Positions 1 to 48,639 of a stretch of DNA of 48,639 bases are shown piece after piece. Numbering within the stretch: the stretch's first letter is position 1; each line of letters begins with the position of its first letter. Origin of the DNA: Bacteroidota bacterium. Lineage in GTDB: Bacteria > Bacteroidota > Bacteroidia > Palsa-948. Both the position numbers and the translations under genes were made by a program. Location: the NCBI GenBank assembly GCA_016213435.1, contig JACRAL010000168.1, forward strand, positions 1 through 48,639. Direction: 5' to 3'. Below the pieces are notes generated by a model. The model was not told the origin of the DNA. It worked only from the letters and a program-made list of their open reading frames with translations, and made no database searches.

Positions 1-151
1 CAACATGATACAACAACAAACTTTTATTGTGGCTCTTGGTGATATGTTCGCCCATTCCACAAATGTAAATCTTATTTCACAAAATTCGTCAATTCATCCC
101 CGCAGCAGAGCTGCGAGGTATTCTTGTCGGATTAAATAAAAAAACATTACC
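1..151. other. Left-edge intergenic sequence with small hairpin
   Basis: This stretch precedes the receiver-Crp regulator. It contains a perfect hairpin, CGCAGC (101-106) / GCTGCG (110-115) with a 3-nt loop, flanked by C-rich and G-rich bases that may extend the stem. It could be a terminator for a gene off the left edge or a copy of a palindromic repeat. An open frame from 5 to 139 (+) is short, resembles nothing I recognise and runs through the hairpin, so I do not call it a gene. Confidence 0.4.
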
Positions 152-1210
152 ATGAACGAAACTATTCTTGTAATTGAAGACAATGTAGATATGCGCGAGA
201 ACACAGAAGAAATTCTTGCATTGGCAAATTACAAAGTAATTAGCGCTGCAAACGGAAAAGAAGGAATTGAGTCTGCAAAAGCCAACCGACCAGACCTGAT
301 ATTGTGCGACATCATGATGCCCGAGATGGATGGGTATGGTGTTCTGCGCATACTTGAAAACACAGAAGGAACAGTAGGAATTCCCTTTCTGTTTCTTACT
401 GCAAAATCAGAAAAAAGAGATTTTCGGAAAGCAATGGATATGGGAGCAGACGACTACCTGACAAAACCTTTTGATGGAGATGACCTGTTAAGAGTGGTTG
501 AAGCACGACTGAAGAAAAGCGGCCTGATGAAAAAAAAGTTCACCAATAACATGGAAGGGTTGAATGATTTTCTTCAGCGCGCCCAATCATTGCAAGAGAT
601 TACCCTTTTATCCGAGTACAAGGTTGCAAAAAAAATACGCAACAAGGATATTCTATTTATGGAAGGTGATTTGCCTAATCATCTTTATTTTATTGCATCT
701 GGAAAAATAAAAACTTTCAAAACCAACCAGGACGGAAAGGAATACATTACTGAGATTTATAAGAATGGAGACTTTTTCGGATATCTCTCTTTGCTGGATG
801 ATAAGAATCATAAAGAATCGGCTGTGGCGATTGAAAACTCAGAAATTGTTCAGATTCCAAAACAGGATTTCTTTCAATTACTGTACTCCAATAATGAAGT
901 AGCGATGAAGTTCATCAAACTGCTGACGAATAATCTTTCACAAGCAGAAGGAAAATTATTGAAGCTTGCGTACGATTCTGCAAGAAAAAGAGTAGCGGAG
1001 GCATTATTGTTTATTAATCAAAAATATCAAGACGGGAAAGATAATGAAGCAATTCACATTCTCAGAGAAAATCTTTCCTCTATTGCCGGTATTTCGCCTG
1101 AATCAGTCAGCCGAAACCTGAGTGACTTTCGTGAAGAAGGATTGATTGAAACTCTCAACGGCACTATTAAAATCGTTAATATTAAGAAACTTGAAATGAT
1201 TCGCTGCTGA
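152..1210 (+). CDS. Response regulator with receiver and Crp/Fnr DNA-binding domains
   Basis: A cytoplasmic transcription factor that joins a phosphorylatable receiver to a Crp/Fnr module. Residues 4-120 form the receiver: the acidic pair E9/D10, phospho-acceptor D53 in the CDIMMPEMDG stretch, and a conserved lysine in LTKPF. Residues about 145-265 are a cyclic-nucleotide-binding-type beta roll (ILFMEGDLPNHLYFIASGKIK). Residues about 270-352 are the winged helix, with a recognition helix in ISPESVSRNLSDFREEGLI. No N-terminal cysteine cluster like that of Fnr is visible, so oxygen would have to be sensed indirectly, for example by a partner kinase. No kinase gene is adjacent. The neighbours are stress genes on the opposite strand, and a Crp/Fnr-type palindrome lies near 4725, so I infer local control of this cluster. 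The family call is firm; the signal is unknown. Confidence 0.93.
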   Translation: MNETILVIEDNVDMRENTEEILALANYKVISAANGKEGIESAKANRPDLILCDIMMPEMDGYGVLRILENTEGTVGIPFLFLTAKSEKRDFRKAMDMGADDYLTKPFDGDDLLRVVEARLKKSGLMKKKFTNNMEGLNDFLQRAQSLQEITLLSEYKVAKKIRNKDILFMEGDLPNHLYFIASGKIKTFKTNQDGKEYITEIYKNGDFFGYLSLLDDKNHKESAVAIENSEIVQIPKQDFFQLLYSNNEVAMKFIKLLTNNLSQAEGKLLKLAYDSARKRVAEALLFINQKYQDGKDNEAIHILRENLSSIAGISPESVSRNLSDFREEGLIETLNGTIKIVNIKKLEMIRC

Positions 1211-1216
1211 CATTAA

Positions 1217-2032
1217 CTATGCAGGCAAAATCAAAACAGGGTAAGAAGCTATTGTGCTAATCTCTTGGACAATAGAATGATGTAAAATTCTGCTTAGAAG
1301 ATTACGTTGATGAAATGTGATGGCTAATAAATCAGCATTAGATCTGAGCATGTAATGATCGATCCCTTCCTCCAACTCATCCGAATAGAAATTATCAAAC
1401 TTTACGTTTGGCGTTTCTGCCAGAAAAGACGCTAATTCTTCTTTCGAGATTTTATAAACATCAGAGTTTAGATTAGTAAATTGCCTGCTGATCTGCAGGA
1501 AAATCACTTCTGATCTAAAAACGCCCACTATATCTTTCAATTTCAAAACAGTCGCTTTATTCCGAGGAGTGTAATCCCATGCGAAAACAATTTTCTTTAT
1601 ATTTCTGTAAGAAATAGTTTCAGGCACTAACAAAACCGGAGATTGGGATTTCTTGATGACATTAAAGGTATTGGTGCCGAATAAATATTGATAGATATCG
1701 TCAATACCGTTTGTTCCCATTACAATCACATTCTCCCCTTCTGATTCTTTTGCAATGACTTTCCCCAGACTAGAATTTGTCACTTCAAGATCATACGAAC
1801 AGGATAGTTGAAATACACTGCTCACATCATGACACACTGCTTTTAATTTATCGGAAGCTAACTGCATAGTTTCCTGCATATTTTCTCCTGAAATAACTGC
1901 TTCAGGAAACAAAGACTGCACATTTATGACGTGAAGTTCTGCCTTGCATGCCTGCGCAAATTTTGCCGCATACTCTATCCCGTTAATCGCGGCTTCTGAA
2001 AAATCAACCGGACAGATTATTTTTTTGATCAT
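1217..2032 (-). CDS. Tandem universal stress protein (UspA family)
   Basis: A 271-residue protein with two Usp domains in tandem (about 1-140 and 145-271). The first carries the nucleotide-binding signature as MGTNGIDDIYQYLFG followed by the usual PVLLVP strand. The second ends in PVLILP but lacks the glycine-rich loop, so only the first half is likely to bind ATP. Proteins of this type are soluble and accumulate in starvation or hypoxia; no enzymatic activity is implied. It is the last gene of a leftward series after the BON gene, separated from it by 63 bp holding a strong hairpin. Its stop codon is only 6 bp from the end of the convergent regulator gene, leaving no room for a separate terminator. 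Confidence 0.92.
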   Translation of the reverse strand: MIKKIICPVDFSEAAINGIEYAAKFAQACKAELHVINVQSLFPEAVISGENMQETMQLASDKLKAVCHDVSSVFQLSCSYDLEVTNSSLGKVIAKESEGENVIVMGTNGIDDIYQYLFGTNTFNVIKKSQSPVLLVPETISYRNIKKIVFAWDYTPRNKATVLKLKDIVGVFRSEVIFLQISRQFTNLNSDVYKISKEELASFLAETPNVKFDNFYSDELEEGIDHYMLRSNADLLAITFHQRNLLSRILHHSIVQEISTIASYPVLILPA

Positions 2033-2044
2033 ATATTATTAGAA

Positions 2045-2086
2045 GGCGCACATCCCATCCTCATAAGTATATAAAAAATGTGCGCC
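2045..2086 (-). other. Intercistronic stem-loop between BON and Usp genes
   Basis: A perfect 9-bp inverted repeat, GGCGCACAT (2045-2053) and ATGTGCGCC (2078-2086), with a 24-nt AT-rich loop. It lies just after the BON stop codon and before the Usp start. On the leftward transcript it is not followed by a clean U run, so partial termination, RNA processing or 3'-end protection is more likely than a strong intrinsic terminator. Confidence 0.6.
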
Positions 2087-2095
2087 CCCTTAAGT

Positions 2096-2764
2096 TCAAT
2101 AAGCAAATATTTCTGACTCAACCTCTAATTTATTATCCACACGGTCAACTCCGGGACAAGCCCACGCAGCATTCTCTGCATCTCTCTTTTCAGACCACGA
2201 ATTTACCTTGCCGGTAAGAATCACTTTGCCAGCGGCAGTTTCAATGTTGATTTTATCTGCATCAATGGTTGCGCTGCGATGAAAAGCCGAGGTTATTTTT
2301 TGCTTAACCTCTTTGAGAACAACTCTAGAAACAATTTTTATGTTATTCGATATTCCCTTCACACCAATAAGATTCTCAACTGAACTGCGTGCAGAACTGC
2401 GCTGAAACTCCCATTGTGCTTCTCCTTCAAGAGTTACCCAGCCATCTTCCACTGTTACCTTGATTTTTTCATCTTGTATCGAACTATGCCATTTGAGAGC
2501 GTTTAAAACCGCATCGGCAATTTCAGCATCGGTTTTCCTAAAAGCATCTGATATCTTTACTTCAATATCCTCGGCAACAGCTTTTACTCCTGCCACACGT
2601 TTTGTTGCTTTTTCAGCTTCTCTTTTTTTCAGATACCTGTCAACCGTGCCACTGAGCGTCACTACACCGTTTTTTACTGCAACACCTATTTCTGCTGCGT
2701 TGAGGAGTGGTTCCCATCGGAGTTCCTCCATTACATTTTTTTGAATTTCTGGATCTGTTTTCAT
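2096..2764 (-). CDS. BON-domain protein with three BON repeats
   Basis: A 222-residue protein made of three consecutive BON domains (about 3-70, 78-145 and 150-218). Each shows the pattern of a helix, a VTLxGxV strand, and an ending VxGVxxVxNxI (for example VKNGVVTLSGTVDRY and AGKVILTGKVNSW). BON domains in OsmY-like proteins bind phospholipid or protein surfaces during envelope or osmotic stress. No signal peptide is visible here, so the protein would be cytoplasmic, unlike E. coli OsmY. The gene sits 27 bp after the rhodanese gene and before the Usp gene, suggesting one stress operon. The exact function is unknown. Confidence 0.9.
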   Translation of the reverse strand: MKTDPEIQKNVMEELRWEPLLNAAEIGVAVKNGVVTLSGTVDRYLKKREAEKATKRVAGVKAVAEDIEVKISDAFRKTDAEIADAVLNALKWHSSIQDEKIKVTVEDGWVTLEGEAQWEFQRSSARSSVENLIGVKGISNNIKIVSRVVLKEVKQKITSAFHRSATIDADKINIETAAGKVILTGKVNSWSEKRDAENAAWACPGVDRVDNKLEVESEIFAY

Positions 2765-2779
2765 TGTTTTTGATTTTAG

Positions 2780-2797
2780 TCCCGATATTTATCAGGA
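2780..2797. repeat. Small palindrome TCCCGAT-N4-ATCAGGA
   Basis: Inverted 7-base arms (6 of 7 paired) around a 4-nt loop, between the rhodanese and BON genes and overlapping the rhodanese stop codon. Palindromes of this TCCCGATA type are common between genes in Bacteroidota, so it may be a dispersed repeat rather than a dedicated regulatory site. Confidence 0.35.
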
Positions 2798-3283
2798 GGG
2801 TTTATGTGTTATTGAATATTGCTGATTCTTCTGAAGTTTCGGTTTTATAACAGGGAATTCTTTCTTCTTCCATTCCGTTATTCCCCCTTTTAAATCATAC
2901 ACTTTTTTAAACCCTTGTTGTGCCATAATGTGCATAGCCATCAAACTACGTTTTCCAGCCAGACAATAAAGAAAATATGTTTTGTTTTTATCTAAAGTTT
3001 CGACACGTGCTTTAAAATCAGTGGCCTGCATGTTTATATTGATTGCACCGGCAATGCATTCGGCATTATATTCTTCAGATGTTCTTACATCTATCAAGAC
3101 TCCATGTTGTTTTTTAAGTTCATATTTGAACTGAGTCGGTGATAATGTTTTTGTAGTGGTTACCTGATACGTTGATGTATAGGAATAAAAAAACAGAAAC
3201 AAGCAATAGAAACAAGAGCAAAAGAAAAAATGCTGTCCTTTTAATTTTCGATTTTGGGTTATTATTCCTCTCTTTTTATTCAT
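2792..3283 (-). CDS. Membrane-anchored single-domain rhodanese
   Basis: A rhodanese-like sulfurtransferase, 163 residues from the chosen start. An N-terminal hydrophobic stretch (about residues 18-36, HFFFCSCFYCLFLFFY) is a signal peptide or anchor, placing the catalytic domain outside the cytoplasmic membrane. The domain begins with LIDVRTSEEY and carries the active-site loop CLAGKRS; its cysteine (residue 107) is the persulfide carrier. Exported single-domain rhodaneses may handle sulfane sulfur or thiol damage; the substrate is unknown. The frame is open for 18 more codons to an ATG at 3337, but that extension runs through two dyads (3319-3330 and 3330-3348) that look regulatory, so I prefer the ATG at 3283. 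It lies between the phosphoribosyltransferase and BON genes, all leftward. Confidence 0.85.
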   Translation of the reverse strand: MNKKRGIITQNRKLKGQHFFFCSCFYCLFLFFYSYTSTYQVTTTKTLSPTQFKYELKKQHGVLIDVRTSEEYNAECIAGAININMQATDFKARVETLDKNKTYFLYCLAGKRSLMAMHIMAQQGFKKVYDLKGGITEWKKKEFPVIKPKLQKNQQYSITHKPS

Positions 3284-3316
3284 TTTATAAAAATAGGTCG
3301 ATAATTGTATTATGGC

Positions 3317-3361
3317 TATGACCTTTGTCAAAATCATAATATGATTTTCGTCAAATGAAAA
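3317..3361 (-). promoter_or_regulatory. Double dyad upstream of rhodanese gene
   Basis: Two palindromes abut here: TGACctttGTCA (3319-3330), and AAAATCAT (3330-3337) / ATGATTTT (3341-3348) with a 3-nt spacer. The first has the spacing of a Crp/Fnr half-site pair. They lie 35-65 bp upstream of the preferred rhodanese start, a normal position for an internal promoter and operator. That they bind the regulator at 152-1210 is inference. Confidence 0.4.
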
Positions 3362-3370
3362 CCTATAATA

Positions 3371-4012
3371 TTATTGAATAACATTCTCTTGCCTGTTACT
3401 TGCTTGTTTCAGAATTTGAATTACTTCTTTATCTTCTACTTGTGAAAAATTATAATAGTACTGCGCGACTCCCAAAAAATCAAATGGAGTTGCCAAGCAA
3501 ATAAATTCATCAACAATTTGTTTTAATTTTGATGCTGTTTCCGGTGGAGAAAGAGGAACTGCGATAATAATCTTCTTTGGGCTGCTTTTTCGTATCGCTT
3601 CAACAGCAGAAATTAAAGTACTGCCTGTCGCCACACCATCATCAGTCAGAATAACAGTTTTCCTTTTCAGATCAGTAGGTCTTTTGCCATCCATAAAAAT
3701 TTTAAATCTCTCTTTAAGTTCTCCTTGTATTTTTTTTGATTGCCGGATAATATAATCCTGATCTGCATTCATTGTGTTTTCGTTAACAATAATTCCGCTC
3801 AGTGTTACCGAGCCAATTGCAAATTCAGGGTTATTGGGATGTCCAATTTTTTTTGAAAGAAACACTTCGAGTGGGAGATGCAATGATTTAGCAATCTCAT
3901 ATCCAACAGGAACACCTCCGCGAGGTACGGCAAGCACAATTCCGTTTTCTATTTTCTTATTTTTCAACTTTATCGCAAGTTGCTTTGCTGCGTCAATTCT
4001 ATCTCTGAACAT
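3371..4012 (-). CDS. Phosphoribosyltransferase-fold protein
   Basis: A 213-residue type I PRTase-fold protein. The 13-residue PRPP loop is at residues 120-132 (VILTDDGVATGST), and the upstream lysine region reads FLSKKIGHPNNPEFAIG. The family is usually annotated as a phosphoribosyl transferase or ComF-like protein and is repeatedly found next to dienelactone-hydrolase-like and erythromycin-esterase-like genes, as here; its substrate is not known. The start codon overlaps the 3' end of the hydrolase gene by 14 bp, so the two are translationally coupled. A nucleotide-salvage role (apt or hpt) is less likely, because those enzymes are shorter and differ around the loop. Confidence 0.88.
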   Translation of the reverse strand: MFRDRIDAAKQLAIKLKNKKIENGIVLAVPRGGVPVGYEIAKSLHLPLEVFLSKKIGHPNNPEFAIGSVTLSGIIVNENTMNADQDYIIRQSKKIQGELKERFKIFMDGKRPTDLKRKTVILTDDGVATGSTLISAVEAIRKSSPKKIIIAVPLSPPETASKLKQIVDEFICLATPFDFLGVAQYYYNFSQVEDKEVIQILKQASNRQENVIQ

Positions 4013-4673
4013 CTTTCATGTTTTCTGTGGCAACAAGGTGTTTATCAAACCATCTTGTAGCATTTTCAGCAACCTCTTCCAACTTGCCCAACTCTTCAAA
4101 CAAATGAGTAGCTCCTTTTATAATGACAAATTCTTTTGGAGAATGAATTTTTCCAAATGCTCTTTTATTCAATTCAATCACTTGATGATCTTCACTTCCA
4201 ACAATAAGTTGAATCGGTGCTGTAACTAATGAAAGTTCAGACATGGCTAAATCAGGTCTGCCTCCTCGAGAAACAACTACTTTAATTTTATTACAAAAAA
4301 CTGCTGCTGCTCTCAAAGCTGATGCAGCTCCGGTACTCGCTCCGAAATATCCTATAGGCAAATCATCATTTATCTGGTCTCTGATAACCCAATCGGTGAC
4401 AGAGATCAATCGCTTTGTTAGCAAATCGATGTTAAAACGATTTTCAAAGACACTTGCTTCCTTATCTGTAAGCAGATCAAATAATAAAGTGGCGAACCCC
4501 GCATCATTAAGCATTTCTGCCACAAATTGATTTCTCGGGCTCAAACGACTGCTTCCGCTTCCGTGGGAAAAAATAATAATGCCTTGCGCATTCTTTGGCA
4601 AACATAGATCGGCCATCACATCCACGCCATCAATGTGGATTTTTAATGTTTCTTTTTCAACTAAAGTGGTCAT
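3999..4673 (-). CDS. Alpha/beta hydrolase (dienelactone-hydrolase-like)
   Basis: A 224-residue cytoplasmic serine hydrolase. The catalytic triad is readable: nucleophile S113 in GASTG, D162 in VGSEDHQ, and H190 in KGATHLFEE. The oxyanion-hole region is FSHGSGSSRLSPRN. The size fits the dienelactone-hydrolase/short-esterase group, but no substrate can be read from the sequence. It is the first gene of the leftward stress series and overlaps the phosphoribosyltransferase gene. Its start lies about 51 bp from the centre of a Crp/Fnr-type palindrome, the spacing of a class II activator site with a leader of about 10 nt, so direct activation by the neighbouring regulator is plausible. Confidence 0.9.
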   Translation of the reverse strand: MTTLVEKETLKIHIDGVDVMADLCLPKNAQGIIIFSHGSGSSRLSPRNQFVAEMLNDAGFATLLFDLLTDKEASVFENRFNIDLLTKRLISVTDWVIRDQINDDLPIGYFGASTGAASALRAAAVFCNKIKVVVSRGGRPDLAMSELSLVTAPIQLIVGSEDHQVIELNKRAFGKIHSPKEFVIIKGATHLFEELGKLEEVAENATRWFDKHLVATENMKDVQR

Positions 4674-4716
4674 GAGTATTTTTTTTACAAAAATGTTACT
4701 GAATTAGATCATGAGC

Positions 4717-4732
4717 AATGATGAACATCATT
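4717..4732. promoter_or_regulatory. Crp/Fnr-type operator palindrome
   Basis: The perfect palindrome AATGATGAACATCATT contains TGAT-N4-ATCA, the core of an Fnr-type site. It lies in the divergent gap between the hydrolase (start 4673) and the esterase gene. Centred at 4724.5, it would place a leftward transcript start near 4683. On the right, a transcript would begin after the first ATG (4740), favouring translation from 4809. Confidence 0.6.
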
Positions 4733-4808
4733 CAGAAAAATGATTGATGTTATTTGCTGCAAAGAAGTACTTGATTTATTTAGCAGAAGTTTTAAAAACA
4801 TAGAATTC

Positions 4809-6140
4809 ATGAGTGCTTCATTTTTAGAAGGACAGCCAGTTTGCATATCTGACATTATCCAATTGATAAAAAGAAATTCTCATAGATTGCGAACGCCAAA
4901 AGAGTTAGATCCTTTAATGGAAAAAATCAGCGATGCAAAATATGTTTTGCTCGGAGAAGCATCGCACGGGACACATGAATATTATACATGGAGAGCTAAG
5001 ATCACCAAGCGTCTAATCCTAGAAAAGAATTTTTCATTTATTGCAGTAGAAGGTGACTGGCCCGATTGTTACCGTTTGAACCGTTATGTAAAAAACTATC
5101 CTGACGCAGGGAAAAGCGCATTTGATGTGCTTCATGAATTCAATCGCTGGCCTACATGGATGTGGGCTAATTGGGAGATCGTTTCCCTTGCAGAATGGTT
5201 GTGCGAACACAACAAAACACTTCCACTGGAAAAACGAGTCGGCTTTTACGGTTTAGATGTTTACAGTTTATCCGAATCTCTTGAGGCGATTATGAAGTAT
5301 CTTGAAAAAACCGATCGTCACGCTTTTGAATCTGCCACAAAAGCGATTGAATGTTTTGATCTCTATGGGTACGAAGGAGAAAGTTATGGTCGTTCAACGC
5401 ATCTCGTTCCTGAATCCTGCGAAAGCGAGGTCGTAAATCTTCTGAAAGAGATCAGAAGTAAAATAACTCAATACAATACCGATCACGAAACCGTTTTCAG
5501 CACCGAGCAGAATGCATGGGTAGCGGTGAATGCAGAAAATTATTACCGCTCCATGATAAAAGACGCTGCAACCTCGTGGAACATCCGCGACAAACATATG
5601 GCAGAGACCCTGAATCGCCTAACGAAATTTCACGGAACAAAAGCAAAAGCAATCGTATGGGAACATAACACACACATCGGAGATGCGCGCGCAACAGATA
5701 TGAGAAATGAAGGAATGTTTAATCTAGGCGAACTGGTGACACAAGAACATAAAAAACAAGGAGTGATAAAAGTTGGTTTTGGTTCTTACAAAGGAACTGT
5801 AATTGCCGGGCGAAAATGGAGCGGTGAAATGAACAAAATGTCTATGCCAGAAGGGATTGAGGGAAGCTGGGAATATATTTTGCATAAAACCGGAAATGAT
5901 AATAAACTTTTACTGATGGATAAATGTAAAAATGATCCGTTATTCAATCAATACATTGGTCATCGCGCAATTGGTGTAGTTTACAATCCTTCATTGGAAA
6001 GATTAGGAAATTATGTTCCGAGTATTTTGCCTTTACGTTACGATGCATTTATTTTTTTCGATGAAACAAGGGCACTGCATCCGCTTCACATCAAACCAAG
6101 TGGACATCAGATTCCTGAAACATACCCATTCGGGGTTTAA
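4809..6140 (+). CDS. Erythromycin-esterase-like protein (EreA/SucA superfamily)
   Basis: A 443-residue protein of the erythromycin esterase superfamily. Visible signatures are LLGEASHGTHEYYTWR near the N terminus, with the conserved Glu and His pair, FIAVEGDWPDCYRLNRYV, RVGFYGLDVYSL and WEHNTHIGDARATDM. Chromosomal members are widespread in environmental bacteria, often beside a phosphoribosyltransferase and an alpha/beta hydrolase, and most have no demonstrated macrolide activity, so I make no resistance claim. The frame opens at an ATG at 4740, but that codon lies only 8 bp beyond a Crp/Fnr-type palindrome. The internal ATG at 4809, just before the conserved region, fits a promoter under that site better. 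It is divergent from the hydrolase operon and probably shares its control. Confidence 0.87.
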   Translation: MSASFLEGQPVCISDIIQLIKRNSHRLRTPKELDPLMEKISDAKYVLLGEASHGTHEYYTWRAKITKRLILEKNFSFIAVEGDWPDCYRLNRYVKNYPDAGKSAFDVLHEFNRWPTWMWANWEIVSLAEWLCEHNKTLPLEKRVGFYGLDVYSLSESLEAIMKYLEKTDRHAFESATKAIECFDLYGYEGESYGRSTHLVPESCESEVVNLLKEIRSKITQYNTDHETVFSTEQNAWVAVNAENYYRSMIKDAATSWNIRDKHMAETLNRLTKFHGTKAKAIVWEHNTHIGDARATDMRNEGMFNLGELVTQEHKKQGVIKVGFGSYKGTVIAGRKWSGEMNKMSMPEGIEGSWEYILHKTGNDNKLLLMDKCKNDPLFNQYIGHRAIGVVYNPSLERLGNYVPSILPLRYDAFIFFDETRALHPLHIKPSGHQIPETYPFGV

Positions 6141-6252
6141 CTTTCTATTCTGATACAAATCATCCTTTAAATTGAGCCTTTTCATTGCTTATTTTATTTA
6201 TCAGTTGTTATTTTGTAAAGTGGAAAGAATATAACAACTAAAAATAAAACAA

Positions 6253-7188
6253 ATGAAAGCGAAAGGAATTAAGACTGCACCACTCTCGCTGATTTTTTGC
6301 ATTCTCGCAGATCATCTGAAAAATGTAACAGGAAGTATCATCACATCTATTGTGAAATATTTTTGTTTCATAATAGTCGTAATCATCAGCACAATTACTG
6401 TCCCTCATCATTCTAATGCTACCGTTAACGATACACGATATTACATTGAACTGCGAGGAAAGATAAAGCGGCATTTGTATAATCATAAGCTTCACGAAAA
6501 TATTGTGGACAGCGCATTGATTTTAATTAGCAATGCAACAAAAGAAGTTACAAAAACTTGCTATTCCGATCAATCAGGAAGGTGTCAATTTAAGTTACCG
6601 ATGAATGAACAATTCGAGATTCAAATTTCAAAGAAAGGGTATGTTGCAAAAATCATTAACGTAGACACGCGCATTCCTGAAAAGAAATTTTCAGTCTACA
6701 CCCTTATTTTCGACATTTATCTTTTTGAAGACATTCAGGGGCTGGATGTGTCTATGCTCAAATCACCTATTGCAAAAGTTATATTTAATAATGATTCGAA
6801 TAGTTTTGTTTACGACCACTTATATACCTACAAGATCAATGAGAAAATGAAAAAAATATATCGAGATTATTACCGCCAGTATATGATCTCCTCAAAGAAT
6901 ATTCCTAATAACCCACCACAAGAATATGTTGTTTTTCAGATTCAGTTGATGGCTCTGAATAATCGTCTACCGCTAAAATCTTCTTTATTCTCAGAATGCG
7001 GCAGAGTAAATGAATGTTACATAAACGGACTATATAAATATACGGTTGGAGAATTCAGAAGTCTTTCTCATGCTAAATCTGTGCTCTCTGGCATTATGTT
7101 TCTTGGATTTACAGATGCATTTATAGTAGCCGTTAAAGGAAAGGAAAGAATACCAATCAGTAAAGCATTAACTCTATTGAATCAATAA
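6253..7188 (+). CDS. Exported protein with carboxypeptidase-regulatory-like and SPOR-like domains
   Basis: A 311-residue protein of unknown role. A hydrophobic segment at about residues 32-52 (KYFCFIIVVIISTITV) acts as signal or anchor. Residues about 80-140 resemble a carboxypeptidase-regulatory or CNA-B-like beta sandwich: DSALILISN, then SDQSGRCQFKLP, then ISKKGYVAKIINVDT. The C-terminal part (about 225-311) reads like a SPOR domain: FQIQLMALNN at the start, then YKYTVGEFRSLSHAKSVL and GFTDAFIVAVKG. SPOR domains bind denuded glycan strands in peptidoglycan, so an envelope-associated periplasmic location is likely. This pair of domains recurs in Bacteroidota hypothetical proteins. It stands alone on the plus strand, with a candidate terminator about 180 bp downstream. 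Confidence 0.75.
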   Translation: MKAKGIKTAPLSLIFCILADHLKNVTGSIITSIVKYFCFIIVVIISTITVPHHSNATVNDTRYYIELRGKIKRHLYNHKLHENIVDSALILISNATKEVTKTCYSDQSGRCQFKLPMNEQFEIQISKKGYVAKIINVDTRIPEKKFSVYTLIFDIYLFEDIQGLDVSMLKSPIAKVIFNNDSNSFVYDHLYTYKINEKMKKIYRDYYRQYMISSKNIPNNPPQEYVVFQIQLMALNNRLPLKSSLFSECGRVNECYINGLYKYTVGEFRSLSHAKSVLSGIMFLGFTDAFIVAVKGKERIPISKALTLLNQ

Positions 7189-7363
7189 TTTAATTCTGCG
7201 GGAATGTACAGCATGTCGGCAAACAACAATTATAAAGAATAAGCACAGTATGGTTGAACAGAGTCAAAAATAAGAATATAAAATATTTAAACTCCTGCGT
7301 AATTTTGTTTGCGATTCTTACTTCCCTTTACCACATCCATTATGTCTGCATGCCATCAATAGC

Positions 7364-7390
7364 ACCTCGGAATTCTGAGGTAGTTTTTTT
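7364..7390 (+). terminator. Candidate intrinsic terminator
   Basis: The near-perfect palindrome ACCTCGGAATTCTGAGGT (7364-7381) is followed two bases later by seven T on the plus strand. It would end transcripts from the SPOR-like gene, although it lies about 175 bp after that stop codon. The rest of 7189-7445 shows no gene. Confidence 0.5.
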
Positions 7391-7445
7391 AATAGAAGAA
7401 TAGTACAAAATCCAGTCGAGCACCTATTCGTTTCCGATAATCTAA

Positions 7446-7880
7446 TTAAGCCATTTCATTGTGAAAAAACATTTTAACTAACTTCTCTACTTTACTGAAT
7501 GAGTGCTCGTCCTTTTGGAGATAGGTGCAGCCATATTTCGAGATCGCTTTTGAAACCACATCAAATTCTTTTTGAGCACTTAGCAAAATGATATTTGAGT
7601 CAGAGCTTGCGGTTTTTATTTTTTTTATTATTGACAGCCCAGTAGCGGCATCCCTGTTTTTAGTGTTTAATAAATGATCCATAATGATGACGGTTGGATT
7701 CTGGTAAAGGTCCATCAAACACGCCTCGCCAAAAGGATATATTTTTATGTTATGTATATCCGGAAAACGAGTTATTAAAAAACCCTGCAGTGCCTTTGCA
7801 TAAACTTCGTTGTCTTCCACGATAAAAATAGTTTTTTCGTGTGGGTTTGTTTTTTTTAATTTTCTCTCAAATATGTTCAT
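7446..7880 (-). CDS. Stand-alone receiver-domain response regulator
   Basis: A 144-residue protein consisting of a receiver domain with no output domain. It has the acidic pair E22/D23 (FIVEDNE), phospho-acceptor D68 (VIIMDHLLN), the LLSAQ switch strand and the lysine in YLQKDEH. Such CheY-like proteins act as phosphate shuttles or protein-binding switches. It lies downstream of the HPt and hybrid-kinase genes on the same strand, 150 bp after the HPt stop, and is a natural end point for that relay. The 150-bp AT-rich gap may hold its own promoter. Confidence 0.9.
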   Translation of the reverse strand: MNIFERKLKKTNPHEKTIFIVEDNEVYAKALQGFLITRFPDIHNIKIYPFGEACLMDLYQNPTVIIMDHLLNTKNRDAATGLSIIKKIKTASSDSNIILLSAQKEFDVVSKAISKYGCTYLQKDEHSFSKVEKLVKMFFHNEMA

Positions 7881-8030
7881 AGTTATTTAGTGTTTAATGA
7901 TTAGTGTTTAAAGTTAGGTTCGTCAATTTGTATCATGATTTATACAACAAATATTGACAATAGACTAGTTTTAGTTTTTGGTTTCCATAATTTTTAGTTT
8001 TTAGTTGATATTAATATTAGTTTTTACTAT

Positions 8031-8390
8031 TCAAGTATAATTTTGTTTCTCCCTTTCAATTTCTTTAATTGCCTGCTTGCATGTAAAATCAAGCTTTTGA
8101 TTCAATGCTTTTATTTTTTCAATATTTGATGCCGTTGCTCCCAAAGCCTCCATCTCCTGCAAAACAGGCGCAAGCTCAGAAATACCCATTATGGAAACAG
8201 ATGACTTCATCGTATGGGCAGAGTTCTTTATGATTGAATAATCTGCTTTTGTTATCGCATTGTTAATGGATTGTAGTTCTTCAGGAACTTGTTTGAGAAA
8301 AACATCTATTATTTCTTTTACCAAATGTTTTTTTTCTCCCATTGTCTCTGAAAGATAACTGAAGTCACACACATGTTTGTTGTTTTTCAT
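8031..8390 (-). CDS. Histidine phosphotransfer (HPt) protein
   Basis: A 119-residue four-helix HPt domain. The phosphorylated histidine is H59 in the AHTMKSSVSIMG motif, matching the HxxKSS consensus. It passes phosphate from the kinase's attached receiver (D911) to a terminal receiver, probably the 144-residue protein downstream. The start overlaps the end of the kinase gene by 26 bp, showing translational coupling and supporting a dedicated relay. The length is typical for a free-standing HPt. Confidence 0.92.
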   Translation of the reverse strand: MKNNKHVCDFSYLSETMGEKKHLVKEIIDVFLKQVPEELQSINNAITKADYSIIKNSAHTMKSSVSIMGISELAPVLQEMEALGATASNIEKIKALNQKLDFTCKQAIKEIEREKQNYT

Positions 8391-11337
8391 TGTATTGTGA
8401 ATTAATGGTTAAGTCATATATTTTTTCAAAAAGCAGATTTGAATTTATCGGTTTTGAAATATAATCGTTCATCCCTAAACTCAAACACTTTTCTCGTTCT
8501 CCTGCCATTGCATGTGCCGTCATTGCAATAATTGGAATATTGTCTTTCATCTCATTGCGAATAACATTTGCTGCCTCATATCCGCTCATCACCGGCATTT
8601 CCATGTCCATCAAGATAATGTCAAAATTATTTTCTTTGAGTTTTCCAACACACTCACTTCCATTTTCCACGATCTGCAATTTCAAACTATTTTCAGAAAA
8701 TAAACTTGAAATCAGTTTTACATTCAAAGGATTATCCTCAGCCAAAAGAATATTTAATTTTCTAATATCGTTCATATTGTACTTTTTCACTATTACCTCC
8801 GGTGCCGACAGCACTTCCATAGATTTTTTGTAGGGAATGTAAAAAGAAAAAGTAGAGCCTACCTTGAATTCGCTTTTAACCGATATAGTGCCGCCCTGAA
8901 GTTCGATCAACTGTTTTGCGATACTCAAACCAAGCCCTGTACCACCGTATTTCCTGGCAACATTAGAATCCGCCTGCTGAAATCGCTCAAAAATATGCTC
9001 AAGTTTATCCTGAGGTATTCCTATGCCGGTATCTTTTATAGAAAATCCTAATAAAATATTTTCGTCATGATCCCTATCCAGATCGTTTTTAAGAACTCTA
9101 ACATTCACCTCCACTTTTCCTCTTTTTGTAAACTTAATTGCGTTGCCTACTAGGTTGATGATGATTTGGGTAAGACGTACGGAGTCTCCAAGCAAAACAT
9201 CGGGCACGTCTTCCTCGCATCTGAATAACAACTCCAGATTTTTTGCTTTCGCCTTTTCCATCAGCATTATATTGAGCGATTTTAAAATTTCTTTGACACT
9301 AAAATTATTTTTTTCAAAAGTCATCATGCCAGCTTCGATCTTCGATATATCAAGTATGTCATTAATAATAGTCAGCAGATTTTCTCCGGCAGATTTTATC
9401 ATTGTGACGTATTCTCTTTCTTTCTGCCCCAAATTTTTTCTGGATAACATATCTGAAAATCCAATGATAGCATTCATTGGTGTGCGTATTTCATGACTCA
9501 TATTGGCAAGAAATACATCTTTTAACTTAGTAGAATCTTCTGCCTTTTGCTTCGCTTTTTCCGCCTCAATTTTTGCTTCAAGCAAACTAATGGCGTATTG
9601 TGATGCTTGTTTTTGTTTGGTAACATCACGAATAGCAGCAGATATTAATAAACCATCAGCTGTTTTTAAGGGGCCGAGAGAAACTTCTATAGGAAATTCT
9701 TTCCCATTCTTACGCAGTCCAAATAAATCCACCCCAATTATTTCTCCCATTGTTCGGATGTGAGGATGAGCAAAAAAATATTTTCTTTGGCATGAATGAA
9801 TGTCTTTGAAACGATCAGGAATTAATGTCTCTAATTTTTTTCCAATAATTTCACCTCTCTTATATCCAAATATTTTTTCAGCCTGAAAATTTACTAATTC
9901 AATATTTCCCATGCTATTTACTATAACAATAGCATCCGGAGAAGACTCTAGCAACCCTCTAAATTTATCTTCGGATTTTTTCCTTTCTGTAATATCTCTA
10001 GCAGTGGCAAAAGCACCAAGTATGTTACCTTCATTGTCTTTATAAACCGAAAAATTATACAACACATCCATTAATTTACCGCTTACATGCTTAAGGGTTA
10101 AATGATAATCGGTGATAAATCCTTTTTCAAAAATCTGCTTTATACTCTCCTCTGCTTTCTCGTAATCAGTAAAATACATTGAAAAGCTAGTTCCTATAAT
10201 TTTTTTACGAGGAATACCTATAGCTTTCGTAGACGCTTCATTCACATCCATTATGATCCCATTGGAACTGATTGTAACAAAAGGGTCTAAACTCGCTTCA
10301 ATTAAACTGCGCACGTATTGAGATATCTGTTCTTGTTCTTTAAACCGTTTTGACTTCAGAATATCTCGGTAAATAAAATACGAAAACAGAAGAGCCAGTG
10401 TCAGCCCGAATGTGCTGAGCCAATTGCTAATAAAATTTATTTGCATGCTGGTTTCTTCGGTAGCTGCCTGAATCCTTTTTACTCCTTCAACAAGTTCTGT
10501 GTTTTCCATACTGTTCAAAAGTGAAAAAATATGATGCATCACCTTGTATTCTCGCTCAATAATATCCACCTCTTTAGACAAAATTCTTCCTGCTTTAATT
10601 TTTTCTTCCTGCTGTGTTTTAGCAATTAATCTTCTGATGTCTTCCTGAGCAGAATCTGATGAAACAGCCGGAAAGACAAAACTTGATATATCTTCTTTTT
10701 TCTTCTGTGAAGAGAATAATTTTGAAAAAAAAGATCTCTTAGGAGTTTCAGCTACTTGTTTGAGATGATCTGTCTTGCTGGCAGACAGTTTTTTTACAAC
10801 AGTATTTTTTGTTTTGTGAAGCAACTGCAAAAGTATGTCCTGCGAACTCTCTCCTGTTTTTAACTCAATATATTCACTGAATAAACTAACCCTGATTACT
10901 ATGAGTTCTTTCAATGTTGCGATTTTTGCTGAGAAATCTTGATTAACGTTTGCCTCATCTATGTCATGAGTCTCACCCCGAGATGACAACAACAGCAAGG
11001 TATCCAACCGTGTGTTTATTCTGTGGATGTAGTTTTCATAACTGAGCAGATAAGCCGTATCACGCTTGATTGTATATGCTTTTACACTTGCTTCTGCAGA
11101 ATAAAGATTATTAGATATTTCCTTTAGTTTTACGAGCTTGATATTCGGCTCTAATATAGCTGTCACTGTCTTAGATAGTTGCGAAAGTTTTTTGTGAGTA
11201 ATATTTACTGCAATAAAAAACAAACCGGCAATAAGCCCAAATCCAACTACTACTTTCCAAATAACTCTTCGAATATTCTGAAGAGTTATTTGATCAGCAT
11301 TAATTTGCTTTAAAAAAATATTTTTCAGATTTTTCAT
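8365..11337 (-). CDS. Membrane hybrid sensor histidine kinase with two PAS domains
   Basis: A 990-residue hybrid kinase. Membrane segments at about 29-48 and 300-322 enclose a mostly helical extracytoplasmic sensor of about 250 residues. Two PAS domains follow (about 340-455 and 460-580), then HisKA with H615 in MSHEIRTPMNAIIGF, then HATPase with N-box LVGNAIKFTKRG and G-boxes DTGIGIP and GGTGLGLSI. A C-terminal receiver (about 858-975) has D911 in ILMDMEMPVMSG and a lysine in ISKPIN. A Ser/Lys-rich stretch near 185-220 lies within the sensor region. Phosphate would move H615 to D911 to HPt H59 to the lone receiver. The signal is unknown; the helical sensor resembles the CHASE3/four-helix type but I cannot assign it. 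Confidence 0.93.
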   Translation of the reverse strand: MKNLKNIFLKQINADQITLQNIRRVIWKVVVGFGLIAGLFFIAVNITHKKLSQLSKTVTAILEPNIKLVKLKEISNNLYSAEASVKAYTIKRDTAYLLSYENYIHRINTRLDTLLLLSSRGETHDIDEANVNQDFSAKIATLKELIVIRVSLFSEYIELKTGESSQDILLQLLHKTKNTVVKKLSASKTDHLKQVAETPKRSFFSKLFSSQKKKEDISSFVFPAVSSDSAQEDIRRLIAKTQQEEKIKAGRILSKEVDIIEREYKVMHHIFSLLNSMENTELVEGVKRIQAATEETSMQINFISNWLSTFGLTLALLFSYFIYRDILKSKRFKEQEQISQYVRSLIEASLDPFVTISSNGIIMDVNEASTKAIGIPRKKIIGTSFSMYFTDYEKAEESIKQIFEKGFITDYHLTLKHVSGKLMDVLYNFSVYKDNEGNILGAFATARDITERKKSEDKFRGLLESSPDAIVIVNSMGNIELVNFQAEKIFGYKRGEIIGKKLETLIPDRFKDIHSCQRKYFFAHPHIRTMGEIIGVDLFGLRKNGKEFPIEVSLGPLKTADGLLISAAIRDVTKQKQASQYAISLLEAKIEAEKAKQKAEDSTKLKDVFLANMSHEIRTPMNAIIGFSDMLSRKNLGQKEREYVTMIKSAGENLLTIINDILDISKIEAGMMTFEKNNFSVKEILKSLNIMLMEKAKAKNLELLFRCEEDVPDVLLGDSVRLTQIIINLVGNAIKFTKRGKVEVNVRVLKNDLDRDHDENILLGFSIKDTGIGIPQDKLEHIFERFQQADSNVARKYGGTGLGLSIAKQLIELQGGTISVKSEFKVGSTFSFYIPYKKSMEVLSAPEVIVKKYNMNDIRKLNILLAEDNPLNVKLISSLFSENSLKLQIVENGSECVGKLKENNFDIILMDMEMPVMSGYEAANVIRNEMKDNIPIIAMTAHAMAGEREKCLSLGMNDYISKPINSNLLFEKIYDLTINSQYNEKQQTCV

Positions 11338-11402
11338 TAAAAAAAAACTCTCTCTTAATAGGATTCTACAATACTTTTGCTATCTCATTAATATTATCAA
11401 GA

Positions 11403-12044
11403 TTAATTACTCCATTTAAACAAACGTGGCGATGCAGACACTAGAATTTCCTTTCTGTTTTTTGCATGTTGAATCTTTTTCAAAACCTTAACTTCTCGCA
11501 ACTTTACTCCTTTTCTTTTTGATTTTTCACTCTTGCGTGGAAAAATTATGGATTTCATATTCGTCTTTCCTAAATCATTAAGAATTTGTTCTGCATGTCT
11601 TGCAGTATCTACATTTCGAATTATTTTCTTAATCTTTCCTTTCTCATCAATTACAAAAGTAGTTCTAACAATCCAGTCGAATATTTTCCCCATAAAAATT
11701 GTCTTTCCCCATACATCATAAGATTTAATTATTTTTTTCTTCGTATCAGGAATTAAAGTAAAGGGAAGTTTGAATTTCTTGGAAAACCTTACATGAGATT
11801 TTTTATTATCCTTACTAACGCCAATCACTTCATATCCTTTTTTCTTGAGCATTCTGTAGTTATCACGAAGACTAGATGATTCTGCTATACATCCTGGAGT
11901 ATCATCTTTTGGATAGAAATACAGAATAATTCTTTTCCCTTTTAAGTTCTTCAACGAACTCTTTTTTCCTTCAGAATTTATAAATGAAAAATCAGGAGCA
12001 TTATCTCCTTCCTGCAAAACTGTTTGGTGCTGAGATTTTGTCAT
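11403..12044 (-). CDS. bcp: Bcp-type peroxiredoxin with basic C-terminal extension
   Basis: A thiol peroxidase of the Bcp/PrxQ family that reduces H2O2 and alkyl hydroperoxides. The peroxidatic cysteine is C52 in YPKDDTPGC. The usual resolving cysteine five residues later is Ser57 here (CIAESSSLRD), so the enzyme should act as a 1-Cys type and need an external thiol. Domain residues 1-155 are standard (VIGVSKD, RTTFVIDEKGKI, DTARHAEQIL). Residues about 158-213 form a Lys/Arg-rich tail not usual for Bcp (KSEKSKRKGVKLREVKVLKK), which could bind nucleic acid or a partner. The gene is monocistronic, with about 390 bp of empty sequence upstream. Confidence 0.9.
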   Translation of the reverse strand: MTKSQHQTVLQEGDNAPDFSFINSEGKKSSLKNLKGKRIILYFYPKDDTPGCIAESSSLRDNYRMLKKKGYEVIGVSKDNKKSHVRFSKKFKLPFTLIPDTKKKIIKSYDVWGKTIFMGKIFDWIVRTTFVIDEKGKIKKIIRNVDTARHAEQILNDLGKTNMKSIIFPRKSEKSKRKGVKLREVKVLKKIQHAKNRKEILVSASPRLFKWSN

Positions 12045-12436
12045 GGCTTTTAGAAATTTATAAATATGAATGAATTATCAATGCATATCCTCCAATTCCT
12101 AATTCTATCAAACACAACCATTTATAGAACTTTGATTAAACTAACACAATACGAAAATATATCTCACAGAAAATAATAAAAAAGACATTGATCATAGTAC
12201 TCAGTGATTGTTGTCAAGGAATAGATTTCTTCGAAAAACAGAGCCCTTAACATTCTCCTTTTCATAAAATTTGACTTTGAAAGGAATACAATAAAGTGAA
12301 AACACTTACGAAAGAGCAGAAAGTAGAGTGTGTAAAACTATAAGAGAAATAGTTAGTATAAGGAGAAACGCAACACGTTTCTAAGTGTACGCTAATATCT
12401 TGACACCTTCACTCACATATAGATGGGGCTTGGTTT
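12045..12436. other. Intergenic region without recognised feature
   Basis: About 390 bp of AT-rich sequence between the isomerase stop and the peroxiredoxin start. I see no open frame with family features, no tRNA and no strong hairpin. It presumably holds the peroxiredoxin promoter and the end of the isomerase transcript. Confidence 0.5.
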
Positions 12437-13420
12437 TTATATTTTGGAAAGTTCGCCCTTAAGCATATCAATCACTTTAACTTCCACAGCATCCACTCCC
12501 CTCTTCTCGGCAAGAAACAAGGATATCCAGTCGCCAAGGTGGATAAAATAAATCGCTTTTTCAATCTGCGATTTTCCTTTTGACCATATCTCGGTAATGT
12601 TCGGAGTATATTTTCGCATCACCTCTTTGTTTATCTCTATGCGGGCGTTGTTGCGCTCAAACTCATCCTTATCGCGAAAGATGATTACAGAGATCCTTTC
12701 ACTTCCGTTTGCCCATCCTACTAATTCGTTGTGGTTCATTTCAGGGATCACATGATGCCCGCAAAGCATTTTCGCATTCTCATTTATCTGCTGGCGAAAA
12801 CGAACGGCTATTCCTTCAAAATAAGTGGTGGCGTATATCATGGGGGTCTTTCCGAATATCTTGTCTGCCACTTCATTGGCTTCCGAAATAATGCATTGCT
12901 TTTCGGCTTCAATCAATTCAATAGATGATTTTAACTGCGCTTTGAATTTATTAGTAATGATCTTATGAAATCCAAGAATGAAAAACAATTGCGTAAGCGA
13001 ATATCCCAAACAAGCGCGTGGAGGATTGCCTCCAGGAATTAGAATAACATCCAGCTTTTTCTTTTTAGCGATCTCCGCAACTTTTCCACCCGAAGTAATG
13101 CATACTATCTTTGCCTTTCTTTTCAGAGCAAGATTCAGGCAATTCAAAGTCTCTTCTGTATTTCCGCTATACGATGAAATGATGACCAGTGTATTCTCAT
13201 TGATATATTTTGGAATAAAATATCCTTTGCTGACATTAATGGACACGGTTGCTTCCAGCGCAACCAATTCACTCACGATCGTTCCGCCAATGCCGGAACC
13301 ACCCAATCCCGAAACAAACACGTTGGATATTTTTCTTTTGGCAGAAGACAGCGTTGCTTCTTCACCAATACGAATGGCTTCGCGAAGCTGACCAGGAAAA
13401 TTCTCAATTAAATCTTTCAT
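12437..13420 (-). CDS. Bifunctional phosphoglucose/phosphomannose isomerase (SIS domain)
   Basis: A sugar-phosphate isomerase of the SIS family, of the archaeal/bacterial PGI-PMI type that interconverts glucose-6-P, mannose-6-P and fructose-6-P. It shows GLGGSGIGG near the N terminus, the SIS signature VIISSYSGNTEETL, and the family's C-terminal active-site stretch VIPEMNHNELVGW with its conserved Glu and His. From the chosen start (MKDLIENFPGQL) it has 327 residues, normal for the family; the upstream ATG at 13444 adds eight residues unlike the family. It could supply mannose or fructose precursors to the polysaccharide operon that ends 196 bp upstream on the same strand, but it also fits general metabolism. 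Confidence 0.9.
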   Translation of the reverse strand: MKDLIENFPGQLREAIRIGEEATLSSAKRKISNVFVSGLGGSGIGGTIVSELVALEATVSINVSKGYFIPKYINENTLVIISSYSGNTEETLNCLNLALKRKAKIVCITSGGKVAEIAKKKKLDVILIPGGNPPRACLGYSLTQLFFILGFHKIITNKFKAQLKSSIELIEAEKQCIISEANEVADKIFGKTPMIYATTYFEGIAVRFRQQINENAKMLCGHHVIPEMNHNELVGWANGSERISVIIFRDKDEFERNNARIEINKEVMRKYTPNITEIWSKGKSQIEKAIYFIHLGDWISLFLAEKRGVDAVEVKVIDMLKGELSKI

Positions 13421-13616
13421 AAATAAAGATGAAATAAAGCACAAATATATTAATTAGGGTAACGATATGGCAGTTTATACTATTAAGATTATAGAGTAAG
13501 CAGGTTTTCTTTTTTTCCTATTCCTAAATTAAATTCCCATAAGCATCGTAATCTATTGATGTAGAACCAATCAATGTATTGATTTAGGGATGCATCTATT
13601 ATTGTCTATTGAAAAC

Positions 13617-14915
13617 CTACCTTTTTTCGTGAGAGTCCAGTATTGTCTTAAAGAGCATATGATATTTTTTTGCCTGCACCTCTGGCTTGCATTCGTCCGG
13701 TTGTATCCATTTGCCCTCATTTAATCCTTTTGCATTAAAAAGAATTTTATGTAACCCTGTACAAAAATCTTCACTGTCATACATTTTAACCAAATACCCC
13801 CTTTCTTCCGAAGTGATTAAATCAGGAGCTACTCCACTGTTAAAGGCAACTACCGGGGTTCCACACATTATTGCTTGGTTAATCATCATTGGACCTGCAT
13901 CATCAATAGAGGGACAAGCAAAAACATCTGAGGACTGATAGCAAAGAGCAAGAATTCTTTCATCATATATAAACCCCATGTTTTTAAATTCAAAATCATT
14001 ATTCCATTCATTTATCCCAAAACCAGCAACCATCAATAAGATGTCAGATTTCTTGTTATGATTAGTCATCTTACTTAGATTGGCTAACGCTTTTGCAAGA
14101 AATTCCATTCCCTTTCTCTTATCATTTAAAGACTGAGCTCCAAAAAAAATTATCTTCTTTTCTCTTGGCAAATCCAGCACAGTCCGTGCAATTGCTTTAT
14201 CTCCTTTTTTAAATATCGTCTTATCAACTCCCACTAATATCTTTTCTATGGGCTTGTGACTGAATAAAGAGCTTTCCTTTATACGATCCTTGATCCAGGA
14301 ACTGCCGGCTACAAAAGTAATATCCAGTTTTTGTAAATCCAATTTCTTTTTATTCCAAAGACCTCGCGAGAAATCATTTTCCTTTTCTGATTTTAATTGT
14401 GGGCAATTGCCACACGATTTTTTAAATCCATCACACCCTTCGGTATAATGACACCCTCCTGTCAAAGGCTCGACATCCATTAATGTCCATACGATGGGAG
14501 CATCAGTATTACGTTGAATAGCATGAACCATTTTAGTAGACAAAAAATCATCAATCCAATGCAAACAAATGATGTCAGCACCAAGCAGATGTTCTTTAAT
14601 AGAGGCTATAGTAAAATAATCAGTATTCGAATTAAACGTTGTTGAAACATTTTCTAATTCGTTTCGAACATTCAAAAACAACTTTCTATAAACAAGACCA
14701 AATAATGATTTTTGAAATATTTTTTTTAACGTACTTATCAATGAACCCTTTACTTTGACAGGGGCTATTTCAATACACAAATCACTTACCTTAGTCTTGT
14801 ATTTCACAAGAAAAATAGAATCCAATCCTTCCTTGAGCAACGACAAATGAAGTTGGTAGGCAACTTTAGCAGCTCCACCGGCAGTTGAGTGAGTATTAAA
14901 ATGTATTACTTTCAA
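13617..14915 (-). CDS. GT4 glycosyltransferase (WcaC-like)
   Basis: A 432-residue GT-B glycosyltransferase. The N terminus, HFNTHSTAGGAAKVAYQLH, is characteristic of a GT4 subgroup seen in colanic acid and O-antigen loci. A cysteine cluster in the N-terminal half (GGCHYTEGCDGFKKSCGNCP) is also typical of that subgroup. The C-terminal nucleotide-sugar site shows DVFACPSIDDAGPMMINQA, with the E of the usual E-x7-E motif replaced, and GTPVVAFNSGVAPDLI. It transfers a sugar from an NDP donor to the growing glycan on the inner face of the membrane; donor and acceptor are unknown. It is the last gene of the long surface-polysaccharide operon, 30 bp after the preceding methyltransferase. Confidence 0.88.
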   Translation of the reverse strand: MKVIHFNTHSTAGGAAKVAYQLHLSLLKEGLDSIFLVKYKTKVSDLCIEIAPVKVKGSLISTLKKIFQKSLFGLVYRKLFLNVRNELENVSTTFNSNTDYFTIASIKEHLLGADIICLHWIDDFLSTKMVHAIQRNTDAPIVWTLMDVEPLTGGCHYTEGCDGFKKSCGNCPQLKSEKENDFSRGLWNKKKLDLQKLDITFVAGSSWIKDRIKESSLFSHKPIEKILVGVDKTIFKKGDKAIARTVLDLPREKKIIFFGAQSLNDKRKGMEFLAKALANLSKMTNHNKKSDILLMVAGFGINEWNNDFEFKNMGFIYDERILALCYQSSDVFACPSIDDAGPMMINQAIMCGTPVVAFNSGVAPDLITSEERGYLVKMYDSEDFCTGLHKILFNAKGLNEGKWIQPDECKPEVQAKKYHMLFKTILDSHEKR

Positions 14916-14945
14916 TTACAGAAAAATTTGTTGTTATAATTCTTT

Positions 14946-15803
14946 TTATTTCACACCTTCCATAAAGAGGGAAGCAGGTGCATGAACTGTGCCGTCTGAA
15001 TTAATATCCAGCAGATATTTATCCCAATCTTTAATTGATGAATCAATAGCTGTACAAACTTTAACTTCTTTAAAACCGTATTTTTCAAGAAGCTGCTTTA
15101 ATGAGTATCTATCATACATCCACTGATGAATCTCTCCCTGCAATCTAAAAGAGCCGATCTCCAGTGCATTTAATTGATTCTCATCAAGAAGTGATTCAAT
15201 GATTGATCTACGAACACGGCTTGGAAATCTTCTGAAATTATAAATTGTTCTTCTTGCTTTTACTACTGCTCTCTTCCACAAAGAGCTCTTTTTTGAAGAA
15301 ACAGTTGATGTTTTTAAAATCTTTTTTTCTCTTGCCATATTTCCTGCTCGTTCAATAATAAACTCTCGGTCAGGGATATCAGGTTGCAAGAGGTATTTTC
15401 CCATTTCACCATCAGGCACTGTTCTAACTGCCTGGTCATACATTTCCAGCAATATCCAGTCATATTTTCCAATCCACTCCTCATGACCTGCTGTAAGTTT
15501 TTCTAACGCTTCTAAGTAAACCCTGCAGATATTTTCAAGATTTGGTAAAACCACCCTGATGATTCCGCCAGGTTTTAATACTCTATAACATTCTTTAATT
15601 AATTTCTCAGCGTCATTTTTGGTGAAATGCTCCAAAATATGTGAATGATATACTACATCAAATGTCTGAGATGGAAATGGTATTCCTTTTAAAAGATTGC
15701 AAGCAATAACACGCTCATTAGCAGAAAAAAAATCAATGTTTGTCCAAAGAGACTCACTGCAAAATCTAGAACCACACCCAATATTCAGCATAGCTGTTTC
15801 CAT
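14946..15803 (-). CDS. SAM-dependent methyltransferase (type 11)
   Basis: A 285-residue class I methyltransferase. SAM-binding motif I (MLNIGCGSRF) is at the extreme N terminus, followed by FDVVYHSHILEHF and VLKPGGIIRVVLPNLENI. A long basic insertion of about 100 residues (about 130-225) interrupts the family fold before the C-terminal strands, where YGFKEVKVCTAIDSS is the final motif. It belongs to the surface-polysaccharide operon, between the GT4 gene and the GT/TylF fusion gene, so sugar O- or N-methylation of the glycan is likely. It resembles the methyltransferase half of the 484-residue fusion upstream, suggesting a shared origin. Confidence 0.85.
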   Translation of the reverse strand: METAMLNIGCGSRFCSESLWTNIDFFSANERVIACNLLKGIPFPSQTFDVVYHSHILEHFTKNDAEKLIKECYRVLKPGGIIRVVLPNLENICRVYLEALEKLTAGHEEWIGKYDWILLEMYDQAVRTVPDGEMGKYLLQPDIPDREFIIERAGNMAREKKILKTSTVSSKKSSLWKRAVVKARRTIYNFRRFPSRVRRSIIESLLDENQLNALEIGSFRLQGEIHQWMYDRYSLKQLLEKYGFKEVKVCTAIDSSIKDWDKYLLDINSDGTVHAPASLFMEGVK

Positions 15804-15844
15804 AAATAAAAATATAATTATTCTGTTTTTTTATCTAACTACAT

Positions 15845-17566
15845 TCATTGCTTAATAAAATATCGTGCACTTGCATCAATATGAATGAGGAATGATTTAA
15901 TATTTTTTGATTGCATAAATTCATCCACCGCTTTTTTGCATCCTTCATAAGTTCCATAATCATCAATTATCACAAACCCTCCTGAAACCACATTATCAAA
16001 TAGATGATCTAAACAAACTTTGGTGGAAGCATACCAATCACCATCCAGTCTCAAAATAGCTATTTTCCCAACTGTTAAAGCATCTTTGGGAACAGTATCC
16101 TGAAACCAGCCCTTATGGTAATGCAAAAAAGATTTATCATATCCGATTACTTCTTCCATCAGTTTTTTGTTAATCTCAAGTGTTCCTATGCCATCTGCAA
16201 AAGTTTCATACAGGTTCTTCACAGCAACAAGTCTCCCCTTTGTCTCCCCTTTTACGCTTCTTACCTCATTCAATGCTCTTGCACCATCCACCAATTCATC
16301 CGGTTCAGGTATACCTTCAAATGAATCAAAAAGATGAATATGTCTTCTTATTGTATTATTTTTTAAGTTAGCAAGCGCCATTAATCCTACCGCTCCTCCC
16401 TTCCATGTTCCACACTCTACAAAACAACCTTCAATTTTATTTCTTTCACAAAAAACCACCTGTTGAAATAGCGTTACCAATCTAGGATACGTCAACATGG
16501 TATAAGGTCGTATCAATTCAATATTGGAATAGGCCTCAACCTCTAAATCAAAACCCATATAACTATTCTCCTTTTGAGGAATCACTTTTTTAAATCTTCT
16601 TATTTCAAATCCAAATGCTTTTGCCATAACTCTTATTGAGGATTTAATCATAAAAATCAAATTATTGCGTTTTGAAATATTTTTTTTGTTCGCAGCATCG
16701 TATAAATACTTTTTTATCTCGCAAAAGGATGACTCATCTGTTCTCACCTTATCAGGGAATTTTTTAATCCCGTAATTAACGTTAAAATCTTTCAAAAGAA
16801 AAGGATTGCTTTCTTTGGTATGAGTTCCTTCTGTATCGAATCCAATATTTTTCACCAAACTTCTATCAGGAAAAAGCACAAAGCCTTTTTCTTTAGCAAC
16901 AGACCACCACCAGCGGATTGCCCATGAATCAATCTCATTTGTTTCCATTTGCTTGAATAACATATCAGACAAAGGATATGAATTATCAAGGTTGAACTTC
17001 TTTTCTGCTAATTTGTCTGTTTTCAGAATTTCATATCCAGTTGCTTTTGCATCAAATTGATTCCATGCTCTCTTCCATGTTGCCCATCCCCATGAAGTTG
17101 TCATGGGTAAAAAAAAACATGAATTCTTTTTTTTAATGTTCTTTGCAGGAAAACAATGACCAGAAATTTGCATGACCTTTTCTTCTTGCTCGTATTTATT
17201 AAGTGCCTCATTCATGTATCGCAAAAATTCTTTCGCTGTTACTAAATCATCTTCTATTACAATTATTTTTCCGTATTTATTGATTATTTCAGTCACTCCT
17301 TCAATAACAGAATTTGCAAGTCCTTTATTTTTTGCTGACTCAATAAGAATAATTTCTTTGCACCACCTTTTTTCTACTACAATATTTCGCACTTCAGCAA
17401 TTTTACTTTTCTCATTTTCCGATACTCCATTTTTAAGTCCATCTGCAAACACATATAAGATCGATTCATCAGCCAGTTCATTCTTCGTCAATGCTTCCAA
17501 CGTTTGTTTTGTATGCCAGGGGCGATTGTAAACAAACAATACTATGGGTGCTAATATTGAATTCAT
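15845..17566 (-). CDS. Fusion of GT-A glycosyltransferase and TylF-type O-methyltransferase
   Basis: A 573-residue two-domain enzyme. Residues 1 to about 280 are a GT-A fold transferase of the type that starts with PIVLFVYNRPWHTKQTLEAL. It has the metal-binding region IIVIEDDLVTAKEFLRYMNE and a following SWGWATWKRAWNQFD, as in GNT-I/sugar-transferase-like proteins of capsule loci. Residues about 340-573 are a TylF/macrocin O-methyltransferase: FVECGTWKGGAVGLMA binds SAM, and HLFDSFEGIPEPDE and LDGDWYASTKVCLDHLF plus VIIDDYGTYEGC carry the metal-site acidic residues. The pairing suggests a sugar is added and methylated by one polypeptide, which could cap or modify chain ends. The start is 3 bp after the previous stop. 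Confidence 0.88.
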   Translation of the reverse strand: MNSILAPIVLFVYNRPWHTKQTLEALTKNELADESILYVFADGLKNGVSENEKSKIAEVRNIVVEKRWCKEIILIESAKNKGLANSVIEGVTEIINKYGKIIVIEDDLVTAKEFLRYMNEALNKYEQEEKVMQISGHCFPAKNIKKKNSCFFLPMTTSWGWATWKRAWNQFDAKATGYEILKTDKLAEKKFNLDNSYPLSDMLFKQMETNEIDSWAIRWWWSVAKEKGFVLFPDRSLVKNIGFDTEGTHTKESNPFLLKDFNVNYGIKKFPDKVRTDESSFCEIKKYLYDAANKKNISKRNNLIFMIKSSIRVMAKAFGFEIRRFKKVIPQKENSYMGFDLEVEAYSNIELIRPYTMLTYPRLVTLFQQVVFCERNKIEGCFVECGTWKGGAVGLMALANLKNNTIRRHIHLFDSFEGIPEPDELVDGARALNEVRSVKGETKGRLVAVKNLYETFADGIGTLEINKKLMEEVIGYDKSFLHYHKGWFQDTVPKDALTVGKIAILRLDGDWYASTKVCLDHLFDNVVSGGFVIIDDYGTYEGCKKAVDEFMQSKNIKSFLIHIDASARYFIKQ

Positions 17567-17569
17567 TTT

Positions 17570-19024
17570 TTAGGGCTTGACTGCATCAACAATAAGCGAA
17601 GTATAATTTAACTTTCCATCTTTATTTCTGGCATCATATCTTCTTGAACGCCTTACATGACCGCCTTCATCTGTCCACTCAATAAAATGAAACTCTCCCT
17701 GCTCATCCCAATATTCCAATAAACTAACCTTAAAACCTACAGCTTCTAATCGCTGCTTCAATATTTTGTAATTATAAAGAATTTTATGATCATCTGCCCC
17801 CTCTCCGCTCCCTCCCGGTTTTACCCATTCAATATAATCCTTATTGGGGTTATATCCATCCGGAACTGCAATACGCAACACTCCGCCTCTTTTTAAAAAA
17901 TAAAAGCAATTCTTGTTTGCTTGTTCAGTATTAGTGTCAGAAAGATGTTCCCATACATGTTCTGCAACAATATTGTTAAGGCTCAGGAATTTTAAATATT
18001 TTTTCCATTCACTTGATTTTGTAATATCAAGTGAGTCTCTATCGGTACAAAACCATCCGTTTTCAAAGCAAAATTTACCTGCACCAATATTAAATTTTCT
18101 CACCGGAGAAAACAGCAATTTAAAGAAGACGCTATTCGATATTCTAAATAAGATAGCATCCTTTTTCATTTTCATCCTGAAAGGTATATTGTATTTTTTA
18201 AAGATGCTTTCAATTTGAACATACTTATCAAAGTTATTACGAGAATAATTCTTTGATATCCTGCCATCGGTTCTCAGAAAATAATTACACGCCTCTAGGG
18301 TAAAATGATATTTAAACTGATTAGGTATAGTTTTAAGATTCACAATTGCTTCAGGATCATCAGCTACGGATTTGTACAATAAGGGCTTATGCGAATAATC
18401 ATGATTCAAATGGATAACCTCCACTGATCCACTTAAATCAATTACCCTAAATCTATTAACTCTGGCATTATAAATCATCCAAAGATCCCAGCCCGGTCTA
18501 CCTATATAAAGCTCGGGCATTTTTTCAAAATTATATTGCCCTTTTGGAAAAACAAAAAAATCGCTTCCTGTAGGAGAATGTAGTTTAAAGGAGGAGGCAT
18601 ATTTACTAGTAAACCGCTTCTCCCATCCTTGCACAAACTCAATCTCCTCATTTACATCAACGTCTAATCGTTCACCAACCAGCAAGTATGCTCTTTTTAA
18701 TTTTTCATGAAGGAACTGTCCTCTTTCAAAAAAATTATTTGTCAGAATTATATCCGCATTAACATAACAACAAATTGAATGTTTGGCTATCTCATTTACA
18801 GCATTAAACATTTCATTTGCAAACGGAGCACCCGTAGATGTCAACCTAACCTGTTTAACTATTTTTAAAAGCGGATGTTCTCCTAGCTCCTCAACACCAT
18901 TACTTCTACCAAAAATGATTACCTCAGGTTGATAACTAGAATTCAGCCAACTGCGTATCGCATTTAATTGATTGACTCTATTGATTCCAACAAAATCTTT
19001 GGTGGTTGTAAATAAAGTAATCAT
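17570..19024 (-). CDS. Fusion of GT-A-like domain and class I methyltransferase
   Basis: A 484-residue protein. The N-terminal 250 residues have a GT-A-like layout (LFTTTKDFVGINRVNQLNAI, then PEVIIFGR, then CCYVNADIILTNNFF, where the D-x-D-like pair would sit, and GRPGWDLWMIYNARV). Residues about 310-484 are a SAM methyltransferase: FNIGAGKFCFENGWFCTD, NIVAEHVWEHLSDTN and FLKRGGVLRIAVPDGYNP, ending in YTSLIVDAVKP as in predicted SAM-dependent methyltransferases of LPS loci. Its ATG overlaps the FkbM stop (ATGA), so expression is coupled. The donor and the methylated position are unknown. It is the second glycosyltransferase-methyltransferase fusion in a row. Confidence 0.82.
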   Translation of the reverse strand: MITLFTTTKDFVGINRVNQLNAIRSWLNSSYQPEVIIFGRSNGVEELGEHPLLKIVKQVRLTSTGAPFANEMFNAVNEIAKHSICCYVNADIILTNNFFERGQFLHEKLKRAYLLVGERLDVDVNEEIEFVQGWEKRFTSKYASSFKLHSPTGSDFFVFPKGQYNFEKMPELYIGRPGWDLWMIYNARVNRFRVIDLSGSVEVIHLNHDYSHKPLLYKSVADDPEAIVNLKTIPNQFKYHFTLEACNYFLRTDGRISKNYSRNNFDKYVQIESIFKKYNIPFRMKMKKDAILFRISNSVFFKLLFSPVRKFNIGAGKFCFENGWFCTDRDSLDITKSSEWKKYLKFLSLNNIVAEHVWEHLSDTNTEQANKNCFYFLKRGGVLRIAVPDGYNPNKDYIEWVKPGGSGEGADDHKILYNYKILKQRLEAVGFKVSLLEYWDEQGEFHFIEWTDEGGHVRRSRRYDARNKDGKLNYTSLIVDAVKP

Positions 19025-19866
19025 CTTTGAATATTCTTATTAACATAAATAGCATCCCACTCATAAATTTTTTCATCCTGACGAATAGAAGGAATCATAT
19101 TGTATAATTCAAAATTATTATTACGCATAAATTCATCTATCTGGTAGTATTTAGGCGCACCAATATATAAATCATGATTTTGCATTTCAACAAGTACTAT
19201 GGCTGTTCTATTTAATGTTTCTACTCCTCCTTTCAAAACTTCAAGTTCATAGCCTTGTACATCCATCTTTAATATGCTCACATTCTTTTCTTGCGGAATA
19301 TCAACATCTAATTTACTCATCTGAACCTGTATTGTTCCTTCTTCTTTTAGATTTTTTTTCCAAAACTCATTCGTCAGATTCTTCTCTATATCCAATAAAG
19401 AAGAAGAGGTTACCCTTGCAGCAAGATGTATGTTAAGCGATTTTATTTCATTTCCAAGTGCCTTATTAATAATCTCAATAGCTGGATAACCTGCGGTTTC
19501 ACGCTTTAATATTTGAAATGTATCTGGAATAGGTTCAAAAGCATAAATCACCGAGGAGGGAAACGCTTTAGAAAAACGGATTGAAGTAATGCCCGATGCA
19601 GCGCCAACATCTAAAACTAAATTTTCAGATGGAAGATTAAAAAAACGAGCAAGTTCTATTGCTTTATCAATATGCTTATAGCCATCATTGAATACAGATG
19701 GGTACTTATCTGCTTCTTCGTACAACTCAGGAAAACTGCGGAGAAATAAATTAAAATCAAACTGATTGTTTTTTAAATCATAGCTCATCAAAGCAAAAAC
19801 ACCTTGCTTAATGGCATTGCTTTTATAAAAAAGATAGGTTATTATTTTTAATATCAATTTATTCAC
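19021..19866 (-). CDS. FkbM-family methyltransferase
   Basis: A 281-residue SAM-dependent O-methyltransferase of the FkbM family. The SAM motif is NLVLDVGAASGITSIRFSKAF (residues 82-102), followed by IYAFEPIPDTFQILKRE, then SILKMDVQGYELEVLKGG and IVLVEMQ, all in the family's normal order. The roughly 80-residue N-terminal lead is usual for members in polysaccharide loci. It overlaps both neighbours by 4 bp (ATGA arrangement), so its product is likely made in fixed ratio with theirs. Expected role: methylating a sugar hydroxyl of the surface glycan; the target sugar cannot be inferred. Confidence 0.9.
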   Translation of the reverse strand: MNKLILKIITYLFYKSNAIKQGVFALMSYDLKNNQFDFNLFLRSFPELYEEADKYPSVFNDGYKHIDKAIELARFFNLPSENLVLDVGAASGITSIRFSKAFPSSVIYAFEPIPDTFQILKRETAGYPAIEIINKALGNEIKSLNIHLAARVTSSSLLDIEKNLTNEFWKKNLKEEGTIQVQMSKLDVDIPQEKNVSILKMDVQGYELEVLKGGVETLNRTAIVLVEMQNHDLYIGAPKYYQIDEFMRNNNFELYNMIPSIRQDEKIYEWDAIYVNKNIQR

Positions 19867-20735
19867 GCTATGTTTTTTTGCAAAATCACTAATTGATGAT
19901 CTGAAGAAATTGCAGGAAGACCATTATATTGCTTTTTTAATATTTGTCGAATAAGTGAAATCCATTCCATTGAATCGCGTTTCGATTGATGCGTTTTAGA
20001 TGCGTATGTTAAGATAATCTGCTTTACAAAGAACCCAGTTAATTGATGAAAGTATTTTTTCGAGGGATAGATAACATGTTCGGGATAGTTGCAATACCAC
20101 CATCTTTCCCGTGAAAGCTTTGCCGCAAATGAATTTGGATTTCCTGTAAGTAAGATAAAAAGCCCTGAAGGCTTAAGTATATTACTAACGAAACTCAGAA
20201 AACCCTTAACATCATATAAGTGTTCAAAAACATCAAATGCCGTAACGATATCAAATGTTTCATTAACATCCCTGAAAGATTGAAAAGCTATATGTCCTTT
20301 TTGCTTCAATATCGTACAACTCTCTTTACAAATTTCCAACCCATAAGTTTGCATTTGAAAAGAAGAAGCAAAATCAAGAAACTCTCCTGTATTACATCCA
20401 ACATCAAGCAGTTTTTTATTTCTAAAAGATTTGTTTTTTTTAAAATAGTTAATCACAGCATCCGTCTTATCCGTTTCAAATGATTGATTTGCCCATCGCT
20501 TAGATCCCTCGCCAATAGAGTATAATTCTTCCGCAATTTGAGGTGGGATTGCGTTTTGAGTAAATGAAGATTGGCACAATTTGCATTCCCACAATTCAGG
20601 TTGTTGGGTAAGTTGAATTCTAATAGTTGACAAATAAAGTTCATTTGCATATTTCAAATCACCTGTTTTATAAATAGTTTTTGAACTACATAAAGGGCAA
20701 TGCTCTATGCGATAGTTGTTTTCTATTATTTTCAT
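19863..20735 (-). CDS. Methyltransferase with N-terminal zinc ribbon
   Basis: A 290-residue protein. C13/C16 (HCPLCSS) and C51/C54 (ECKLCQSSF) form a four-cysteine zinc ribbon, followed by a class I methyltransferase with LLDVGCNTGEFLDFA (109-123), DIVTAFDVFEHL and LKPSGLFILLTGN. The zinc-ribbon plus Methyltransf_23 arrangement is common in sugar C-methyltransferases and in many uncharacterised capsule-locus enzymes. No C-terminal C-methyltransferase domain is present, so an O-methyl role is at least as likely. It starts 7 bp after the cytidylyltransferase stop. Because it directly follows the phosphoramidate-type genes, it is a second candidate for methylating that group. Confidence 0.83.
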   Translation of the reverse strand: MKIIENNYRIEHCPLCSSKTIYKTGDLKYANELYLSTIRIQLTQQPELWECKLCQSSFTQNAIPPQIAEELYSIGEGSKRWANQSFETDKTDAVINYFKKNKSFRNKKLLDVGCNTGEFLDFASSFQMQTYGLEICKESCTILKQKGHIAFQSFRDVNETFDIVTAFDVFEHLYDVKGFLSFVSNILKPSGLFILLTGNPNSFAAKLSRERWWYCNYPEHVIYPSKKYFHQLTGFFVKQIILTYASKTHQSKRDSMEWISLIRQILKKQYNGLPAISSDHQLVILQKNIA

Positions 20736-20742
20736 GAATGAA

Positions 20743-21501
20743 TTAACCTATATTAATCTTATGGGTTTGATACGCTGTAATATCACTTATTGCATCTATT
20801 TCAAGCCACCCGCCTTCAATTAATACTGCTTTTACAGGAAGTAGCTGATCAATAATTCTCTGCAAAAATGTGGTCATATACATATTATTAAAATCCTTTC
20901 CGTCATATAATCTGTTTTTGTCCAGCAAGTGATAGAAGTCAATAATTTTTTTCAAAACTTTTTTTCTTATTTTTATTAACCCTATATACTGACCTTGAAT
21001 ATCGGAATAATTATTTGTCTTTTTTCCAAGTTCTATAATATTATATTGATTGTCAAGCTTAAGAGATTCAGCGTCATCCAACGGATTTTCCATTCTTAAT
21101 TTCCAGAGGTCCATCCATTTTTTATCCACCACTACAGAAACAGGCGATGTATCTGCTATTAATTTCAGAACAACAGATTTATTATAGATAATATCTGAAT
21201 AAGAAATAATAACATCATCATTCAATTCGGGTTCAGCACAAAAAAGAGAATACACCATGTTTGTTACAGCAAATTCGTTATTAGTGTAATACTTTATTTT
21301 TTGCGTAAGCAGATGATCTTGCAATACATCTATTTTATATCCTCCAACTATGCTAATTTCATTTATGCCGCAGCAATTTAAGGTTTCAAGACTTTTTCGA
21401 ACAAGTGTTTGCCCATTGTATTCAACCATACATTTAGGAACCGTATCCGTTAAAGGAGAAAGACGTGTTCCTCTGCCTGCAGCAAGAATAATTGCTTTCA
21501 T
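20743..21501 (-). CDS. LicC-like cytidylyltransferase, candidate CTP:phosphoglutamine cytidylyltransferase
   Basis: A 252-residue nucleotidyltransferase. The pyrophosphorylase signature, LAAGRGTRLSPLTDTVPK, runs from residue 6 to 23. VISYSDIIY supplies the metal aspartate, and the C terminus has GGWLEIDAISD. This is the LicC/sugar-nucleotidyltransferase type that activates small phosphorylated compounds with CTP. Length and context (4 bp after a glutamine-kinase-like gene, in an operon with an APS-kinase-like gene) match Cj1416 of Campylobacter jejuni, which makes CDP-L-glutamine from L-glutamine phosphate. That substrate is inferred; phosphocholine or a sugar phosphate remains possible, but no choline kinase or sugar kinase is nearby. 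Confidence 0.85.
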   Translation of the reverse strand: MKAIILAAGRGTRLSPLTDTVPKCMVEYNGQTLVRKSLETLNCCGINEISIVGGYKIDVLQDHLLTQKIKYYTNNEFAVTNMVYSLFCAEPELNDDVIISYSDIIYNKSVVLKLIADTSPVSVVVDKKWMDLWKLRMENPLDDAESLKLDNQYNIIELGKKTNNYSDIQGQYIGLIKIRKKVLKKIIDFYHLLDKNRLYDGKDFNNMYMTTFLQRIIDQLLPVKAVLIEGGWLEIDAISDITAYQTHKINIG

Positions 21502-21505
21502 AAAA

Positions 21506-23857
21506 TCAACTTATCATTCGGACTGTTCTATTTGAACAATCTAATTCAATTTGTTTTGCAGCACTCCAATTTAGGAAATTCTGTTCTCCACAACCGATCA
21601 CGGCAGGAATACCAAGCTCAGAACACCGGATAGACATATGGGAATTCGCTCCGCCATATTGAGTTACCAGTCCTGCAATATTTCTTGCAAATAAAAAATC
21701 ATAACCAGGATCAGCAGAACGAATAAAAACAATTTTATTTTCAAATGAGGACTTTGAAAATTTATTTTCAACCAATACTTCACCCGAGGCACTTTTTAAA
21801 GTAATAAAGTTTGGTTCATCGGTAGAAAGAAAAAAACTATATACATCCTCGGCACGGGATATGAGATGAGGAAGCTTGGCAGCAATTGTATATGAATATT
21901 TCTCTTTATTTATTTTAATATCACTTTCAAGCACTTCTTTCACCAAACGGTTATCTAACGAAGCATAAAAACCCTGAATTACTTTCACATCCACAAACGC
22001 CATATCCGCTTTTATAATTCCATTTTTCTTTCCCATTTCCTCAATCAAAGATAATACTTTGCTTAAAGATTTAGTAAATACGAATTTTGCATATTCGCGA
22101 TTTTCAATAGCACTTTTTATAAAAGCGAGCATCTCTTGGACAGAGAGTTTGAGTCCATTTTGTTTTATCAATTTCCCAATCGCGTTAATTTGCTTTTTAG
22201 AAAAATCAAAAGCGTCTTTTCCTGAAGCGCCTAACTCCGAAGAGAAATAATTTTTAAAATCTTCATCGTATCTAAGGGACATAATATCGTATGTGCCCGG
22301 TCGAAGGTGTCCGTATTTTTCAAGAAAATCCTTTTTCAAAATATTTCCTTGTTTTAATTTTCCAAGGTCCTCCGTTAATTTTTGCGTAATCGTATTTAAC
22401 GAATAATTGAACGACTGATAGTCTTCTTTTGAAATGATTCCTACATCAATTAATGAACGCAGGAATTGAGTAGCAATAAATGCCGAGCGTGCAATGCCTG
22501 CAAAAGGAAGCGTACCATACCTCTTGCAGTCTTCTATCAGCCAATATATTTTATCCACCAAAGAAAGATGGGATGAGAAAACCTGATCATATTTGGCACT
22601 AAGCAATTTTATTTTTTCTACATCTTTTTTATAATGTCCGAATTTGGGATTAATAATATTATTGGTTAGTTCTATCAATGATTTTTTAATCAATGTTATT
22701 TCCTGAACACTAAATCCGTGCTTTTTCAAATCCTGCAACTTATCTGAAAGATTAAAATAATAGCAAGAATGCACAATTTCAAATTCAACTTTATCGTGCA
22801 ATGCAGGCGAATGGGTAAGTTTATCCAAATAATAATTCACAAGCTTTTCAGCAATTCGCTCATTAAGCTGCTTAGGGATAAAAGAATTAAAATCGACCCT
22901 GACATCTATATAAGGTACTCCCAAAAACATGATCATTAAAGGATGCGACCTTAAATTTCTATAGCCATAATTATCCCGCTGATAAGCCCATATATTATCT
23001 GTAACAATTTCTTTATACAAAGAAACAGCGAGCTGTTTTGGTTTGATGCCTATTATTTCTGCCGGATTCCAATCGGGCATTACTCCAAACAAGGTCTTAT
23101 CTCCTAACAAGTTAGGATGTGGAGAAGAAAGTTTTTTTATTTTTTTAAATACACCCAATAAAGCATTTTGATAAGCTAACTCGCTGTAATTTTCTTTTCC
23201 TGCTTTAACTATGGGTCGGACTTGGAAAATAAATATTTCTTCTTTTTTATTTACAGCAAACTCAACATCGAGAAATGAGGAAGCAAAAAAAAACTCAATT
23301 TCTTTCAATGCAATGATCAATTTCTGCAAAAACAAAAGCGGTGCTTTAACAGGAGAATCTTTATATTGAATATATGTTTTCAGATGTCCATTATGCCCAC
23401 TGGTAACAATTGCGCTATCACTACCTTCGTTATAATTGATAATATAATAAGGCGCAAGAGTATCAGCATCGGCAGTGAAGGCAACACCAGCATAACAAAT
23501 ACCCGACAAGTGTTCCTGAACAAAAACCTGATCCTGTGGAATGATATTCTCGTAGGAATTAAAAACCTTTTCAATCGCATTTGAAATTTCAGAATCGCTT
23601 TCAGCTGAAATATTTCCTATAGAACTATATTTCCCGGCATTAGACAGATGAAGAGTATCCTCACTCAATGCAGAACTACGAATAATAAGTGAGCTACTTT
23701 TAATGGATTTCTTAATGGCATTTAAAATGGCGGTAGGATTGCTTTCCCATTCCTGCCAAGTGAATTTATAAAGAGGCAATACACGAAAGGACTTTGCGTT
23801 ATCGGATAAAACTTCTAATGTCTCCGCCTTTGTACCAAATACATTTTTTAATTTCAT
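21506..23857 (-). CDS. PEP-synthase-like phosphotransferase, candidate L-glutamine kinase
   Basis: A 783-residue enzyme. Residues 1 to about 220 are the PPDK/PEP-synthase ATP-grasp domain (R60 in RSSALSEDT, SNAGKYSS, DVEF at 197-200, QVRP at 212-215). A long unassigned helical region follows (about 230-690). The phosphohistidine swivel domain is at the extreme C terminus, with H740 in GGANSHMSIRCSELGIPAVIG. There is no PEP-binding barrel after it, so this is neither PEP synthase nor PPDK. ATP-grasp, central acceptor domain, then terminal swivel is the layout of C. jejuni glutamine kinase Cj1418 and of rifampin phosphotransferase. The cytidylyltransferase 4 bp downstream and the APS-kinase-like gene two genes upstream favour glutamine kinase. 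The acceptor remains inferred. Confidence 0.83.
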   Translation of the reverse strand: MKLKNVFGTKAETLEVLSDNAKSFRVLPLYKFTWQEWESNPTAILNAIKKSIKSSSLIIRSSALSEDTLHLSNAGKYSSIGNISAESDSEISNAIEKVFNSYENIIPQDQVFVQEHLSGICYAGVAFTADADTLAPYYIINYNEGSDSAIVTSGHNGHLKTYIQYKDSPVKAPLLFLQKLIIALKEIEFFFASSFLDVEFAVNKKEEIFIFQVRPIVKAGKENYSELAYQNALLGVFKKIKKLSSPHPNLLGDKTLFGVMPDWNPAEIIGIKPKQLAVSLYKEIVTDNIWAYQRDNYGYRNLRSHPLMIMFLGVPYIDVRVDFNSFIPKQLNERIAEKLVNYYLDKLTHSPALHDKVEFEIVHSCYYFNLSDKLQDLKKHGFSVQEITLIKKSLIELTNNIINPKFGHYKKDVEKIKLLSAKYDQVFSSHLSLVDKIYWLIEDCKRYGTLPFAGIARSAFIATQFLRSLIDVGIISKEDYQSFNYSLNTITQKLTEDLGKLKQGNILKKDFLEKYGHLRPGTYDIMSLRYDEDFKNYFSSELGASGKDAFDFSKKQINAIGKLIKQNGLKLSVQEMLAFIKSAIENREYAKFVFTKSLSKVLSLIEEMGKKNGIIKADMAFVDVKVIQGFYASLDNRLVKEVLESDIKINKEKYSYTIAAKLPHLISRAEDVYSFFLSTDEPNFITLKSASGEVLVENKFSKSSFENKIVFIRSADPGYDFLFARNIAGLVTQYGGANSHMSIRCSELGIPAVIGCGEQNFLNWSAAKQIELDCSNRTVRMIS

Positions 23858-23869
23858 TAATAAAAAAAA

Positions 23870-24646
23870 TTATTTTTTTATTGCTGTCCAGGCCCTAGAC
23901 TTATATGGAACAGAAATATCGGGAAGATTTTTTATTTCGCTTTCAATCATATTCAATATCTCTTTCCATTTTTCTGCACCTGCCTGTACCTGTATATCAT
24001 TTGTAGAATGCCATGCCCCCATGTATCTTTCTTTCGACATGGTAATATTATATTCCTCTTCAAGAAAAATAACATTTTTAAAATATCCAGATGCTATAAG
24101 TTTCTGGCTGAGATTTTCTGTAAAACCGGAAGAACCGGATGAAACTCTTTTAAGTGAGGGTACAATTTTCTGAATTTTAGATTCAATTCCAGAATGTAGT
24201 TCGCTTGACAAAATATTCCTTGGATTCCAGATAGCTGTAAAATATCCTCCACTTTTTAAAACCCTGTTAAATTCCGCCAACCCCTTATTAAAATCAACCC
24301 AATGAAAAGACGATCCCATTAACAGCCAATCTACTGAGCTTGAAATTAATGCTGTACTTTCTCCACTGCCTTTCTGCCATTTCACATTGCCTCTGTCTGC
24401 AACATACGACATACCTTCTTCTCTCATTGCATCGTTTGGCTCAATCGAAGTAAGAGACAATCCTAACTCCAAAAGATTCTCTGTTAGTTTGCCTGTTCCT
24501 GCTCCTACATCTGCAACAGCAAGCTCTTTATTTTTTTTTGAGACTTGACAAGTCAAATCGTTTAATATCATTCTCAATAAAGGAATGGAATATCCTGGCC
24601 TGTATTTATAGGCCTTTGCTAATGCGGTAAAATCTCCGTGCTGCAT
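23870..24646 (-). CDS. SAM methyltransferase in the phosphoramidate-type gene set
   Basis: A 258-residue class I methyltransferase. It shows AVADVGAGTGKLTENLLELG (residues 43-62) for SAM binding, SIEPNDAMREEG, WLLMGSSFHWVDFNKGL and VLKSGGYFTAIWNPRN. The FHWVD motif is typical of a subgroup related to trans-aconitate and ubiquinone-type methyltransferases. It lies between the APS-kinase-like and glutamine-kinase-like genes, 5 and 12 bp away. In C. jejuni the corresponding genes Cj1419 and Cj1420 are methyltransferases tied to the O-methyl group of the phosphoramidate. By position this one is the best candidate for that step here; ordinary sugar methylation is the alternative. Confidence 0.85.
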   Translation of the reverse strand: MQHGDFTALAKAYKYRPGYSIPLLRMILNDLTCQVSKKNKELAVADVGAGTGKLTENLLELGLSLTSIEPNDAMREEGMSYVADRGNVKWQKGSGESTALISSSVDWLLMGSSFHWVDFNKGLAEFNRVLKSGGYFTAIWNPRNILSSELHSGIESKIQKIVPSLKRVSSGSSGFTENLSQKLIASGYFKNVIFLEEEYNITMSKERYMGAWHSTNDIQVQAGAEKWKEILNMIESEIKNLPDISVPYKSRAWTAIKK

Positions 24647-24651
24647 ATTGC

Positions 24652-25155
24652 TTATTTTATTAATTGATATATTTTTTCTGCATTCAATTTAACTTCTTTC
24701 AAATTATTATTTTTAAACACCACTGCACCTTGAGGTTTATCAAAAGGAAGATCTATTCCTGTAACGTTTTTCATCTCTCCTTTTATTGCTAAGGAATATA
24801 ATCCTTTCTTGTTTCTCTTGATCAACTCCTGCATATCTACATCAATAAAAACCTCATAGTATTTTTTATTATGTTTTCGGTTGTATGTATGAATCTCCCT
24901 ATAAAGAGACATAGTAGAGCAAACCACATTAACACCCTGCGAAGTTAAGAAACTGCACAATCGCGCTATCCTCCAAGCATTCTTTTTTCTATCCTTTAAA
25001 TCGAAACCCAATTCATCCTGCATGATGCTTCTAAAATCGTCTCCATCTAAAAAGACAGAAGCAGGGTGCTTCTTTTTCATTTTACTATACACCTTTTTTG
25101 CAATGGTTGTTTTTCCTGAACCGGCTAACCCGGTTATCCATAATAGAAATGCCAT
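24652..25155 (-). CDS. APS-kinase-like kinase, candidate CDP-amidate kinase
   Basis: A 167-residue P-loop kinase of the CysC family: Walker A GLAGSGKTT (9-17), DGDDFR (37-42), LGFDLKDRKKNAWRIARL, KGLY (117-120) and GIDLPFDKP (133-141). Genuine APS kinases usually have FISPYR where this protein has TMSLYRE, a divergence in the substrate lid. No ATP sulfurylase gene occurs in the window to supply APS. In C. jejuni the same family member Cj1415 phosphorylates the ribose 3'-OH of cytidine diphosphoramidate. With a cytidylyltransferase and a glutamine-kinase-like gene in the same operon, that is my preferred reading. Production of PAPS for the adjacent sulfotransferase-fold protein is the main alternative. 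Confidence 0.85.
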   Translation of the reverse strand: MAFLLWITGLAGSGKTTIAKKVYSKMKKKHPASVFLDGDDFRSIMQDELGFDLKDRKKNAWRIARLCSFLTSQGVNVVCSTMSLYREIHTYNRKHNKKYYEVFIDVDMQELIKRNKKGLYSLAIKGEMKNVTGIDLPFDKPQGAVVFKNNNLKEVKLNAEKIYQLIK

Positions 25156-25160
25156 GGCGA

Positions 25161-26309
25161 TTAGGGATTAATTTTTTTTATAATTTTCTTTACTACACTA
25201 TGCACATAGCGTTTCAAATTTAATGTGATGGAATTCTTATCTTCAGTTTGATTGTGTTTTGATTTTAGCAGGAGAATTTTATCATATTTCTTTTTATCCT
25301 GAATTAATTGAAAAAAAACAAGGAGATTATTCAATAATATATCTATCTCAAAAGGAAGCATACCACACTCATTCAACCATTTTTTATTGATCGTTTTTGT
25401 AAATACTGAAAGATACGAGAGTGTTGAACTGCGTTTGTTTTCGTTCTGAAAAACATCTTCCGGACTAAACTCTATCTGACTAAAAAAAGGAAGAATCGAA
25501 ACATTTGGATAGATGACGATGTCTTTCTCAACAGAAACAAGCCCGCGCACTTCATAACCAAAATAAGTTAAAAGTTTCTCCGATTTAATTTCAATTTTAT
25601 CGATTACCTTCTTGTCTTCCCGATCAAGTATTTTTTTCCATTCGCTTACCGCGCCAGCACGATTGATAACCTGACTGTCTGAATTATTAATTTTGCGATA
25701 TTCATTTTCCGATTCCCGCGCCTTATCTGAAGTTGATCCATCAATGGCTTTCTTAAATTTATCCGGATCAGGTACAAATTTAATATACTCCAGAATTGAA
25801 TTCAATGTATTATTGGCATCATTCTTATAATCCTCAAACCGAAATACTTTTAGATTTTTTCGTTGAAGCCAGTAAAGATTAAATAAAACCCAATTATCAA
25901 TTTTATGAAGCAAAGTTGCAGCGTCCGGAATATCTAGAAAATCTGCAAAAGAAATCTTAGGAGACTCTCTCTTATATCTAGAATAAATAGAATCTCTTGG
26001 GTCTCTAATAAAATAAATCACAGGCAAAGAGCTATAACCCTTGACTGGCCACTCATGGGTCCACTGCACCTCAATATCATCTTTAAATAAAAACACTTTT
26101 TCCGCAGAAAGAATTGGTAGCCATTTACGTAGAATGTTTTCTTCTGGATTTAAAACACAAGAACCATCTTCCTGCTTTTGCCACATCCAATCAGGATCTT
26201 GACGCCTATATGTTTTAATCCCTAATTCTAAAAAGCAATTAATCAGCCAAGTGGCACCCGAAGGTTCTCGTGGAGAAATTAAAAGATATTTTCTTGGTTT
26301 TTTAGTCAT
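25161..26309 (-). CDS. Sulfotransferase-fold protein, possible phosphoramidate transferase
   Basis: A 382-residue protein. Residues 1 to about 240 are a sulfotransferase fold: the 5'-phosphate loop at 13-23 (REPSGATWLIN, compare PKSGTTWL) and the 3'-phosphate motif at 102-112 (RDPRDSIYSRY). About 140 further residues of unknown fold follow. It overlaps the Wzt gene by 8 bp and sits 5 bp before the APS-kinase-like gene. The obvious reading is glycan sulfation with PAPS. However, the operon seems to make a 3'-phosphorylated CDP-amidate, which, like PAPS, carries a ribose 3'-phosphate and a transferable group on the 5' side. I therefore infer that it may move phosphoramidate instead. The family fold is well supported; the donor is open. 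Confidence 0.82.
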   Translation of the reverse strand: MTKKPRKYLLISPREPSGATWLINCFLELGIKTYRRQDPDWMWQKQEDGSCVLNPEENILRKWLPILSAEKVFLFKDDIEVQWTHEWPVKGYSSLPVIYFIRDPRDSIYSRYKRESPKISFADFLDIPDAATLLHKIDNWVLFNLYWLQRKNLKVFRFEDYKNDANNTLNSILEYIKFVPDPDKFKKAIDGSTSDKARESENEYRKINNSDSQVINRAGAVSEWKKILDREDKKVIDKIEIKSEKLLTYFGYEVRGLVSVEKDIVIYPNVSILPFFSQIEFSPEDVFQNENKRSSTLSYLSVFTKTINKKWLNECGMLPFEIDILLNNLLVFFQLIQDKKKYDKILLLKSKHNQTEDKNSITLNLKRYVHSVVKKIIKKINP

Positions 26310-27564
26310 GTTTAACCACTTCCCAATTAGCAGCTTGCATCACCACGCCTAGCCTTCCATCATATTTATTTCCATTTTTAAAAGCAGGTAGCACTTCAAA
26401 GGATTGACAATTTTCAACCCACTCAAAAAAATTAGTATATGAGTAGTTCAATACTCCTGCAGTAACAAAATAATTTCCTGGCAATAAAGAAATGCCATTG
26501 GTTTGATAGGAAACAACATAACGTCCCGGAGATATATTCTGTTTGGTATAATCTTTTTGATGTGAACAAAGTATAGGCTTTCCTTCCCTATCTCTGATGA
26601 TCAGCCAAAATCCAACATCTTCAGTCGTTTTTGATTCCACTAAAAAATCAAGTCTAATATCTTCTCCAATAACAAAGAAGTTTTTTTTAGCTTCAGATAA
26701 ATTCAATATTGTACATTCAAAAAATTCAACTGCTTTATTTCCTCGCACACGCATTTCATTTTTTATTGTTCTGGTGAATTGTTTTTCTTCGGGGTCAAGG
26801 TATGTAGTGATGACTTTTTCTGTTGGTCCGTTCATTTTTATAATGCCTTTTTCAAGCCAAATTGCTTTTGTACAAATTGCGGAAATCACGCCCATGTTGT
26901 GACTTACGAATAAGACTGTTCTCCCCTGCCCGCTCACGTCTTTCATTTTACCAAGACATTTTTTCTGAAACTCTGCATCGCCTACTGCCAGCACTTCATC
27001 TACAATTAAAATTTCAGGCTCAAGATGGGCCGCCACTGCAAAAGCAAGCCGCACATACATGCCCGATGAATATCTTTTCACCGGTGTATCAATATATTTT
27101 TCCACACCTGAAAAATCCACTATCTCATCAAATTTGCGAGCTATCTCTGCTTTTGTCATTCCCATGATGGCTCCATTCAGAAAAACATTTTCGCGACCTG
27201 TTAATTCAGGATGAAAGCCTGTGCCTACCTCCAGAAGGGAAGCAATACGTCCTTTAATTTTAATACTTCCAGTGGCAGGCTGTGTCACTTTCGAAAGTAT
27301 TTTAAGTAAGGTAGATTTTCCCGCTCCATTTTTACCAATAATACCCAATACTTCGCCCCGCTTTACTTCAAAATTTATATCCTTTAACGCCCATATCAGG
27401 TCATTGCTCTCCCCTTTCGTTGCATCTATTTTTAAATTAGGATTTTCTTTGCCGCGTATCTTATGCCACCAGATGTTAATATCGTGTACAAGGGTGCCGG
27501 TACCCACCAAACCCAGTCGGTATTGTTTGCTTAGGCTCTCTACTTTTATTACAACTTCTGACAT
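26302..27564 (-). CDS. wzt: Polysaccharide ABC exporter ATPase with carbohydrate-binding tail (Wzt)
   Basis: The ATPase of an ABC-2 type O-antigen/capsule exporter, 420 residues. Walker A GKNGAGKST is at 77-85, the signature YSSGMYVRLAFA near 165-176, and Walker B ILIVDEVLAVGD soon after. The roughly 60 residues before the Walker A region, including the IWWHKIRGKENPN insertion, are typical of Wzt/TagH. Residues about 275-420 form the C-terminal Wzt domain (FVIGEDIRLDFLVESK, LLPGNYFVTAGVLN), an immunoglobulin-like fold that binds the modified non-reducing end of the finished glycan before export. Its presence suggests the chain carries a terminal cap, which fits the many methyl- and group-transferases in the operon. 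The start is 5 bp after the permease stop. Confidence 0.93.
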   Translation of the reverse strand: MSEVVIKVESLSKQYRLGLVGTGTLVHDINIWWHKIRGKENPNLKIDATKGESNDLIWALKDINFEVKRGEVLGIIGKNGAGKSTLLKILSKVTQPATGSIKIKGRIASLLEVGTGFHPELTGRENVFLNGAIMGMTKAEIARKFDEIVDFSGVEKYIDTPVKRYSSGMYVRLAFAVAAHLEPEILIVDEVLAVGDAEFQKKCLGKMKDVSGQGRTVLFVSHNMGVISAICTKAIWLEKGIIKMNGPTEKVITTYLDPEEKQFTRTIKNEMRVRGNKAVEFFECTILNLSEAKKNFFVIGEDIRLDFLVESKTTEDVGFWLIIRDREGKPILCSHQKDYTKQNISPGRYVVSYQTNGISLLPGNYFVTAGVLNYSYTNFFEWVENCQSFEVLPAFKNGNKYDGRLGVVMQAANWEVVKHD

Positions 27565-27569
27565 AATAG

Positions 27570-28430
27570 CTACACTGTATCCATAAACGATTTTTCCACC
27601 TTATTAAAAACGATAATTGAAATAAATAATAATACAACCATGAATGTCATGCTATACAAAAGGTAGTGCCAGCTTAAAAATCCGTTGCCAAGAAAAATGT
27701 ATTTAAATGTTTCAATAATAGAGGTTAAAGGATTTAGCAGCATAAGCATTTTTATTTTTTCTGTTTTAATACTGGAAATAGGAATGATTACAGAACTTCC
27801 GTACATTAAAAGCTGAACGCCAAAACCTACTAAAAATGTCAAATCACGATATTTTGTAGTTAAAGAAGAAATAAGAACACCGAAACCCAACCCTAAGCCC
27901 GCCATCATAAAAACCAAAATAGGCAAAAACCACATAAACTGCCATTGCGGATGAATTTTATCTGAGGAGGATAAAAAATAAATCCAGATAGAAATAAAAA
28001 TCAAAACCTGTATACCTAATTTAATAAGATTAGAAATCAGAACAGATAGAGGCATAATTAAACGCGGAAAATAAACTTTACCAAATATGCCTGCGTTTGC
28101 AATAAAAGTAGAGGACGTTTTGTTTAAACAATCAGCAAAGTAAGTCCATAAGGTAATACCAGCCATATAAAACAAAATTGCCGGCAAACCATCTGTGCTG
28201 ATTTTGGCTAATCCACTAAAAATAAATGTAAAAGTTAATGAGGTAAGAACAGGTTGAATAAAAAACCACAATGGACCAAGAATAGTTTGCTTATATACAG
28301 ATACAAAATCCCTCCTCACAAAAAGAAAAAGCAAATCACGAAAACTCCATAACTGGTCCAAATGAAAATCAAACCAATTCGTATTTGCTCGAATAATATC
28401 TGTCCACTCATTTTTTTCTTTCTCCACCAT
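27570..28430 (-). CDS. wzm: Polysaccharide ABC exporter permease (Wzm)
   Basis: A 286-residue ABC-2 membrane permease with about six hydrophobic segments. The N-terminal amphipathic lead, FHLDQLWSFRDLLFLFVRRDF, is characteristic of Wzm/TagG, and the motif TILGPLWFFIQPVLTSLTF follows. Late segments (LMLLNPLTSIIETFKYIFLG) match the family end. With Wzt it moves undecaprenyl-linked glycan across the inner membrane. It follows the BY-kinase gene by 27 bp and precedes wzt by 5 bp. Confidence 0.93.
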   Translation of the reverse strand: MVEKEKNEWTDIIRANTNWFDFHLDQLWSFRDLLFLFVRRDFVSVYKQTILGPLWFFIQPVLTSLTFTFIFSGLAKISTDGLPAILFYMAGITLWTYFADCLNKTSSTFIANAGIFGKVYFPRLIMPLSVLISNLIKLGIQVLIFISIWIYFLSSSDKIHPQWQFMWFLPILVFMMAGLGLGFGVLISSLTTKYRDLTFLVGFGVQLLMYGSSVIIPISSIKTEKIKMLMLLNPLTSIIETFKYIFLGNGFLSWHYLLYSMTFMVVLLFISIIVFNKVEKSFMDTV

Positions 28431-28457
28431 AATAAAATTTAATGCAAAAAAAAATGA

Positions 28458-30797
28458 TCAGGTTTCCTGCGTATAGCCGGACCCATATCCATAAGCATAC
28501 CTGTAGCTTTTGCTATAGTATCTGGAATATTTAGGTTTTACGTTATTTAACACAAATACAAAATTGGCGAGCTTGCTATTTACAACCGCATTATGCGCAA
28601 ACTGCATACCTTCGCGCGGATTAAATTTAGTGTTTAGAACAAATAAATTCACATCCGAATACTTCATCAGTGTTTGGGCATCAGAAATTATTCCCATAGG
28701 AGGAGTATCTATTACAATATAATCGTAGTGTTCTCTTGCATAATTGATCAAGTCGGCAAGGTGCTGACTCAAAATAAGTTCTGATGCATTGGGGGGAGTA
28801 GGTCCAGCAACTACCACATCTAGATTTTCTACAGAAGTGGTCTTAATAGCTTCTTGCGGAGAAATTTTCCCTACAAGCAAGAAACTGATTCCTGCTTCGG
28901 AAGCAACATTGAGTGCTGAATATATTTTGGGCTTGTGAAGATCAAGTTCTAGAAGCAACACTTTTTTCCCGCCCTTGGCAAGAATTATTCCAAGATTGAT
29001 AGAGCAAAATGTTTTTCCTACTCCCGGGCGATTGGATGTTATCAAAACGGATTTACATTTTACATCGGGAGCAAAATACTCAAGGTTTGTCCGTACGGAT
29101 CTGAATGCCTCCGTAACAAACGAGCGCGGATGTGCATCTACAATCAGGTACGAATCTTTTGCATCTTTAGAATGAAAAATCTCTCCCAGCACAGGCAGGG
29201 TGGTTAATTCTCGCAACTCTTCTATCGTTTCTATCTTGCTAAAGAAAATCATCCGGATAAACGCTATGAAAAATGCAATCATTAGTCCAACAGTCATAAA
29301 ACTATAATATATCTTCTGCTTATCGGGCTCTACTATGCCTACAGAGTGAGCAGATTCAATAATAGAAATTTCCGAAATAATTCCGGCACGCGCAATAACT
29401 GTTTCAGCTCGTTTCTCAAGCAGGTAGAGATACATTTTCTCGTTCACACCAAGTTTTCTCTCTATATTAAGCATCTCGCGTTGGCTTTTAGGAACACCTT
29501 TCAGCAAATCCTTATAAAAAACTATTTCCTCTTCCACAGATGATATTTTCTCATGAATCGCTTTTTCAGTATTTACAATATATTTAAGAATGTCATTTCG
29601 CAGCAATTCAATTTTATAATCCACCTCCTTAACAGTAGTGCTTTTTTCTGTACTGCTGAATAGCGTATTATTAATTCTTACCTGCAAACCATACAATTGG
29701 GTAATGGCTTGAGTTAAATAAGCATCCTCCCCTTCCATGTATAATGCCGGAGGAAGTAATTCCTTATTCATATTTGAAACAATATAGTTTTTCAAATACT
29801 CAAGTGATTTTAACTGCAAATCCAATTTCCGTTTTTGTATCTCATAATTACTCAGGTTGGAAAAATATTCTGTCTCTTCCTTCGAAATATTCAGAATATC
29901 CTTTTTCTCCTTGTAGCTTTGAAGCATATGCTCTATAGAATCAAGTATGGCTGTAACTTCAGCCAGCTGATTGTCAATATAATTAATTGTGTTTTCGTTT
30001 ATTTTAACTTTTGACTTTAAAGAATTATTAACATACACTTTTGAAAGTGTATCTAGAAACATTACCGCTCGCTCAGGTATCTGATCTTTCATACTCACCT
30101 CAAGAATAGCAGTGTATTCTAAATCCTGAACATCCAGCGCTGTTTTATATTTATAAACCAAACTCATCTGATCATGAACTATAAATTGATAGGTAATGTC
30201 TTTCAGCGTAGCAATAGCAGAACTATTGAGGACTTTCTCTTTTGTGATGAGTATATAAAACAATTTATTGATTACCGGTTCTCCAAATTGATGGTGTTCA
30301 ACAAAATGCTTTTCGTTGACATCATAAGATATCTCATAATTATTCTCATCCTTTATTTTGAAAATAAAAGGGATCTCGTAAAAGCCTGCAGACATTTTCG
30401 CTTCTACATTAAAGGGTGTGCCAGCATATACTTCCTTGGTCTGAATTCTGCCTACAATATAATATGTAACATCCAATTTGAGCTTAGAAATTACCTGAGT
30501 TACAAGATCGGTTGAGGTCAACACTCTCTTTTCATTCGACAGTTTTTCATATCCTAAATATCCGGAAATGCCTAACCCTTGATATAACCCTTGCTGAATA
30601 GGATAGGTTTCATCGTTTTTCATCACCAATTGCGTCTTGGCTGCGAAAATTTCGGGGAGTTTATAAGAATAAAAATAGCCCGAAACAAGAGAAACAACAA
30701 AACAAAGAATAAACACATACCAATTACCTAATAATAACTGCAGCAGCTTTTTTATGTCTCCTGCATCTATAATACTATTGCTCTTTGGTGAGGGCAT
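28458..30797 (-). CDS. Polysaccharide co-polymerase / BY-type tyrosine kinase (Wzc-like)
   Basis: A bacterial tyrosine kinase with an attached chain-length domain, 779 residues from the chosen start. A first membrane segment (about 25-43, NWYVFILCFVVSLVSGYFY) and a second near 485-505 enclose a large periplasmic Wzz domain with coiled coils. The cytoplasmic kinase has Walker A TSNRPGVGKTF (K595), the A' motif LLLELDLHKP and Walker B DYIVIDTPPMG. The C terminus is a tyrosine cluster (YSRYYSKSYRYAYGYGSGY) for autophosphorylation. The frame is open 28 codons further to 30881, but that stretch is unlike the family and MPSPKSN fits better. It heads the operon. BY-kinases usually serve Wzy-dependent systems, so its pairing with an ABC exporter is notable, though it occurs in Bacteroidota. 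Confidence 0.92.
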   Translation of the reverse strand: MPSPKSNSIIDAGDIKKLLQLLLGNWYVFILCFVVSLVSGYFYSYKLPEIFAAKTQLVMKNDETYPIQQGLYQGLGISGYLGYEKLSNEKRVLTSTDLVTQVISKLKLDVTYYIVGRIQTKEVYAGTPFNVEAKMSAGFYEIPFIFKIKDENNYEISYDVNEKHFVEHHQFGEPVINKLFYILITKEKVLNSSAIATLKDITYQFIVHDQMSLVYKYKTALDVQDLEYTAILEVSMKDQIPERAVMFLDTLSKVYVNNSLKSKVKINENTINYIDNQLAEVTAILDSIEHMLQSYKEKKDILNISKEETEYFSNLSNYEIQKRKLDLQLKSLEYLKNYIVSNMNKELLPPALYMEGEDAYLTQAITQLYGLQVRINNTLFSSTEKSTTVKEVDYKIELLRNDILKYIVNTEKAIHEKISSVEEEIVFYKDLLKGVPKSQREMLNIERKLGVNEKMYLYLLEKRAETVIARAGIISEISIIESAHSVGIVEPDKQKIYYSFMTVGLMIAFFIAFIRMIFFSKIETIEELRELTTLPVLGEIFHSKDAKDSYLIVDAHPRSFVTEAFRSVRTNLEYFAPDVKCKSVLITSNRPGVGKTFCSINLGIILAKGGKKVLLLELDLHKPKIYSALNVASEAGISFLLVGKISPQEAIKTTSVENLDVVVAGPTPPNASELILSQHLADLINYAREHYDYIVIDTPPMGIISDAQTLMKYSDVNLFVLNTKFNPREGMQFAHNAVVNSKLANFVFVLNNVKPKYSRYYSKSYRYAYGYGSGYTQET

Positions 30798-31095
30798 ATC
30801 TTTAAAAATAGATTGTAAATATAATAATATATTATCCTCAAAATAGATGTATAAGCAACTCTGAAAATTAATACAGAACACAGATACTACTGGGTTTCGA
30901 GTCTCTTTTTACTCCAACCTTACAGAACCGGTGTTCGTCTAACTCAAATAAAAATCCTCAAATGTTCGAAAAATTATGTAACCTTTTTATACAACAATCG
31001 TAACTGCAATAGCAGAAAATTACTAAATTTATGCTCATTTTTCTTTTGTCACAAACATTCGAATTAACATTATAATGTATATTAACATTTTCCTC
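30798..31095. promoter_or_regulatory. Divergent promoter region of polysaccharide operon and giant adhesin gene
   Basis: About 300 bp of AT-rich sequence between two divergent starts must hold both promoters. I cannot place a convincing Bacteroidota -7 (TAnnTTTG) box. A partial palindrome GAACCGGTGTTC (30925-30936) is the only dyad of note. No gene is visible apart from the unlikely N-terminal extension of the Wzc-like frame. Confidence 0.4.
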
Positions 31096-34000
31096 ATGAA
31101 AAGAATTTACATCTTCATCTTTTTCCTCTCTTTTATTTTGGCACCTACACGTTTGTTTGCTGCTAACATTGTTTGGCTAGGCACAACTGCAAGCTGGAAT
31201 GCCGGTACTAATTGGGTTGGTGGAGTAAAACCCGGTGTGAACGATATTGCCGAGTTTGGTGCAAATAATACGGCTTGCACAATAGATCTAAACCCATCAG
31301 TGGCAGGCATCTTAATTAAAACGGGGTATACACAAACAATATCACGTTCCATAAATACAGCACGAACTGTTACCGTTGGAGCAAGTGGTTTTGTAGTTCA
31401 AGCAGGTTCTACTGCTACATTTAATTTAAATAATGGAACAGGCAATGGAATACTATCCATGAGCGCTGCCAATGGCCCCTACACACAAGCTGGCGGCACA
31501 GTAACCTTGGGTGCCGGATCATCAAACTTGGGTACTGGTGCTTTCGCTTTATCTGCCGGAAATTTTAATTGCGGAAACGGTACCACTACATTAGGTGGTA
31601 CTGTTACTGTTTCAGGAGGAACATTCACTGCCTCTTCATTGTCTTCTGCATCACTCACATTTAATTCTTCCTTTTCTCAAACCGCAGGAGCATTTTCAGG
31701 AGGCACAAAAGCAATAACCATACTTGGTGCTTTTTCATTAAGTGGCACTGCTGCCTTTACTTCAACTTCAGGCACTTTAAATATACAAAACACTTTTAGC
31801 AACTCCGCTACATTTACTCATAACAATGGAACAACAAAATTCAGTGCCGGATCATTCACGCTGACAGGATCTACCACTTTTAATAAATTAGTTTTTGATG
31901 CCAGCGGTTCTGCAAGAACTTATACTATTGCAGATGGAACAATTTTAACTGTTTCCACTGATTTACAATATTTAGGAAATGCGGCATTGATAATTAATAG
32001 CGGGACCGGGGAAATTGATTTAGCGGGCACTGCAAATTATGTGTTTTTAAGCAATACAGTTGTAGGAGGAGATGGTACAGCTCTGATAAGATTTATTTCT
32101 ACTGCTAATTATGTTATTCAAGGCGCTTCTACCAGTGGCTATTCGGCATTATGCCGGATTGTAATGGATGATGGAAGTGTTGTAACATTTGGCTCTGGTG
32201 GCAACGAATTTATTTCTCTGGCAACCGATTTTACTAATAACTCCCTAACGGGTAGTTTTGGCTGTGATGCGGCAGCAACGGTGATTTTTAGCGGCACAAC
32301 TACTTTAAGCGGAACTGCGGATTTCTATTTTTCGAATGTGGTGGTGAATTCGGGAAATACATTAACCGCGCCCAATGCCAGCAATCTTTATGTATCAGGA
32401 AGTTTTACCAATAACGGAACATTTACGCATAATAGTGGATCAATCATTTTCAACGGCAGTTCAACTATTGACGGAACCAGCTCAGCTACTTTTAATAATT
32501 TTATTGTTGATGGTGTAGCAACTGCAGTGGTGCTGCCAAATACAGTAAATATTGCCGGAGACTATACAGATAACAGCAGCCCATCTGTATTGGATGCTAC
32601 TACCAACGCTACCGTGCTGACTTTTAATAGTACAGTAGCCAATCAAGTATTTACAACAACCGATTTGGCAGCTACACTCACAGATGTTGTTGTAGATAAT
32701 TCTTTTGGCGGACTTTCTTTTAATACATTAACTGACTTGACTTTGCAAAATCTTACACTTACCACAGGCAGTTTTACTGCCCCGACCAATACACTTACCA
32801 TCACCAACACTTTTACTAATGACGCAACATTTACCCACAACAGCGGCACTATTAATTTTGCGGGAGTAGCCACATCCATTGGCGGAAGTGCTACTTCTTC
32901 ATTTTACAATCTCCTTATCTCATCAGGTACATTAACTGCTCCTGTAGGTACAATAAATGTTGCAGGTGATTTCACAAATAATGCAACATATGCCCACAAC
33001 AGCGGCACTGTAAATTTCAACGGGAGCGGTTTACAAACAATTTCGGGAAGCACAGTCACAGATTTTTTCGATTTAACTAATAACAACACCACATCCACCG
33101 TAAGTCTCTCTTCCGCACAAAATCTGATCAACTCTTTAACCTTGGCCGATTTTAGCACGTTTGATGCCAACGGACAAACCTTTACATTAATTTCCGATGC
33201 CGGCACCACAGCAAACATTGCTGCGATACCCGACAATGCTTCTTTTGTGGGAAATATCACCATGCAGCGATATGCTCCTGCGAGCAGTCCCACATCGGAT
33301 GATTGGAGGTTTTTTTCTTCTGCAGTGAGTGGTGCTACTATTGCTGACTGGACAGATAATTTTGCTACCAGCGGATTTACAGGTGCTACCTGCGGACCTA
33401 CTGATTGCGCAGTAAACGGATGTTTTGCAACTTGCTCTTACCCTTCCATCTATACGTATGATGAAACAGTAGGCGGAAGTTTAGATAATGGATATGTTGC
33501 CGCAACAAATGTTACAAATTCCATATCTAACGGACAAGGGTTCTGGGTTTATCTGGGACCTACTCCTGTAACCTTTGATGTGGCTGGACCTCCAAACGCA
33601 TTTACCCAAACACTTTCCGTTACTTACACCAATACCGGCAGTGCTGTTGATGATGGATGGAATCTTGTTGCCAATCCTTATCCTTCTGCCATAGATTGGG
33701 ATGAAGCAACCGATGCAACTCATTGGACCAGAACAAATATAGGCGGAACAATTTATATCTACAATTCTAGTACCGGAACTTATGCGAGTTATGCTACAGG
33801 AGCTCCGGTAAATGGAGGATCGCGATACATAGCTTCTCAGCAGGCATTTTGGGTACAAGCATCCGGTGCTCCTACACTCACAGTCCGAGAATTGGTGAAA
33901 GCACCCTCTACACAAAATAATCGAACTTTTTTGAGAACAGCACAACCCTTGAACACAAGTAACTACCCAATGGCATTTAAAGATTTTCCGATTCCTCTTA

Positions 34001-37000
34001 ATTCAAACACTCTTACCAATAGCATTAAACTTACTTCGAGTGGAAACGGGTATGACGATGAAACATTTATCCGCTTCATGCAGGACGCCACTAACAATTT
34101 TGACAATCAGTATGATGGATGGAAACTGACTAACCCAAACACCTCTGTTCAGAATTTCTCCTCTGTGATAGCGGGCAATAAAGATTTGTCCATTAACAGT
34201 TTACCTCCTCTCACTTCTGATGTAGTTATTCCGATACGCCTCAAAGTGCCTGCTACAGGAACATATACCATCTCCCGCGACAATGTTCTGATGTTGCCTG
34301 CAAGTTCCTGCGTGTTTCTTGAAGATAAAAAAACCGGAAGCATGACTGACTTGAGAACAACTGCATCCTATTCATTCACCATTTCCGACACTACTGTCGC
34401 TCCACGTTTCCTCTTGCATATTTCTGCTCCTATGACTAAAAACAGGGTGAATATATCTTGCGCAGGCGGCAACAATGGGCTTGCAATTGCAAGAGGAACA
34501 GGATCTGGTCCATGGAATTATGTATGGAAAAACTCTGCCGGAACTACGGTAAAAACAACTACAGGGTCTTCCTCTTCTGATACGCTTTTTAATTGCACTT
34601 CGGGTACTTATTCTATAAGTGTAAATAGCCCTACTTGCGGAACCGTTACAGATACTATCATTATAAACGCACCGGCAGCACTTGCGAACACTATTTCTCC
34701 AACAAACATTTCCTGCTTTGGCGGAAATAATGGTTCAGCCACAGTGGTAGCAGCGGGAGGCAGCCCTTCTTACTCTTACCTCTGGAGCAACACTCAAACC
34801 ACTTCAAGTATCTCCAATTTGTCTTTAGGCGATTATTCTGTAACAACTACAGATGCGAATGGATGTACTGCTACTGAAACTGTTAGCATTACCCAACCAA
34901 CAGTTCTTACAAATACTGTTTCACAAACCAATGCCTCCTGCTTTGGAGGGAATAATGGAACAGCAACAATCTCTCCTGCCGGTGGCACACCTTCTTATTC
35001 CTATTTTTGGAGTAATGGAGATACCGTATCTTCTGCCATAAATTTATCTTTAGGAAACTATTCCGTGATAACTACTGATGCGAATGGATGTACAACTACA
35101 GCAACTATTTCTATTACTGAACCTACCGCTTTAACAAATACTGTTTCACAAACCAATGTTTCCTGCTTTGGCGGAAGTGATGGAACAGCAACAGTAACCG
35201 CAGCAGGGGGCAACCCTTCTTATTCTTATCTATGGGATAATGGTCAAACAACTTTATCTGCAGCAAATTTATCTTTCGGAAATTATTCTGTAACTATCAC
35301 CGATGCAAACGGTTGTACACAAAACACAACAGCTTCCATCACACAACCCTCAGCACTTACGGTAACAACTTCTGTAAATTCTGCCCTTTGCAACAGTTCT
35401 AATGGAGATGCGTCAGCTACAGTTGGAGGCGGCACTTCCAGCTATGCTTATTTGTGGAACGACAATCAAACAACCGCAATGGCTACAGGATTAAATGCGG
35501 GAAGTTATTCCGTAATAATTACCGATGCAAATGGTTGTACCATAGCCGGCACAGCAAATGTTTCGAACATTGGAGGAGTAACTGCTACCATTTCTTCTTC
35601 AACTCCAGCAACTTGTAACGGAAAAAATGACGGCTCTGCAATTGCCGGCATTTCCGGAGGAAATCCTGCATTCACCTATTCATGGAACACTTCCCCTCAG
35701 CAAACAACTGTTTCTGCTACCGGATTACCGGCCGGAAACTATAATGTAACCGTTACAGATGGTACAGGATGTATAAGCATTGCCTCAGCAACAATTACTG
35801 AGCCCGCAACTCTTGTTTCCACTGCGTCTCAAACTAATGTTTCGTGCTTCGGAGGAAATGATGGCTCAGCTACAATAGCTCCCACAGGTGGCACTTCTCC
35901 ATACACTTATGTATGGAACAATAGTGAAACCACATCACAAATCTCAGATCTTACATCTCAAATTTATAGTGTAACAATCACCGATGCAAATGGTTGTTCT
36001 AATATCCAAACTGTTACCATAGCTCAACCTGTTTCTCCTCTTGCTGCCGGAATCATCCAAACTAATGTTTCCTGCTTTGGCGGAAGCAATGGAAAAGCGT
36101 CAGTTACCACTACAGGAGGTACACCTGCCTATTCTTATCTTTGGGATAACGGAGAAATCACTTCACCTGCCATAAATTTATCTACAGGAATTTATTCCGT
36201 AACAATTACTGATGCAAATGGATGCAGCACGTCAACCTCAGTTTCCATCACGGAACCTGCTGTTATCATTAACAGCGTTTCTCTCACCAATGCTTCCTGT
36301 TCCGGTGGAAGCAATGGAACAGCTTCGGTGACAACAACAGGAGGTATTTTCCCTTATTCCTATTTATGGAGTAATGGACAAACGACTTCAACAGCCCTTA
36401 ATTTATCAGCGGGAAATTATTCTGCAACCATCACCGATGCAAATGGATGCGCATCTGCTGCAGCTGTTTCTATTTCACAACCAGCAACAATGGTTACTGC
36501 AGGATTTACTGCAAATACCTATACGGTTGATATTGCCATCAACAACAGTGTCTCCTTTACAAATAATTCTTCCGGTGCTTCTTTTTATCAATGGAACTTT
36601 GGCGATGCCTCCGGAATAAATAATTCCATGAATCCAGCCCATTCCTATACTTCTACCGGCACTTATACTGTTACCCTGAGTGCATTTGATGGCAACTGTT
36701 CCGATACAATTAACAAAACAATAATGGTTGTTAATTCTAATCCTCTTTTTGCAAATGAACACTCTCCACAATATTCCTCGGTAGCTGTCATTTATGAAAG
36801 CGGTGAAGTATTCCTACTGTTTTCTCTCGACAAAAAAACTCAGGTCAACATCAGCGTTTACAATATGATAGGCGAAAAAATATCTTCACAGAGTAATTTG
36901 TATGTAAAAGACGAAAAGATAAAACTCAATCTACCGACTCTTTCTGCCGGAATTTATATTGCTGTTTCGGATATGGGTGATGCCACTATCTCGAAAAAAA

Positions 37001-37023
37001 TATTGATTCCTGTCCCTAGGTAA
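31096..37023 (+). CDS. Giant T9SS-secreted adhesin with SprB repeats and PKD domain
   Basis: A cell-surface protein of about 1975 residues. A signal peptide (MKRIYIFIFFLSFILAP... ending TRLFAAN) is followed by a Ser/Thr/Gly-rich beta-helix-like region (about 25-715) with recurring units such as FTNNGTFTHNSGSIIFNGS. A core of about 400 residues (33235-34430) with several cysteines is shared with the 711-residue protein at 45020-47155. Then come nine SprB-type repeats (34441-36494; NVSCFGGNDGTA ... DANGC), a PKD domain (NNSVSFTNNSSG ... YQWNFGDAS) and a type A T9SS sorting domain (VNISVYNMIGEKI ... LSAGIYIAV). SprB repeats occur in gliding adhesins; T9SS would export and anchor it. The ATG at 31075 adds seven residues; 31096 puts the signal peptide at the start. 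Confidence 0.92.
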   Translation: MKRIYIFIFFLSFILAPTRLFAANIVWLGTTASWNAGTNWVGGVKPGVNDIAEFGANNTACTIDLNPSVAGILIKTGYTQTISRSINTARTVTVGASGFVVQAGSTATFNLNNGTGNGILSMSAANGPYTQAGGTVTLGAGSSNLGTGAFALSAGNFNCGNGTTTLGGTVTVSGGTFTASSLSSASLTFNSSFSQTAGAFSGGTKAITILGAFSLSGTAAFTSTSGTLNIQNTFSNSATFTHNNGTTKFSAGSFTLTGSTTFNKLVFDASGSARTYTIADGTILTVSTDLQYLGNAALIINSGTGEIDLAGTANYVFLSNTVVGGDGTALIRFISTANYVIQGASTSGYSALCRIVMDDGSVVTFGSGGNEFISLATDFTNNSLTGSFGCDAAATVIFSGTTTLSGTADFYFSNVVVNSGNTLTAPNASNLYVSGSFTNNGTFTHNSGSIIFNGSSTIDGTSSATFNNFIVDGVATAVVLPNTVNIAGDYTDNSSPSVLDATTNATVLTFNSTVANQVFTTTDLAATLTDVVVDNSFGGLSFNTLTDLTLQNLTLTTGSFTAPTNTLTITNTFTNDATFTHNSGTINFAGVATSIGGSATSSFYNLLISSGTLTAPVGTINVAGDFTNNATYAHNSGTVNFNGSGLQTISGSTVTDFFDLTNNNTTSTVSLSSAQNLINSLTLADFSTFDANGQTFTLISDAGTTANIAAIPDNASFVGNITMQRYAPASSPTSDDWRFFSSAVSGATIADWTDNFATSGFTGATCGPTDCAVNGCFATCSYPSIYTYDETVGGSLDNGYVAATNVTNSISNGQGFWVYLGPTPVTFDVAGPPNAFTQTLSVTYTNTGSAVDDGWNLVANPYPSAIDWDEATDATHWTRTNIGGTIYIYNSSTGTYASYATGAPVNGGSRYIASQQAFWVQASGAPTLTVRELVKAPSTQNNRTFLRTAQPLNTSNYPMAFKDFPIPLNSNTLTNSIKLTSSGNGYDDETFIRFMQDATNNFDNQYDGWKLTNPNTSVQNFSSVIAGNKDLSINSLPPLTSDVVIPIRLKVPATGTYTISRDNVLMLPASSCVFLEDKKTGSMTDLRTTASYSFTISDTTVAPRFLLHISAPMTKNRVNISCAGGNNGLAIARGTGSGPWNYVWKNSAGTTVKTTTGSSSSDTLFNCTSGTYSISVNSPTCGTVTDTIIINAPAALANTISPTNISCFGGNNGSATVVAAGGSPSYSYLWSNTQTTSSISNLSLGDYSVTTTDANGCTATETVSITQPTVLTNTVSQTNASCFGGNNGTATISPAGGTPSYSYFWSNGDTVSSAINLSLGNYSVITTDANGCTTTATISITEPTALTNTVSQTNVSCFGGSDGTATVTAAGGNPSYSYLWDNGQTTLSAANLSFGNYSVTITDANGCTQNTTASITQPSALTVTTSVNSALCNSSNGDASATVGGGTSSYAYLWNDNQTTAMATGLNAGSYSVIITDANGCTIAGTANVSNIGGVTATISSSTPATCNGKNDGSAIAGISGGNPAFTYSWNTSPQQTTVSATGLPAGNYNVTVTDGTGCISIASATITEPATLVSTASQTNVSCFGGNDGSATIAPTGGTSPYTYVWNNSETTSQISDLTSQIYSVTITDANGCSNIQTVTIAQPVSPLAAGIIQTNVSCFGGSNGKASVTTTGGTPAYSYLWDNGEITSPAINLSTGIYSVTITDANGCSTSTSVSITEPAVIINSVSLTNASCSGGSNGTASVTTTGGIFPYSYLWSNGQTTSTALNLSAGNYSATITDANGCASAAAVSISQPATMVTAGFTANTYTVDIAINNSVSFTNNSSGASFYQWNFGDASGINNSMNPAHSYTSTGTYTVTLSAFDGNCSDTINKTIMVVNSNPLFANEHSPQYSSVAVIYESGEVFLLFSLDKKTQVNISVYNMIGEKISSQSNLYVKDEKIKLNLPTLSAGIYIAVSDMGDATISKKILIPVPR
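34441..36494 (+). repeat. Nine tandem SprB-type repeats
   Basis: Nine units of about 73-76 codons inside the adhesin gene. Each starts near SxTNxSCFGGxxG and ends with ITDANGC and SITxP. Units 2-4 and 7-9 are close to one another; units 1, 5 and 6 have drifted. The cysteine pair is kept in each unit, which suggests a disulfide per repeat. Confidence 0.85.
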
Positions 37024-37120
37024 ATGCATTAGAACTAAACTACCGGATGATGTTTTTTTGCTGTTTGTATTTTTAGTTATGCGTCCTGCACAATGCTGTC
37101 TGCTGGCACAATGTTGGAAA

Positions 37121-37189
37121 AATGGCAAGCGCTTTGCGCACACAGAACTATAAAGGAGAATACCGCTTGTGCGCAATGGGCTTGCCATT
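37121..37189. repeat. Imperfect inverted repeat, possible miniature element
   Basis: Arms 37121-37142 and 37168-37189 match at 20 of 22 positions in inverted orientation, around a 25-nt loop. It is GC-richer than its surroundings, lies just after the giant adhesin gene and directly precedes the 21-bp tandem array. No transposase is present. It may be a dispersed palindromic element, and transcripts from the adhesin gene could end in it. Confidence 0.65.
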
Positions 37190-37200
37190 TGTGAGTTTGC

Positions 37201-37431
37201 AAGAATTCTAAAATGTTATCGAAGAACACTCAAGCGTCATGCAAGAATACTCAGCTGTCAGGCAAGAACACTCGCGCGTCATTGAAGAACACTAAAGTGT
37301 CACGCGAAAACACTCAGCTGTCACGCAAGAACACTGGAGCGTCAAGGCAGAATACTCAGCTGTCATGCGAGAAAACTAAAATGCCGTCCGGGTTTTCCCG
37401 AACGGCATTGAAGAATACTAAACTGTCTACG
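37201..37431. repeat. Tandem array of eleven 21-bp units
   Basis: Eleven uninterrupted 21-bp units in exact phase. The consensus is near AAGAACACTCAGCTGTCACG followed by C; the first and the eighth to tenth units are degenerate. Several units contain the palindrome CAGCTG. The ninth and tenth units are occupied by a strong hairpin (37380-37409) without loss of the 21-bp phase. There are no spacers, so it is not a CRISPR array. A plus-strand open frame (37213-37668) is a by-product of the period being a multiple of three (heptad KNTQLSx) and is not credible as a gene. Confidence 0.85.
37380..37409. other. Strong hairpin inside the 21-bp array
   Basis: AATGCCGTCCGGG (37380-37392) pairs with CCCGAACGGCATT (37397-37409), 12 of 13 positions, around a TTTT loop. 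It has the shape of a terminator stem but no T run follows on either strand. It replaces the variable part of two units while keeping their phase. Confidence 0.65.
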
Positions 37432-37460
37432 AGTCAGTGCACTTGGATCAGTTGGCACCT

Positions 37461-37491
37461 CACCCCCAGCCCCTCTCCCAGAGGAGAGGGG
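37461..37491. repeat. Palindromic CCCCTCTCC / GGAGAGGGG repeat element
   Basis: A perfect 9-bp stem (37470-37478 and 37483-37491) with loop CAGA, preceded by a C-rich run. This sequence family, readable as SPSPRGEG, is a frequent intergenic repeat in Bacteroidota and other phyla. Here it interrupts the coding frame of the gene at 37504-37839 exactly where family similarity ends. Confidence 0.7.
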
Positions 37492-38042
37492 AGAATTGTC
37501 CGCCCGTTTGCCTTGAATTTTCCGATTGATTGTCTTTGCGTCATTCACTGTCTGCTTGGAAGCGTCTGTTGCTTCGAGCGCATTGACAATTCTTGTGCAA
37601 AGTTTTTTGAAAGGCTCAAAACCGATTTCTCTAACATTGGTTGCGTTGTCGAGAATGGTTTTGTTTGATTTCACTGTCTGCAAAACCGTTTTCGCAGAAG
37701 TGAACAGCGTGTTTAACGCTGGCAGTTTGATACTGGCTTTGGACGGATTGTAGGCGGTTCCGTAGCCCGTGCAAAACGAGATTAAGTCCTCGAAGTTTGC
37801 AACATTTTTTGCATGTCCTGTTTCACTTGTACTTGACATTTTACGCTATGCCTGATTTCTATCTCAGGACTTTATTGGTTAGTATTACTTTTCTTTAGCG
37901 TAAAAACATAATCATCGTCAAGTTGGTTTATTGGTTATAACGGATGGAACTTCCAAAAAGTATGCCAAGGATTTAAAATACTGAAAACGAGAAGAAAAAG
38001 GGGAAATGAAAGAAACCTTGCAGAATTACTCAGGACTATTCT

Positions 38043-39416
38043 TTATGATTTAATAGTTTTTAATGTTTCATTTATTTCTTTCATGGTGTCGCTTAGAATC
38101 TTGCTTCTATATCCAAAGAAACTACTTGATTTTTCTTTCATCATTGAAGGCAAAGAATAAATAGTTGCAATGGCTTTCATAATTAATTCTTCTTTCTTAG
38201 TTCCTGCTATATCTCCGTATGCTTGAACAGTTAATGCAATGGCTGAACGAAAGGCATATTCTTCCTGAAAATTTCGTTCTCTAACATATTGTTTTATGGT
38301 GAAGAGTAAAACAATCATTACTGGTAGGGATTTAATTGAGTTAATCAATAAGTAATGCCAATCCACTTCTTTTGGAAAACCACCAACCGCGCCAAAGAAG
38401 TTTGTAAATATTCCTACGATTAAAATCAATGCTACTGCGCCAGTGCAAAAAACAATATTTGCCCAACGCTTAATGGGATCTTCCAAGGCGTTTTTCCTAT
38501 CGTTAAAAGTATTAAATAATTTTTCGGCTCCTTCTTTTCCGATTAGTTCATTCAGGACGGCAATTCTTTGATCAAAAGTTTTACTCCTATCTGTGACTGA
38601 CAATAGCATGGTATCAAAGTCAGTATTCTTTTTCGTCCCTGCTTTAATTTCTGTGTTGAATAATTCTTTTAGGTCTTTTATCTCTTGTTGAAATGCCGTA
38701 TAAAAAGTTTTTTCTTCTTCAAATTTTTTGCCGATGTCTTCAAGGTTTTTTGTCTGCTGTGTAAGTAAGCTGTTTATTGATTCGTTAGTTGCTGTACTTG
38801 TGTTGAGAAGTTTATTTATTTCTTCGGAATGGTTTCTTGCGGTAGGAAGCAAACCTTCTATTTCTCCCAATTCCTTCTTCTTCGTTGTAACTAAAAGCTC
38901 AAGTTTTTCTTTTTCTTGATTTAATGTTTCAAGCAGATTCTTATTTCCTTCTGCATTTTTTGCAAGCTGTTCTGTAATCAAATTTAGTTTGCTTTCCATC
39001 TCGCCAATTTTTGCAAATCTTTTTTTATCGTCTTTCTCTAAAACTTTTTCCCAGAAACCATTTGCAACTTGATAATAAACCAAACGGGTTAAAACACTTA
39101 CCGCTGAAGCGAAATCATTTTTTTCAATATGAGCATTCAAATTAGTAAGGTCATCGCCTAAATTTCCGTTGCCGAAATCGTTTTGAAATTGATATTGAAA
39201 TGGTAGAATGTTAGAAAAGGGTGTTTCAAGAACTTGTCCAAGTTGTGAAATCACTTTTTTTGAATATGCCGAAAGTTCCGCGACAGTATAATAACTGATT
39301 ACTATGCTTGATAAATCCTGATAGTCTTTATAAACTTCTGCGATTCGTTTATCAATATCGAGTTTCCAAAATGGGTCTAACTGAGCAATGACTTTTTGTT
39401 TTTGTTCCTGATTCAT
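38043..39416 (-). CDS. Coiled-coil membrane protein of the restriction-modification locus
   Basis: A 457-residue protein that I do not recognise. Residues about 1-130 are helical; 130-280 are a long coiled coil rich in Lys, Glu and Leu (NLLETLNQEKEKLELLVTTKKK). Two membrane segments follow at about 318-345 and 353-375, then about 80 soluble residues. No enzymatic motif is visible. It lies 41 bp after the adenine methylase stop and on the same strand, so it is likely co-transcribed with the regulator and methylase. In a defence locus, a coiled coil linked to a two-helix membrane module could be a signalling or membrane-acting effector, but this is inference. A cargo gene unrelated to restriction is equally possible. 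Confidence 0.75.
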   Translation of the reverse strand: MNQEQKQKVIAQLDPFWKLDIDKRIAEVYKDYQDLSSIVISYYTVAELSAYSKKVISQLGQVLETPFSNILPFQYQFQNDFGNGNLGDDLTNLNAHIEKNDFASAVSVLTRLVYYQVANGFWEKVLEKDDKKRFAKIGEMESKLNLITEQLAKNAEGNKNLLETLNQEKEKLELLVTTKKKELGEIEGLLPTARNHSEEINKLLNTSTATNESINSLLTQQTKNLEDIGKKFEEEKTFYTAFQQEIKDLKELFNTEIKAGTKKNTDFDTMLLSVTDRSKTFDQRIAVLNELIGKEGAEKLFNTFNDRKNALEDPIKRWANIVFCTGAVALILIVGIFTNFFGAVGGFPKEVDWHYLLINSIKSLPVMIVLLFTIKQYVRERNFQEEYAFRSAIALTVQAYGDIAGTKKEELIMKAIATIYSLPSMMKEKSSSFFGYRSKILSDTMKEINETLKTIKS

Positions 39417-39457
39417 TTTTTGAAACTTTATTTTATGCTTTTACTTTAATAAATATT

Positions 39458-41077
39458 TTAATCCGACTTTTTATTTCTATTCAACCGCCTTGCGGACAAT
39501 TTTTTCCAAATACTGTGTGCTAATTTTATTTCTTTCTGCGTTAAGCCGAAATGCTCTTTTAAAATTACCTGATTAGTAATTTTCAATACTTCATCAATGT
39601 TGGTTTTATTGCGGAGAAGTTTATCTATTGTAGGAAGCAAAGAGGCATTGTCTTTATGATAGGGTAGAAGCACCCGCTCTGCTTCATTCGGCATTAATTC
39701 TAAAACCCCGCCTCCGTGACTTCTCCCGCTTACTTCTGTGAACGCAAGCGAAAGCGAATTGTAATAACTTGCCGTGAACGCTTTAATGTTTGTTCCCTGA
39801 TGCAGAAATACCCGGTGCATTGTATCGGTTGTGTATGCTCCTGCCTGATTAATGATTAGGCGCGGGTACAGATTATTTCTCCTAATAAATAGAGCGTCAG
39901 ATATTTTTAAAGAAGGAACTACAAACCAATCATCACGGATTCCTGTCTTATATCCTTTATGTATTCCTAAATTTTCTCCATGCTCAATATATTTTACTGC
40001 GCCATTCTTCCGATTTAATTTATCTCTTTCAGGAAATACGAGCAAATGCGCTTTGGCTTTTGAGAATTTATTTTTCTGCCAATCCTTTTCTGTAAAAATT
40101 ACGCTGTTAACCTGAACACTTCTTCCGACCATCGGTCTTGCGTAATTGTGCAAATCATATTCTTCAATAGTGGTTAAGGGAACAGTAAAGAAATCATTTG
40201 AACCTGTTGTAATTCCGACTTCAACATTTGCATATTTTCCGATTGTAGGAATGTTTTTATTTTGAGCAATGTTTTCCAGAAAATCAATTTCCTCCTGATC
40301 CAAGAAATAAAAAGTCCATTTATTTGATTTGAAATCAATTTTCTTTTTTGGGCTTCTCAATCTTGCTACATCAAGCGTTTGTAATTCGCTTGCGTCTCTT
40401 AATTCAATGTGTTCTATGTTGTGATTCTTTGTTTCGTTTTTCTCGCATAATAATAAAACTACTTCCTGCTGAATATTCGGGAATACAAGTTTTTCAAATG
40501 AAATGATATTTATTTTATTGTAGAATTTCGCAATGAATTTTCTTAGTTGCAGTGCAAATGATACCTGTAAAATCTCCGCTGGCAGAACGAAACCGATTTT
40601 TCCGCCTTTGTCTTTGAGTAGAAGCGAAGAACCTACTACAAACGAAACCCAAGCGTTTGTAAGTTTGGAATATGTTAAACCTGCTTTAATAAAAATATCT
40701 CCCGCTTCCACTTGCTGTTTCCTGTCAAAAAACTGGTAGCGGATATATGGAGGATTGCCTATGATTAAATCAAACCGCTTGTGTGTGTTGTTGCAATATG
40801 TATGGAAGTCGTCATTTATAATCTGTTTATTTTTTAATTGAATTTTATCTGCCTTTTCTGCTTCTTCATCATCAAATTCAACGGCTGTTATGGATTTGTA
40901 TTTTAATTTATGCTTCTTTAACTGCTCTAAGAATACACCATCACCGCAACTCGGTTCAAGAATATCGGAATCCTCACTGCCGTTTATCCCCCAACGCAAA
41001 ATAAATTCAGCGATAGGTTCGGGAGTATAAAACCCGCCTCTTAATTTTTCTGTTGTTGCTTCTGTGATTAGCTTCAT
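39458..41077 (-). CDS. Adenine-specific DNA methyltransferase (Eco57I/TaqI type)
   Basis: A 539-residue N6-adenine DNA methyltransferase. Motif X region GGFYTPEPIAEFIL precedes motif I ILEPSCGDGVFLEQL (39-53), then motif II AVEFDDEEAEKAD and catalytic motif IV IIGNPPYIRY (NPPY 108-111). Residues about 250-500 form a target-recognition region (VEVGITTGSNDFF, GRSHGGGVLELMP). This N-terminal catalytic, C-terminal recognition order is that of gamma-class Type II methylases. It protects host DNA from the nuclease encoded upstream. It starts 3 bp after the XRE regulator stop, so the two are co-translated and should respond together to the operator at 41399-41419. The recognition sequence cannot be read from this. 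Confidence 0.93.
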   Translation of the reverse strand: MKLITEATTEKLRGGFYTPEPIAEFILRWGINGSEDSDILEPSCGDGVFLEQLKKHKLKYKSITAVEFDDEEAEKADKIQLKNKQIINDDFHTYCNNTHKRFDLIIGNPPYIRYQFFDRKQQVEAGDIFIKAGLTYSKLTNAWVSFVVGSSLLLKDKGGKIGFVLPAEILQVSFALQLRKFIAKFYNKINIISFEKLVFPNIQQEVVLLLCEKNETKNHNIEHIELRDASELQTLDVARLRSPKKKIDFKSNKWTFYFLDQEEIDFLENIAQNKNIPTIGKYANVEVGITTGSNDFFTVPLTTIEEYDLHNYARPMVGRSVQVNSVIFTEKDWQKNKFSKAKAHLLVFPERDKLNRKNGAVKYIEHGENLGIHKGYKTGIRDDWFVVPSLKISDALFIRRNNLYPRLIINQAGAYTTDTMHRVFLHQGTNIKAFTASYYNSLSLAFTEVSGRSHGGGVLELMPNEAERVLLPYHKDNASLLPTIDKLLRNKTNIDEVLKITNQVILKEHFGLTQKEIKLAHSIWKKLSARRLNRNKKSD

Positions 41078-41080
41078 TGG

Positions 41081-41398
41081 CTAAGAAGTTTTTTTAGTTT
41101 TTAAATATTTCACTTTCTTTTCGGCTACTTTCAAGACTTCATTTGCAAAATCTTCTTCATCCATTACCTGATAGGCGACCGTGTCGCTAATAAAAGCAAT
41201 CGTTAAATCTTTTGCTTCTACTTTAAAATACTTGGCGAACTTTTCAATGAGTTGTTTTGTCGGCTTTCGATTATTCTTTTCAATCTTGCCTAACATGGAT
41301 GTATCAATTTCCAATGCTTCTGCGACCTCACGCAAGGGAAGATTTTTTTCTTCCCGAAGTTTTTTAACCGTATCACCAAAGGTTTTCTCGAACTTCAT
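41081..41398 (-). CDS. XRE-family regulator, candidate restriction-modification controller (C protein)
   Basis: A 105-residue HTH_3/XRE protein. The helix-turn-helix covers residues 7-62 (FGDTVKKLREEKNLPLREVA, then IDTSMLGKIEKNNRKPTKQ); the remaining 40 residues are an acidic-basic helical tail. The size and position fit a C protein of a Type II restriction-modification system. A palindrome containing GACT and AGTC, the classical C-box half-sites, begins 1 bp before the start codon, so the protein probably regulates its own gene and the methylase. The upstream nuclease gene ends 95 bp away, which leaves room for a separate promoter. Confidence 0.85.
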   Translation of the reverse strand: MKFEKTFGDTVKKLREEKNLPLREVAEALEIDTSMLGKIEKNNRKPTKQLIEKFAKYFKVEAKDLTIAFISDTVAYQVMDEEDFANEVLKVAEKKVKYLKTKKTS

Positions 41399-41419
41399 TT
41401 TGGACTAATTCAGTCCAAA
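41399..41419 (-). promoter_or_regulatory. C-box-like operator TTTGGACT-N5-AGTCCAAA
   Basis: Perfect 8-bp inverted arms around the spacer AATTC, directly upstream of the regulator's ATG. GACT/AGTC half-sites are the hallmark of C-protein operators. Binding here would sit on the start of the transcript and suggests autorepression of the regulator-methylase unit. Confidence 0.7.
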
Positions 41420-41493
41420 GGTAATAAGGAAATGTAAAACTTCGACAAATTTGAGAAAAGAATTATTAACAGGACGGTTTTAAGGGTGAAACA

Positions 41494-42675
41494 TCACTCA
41501 ATTATGAGAGTGAATTCGTCTTTCTTTTTGGCATTTTTATATAAACTGGCGTTCTTTCCGATCAACTTATCTTGGGCAATGATTTTTCTTGCCTTGCCCC
41601 AACTTATGGAGGTCATTGAGTTTTTCTGCTCATAAGAACGGGTATCGGTTTTTGGATTATGAGTAATTGTCAGTTTAAAAACTCCATAATCTTTTCCCAT
41701 TATTATTATCCTAAATAATGCTGTCGCTTTTTCGAGATGTGATGTACTGGGCTTTGTATCTTGAGACCATGAAAGAGAGGAAAAAACCTTATCTCTGAAA
41801 TAATGTCTTTGATCTATTCCTTTCAACTTCCCTTTTTTGAAAAGCATTGAACCTGTTTGATGGGTTGTAGAACCTTTCGGAGTTGTCAAATCGCGTTCTG
41901 TCAATGCTCCGCTTTCCCATAATAATTTTGATGCCTTGCTTTTTATTTCAATCTTTTCTTCTTTATCTGCCTTTCCTTTTGGCTTTCTATCTGACCTAAA
42001 TTCTTTTGGAATTTTTGCAAGTGTTCTTTTGGGGAATATTTTTGAAATAATATTTCCAGTTTCTTGTTTATCGGCTGTTGGTGCTTTATCCTGAATGGCT
42101 TTTCTTTCTGCTTCTGTCGGAACTACTTTTGCTTTTACTAAATCGGCAATTATTTTTTTAGATAGTTTTTTCAGATTGGGGTCAGAAAAATCAAAAATGC
42201 CTTTGAAATAATCTTTGAGCTGATTGATAATTTCCTTGTCGGATTCAATGCTGTTATCAATGCTGATGAGCAATGATGCTTCAACATTTGTAAATAATCC
42301 CTGTGCCGTCAGATTAGATGAACCGATAATCAATTCGGATTTTTCTGCGCCTTCAAAAAGATAAATTTTCGGGTGAAAGATTGTATAGGACGGCTGATAA
42401 AAAACATAAGCGTTGATATTCAGCTTCAGTAGTGCCTCCAATGCTTCTTTAGATGTTCCTTTCTGGTCAACGCCTGTAACGATGGTGATAATATTGAGAT
42501 GTTTCTTTGCGGATGCAATATGTTTGGCAAGTCCATTTACACCTGCTTGACTGGCGAAAGCGGAAATGCCAGTGAAAGTATGGAAGTCTGTATCTGAAAA
42601 GAATTTGATTAATTGATTGCCTACGGAGTCTGCCGAGGTGGGTTCAAAACCTTGTCCTAAAAGTTTAATGTTCAT
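41494..42675 (-). CDS. PLD-family restriction endonuclease (NgoFVII/BfiI-like)
   Basis: A nuclease of the phospholipase D superfamily, 393 residues from the chosen start. The HKD motif is HPKIYLFEG ... LIIGSSNLTAQGL (H101, K103, N121), followed by the family's FTNVEASLLISID. Such domains hydrolyse DNA without metal via a histidine intermediate and usually dimerise to build one active site. The C-terminal 200 residues (KLLWESGALTERDLTTPKGS, then RHYFRDKVFSSLSWSQD) are probably the DNA-recognition part. The frame continues upstream to 42807, but that 44-residue extension is basic, GC-rich and unlike the family, so I start at MNIKLLGQGFEP. Together with the methylase and C-like regulator this forms a Type II-like restriction-modification system. 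Confidence 0.87.
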   Translation of the reverse strand: MNIKLLGQGFEPTSADSVGNQLIKFFSDTDFHTFTGISAFASQAGVNGLAKHIASAKKHLNIITIVTGVDQKGTSKEALEALLKLNINAYVFYQPSYTIFHPKIYLFEGAEKSELIIGSSNLTAQGLFTNVEASLLISIDNSIESDKEIINQLKDYFKGIFDFSDPNLKKLSKKIIADLVKAKVVPTEAERKAIQDKAPTADKQETGNIISKIFPKRTLAKIPKEFRSDRKPKGKADKEEKIEIKSKASKLLWESGALTERDLTTPKGSTTHQTGSMLFKKGKLKGIDQRHYFRDKVFSSLSWSQDTKPSTSHLEKATALFRIIIMGKDYGVFKLTITHNPKTDTRSYEQKNSMTSISWGKARKIIAQDKLIGKNASLYKNAKKKDEFTLIIE

Positions 42676-42956
42676 TCCTTCAAATTTTGAGCAAATATAT
42701 GGTAATTTTTTGGCGCGTGTTTTTGACCGCCCGTTTTTGCTCTTTGGCGCGCGCAGAAGAAAAATTGTCCGTTTAATCAGAACATTAACGAGCACGCCAA
42801 TGTGCAAATCTCGGGCGCATAAGATGATTTGATTAAAAACTATTTCGTGAACCTTAGTGTTCTTGTGGTAAAAATCATATCGCCACTAAAGCAGGAAAGC
42901 ACAAAATTCGACTAAACCCTTAATTATGAATAATGTTTAATGGGGAAATAACACCT
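42676..42956. other. GC-rich upstream region of the nuclease gene
   Basis: Between yqgE and the nuclease gene lies 281 bp. The half next to the nuclease is clearly GC-richer than the surroundings (GGCGCG occurs twice, plus GCGCGC and a small GCAC/GTGC stem) and is open in the nuclease frame. The rest is AT-rich. It may be a repeat remnant or a site of integration of the restriction locus. No gene is evident. Confidence 0.4.
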
Positions 42957-43529
42957 TCAATTCATCTGAGGATTTTCAGGAAAGTTGGCGATGATGGAAT
43001 AATCTTTTCCCATGCTTTTTAAAACTTCCTGCCAAAGCTTTTCGCGCTCGCTACCAAACACCACATCCACCGATGCAGGTGCAACCAGCCATGAGTTTCG
43101 TTTTATTTCATCTTCCAGTTGTTTCGCTGCCCATCCTGAATAGCCCACAAAAAGACGAATTTCATTTTCCGCAATCTTTTTTCCTTTAATGAGCGCCCGT
43201 ACGGTTTCAAAATTTCCGCTCCAGAATAAATCTCCTATAATTGGAACACTGTCAGGAATTGCATCGCCAAGCGTGTGGATATAAAACAAACTGTCGCGCT
43301 GAACCGGACCTCCATCCCATACCGGAAGTTTACATCCCTTAAACTCATCTATGATCTGGTCAAGTTTCAGATCCATGGGTCTATTTAGAACAAATCCAAC
43401 ACTCCCCTCTTCATTATGCGAAGCAAGCAGAACAACAGTGCGCTTGAAATTAGGATCGGTGCTGAAGGGCTCAGAGAGCAATAATTTTCCTTGCGAAGGA
43501 ACAAACTTTGTATAGTCGAGTTTCACCAT
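42957..43529 (-). CDS. yqgE: YqgE/AlgH family protein
   Basis: A 190-residue cytoplasmic protein of the conserved UPF0301 (YqgE/AlgH) family. Signature segments are GKLLLSEPFSTDPNFKRTVV, GSVGFVLNRPMD, WDGGPVQRDSLFYIHTLGD and RLFVGYSGWAAKQLEDEI, in standard order and length. The biochemical role is not settled; it is not a dedicated transcription factor by fold. It is downstream of glyA on the same strand, but 112 bp of palindromic repeat separates them. Confidence 0.93.
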   Translation of the reverse strand: MVKLDYTKFVPSQGKLLLSEPFSTDPNFKRTVVLLASHNEEGSVGFVLNRPMDLKLDQIIDEFKGCKLPVWDGGPVQRDSLFYIHTLGDAIPDSVPIIGDLFWSGNFETVRALIKGKKIAENEIRLFVGYSGWAAKQLEDEIKRNSWLVAPASVDVVFGSEREKLWQEVLKSMGKDYSIIANFPENPQMN

Positions 43530-43540
43530 GATAATTGAAG

Positions 43541-43638
43541 CCCCCTCTAAATCTCCCTCTTAAGGGGAGACTTTCAGTACTTAAGCCCTCCCTGAAGGAC
43601 AACCGCAAGGTTGCGAACGCAGTTCAGTTGGGAGGGGC
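43541..43638. repeat. Composite palindromic intergenic repeat between glyA and yqgE
   Basis: Three nested dyads: TCTCCC (43552-43557) / GGGAGA (43565-43570); a long-range pair GCCCTCCC (43585-43592) / GGGAGGGGC (43630-43638); and inside that a 5-bp stem CAACC / GGTTG (43600-43613) with a GCAA tetraloop. It has the look of the dispersed repeat readable as PPLNLPLKG in Bacteroidota. It probably ends or stabilises the glyA transcript. Confidence 0.6.
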
Positions 43639-43641
43639 ATT

Positions 43642-44916
43642 TTACCACCCAAACAACGGATACTTCTTCATCCACTTATTTATATTCTTCTTCACACCAG
43701 CAATGCGCGTTTCGTTTTCTGTATTCATCAGCACATCGTCTATAAGTTCAACAATTTTAATCATGTCCTTTTCTTTCAATCCGCGGGTCGTAACTGCAGC
43801 GGTTCCAATTCTTATCCCTGAAGTAACAAAAGGAGATTTATCATCGAAAGGCACCATGTTTTTGTTTACGGTAATATCTGCCTTAATAAGAGATTCCTCC
43901 GCTTGTTTCCCTGTAAGGTTTTTATTTCTAAGATCGATCAGCATGCAGTGATTATCCGTTCCTCCGGAACTGATGCTGTATCCTTTACCCAAAAATGTTT
44001 TTGCCATAGCATGTGCGTTCTTCATCACTTGGGTAGCATATTTAAGAAAAGATTCTTCCATTGCTTCACCGAAAGCAATTGCCTTTGCCGCGATTGCATG
44101 CTCCAGAGGGCCACCCTGCGTACCCGGAAAAACACCGCCATCCAAAATAGCAGACATCATTTTAATTTCTCCTTTAGGTGTAGTAAGTCCCCATGGGTTT
44201 TGAAAATCTTTCCCCATCAGAATCATTCCTCCTCGAGGACCTCTCAAGGTTTTATGCGTGGTAGTGGTAACAATATGACAATGCGGGAGAGGATCTCTGA
44301 GCAACCCTCGTGCAATCAATCCCGCAGGATGAGCCATATCAGCCATCAGCAATGCACCTACTGAATCGGCTATTTTTCTGAGCCGTGCATAATCCCAATC
44401 CCGAGAATAAGCAGATGCACCACATATGATTAGCTTTGGTTTTTCCTGCTGTGCAGTTTTTTCTGCAGCATCATAATCTACTCTTCCTGTTTCTCTATCC
44501 ACACTGTAGAAGTGCGGCTCATAAAGTTTTCCTGAAAAATTTACAGGAGAACCATGCGTAAGATGTCCTCCATGGGCAAGATTAAATCCAAGAATTTTAT
44601 CTCCGGGTTTTAACACACCCAACATTACCGATGCATTTGCCTGTGCGCCTGAGTGCGGCTGAACATTCGCCCACTCTGCATTGTACAATGTTTTTGCACG
44701 GTCAATGGCTAATTGTTCCACTTTATCCACCACCTCGCACCCGCCATAATATCTTTTTCCCGGAAGTCCTTCGGCATATTTATTTGTGAGCACAGAACCC
44801 AAAGCGCGCATCACCTGATCGCTTACAAAATTTTCGGAAGCAATGAGTTCAAGTCCACGCATCTGGCGGTCGCGTTCTTCTTTGATCAATTCAAAAACAA
44901 GAGTGTCGTTTTTCAT
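43642..44916 (-). CDS. glyA: Serine hydroxymethyltransferase
   Basis: GlyA converts serine and tetrahydrofolate to glycine and methylene-tetrahydrofolate; a cytoplasmic PLP enzyme of 424 residues, normal length. The PLP lysine is K222 in [15 protein letters not shown]. Also visible are [52 protein letters not shown] and [14 protein letters not shown], the complete family set. It is intact and typical; it appears to be monocistronic, apart from possible read-through into yqgE. Confidence 0.98.
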
Positions 44917-45019
44917 AGGAGAATATTTATATTGTTGTATGTTTTATGACAAAGCACGAAAGTCTGTCCGGCAAACATACATAATTCAGGAAATAAAGAA
45001 ATAAGAGGAATAATAAAAT

Positions 45020-47155
45020 TTATCTTTCAGGAAACATGACCTTTCTTGAGATAACACCAGTGGGCATTTCTGCAACAGCAATATAAATTCCGGAAGAGGC
45101 ATACAGGGGCAATAACACTTTTTCCTTTTGCAGGGGCATCTCATTCAGCGATAATATCTTTTGCCCCATCATATTATAAATACTAATCTTCACATTAGTC
45201 ACTTGAGGAAGATTAAAGACAAGAAATACTTCGCCATGATCGGAGAAAACATTTACTAAAAACAAATCTTTGTTTTCATGAACCCCCAATGAGGTAAGAG
45301 AATCACAAATACGCAGAATGAAACGCGGAGCTTTGGTTGTATCTGCAATGGAAAATGAATAAGAAATGGTTGAGCGCAGATCCATCATATTTCCGGTAGC
45401 AAGATCTTCGAGAAAAAGACAGTAGCTCTTTGGAAACATCAAAATACTATCCCGAGAAATTTTATATATTCCTGATACAGGAACAGTCAAACGAAGAGGA
45501 ATATTTACATCAGCAGTAAGCGGAGGCAATCCATTGACCGCAAGATCCAGTGTATTATTCATTACAGAAGAAAAATTTTGCACATTACTATTAGGATGAG
45601 TCAGCTTCCGCATATCGTACTTACTATCAAAATTATTAGCTGCACCCTGCTTGAAGTGGATAAATATCTCATCGTCATATCCATTTCCGGTCGCAGTAAG
45701 TTTTAAACGGTATGGGGTGTTGTTTGTGTTAGGCGGAACAGAAAAATCATTGAAAGTCATGGGATAATGGCTGACATTAGGACTACTTCCTATTTTAAAA
45801 AAGGTTGGATTTTGAGCCGATGCTTTCACTAATTCTTCTGCCTTCAAGACAGGCGTACCAACTCCGTTTGCTATGACCCAAAATGACTGCTGAGAAGCTA
45901 TGTATTGCGAACCGCCATTTCCATTTATAGGAGATGAATCAAGCGGACAATGATAGGCATATGTTCCAGTGTAAGAATTATAAATATAGATTGCATCGTT
46001 CATATTTGTTTTTGTCCAATTTGCATCGTCCCAGTCAATAGCAGATGGATAGGGATTGGAAACGAGATTCCATCCATCATCAGCAGGACTGCCGGTATTA
46101 GTATAGGTAACGGAAAGTGGTTGAGTAAATTTATTTGGAGGTCCAGGCACATCAAAGGTTACAGGAGTCGGTCCCAAATAAACCCAAAAACCTTTTCCGG
46201 CAGCAAGGGCATCTGTAACATTGCCTGCGGCAACATACCCCATATCAAAAACACCACCTATTGTTTCATCATACGTATAGATAGAAGGGTAATTGCAAGT
46301 CGCATAACAACCGTTTAGTGCACAATCAGCAGGTCCGCAGGTAGCACCTGTAAATCCGCTGGTAGCAAAATTATCTGTCCAATCCGCAATAGTAGCACCA
46401 CTCACTGCAGAACCTAAGAATCTCCAATCATCTGGAATTAAACTCTCGGGCGCAAATCGCTCCATGATAATATTTCCAGCAAAATCGGCAGAAACATTTG
46501 TCATAGGGGCAATACTTGCAGTTCCTGCAGCCGAGGAAAGAAGAGTAAAGTTAAATCCGGTAGTTGTAAAAGTTCCTGCATTAATGGTAAGTGTGTTAAT
46601 CAAACGTTCATCGCTCAACAAACTAACTCCGGTACTATTACTAAGTGTGATGTTATTAAAATCTGTTCGTGTAGTTCCGCCAATAGTCTGTGCAGTGCTG
46701 CCGTTGAATGTCAGTGTGCCACTGTTGTGTGTAAAGGTGCCATCGTTAGAAAAATTTCCGGCAATATTCATGTTCCCGGAAAACCCCACAAGTGAACTGC
46801 TGGCAGCTATGGTTGCATCATTTAAAGAACTGTATGTAGAACCAAGAATATTTGTAGCTCCGTTAAAAGATATACTGTTTCCAGAAAAAGTCCCGTTGTT
46901 TGTCAGGTTGCCGGTAAGGTTAATAAGTCCGCTTCCGTTAAAAATATCGCTGTTGGTAAGATTTCCGGACATGGTAATTGTTCCGGAATTTCCGATAGTG
47001 CCGATGGTATTGTCAACATCAATTACATTGCTGATAACCGTACCGGAAGTAATATTTCCAACAGCACCATTATTTGAAAGCACCTGAGCAAAACCGATCC
47101 CTTCCATCCCAAAGGAAAGGAAAAGCAAGAGTGTCATTATACATTTGTCTTTCAT
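45020..47155 (-). CDS. T9SS-secreted surface protein, short paralogue of the giant adhesin
   Basis: A 711-residue exported protein. A signal peptide (CIMTLLLFLSFGMEGIGFAQ) is followed by beta-helix-like repeats (GNLTNNGTFSGNSISFNG, FTHNSGTLTFNGS) to about residue 220. A core of about 400 residues follows, nearly matching the giant adhesin at 33235-34430: ATIADWTDNFATSGFTGATC, YPSIYTYDETIGG, DDGWNLVSNPYPSAIDW and YIASQQSFWV. It ends in a type A T9SS sorting domain (VKISIYNMMGQKI ... SSGIYIAVAEMP). It lacks the SprB repeats and PKD domain present in the paralogue. The core has six or more cysteines conserved between the two. Its function is unknown; a surface adhesin or matrix role is likely. 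Confidence 0.9.
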   Translation of the reverse strand: MKDKCIMTLLLFLSFGMEGIGFAQVLSNNGAVGNITSGTVISNVIDVDNTIGTIGNSGTITMSGNLTNSDIFNGSGLINLTGNLTNNGTFSGNSISFNGATNILGSTYSSLNDATIAASSSLVGFSGNMNIAGNFSNDGTFTHNSGTLTFNGSTAQTIGGTTRTDFNNITLSNSTGVSLLSDERLINTLTINAGTFTTTGFNFTLLSSAAGTASIAPMTNVSADFAGNIIMERFAPESLIPDDWRFLGSAVSGATIADWTDNFATSGFTGATCGPADCALNGCYATCNYPSIYTYDETIGGVFDMGYVAAGNVTDALAAGKGFWVYLGPTPVTFDVPGPPNKFTQPLSVTYTNTGSPADDGWNLVSNPYPSAIDWDDANWTKTNMNDAIYIYNSYTGTYAYHCPLDSSPINGNGGSQYIASQQSFWVIANGVGTPVLKAEELVKASAQNPTFFKIGSSPNVSHYPMTFNDFSVPPNTNNTPYRLKLTATGNGYDDEIFIHFKQGAANNFDSKYDMRKLTHPNSNVQNFSSVMNNTLDLAVNGLPPLTADVNIPLRLTVPVSGIYKISRDSILMFPKSYCLFLEDLATGNMMDLRSTISYSFSIADTTKAPRFILRICDSLTSLGVHENKDLFLVNVFSDHGEVFLVFNLPQVTNVKISIYNMMGQKILSLNEMPLQKEKVLLPLYASSGIYIAVAEMPTGVISRKVMFPER

Positions 47156-47258
47156 CAGGTATTAGCTAAAGAGCATCTCTCAAGAAACAAAAGAATCATC
47201 ATTTACAAGGAAGAACGGCTTACGAAATCATGGTCTATACAGAAGTAAAAACAGAAAC

Positions 47259-48639
47259 TTACTTCTCAGAAGACATCTTCGCTTCTGTATTATTCTTCAC
47301 CAGATCATTTAATTTCTGAATATCTGCTTTTAATTTTTCAAAATCTTGTTTGCTGACAGTTCCTTCTTTCAGGACATTATTTGATTGCTGAAGTTCATTA
47401 ACTTGTTTTTGCAATTCTTTTAAGGCCTCAACAAGAACAGGAGTTAAACGTGAATAATCAACCGATTTGTATCCTTTACTATCAGTTGCAACAAATTCAG
47501 GATATATCTTTTCTACTTCCTGAGCAATAAAACCAATTTGTTTCGTATCGGTAAAACTTTTTTCAGGAAACTCGTCTTTTCTGAAAAAATAATTGACGCC
47601 CTGTAATTGCAGTACTTTATCTAATGACCCTTTTAAATTTGTAATGTCTTTTTTATAACGAATGTCAGAACAAATCAGAACACCACACGATGCTGTTACT
47701 GTACCACTAAAAATTGAATTAGTTGCTGTTACATTAAATAAACCTGTGCCGGTATTCACATTCACTCTGGTAGCTCCCGTCACATTACCAATTGTAATGG
47801 TGTGCGCAATTGCGTTTGTTCCAATATTAAGCGCACCTGTACCGTTGTTAAGTGCAATGGCAGTAGCACCCGTACTATTCCCTAAAGTAATGGTATGAGC
47901 AACAGCGTTTGTTCCAATATTAAGAGCACCTGTACCGTTGTTAAGTGCAATAGTGGTAGCACCGGTACTATTCCCCAAGGTGATGGTATGAGCAACAGCA
48001 TTTGTTCCAATATTAATTGCACCACTACCACTATTAAGAGCAACGGATGTAATTCCTGTGCTATTTCCTATAGTGATAGTTTGGGCAGCTGCACCCGTTC
48101 CAACATTAATACTTCGGGCAAATGCATTAACTCCAATATCAATGTTCCCTGTACCCGCATTGAGAACTAATGAAGTGGCTCCTGTGCCATTGCCCATTGT
48201 GATGGTATGCGCGACTGCATTCGTTCCTATATTAAGTGCACCGGTACCATTGTTAAGCGCAATGGAAGTTGCACCGGTACTGTTTCCTAATGTAATCGTT
48301 TGAGCAGCTGCACCCGTTCCCATATTAATACTTCGGGCAAATGCATTGACTCCAATATCAATGTTCCCTGTACCCGCATTGAGAACTAATGAAGTGGCTC
48401 CTGTGCCATTGCCCATCGTGATGGTGTGAGCAACTGCATTCGTACCAATGTTAAGTACACCAGTGCCATTGTTGAGCGAAATAGAAGTAGCGCCTGTACT
48501 ATTTCCTAAGGTAATTGTTTGAGCAGCTGCACCCGTCCCCACATTAATGCTTCTTGCAAATGCACTCGATCCAATATCAATATTGCCAGTACCTGCATTG
48601 AACACCAACGATGTAGCTCCTGTACTATTCCCCAACGTA
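47259..48639 (-). CDS. Repeat protein with S74 intramolecular chaperone domain, 5' end outside window
   Basis: The 3' part (458 codons) of a larger gene. The visible N-terminal 300 residues are Gly/Thr/Asn-rich tandem repeats alternating a 31-residue unit (ALNIGTNAVAHTITM type) with a 42-residue unit (NIDIGVNAFARSINV type), as expected for a trimeric beta-helical stalk. The C-terminal part is a Peptidase_S74 domain: SDIRYKKDI with the catalytic Ser and Lys, KQIGFIAQEVEKIYPEFV, KSVDYSRLTPVLVEAL, and a closing coiled coil. S74 domains help trimers fold and then cleave themselves off; they occur in phage tail spikes and in Bacteroidota surface proteins. No phage genes are nearby and a T9SS protein follows 103 bp downstream, so a cellular surface fibre is likelier. 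Confidence 0.88.
   Translation of the reverse strand, partial: TLGNSTGATSLVFNAGTGNIDIGSSAFARSINVGTGAAAQTITLGNSTGATSISLNNGTGVLNIGTNAVAHTITMGNGTGATSLVLNAGTGNIDIGVNAFARSINMGTGAAAQTITLGNSTGATSIALNNGTGALNIGTNAVAHTITMGNGTGATSLVLNAGTGNIDIGVNAFARSINVGTGAAAQTITIGNSTGITSVALNSGSGAINIGTNAVAHTITLGNSTGATTIALNNGTGALNIGTNAVAHTITLGNSTGATAIALNNGTGALNIGTNAIAHTITIGNVTGATRVNVNTGTGLFNVTATNSIFSGTVTASCGVLICSDIRYKKDITNLKGSLDKVLQLQGVNYFFRKDEFPEKSFTDTKQIGFIAQEVEKIYPEFVATDSKGYKSVDYSRLTPVLVEALKELQKQVNELQQSNNVLKEGTVSKQDFEKLKADIQKLNDLVKNNTEAKMSSEK
47780..48639 (-). repeat. 93-bp and 219-bp tandem repeats in the S74-protein gene
   Basis: The coding repeats are highly similar at DNA level. A 219-bp super-unit (31 plus 42 codons) occurs about three times up to the right edge; for example 48121 and 48340 are equivalent positions. 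Nearer the 3' end the shorter 93-bp unit repeats (47893 and 47986 are equivalent). Near identity suggests recent expansion, and the copy number may vary between strains. Confidence 0.85.

Follow-up and report, generated by a model that had tools for sequence, protein, structure and literature searches.

The analyzed DNA, here called the window, is the whole 48,639-nucleotide stretch of contig JACRAL010000168.1 from Bacteroidota bacterium GCA_016213435.1. It contains a minus-strand operon that runs in one direction throughout, from a Wzm permease gene beginning at 28430 to a GT4-type glycosyltransferase (GT) gene ending at 13617, neighboring genes being separated by no more than 41 bases or overlapping by 8 or fewer. 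The Wzm gene (ABC2_membrane, 27570 to 28430) is preceded on the same strand by a gene for a Wzc-like tyrosine autokinase/chain-length protein (28458 to 30881) and is followed by Wzt (26302 to 27564), whose C-terminal glycan-binding domain (Wzt_C) scored 53.7 bits against a cutoff of 30.4. The operon's glycan is probably exported through Wzm/Wzt. Farther along, domain searches identified an FkbM methyltransferase (19021 to 19866), a stand-alone Methyltransf_11 protein (14946 to 15803), and the GT4-type glycosyltransferase (13617 to 14915). Two genes for fused proteins, found at exactly 15845 to 17566 (fusion 1) and 17570 to 19024 (fusion 2), lie between the FkbM and Methyltransf_11 genes. In total, the operon encodes six methyltransferase domains against three recognized GTs.

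The operon also holds most of a Campylobacter-type phosphoramidate cassette. This comprises a PRK05849-family gene for a probable L-glutamine kinase (21506 to 23857), which we place at the Cj1418 position; a gene for a cytidylyltransferase-like NTP transferase (20743 to 21501), presumably at the Cj1416 position; an APS-kinase-like gene for a probable CDP-phosphoramidate kinase (24652 to 25155), likewise assigned to Cj1415; and a methyltransferase gene (23870 to 24646) whose product shares about 50% identity with one member of the methyltransferase pair in the Campylobacterota cassette. These placements assume the C. jejuni gene order, and we took the small genomes of the Sulfurimonas phylum to be Campylobacter-like. 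The four protein types are shared with the Campylobacter O-methyl phosphoramidate cassette (Cj1415 to Cj1420) at approximately 40 to 54% identity to copies in Campylobacterota genomes, no named C. jejuni sequence being among them; the comparison covered the best 12 of 66 Campylobacterota matches and two of the 14 plasmid records found to carry the kinase gene. The functions of Cj1415 to Cj1418 follow PMC11800397. Unlike the Campylobacter cassette, the operon lacks a C26 amidase gene, the strongest homolog in the genome being unlinked (G000:C179), whereas all 22 other cassettes examined have one, 21 of them with it immediately next to the kinase gene. A further difference is the sulfotransferase-family gene (25161 to 26309) beside the kinase, whose product could, as a guess, be a phosphoramidate transferase. 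PAPS-dependent sulfation by the APS kinase and sulfotransferase is unlikely, because the ATP sulfurylase needed to feed APS kinase is missing; the 97.1% complete genome gave no CysD or Sat match. The glycan may also carry a phosphoramidate-type group. Elsewhere, the cassette adjoins Wzc-Wzm-Wzt in one locus (L176). In two Nitrospira loci (L093 and L104) no Wzt was found in the stretch examined, and there the cassette adjoins a 38% identical relative of the window's Methyltransf_23 protein (19863 to 20735).

Domain searches and structure prediction, the checks proposed in an initial annotation of the window, bore out its description of two adjacent proteins that each join a GT-A-like half to a methyltransferase half. 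Fusion 1 is an intact two-domain frame of 573 amino acids, with the GT half first (residues 1 to 320; 16607 to 17566) and the TylF half second (residues 355 to 571; 15854 to 16504). Its AF2 model has pLDDT values mostly above 85 for residues 1 to 290, falling to about 50 at 241 to 260 and standing at 64 to 69 at 291 to 320, and it predicts a 40-residue linker helix at residues 278 to 317. The model is poor past residue 326 and is uninformative on the methyltransferase half and on domain geometry. The top structural matches of the GT half were POMGnT1 and GnT-I (Foldseek E value, 2.4e-11). By VIA-align, POMGnT1 gave a Z score of 21.0 over 229 residues at 3.0 Å, with GnT-I at 20.9, GnT-II at 16.6, and the remaining GT-A enzymes at 14.4 or below. 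The GnT-I/POMGnT1 enzymes, which we take to be CAZy family GT13, share the fold and an EDD motif with this half but merely about 15% sequence identity. Pfam GNT-I gave no match for fusion 1 at an E value of 0.1, the best GNT-I score among the relatives scanned was 22.4 bits (L118) against a cutoff of 25.4, and a PDB profile search with the fusion 1 GT returned POMGnT1 as its sole match, at an E value of 0.79. Residues E105, D106, and D107 are identical in all 18 GTs aligned, and EDD is presumably the metal motif of the GnT-I family. Position 213, which we take as the candidate position of the GnT-I catalytic base, is not invariant: fusion 1 has D there, and several relatives have K, S, or N. 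The TylF match reached 148.3 bits against a curated Pfam cutoff of 23, and this domain aligns with NovP and MycF, the stretches LRLDGD and IIDDY being common to all; their acidic residues are presumably the metal site shared with MycF and NovP. The TylF, MycF, and NovP sugar O-methyltransferases stand alone and act on antibiotic sugars, unlike the fused domain observed here.

Fusion 2 is likewise an intact frame, of 484 amino acids, with a GT-A-like half (residues 1 to 275; 18200 to 19024) followed by a SAM methyltransferase half (residues 276 to 484; 17570 to 18199). The whole protein matched no Pfam family above the cutoff. An N-x-D-I motif, NADI at residues 89 to 92 of fusion 2, is invariant in the family of the N-terminal part (5 of 5 sequences in one alignment and 4 of 4 in another). 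The structure model is of lower confidence (pLDDT, 66 to 88 for residues 1 to 100 and largely below 50 past about residue 205), and on that model the best Z score against GT-A enzymes was 12.2, over 187 residues at 3.3 Å. The sole match in a PDB profile search with the fusion 2 GT was unrelated (E value, 1.3). The C-terminal domain is 42 to 63% identical to stand-alone proteins of about 210 amino acids, and its stand-alone homolog in L034 barely exceeds the Methyltransf_23 cutoff (28.3 versus 27 bits). The two fusions do, as had been proposed, carry methyltransferases of different families. The reported resemblance of the stand-alone gene at 14946 to 15803 to the fusion 2 C-terminal domain also held, at 28.7% identity and an E value of 4e-8, the neighbor itself being a Methyltransf_11 protein (48.3 bits; cutoff, 21.2).

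An assembly or sequencing artifact joining separate genes, raised in the initial annotation as a possible cause, is extremely improbable. The assembly does consist of 216 contigs, and neither exact pairing turned up outside the window: searches of 296 and 390 genomes, in overlapping draws, gave no other fusion 1 GT with TylF, and a search of 296 genomes gave no other fusion 2 GT-A domain with its methyltransferase. Two TylF frames of about 520 amino acids (G028 and G209) contained no fusion 1 GT, the extra part being weakly another methyltransferase in one. However, both frames are intact, and there is no GC step between the halves of fusion 1 (32.8 and 35.3%) or fusion 2 (34.4 and 34.8%). An error is unlikely also because fusions recur, in 12 of 79 relatives of the fusion 1 GT domain, several of them in isolates. 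GT-decorating fusions of like architecture are found in records not labeled as MAGs, among them Gelidibacter algens, Salinimicrobium sediminis, Mucilaginibacter sp. BT774, and Chryseolinea lacunae. Looking for the same fusions in other genomes, as the initial annotation advised, thus turned up the fusion 1 GT with varied partners but not the exact pairings; a second fusion of the fusion 2 GT to a methyltransferase was not seen.

The survey kept 80 loci from at least 552 confirmed relatives of the fusion 1 GT, of which 79 had a resolved open reading frame (L090 did not); besides the 12 fused cases, 67 loci had a stand-alone GT. We examined the partners in 17 fused proteins, made up of the 12 from the survey, another four from three genomes of this phylum, and the one in the window, excluding the giant frames L180 and L181. 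The partners were FkbM (5), TIGR04325 (5), hexapeptide acetyltransferase (5), Methyltransf_25/11 (1), and TylF (1). Where the GT is unfused, decorating enzymes tend to sit next to it: at the 67 stand-alone loci, their relatives made up 30 of 113 immediate neighbors versus 21 of 518 genes lying at a distance of four or more (P = 6e-12), and methyltransferases alone made up 11 of 113 versus 14 of 518 (P = 0.002). The fusion 2 methyltransferase follows suit, four of its five strong stand-alone relatives adjoining a fusion 1 GT relative and the fifth lying one gene away, and in Gallionella (L098) this methyltransferase type is joined to an unrelated GT2. In three genomes of the phylum, the operon's modules are found inside polypeptides of 1,246 to 3,744 amino acids, and L180 and L181 combine FkbM, a fusion 1-type GT, and, directly behind it, a relative of the window's GT4 in one polypeptide. 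The fusion of a GT to a decorating enzyme is a real, recurrent design that exchanges parts across many bacteria, and among the open-licence papers listed by the literature searches, none dealt with the fusion 1 GT module joined to these partner families. More tentatively, these loci might be modular add-and-decorate lines, in which one GT-A module is repeatedly recombined with different methyl- and acetyltransferases, so that one residue of the surface glycan is decorated differently once half a gene is exchanged. In the extreme case, parts of such a line would be joined into single polypeptides of up to 3,744 amino acids, largely preserving the order of the separate genes. L059 has two tandem fusions whose partners differ, and a 1,034-bp exact repeat there ends within their GT domain; under that reading, it would be a recently caught partner swap.

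The initial annotation had suggested that the fusions fix chain-end methylation, which the Wzt C-terminal domain reads. One fusion would add and methylate the last sugar, whereupon growth stops and Wzt recognizes the end, as with WsaE and WbdD. The exporter and its Wzt_C domain fit this proposal, and the four fused loci seen first (the window, L057, L058, and L059) all have Wzm/Wzt. There is also a characterized precedent in WsaE of Geobacillus stearothermophilus NRS 2004/3a, an enzyme of the S-layer glycan that combines a methyltransferase with two rhamnosyltransferases and is held to form a 2-O-methyl cap in a Wzm/Wzt system (PMC2943079). Klebsiella pneumoniae O7 ORF6 is a single-chain protein with a methyltransferase-kinase terminator plus GT modules (PMC11231755). 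However, what fitted the first four loci did not fit the independent set, where Wzt was near 6 of 12 fused versus 20 of 67 stand-alone GTs (P = 0.15), or 3 of 8 versus 16 of 45 in the flank-limited set (P = 0.60). Pooling with the discovery loci gave 10 of 16 versus 20 of 72 (P = 0.01), a pooling that we treat as biased, and the fusion was dropped as a marker of Wzt-dependent loci. A GT4 within three genes of the fusion 1-type GT was no commoner with Wzt (5 of 26 loci) than without it (10 of 53). Moreover, two fusions, L123 with an acetyltransferase as partner and L159 with a methyltransferase, lie in loci that encode a Wzx-type flippase, and one with an FkbM partner lies beside an EpsG-family protein (L092), settings in which a Wzt-read cap is not expected. 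Among the other fused loci without Wzt, no flippase was recognized among the membrane proteins scanned in L100 and L118, and L156 is a 4.3-kb contig. Five of the 17 fused partners are acetyltransferases, not methyltransferases. Finally, in known terminators a coiled-coil ruler separates the polymerase from the terminator (PMC11231755). A home-made heptad score, a rough measure and not a proper predictor, gave 0.57 and 0.37 for the fusions, 0 to 0.60 for globular operon proteins, and 0.70 for the Wzc positive control; it picked up no long coiled coil, though the linker helix is predicted in fusion 1. Chain-end capping by a fusion is therefore unlikely. A cap made by any one of the operon's six methyltransferase domains is possible, yet the fusions as such are not good grounds for proposing it, nor do they look like a dedicated chain-ending switch.

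We consider it fairly probable that both fusions are two-domain enzymes working on one growing surface glycan. The N-terminal GT-A domain would transfer a sugar from a nucleotide sugar to the glycan, and the tethered C-terminal domain would O-methylate the added residue or its neighbor before the next enzyme acts, such that the residue would already be decorated on leaving the enzyme. We infer that both domains are active and act on the same residue, and that the residues are internal, in a repeat or adaptor, and not only terminal. That the fusion merely fixes stoichiometry or co-expression, its methyltransferase domain modifying a residue added by another GT, seems quite unlikely. The free variation of partners and the excess of methyltransferase domains over recognized GTs in the operon would suit it; against it, GT genes and decorating genes strongly tend to be neighbors even where they are not fused, though co-expression alone could also favor such an arrangement. 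If the tethered domains of an add-and-decorate enzyme share one residue, gene sequence alone would tell which sugar bears which methyl or acetyl group, something usually hard to predict for bacterial glycans. A GT module that recurs with five different partner types is also a natural set for testing crosstalk between GT and decorating domains, and not every methyltransferase near Wzm/Wzt should be taken for a chain terminator.

Known enzymes of ABC-exported glycans resemble the window fusions in part. K. pneumoniae O7 ORF6 and Escherichia coli O9a WbdD are, like them, methyltransferase-bearing proteins of an ABC export system, but as described in PMC11231755 and PMC3482155 these terminators contain a kinase as well as a coiled-coil ruler, and neither part was recognized in the fusions by Pfam or the rough heptad score. 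WsaE, compared here by its description in PMC2943079, has an N-terminal methyltransferase and two GT domains, whereas the window has two proteins in a row, each with the GT first and one GT only. In both cases, O-methyltransferase and glycosyltransferase domains share one polypeptide encoded in a Wzm/Wzt cluster.

The initial annotation described two adjacent chains, each joining a GT-A domain to a different type of methyltransferase, and this description held. In fusion 1 (15845 to 17566, minus strand, 573 aa), residues 355 to 571 matched TylF at 148 bits against a Pfam cutoff of 23, and NovP and MycF aligned with this domain, including its LRLDGD and IIDDY stretches. The structure of residues 1 to 290 was predicted mostly with high confidence, and the glycosyltransferase model was closest to POMGnT1 and GnT-I (Z score of 21; Foldseek E value, 2.4e-11), followed by GnT-II (16.6) and other GT-A enzymes (14.4 or below). 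An EDD motif was kept in 18/18 relatives; the score for membership in the Pfam GNT-I family was not reached. Among TylF relatives, the nearest one found is encoded separately on contig C128 of the same genome (57% identity), which may mean that the lineage itself was the source of the TylF half. Fusion 2 (17570 to 19024, minus strand, 484 aa) matched no family in a Pfam scan, and a model of its N-terminal domain, built from four sequences, has a GT-A fold (Z score of 12.2). Stand-alone members of that domain family occur at loci L046, L048, L054, and L088, and relatives are also carried by viral contigs (L163:3989-4843 and L165:4001-4744). Stand-alone proteins of ∼210 aa show 42 to 63% identity to the C-terminal domain, and in Gallionella (L098) a methyltransferase of this type, 51% identical over that part, is joined to a canonical GT2 in a 474-aa protein.

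The fusion of glycosyltransferases with methyltransferases is a real, recurrent, and modular design. GTDB genomes were scanned with a profile of the fusion 1 glycosyltransferase, and 80 of at least 552 confirmed relatives were taken as loci; an open reading frame was resolved at 79, those above 450 aa being counted as fused. Among these listed matches, 12 of the 79 loci were fused. Adding fusion 1 itself and four proteins from three genomes in the same phylum as the window (L012, L013, and two in G124) gave 17 proteins, whose partners were FkbM (5), TIGR04325 (5), hexapeptide acetyltransferase (5), Methyltransf_25/11 (1), and TylF (1). Hosts include Chitinophaga, Gelidibacter, Salinimicrobium, Mucilaginibacter, and Chryseolinea, as well as a Sulfurimonas, an Achromatium, and a Myxococcales bin. 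The glycosyltransferase module of fusion 1 therefore recurs with varied partners, but the exact pairings of the window were not seen in the other genomes searched. Two other TylF frames of ∼520 aa (L197:775-2331 and L198:1323-2891) are not glycosyltransferase fusions as far as Pfam shows; the extra N-terminal part weakly resembles another methyltransferase in L197 and had no match in L198.

Separately encoded partners tend to be adjacent as well, as a Rosetta-stone test showed. At the 67 loci with a stand-alone glycosyltransferase, relatives of the decorating methyl- and acetyltransferases made up 30/113 immediate same-strand neighbors versus 21/518 genes at least four away (P = 6e-12), and methyltransferases alone 11/113 versus 14/518 (P = 0.002); these P values are rough, since adjacent genes are not independent observations. 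Acetyltransferase relatives account for 19 of the 30.

Some glycosyltransferase-methyltransferase polypeptides are giant, at 1246 to 3744 aa (L181:1497-12728, minus; L180:8251-15600, minus; L179:2725-11000, plus). Those of L180 (2450 aa) and L181 (3744 aa) carry FkbM, a fusion 1-type glycosyltransferase, and GT4 in order, plus more glycosyltransferase domains. At L179, where the fusion 1 type is absent, a 1246-aa protein has TylF (779 to 983) and then a relative of the 14946-15803 product (999 to 1246, 46% identity), and the next protein (1513 aa) begins with GT4; TylF, Methyltransf_11, and GT4 are neighbors in the window, matching this order. In the single-contig genome of L059, a fusion to an acetyltransferase and another to FkbM lie in tandem. 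A 1034-bp exact direct repeat there (7378 to 8411 and 9826 to 10859) spans the greater part of a 233-aa gene and the initial 338 bp of the glycosyltransferase; ending within that domain of both fusions, it could permit recombination that switches the decoration. No comparable repeat was found in the window operon.

The window corresponds to contig C118 in a genome of 3.7 Mb (216 contigs, 97% complete), and T9SS sorting domains suggest that its source belongs to Bacteroidota. The genes of its glycan operon, from 30881 to 13617, all lie on the minus strand, overlap slightly or are separated by no more than 41 bases, and encode a Wzc-like kinase, Wzm, Wzt with Wzt_C, a sulfotransferase-family protein, an APS-kinase-like protein, a methyltransferase, a PRK05849-family protein, a cytidylyltransferase-like protein, Methyltransf_23, FkbM, fusion 2, fusion 1, Methyltransf_11, and GT4. 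Divergent from it lies a 1982-aa SprB-repeat protein with PKD and T9SS sorting domains (31075 to 37023, plus), and farther on an Eco57I-like DNA methyltransferase adjoins a 457-aa protein with coiled-coil-like stretches (38043 to 41077, minus), possibly a restriction system.

Within the operon, 20743 to 25155 holds a gene set of the Campylobacter O-methyl phosphoramidate type, here outside Campylobacterota, with genes for a glutamine-kinase-family protein, a cytidylyltransferase, an APS-kinase-like protein, and a methyltransferase. PRK05849 was detected at an E value threshold of 1e-60 in 66/298 Campylobacterota genomes and in 7/395 of the window's phylum, its own included. The window proteins are 46 to 49% (kinase), 47 to 54% (cytidylyltransferase), and 40 to 45% (APS-kinase-like) identical to the Campylobacterota copies, and the methyltransferase is 49 to 53% identical to the closer of two there (short pieces up to 59%) and 34 to 36% to the other. 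In the best 12 of the 66 Campylobacterota loci, a C26 gene adjoins the kinase gene (12/12), with a cytidylyltransferase relative in 11/12 and two methyltransferase relatives in 10/12, the second broken or split in three. No C26 amidase gene occurs in the window operon (the site examined is 21501 to 21506), but one lies within all 22 other cassettes read, from Nitrospira (two), an Azospirillum plasmid, a Vibrio plasmid, the window's phylum (six), and Campylobacterota (twelve), and in 21 of them it adjoins the kinase gene. An unlinked C26 homolog is present in the same genome (G000:C179:4226-4939; 28% identity to a Nitrospira one). A search of the genome for ATP sulfurylase found no match, which makes PAPS an unlikely product of the APS-kinase-like protein. 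In three phyla, the cassette includes a sulfotransferase-family gene (window 25161 to 26309, Nitrospira L093 and L104, and Azospirillum plasmid L161); from this recurrence and the missing sulfurylase, our guess is that its product transfers phosphoramidate from a PAPS-like donor instead of sulfate.

The initial annotation further proposed that the fused methyltransferase could cap the chain end for reading by Wzt. Among the loci inspected first, Wzm/Wzt was present at 4/4 fused (window, L057, L058, and L059) and 0/5 stand-alone loci (L060 to L064). In the independent GTDB set, a Wzt-like frame of at least 380 aa occurred within the available sequence at 6/12 fused versus 20/67 stand-alone loci (P = 0.15), and at 3/8 versus 16/45 where more than 7 kb was available on both sides (P = 0.60); pooling the independent and first-inspected loci gave 10/16 versus 20/72 (P = 0.01), and a mild enrichment may exist. 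Fused loci L123 and L159 have a Wzx-type flippase and L092 an EpsG-family protein, and no full Wzt was found at any of the three. On these counts and loci, the fusion fits Wzt systems yet is not tied to them. Capping is possible, but the comparative evidence does not favor it. Known terminators contain a coiled-coil ruler (PMC11231755). A rough heptad score gave no sign of one in fusion 1 or 2, but the fusion 1 linker contains a predicted 40-residue helix. A precedent is WsaE, described in PMC2943079 as combining a glycosyltransferase and a capping methyltransferase within one chain.
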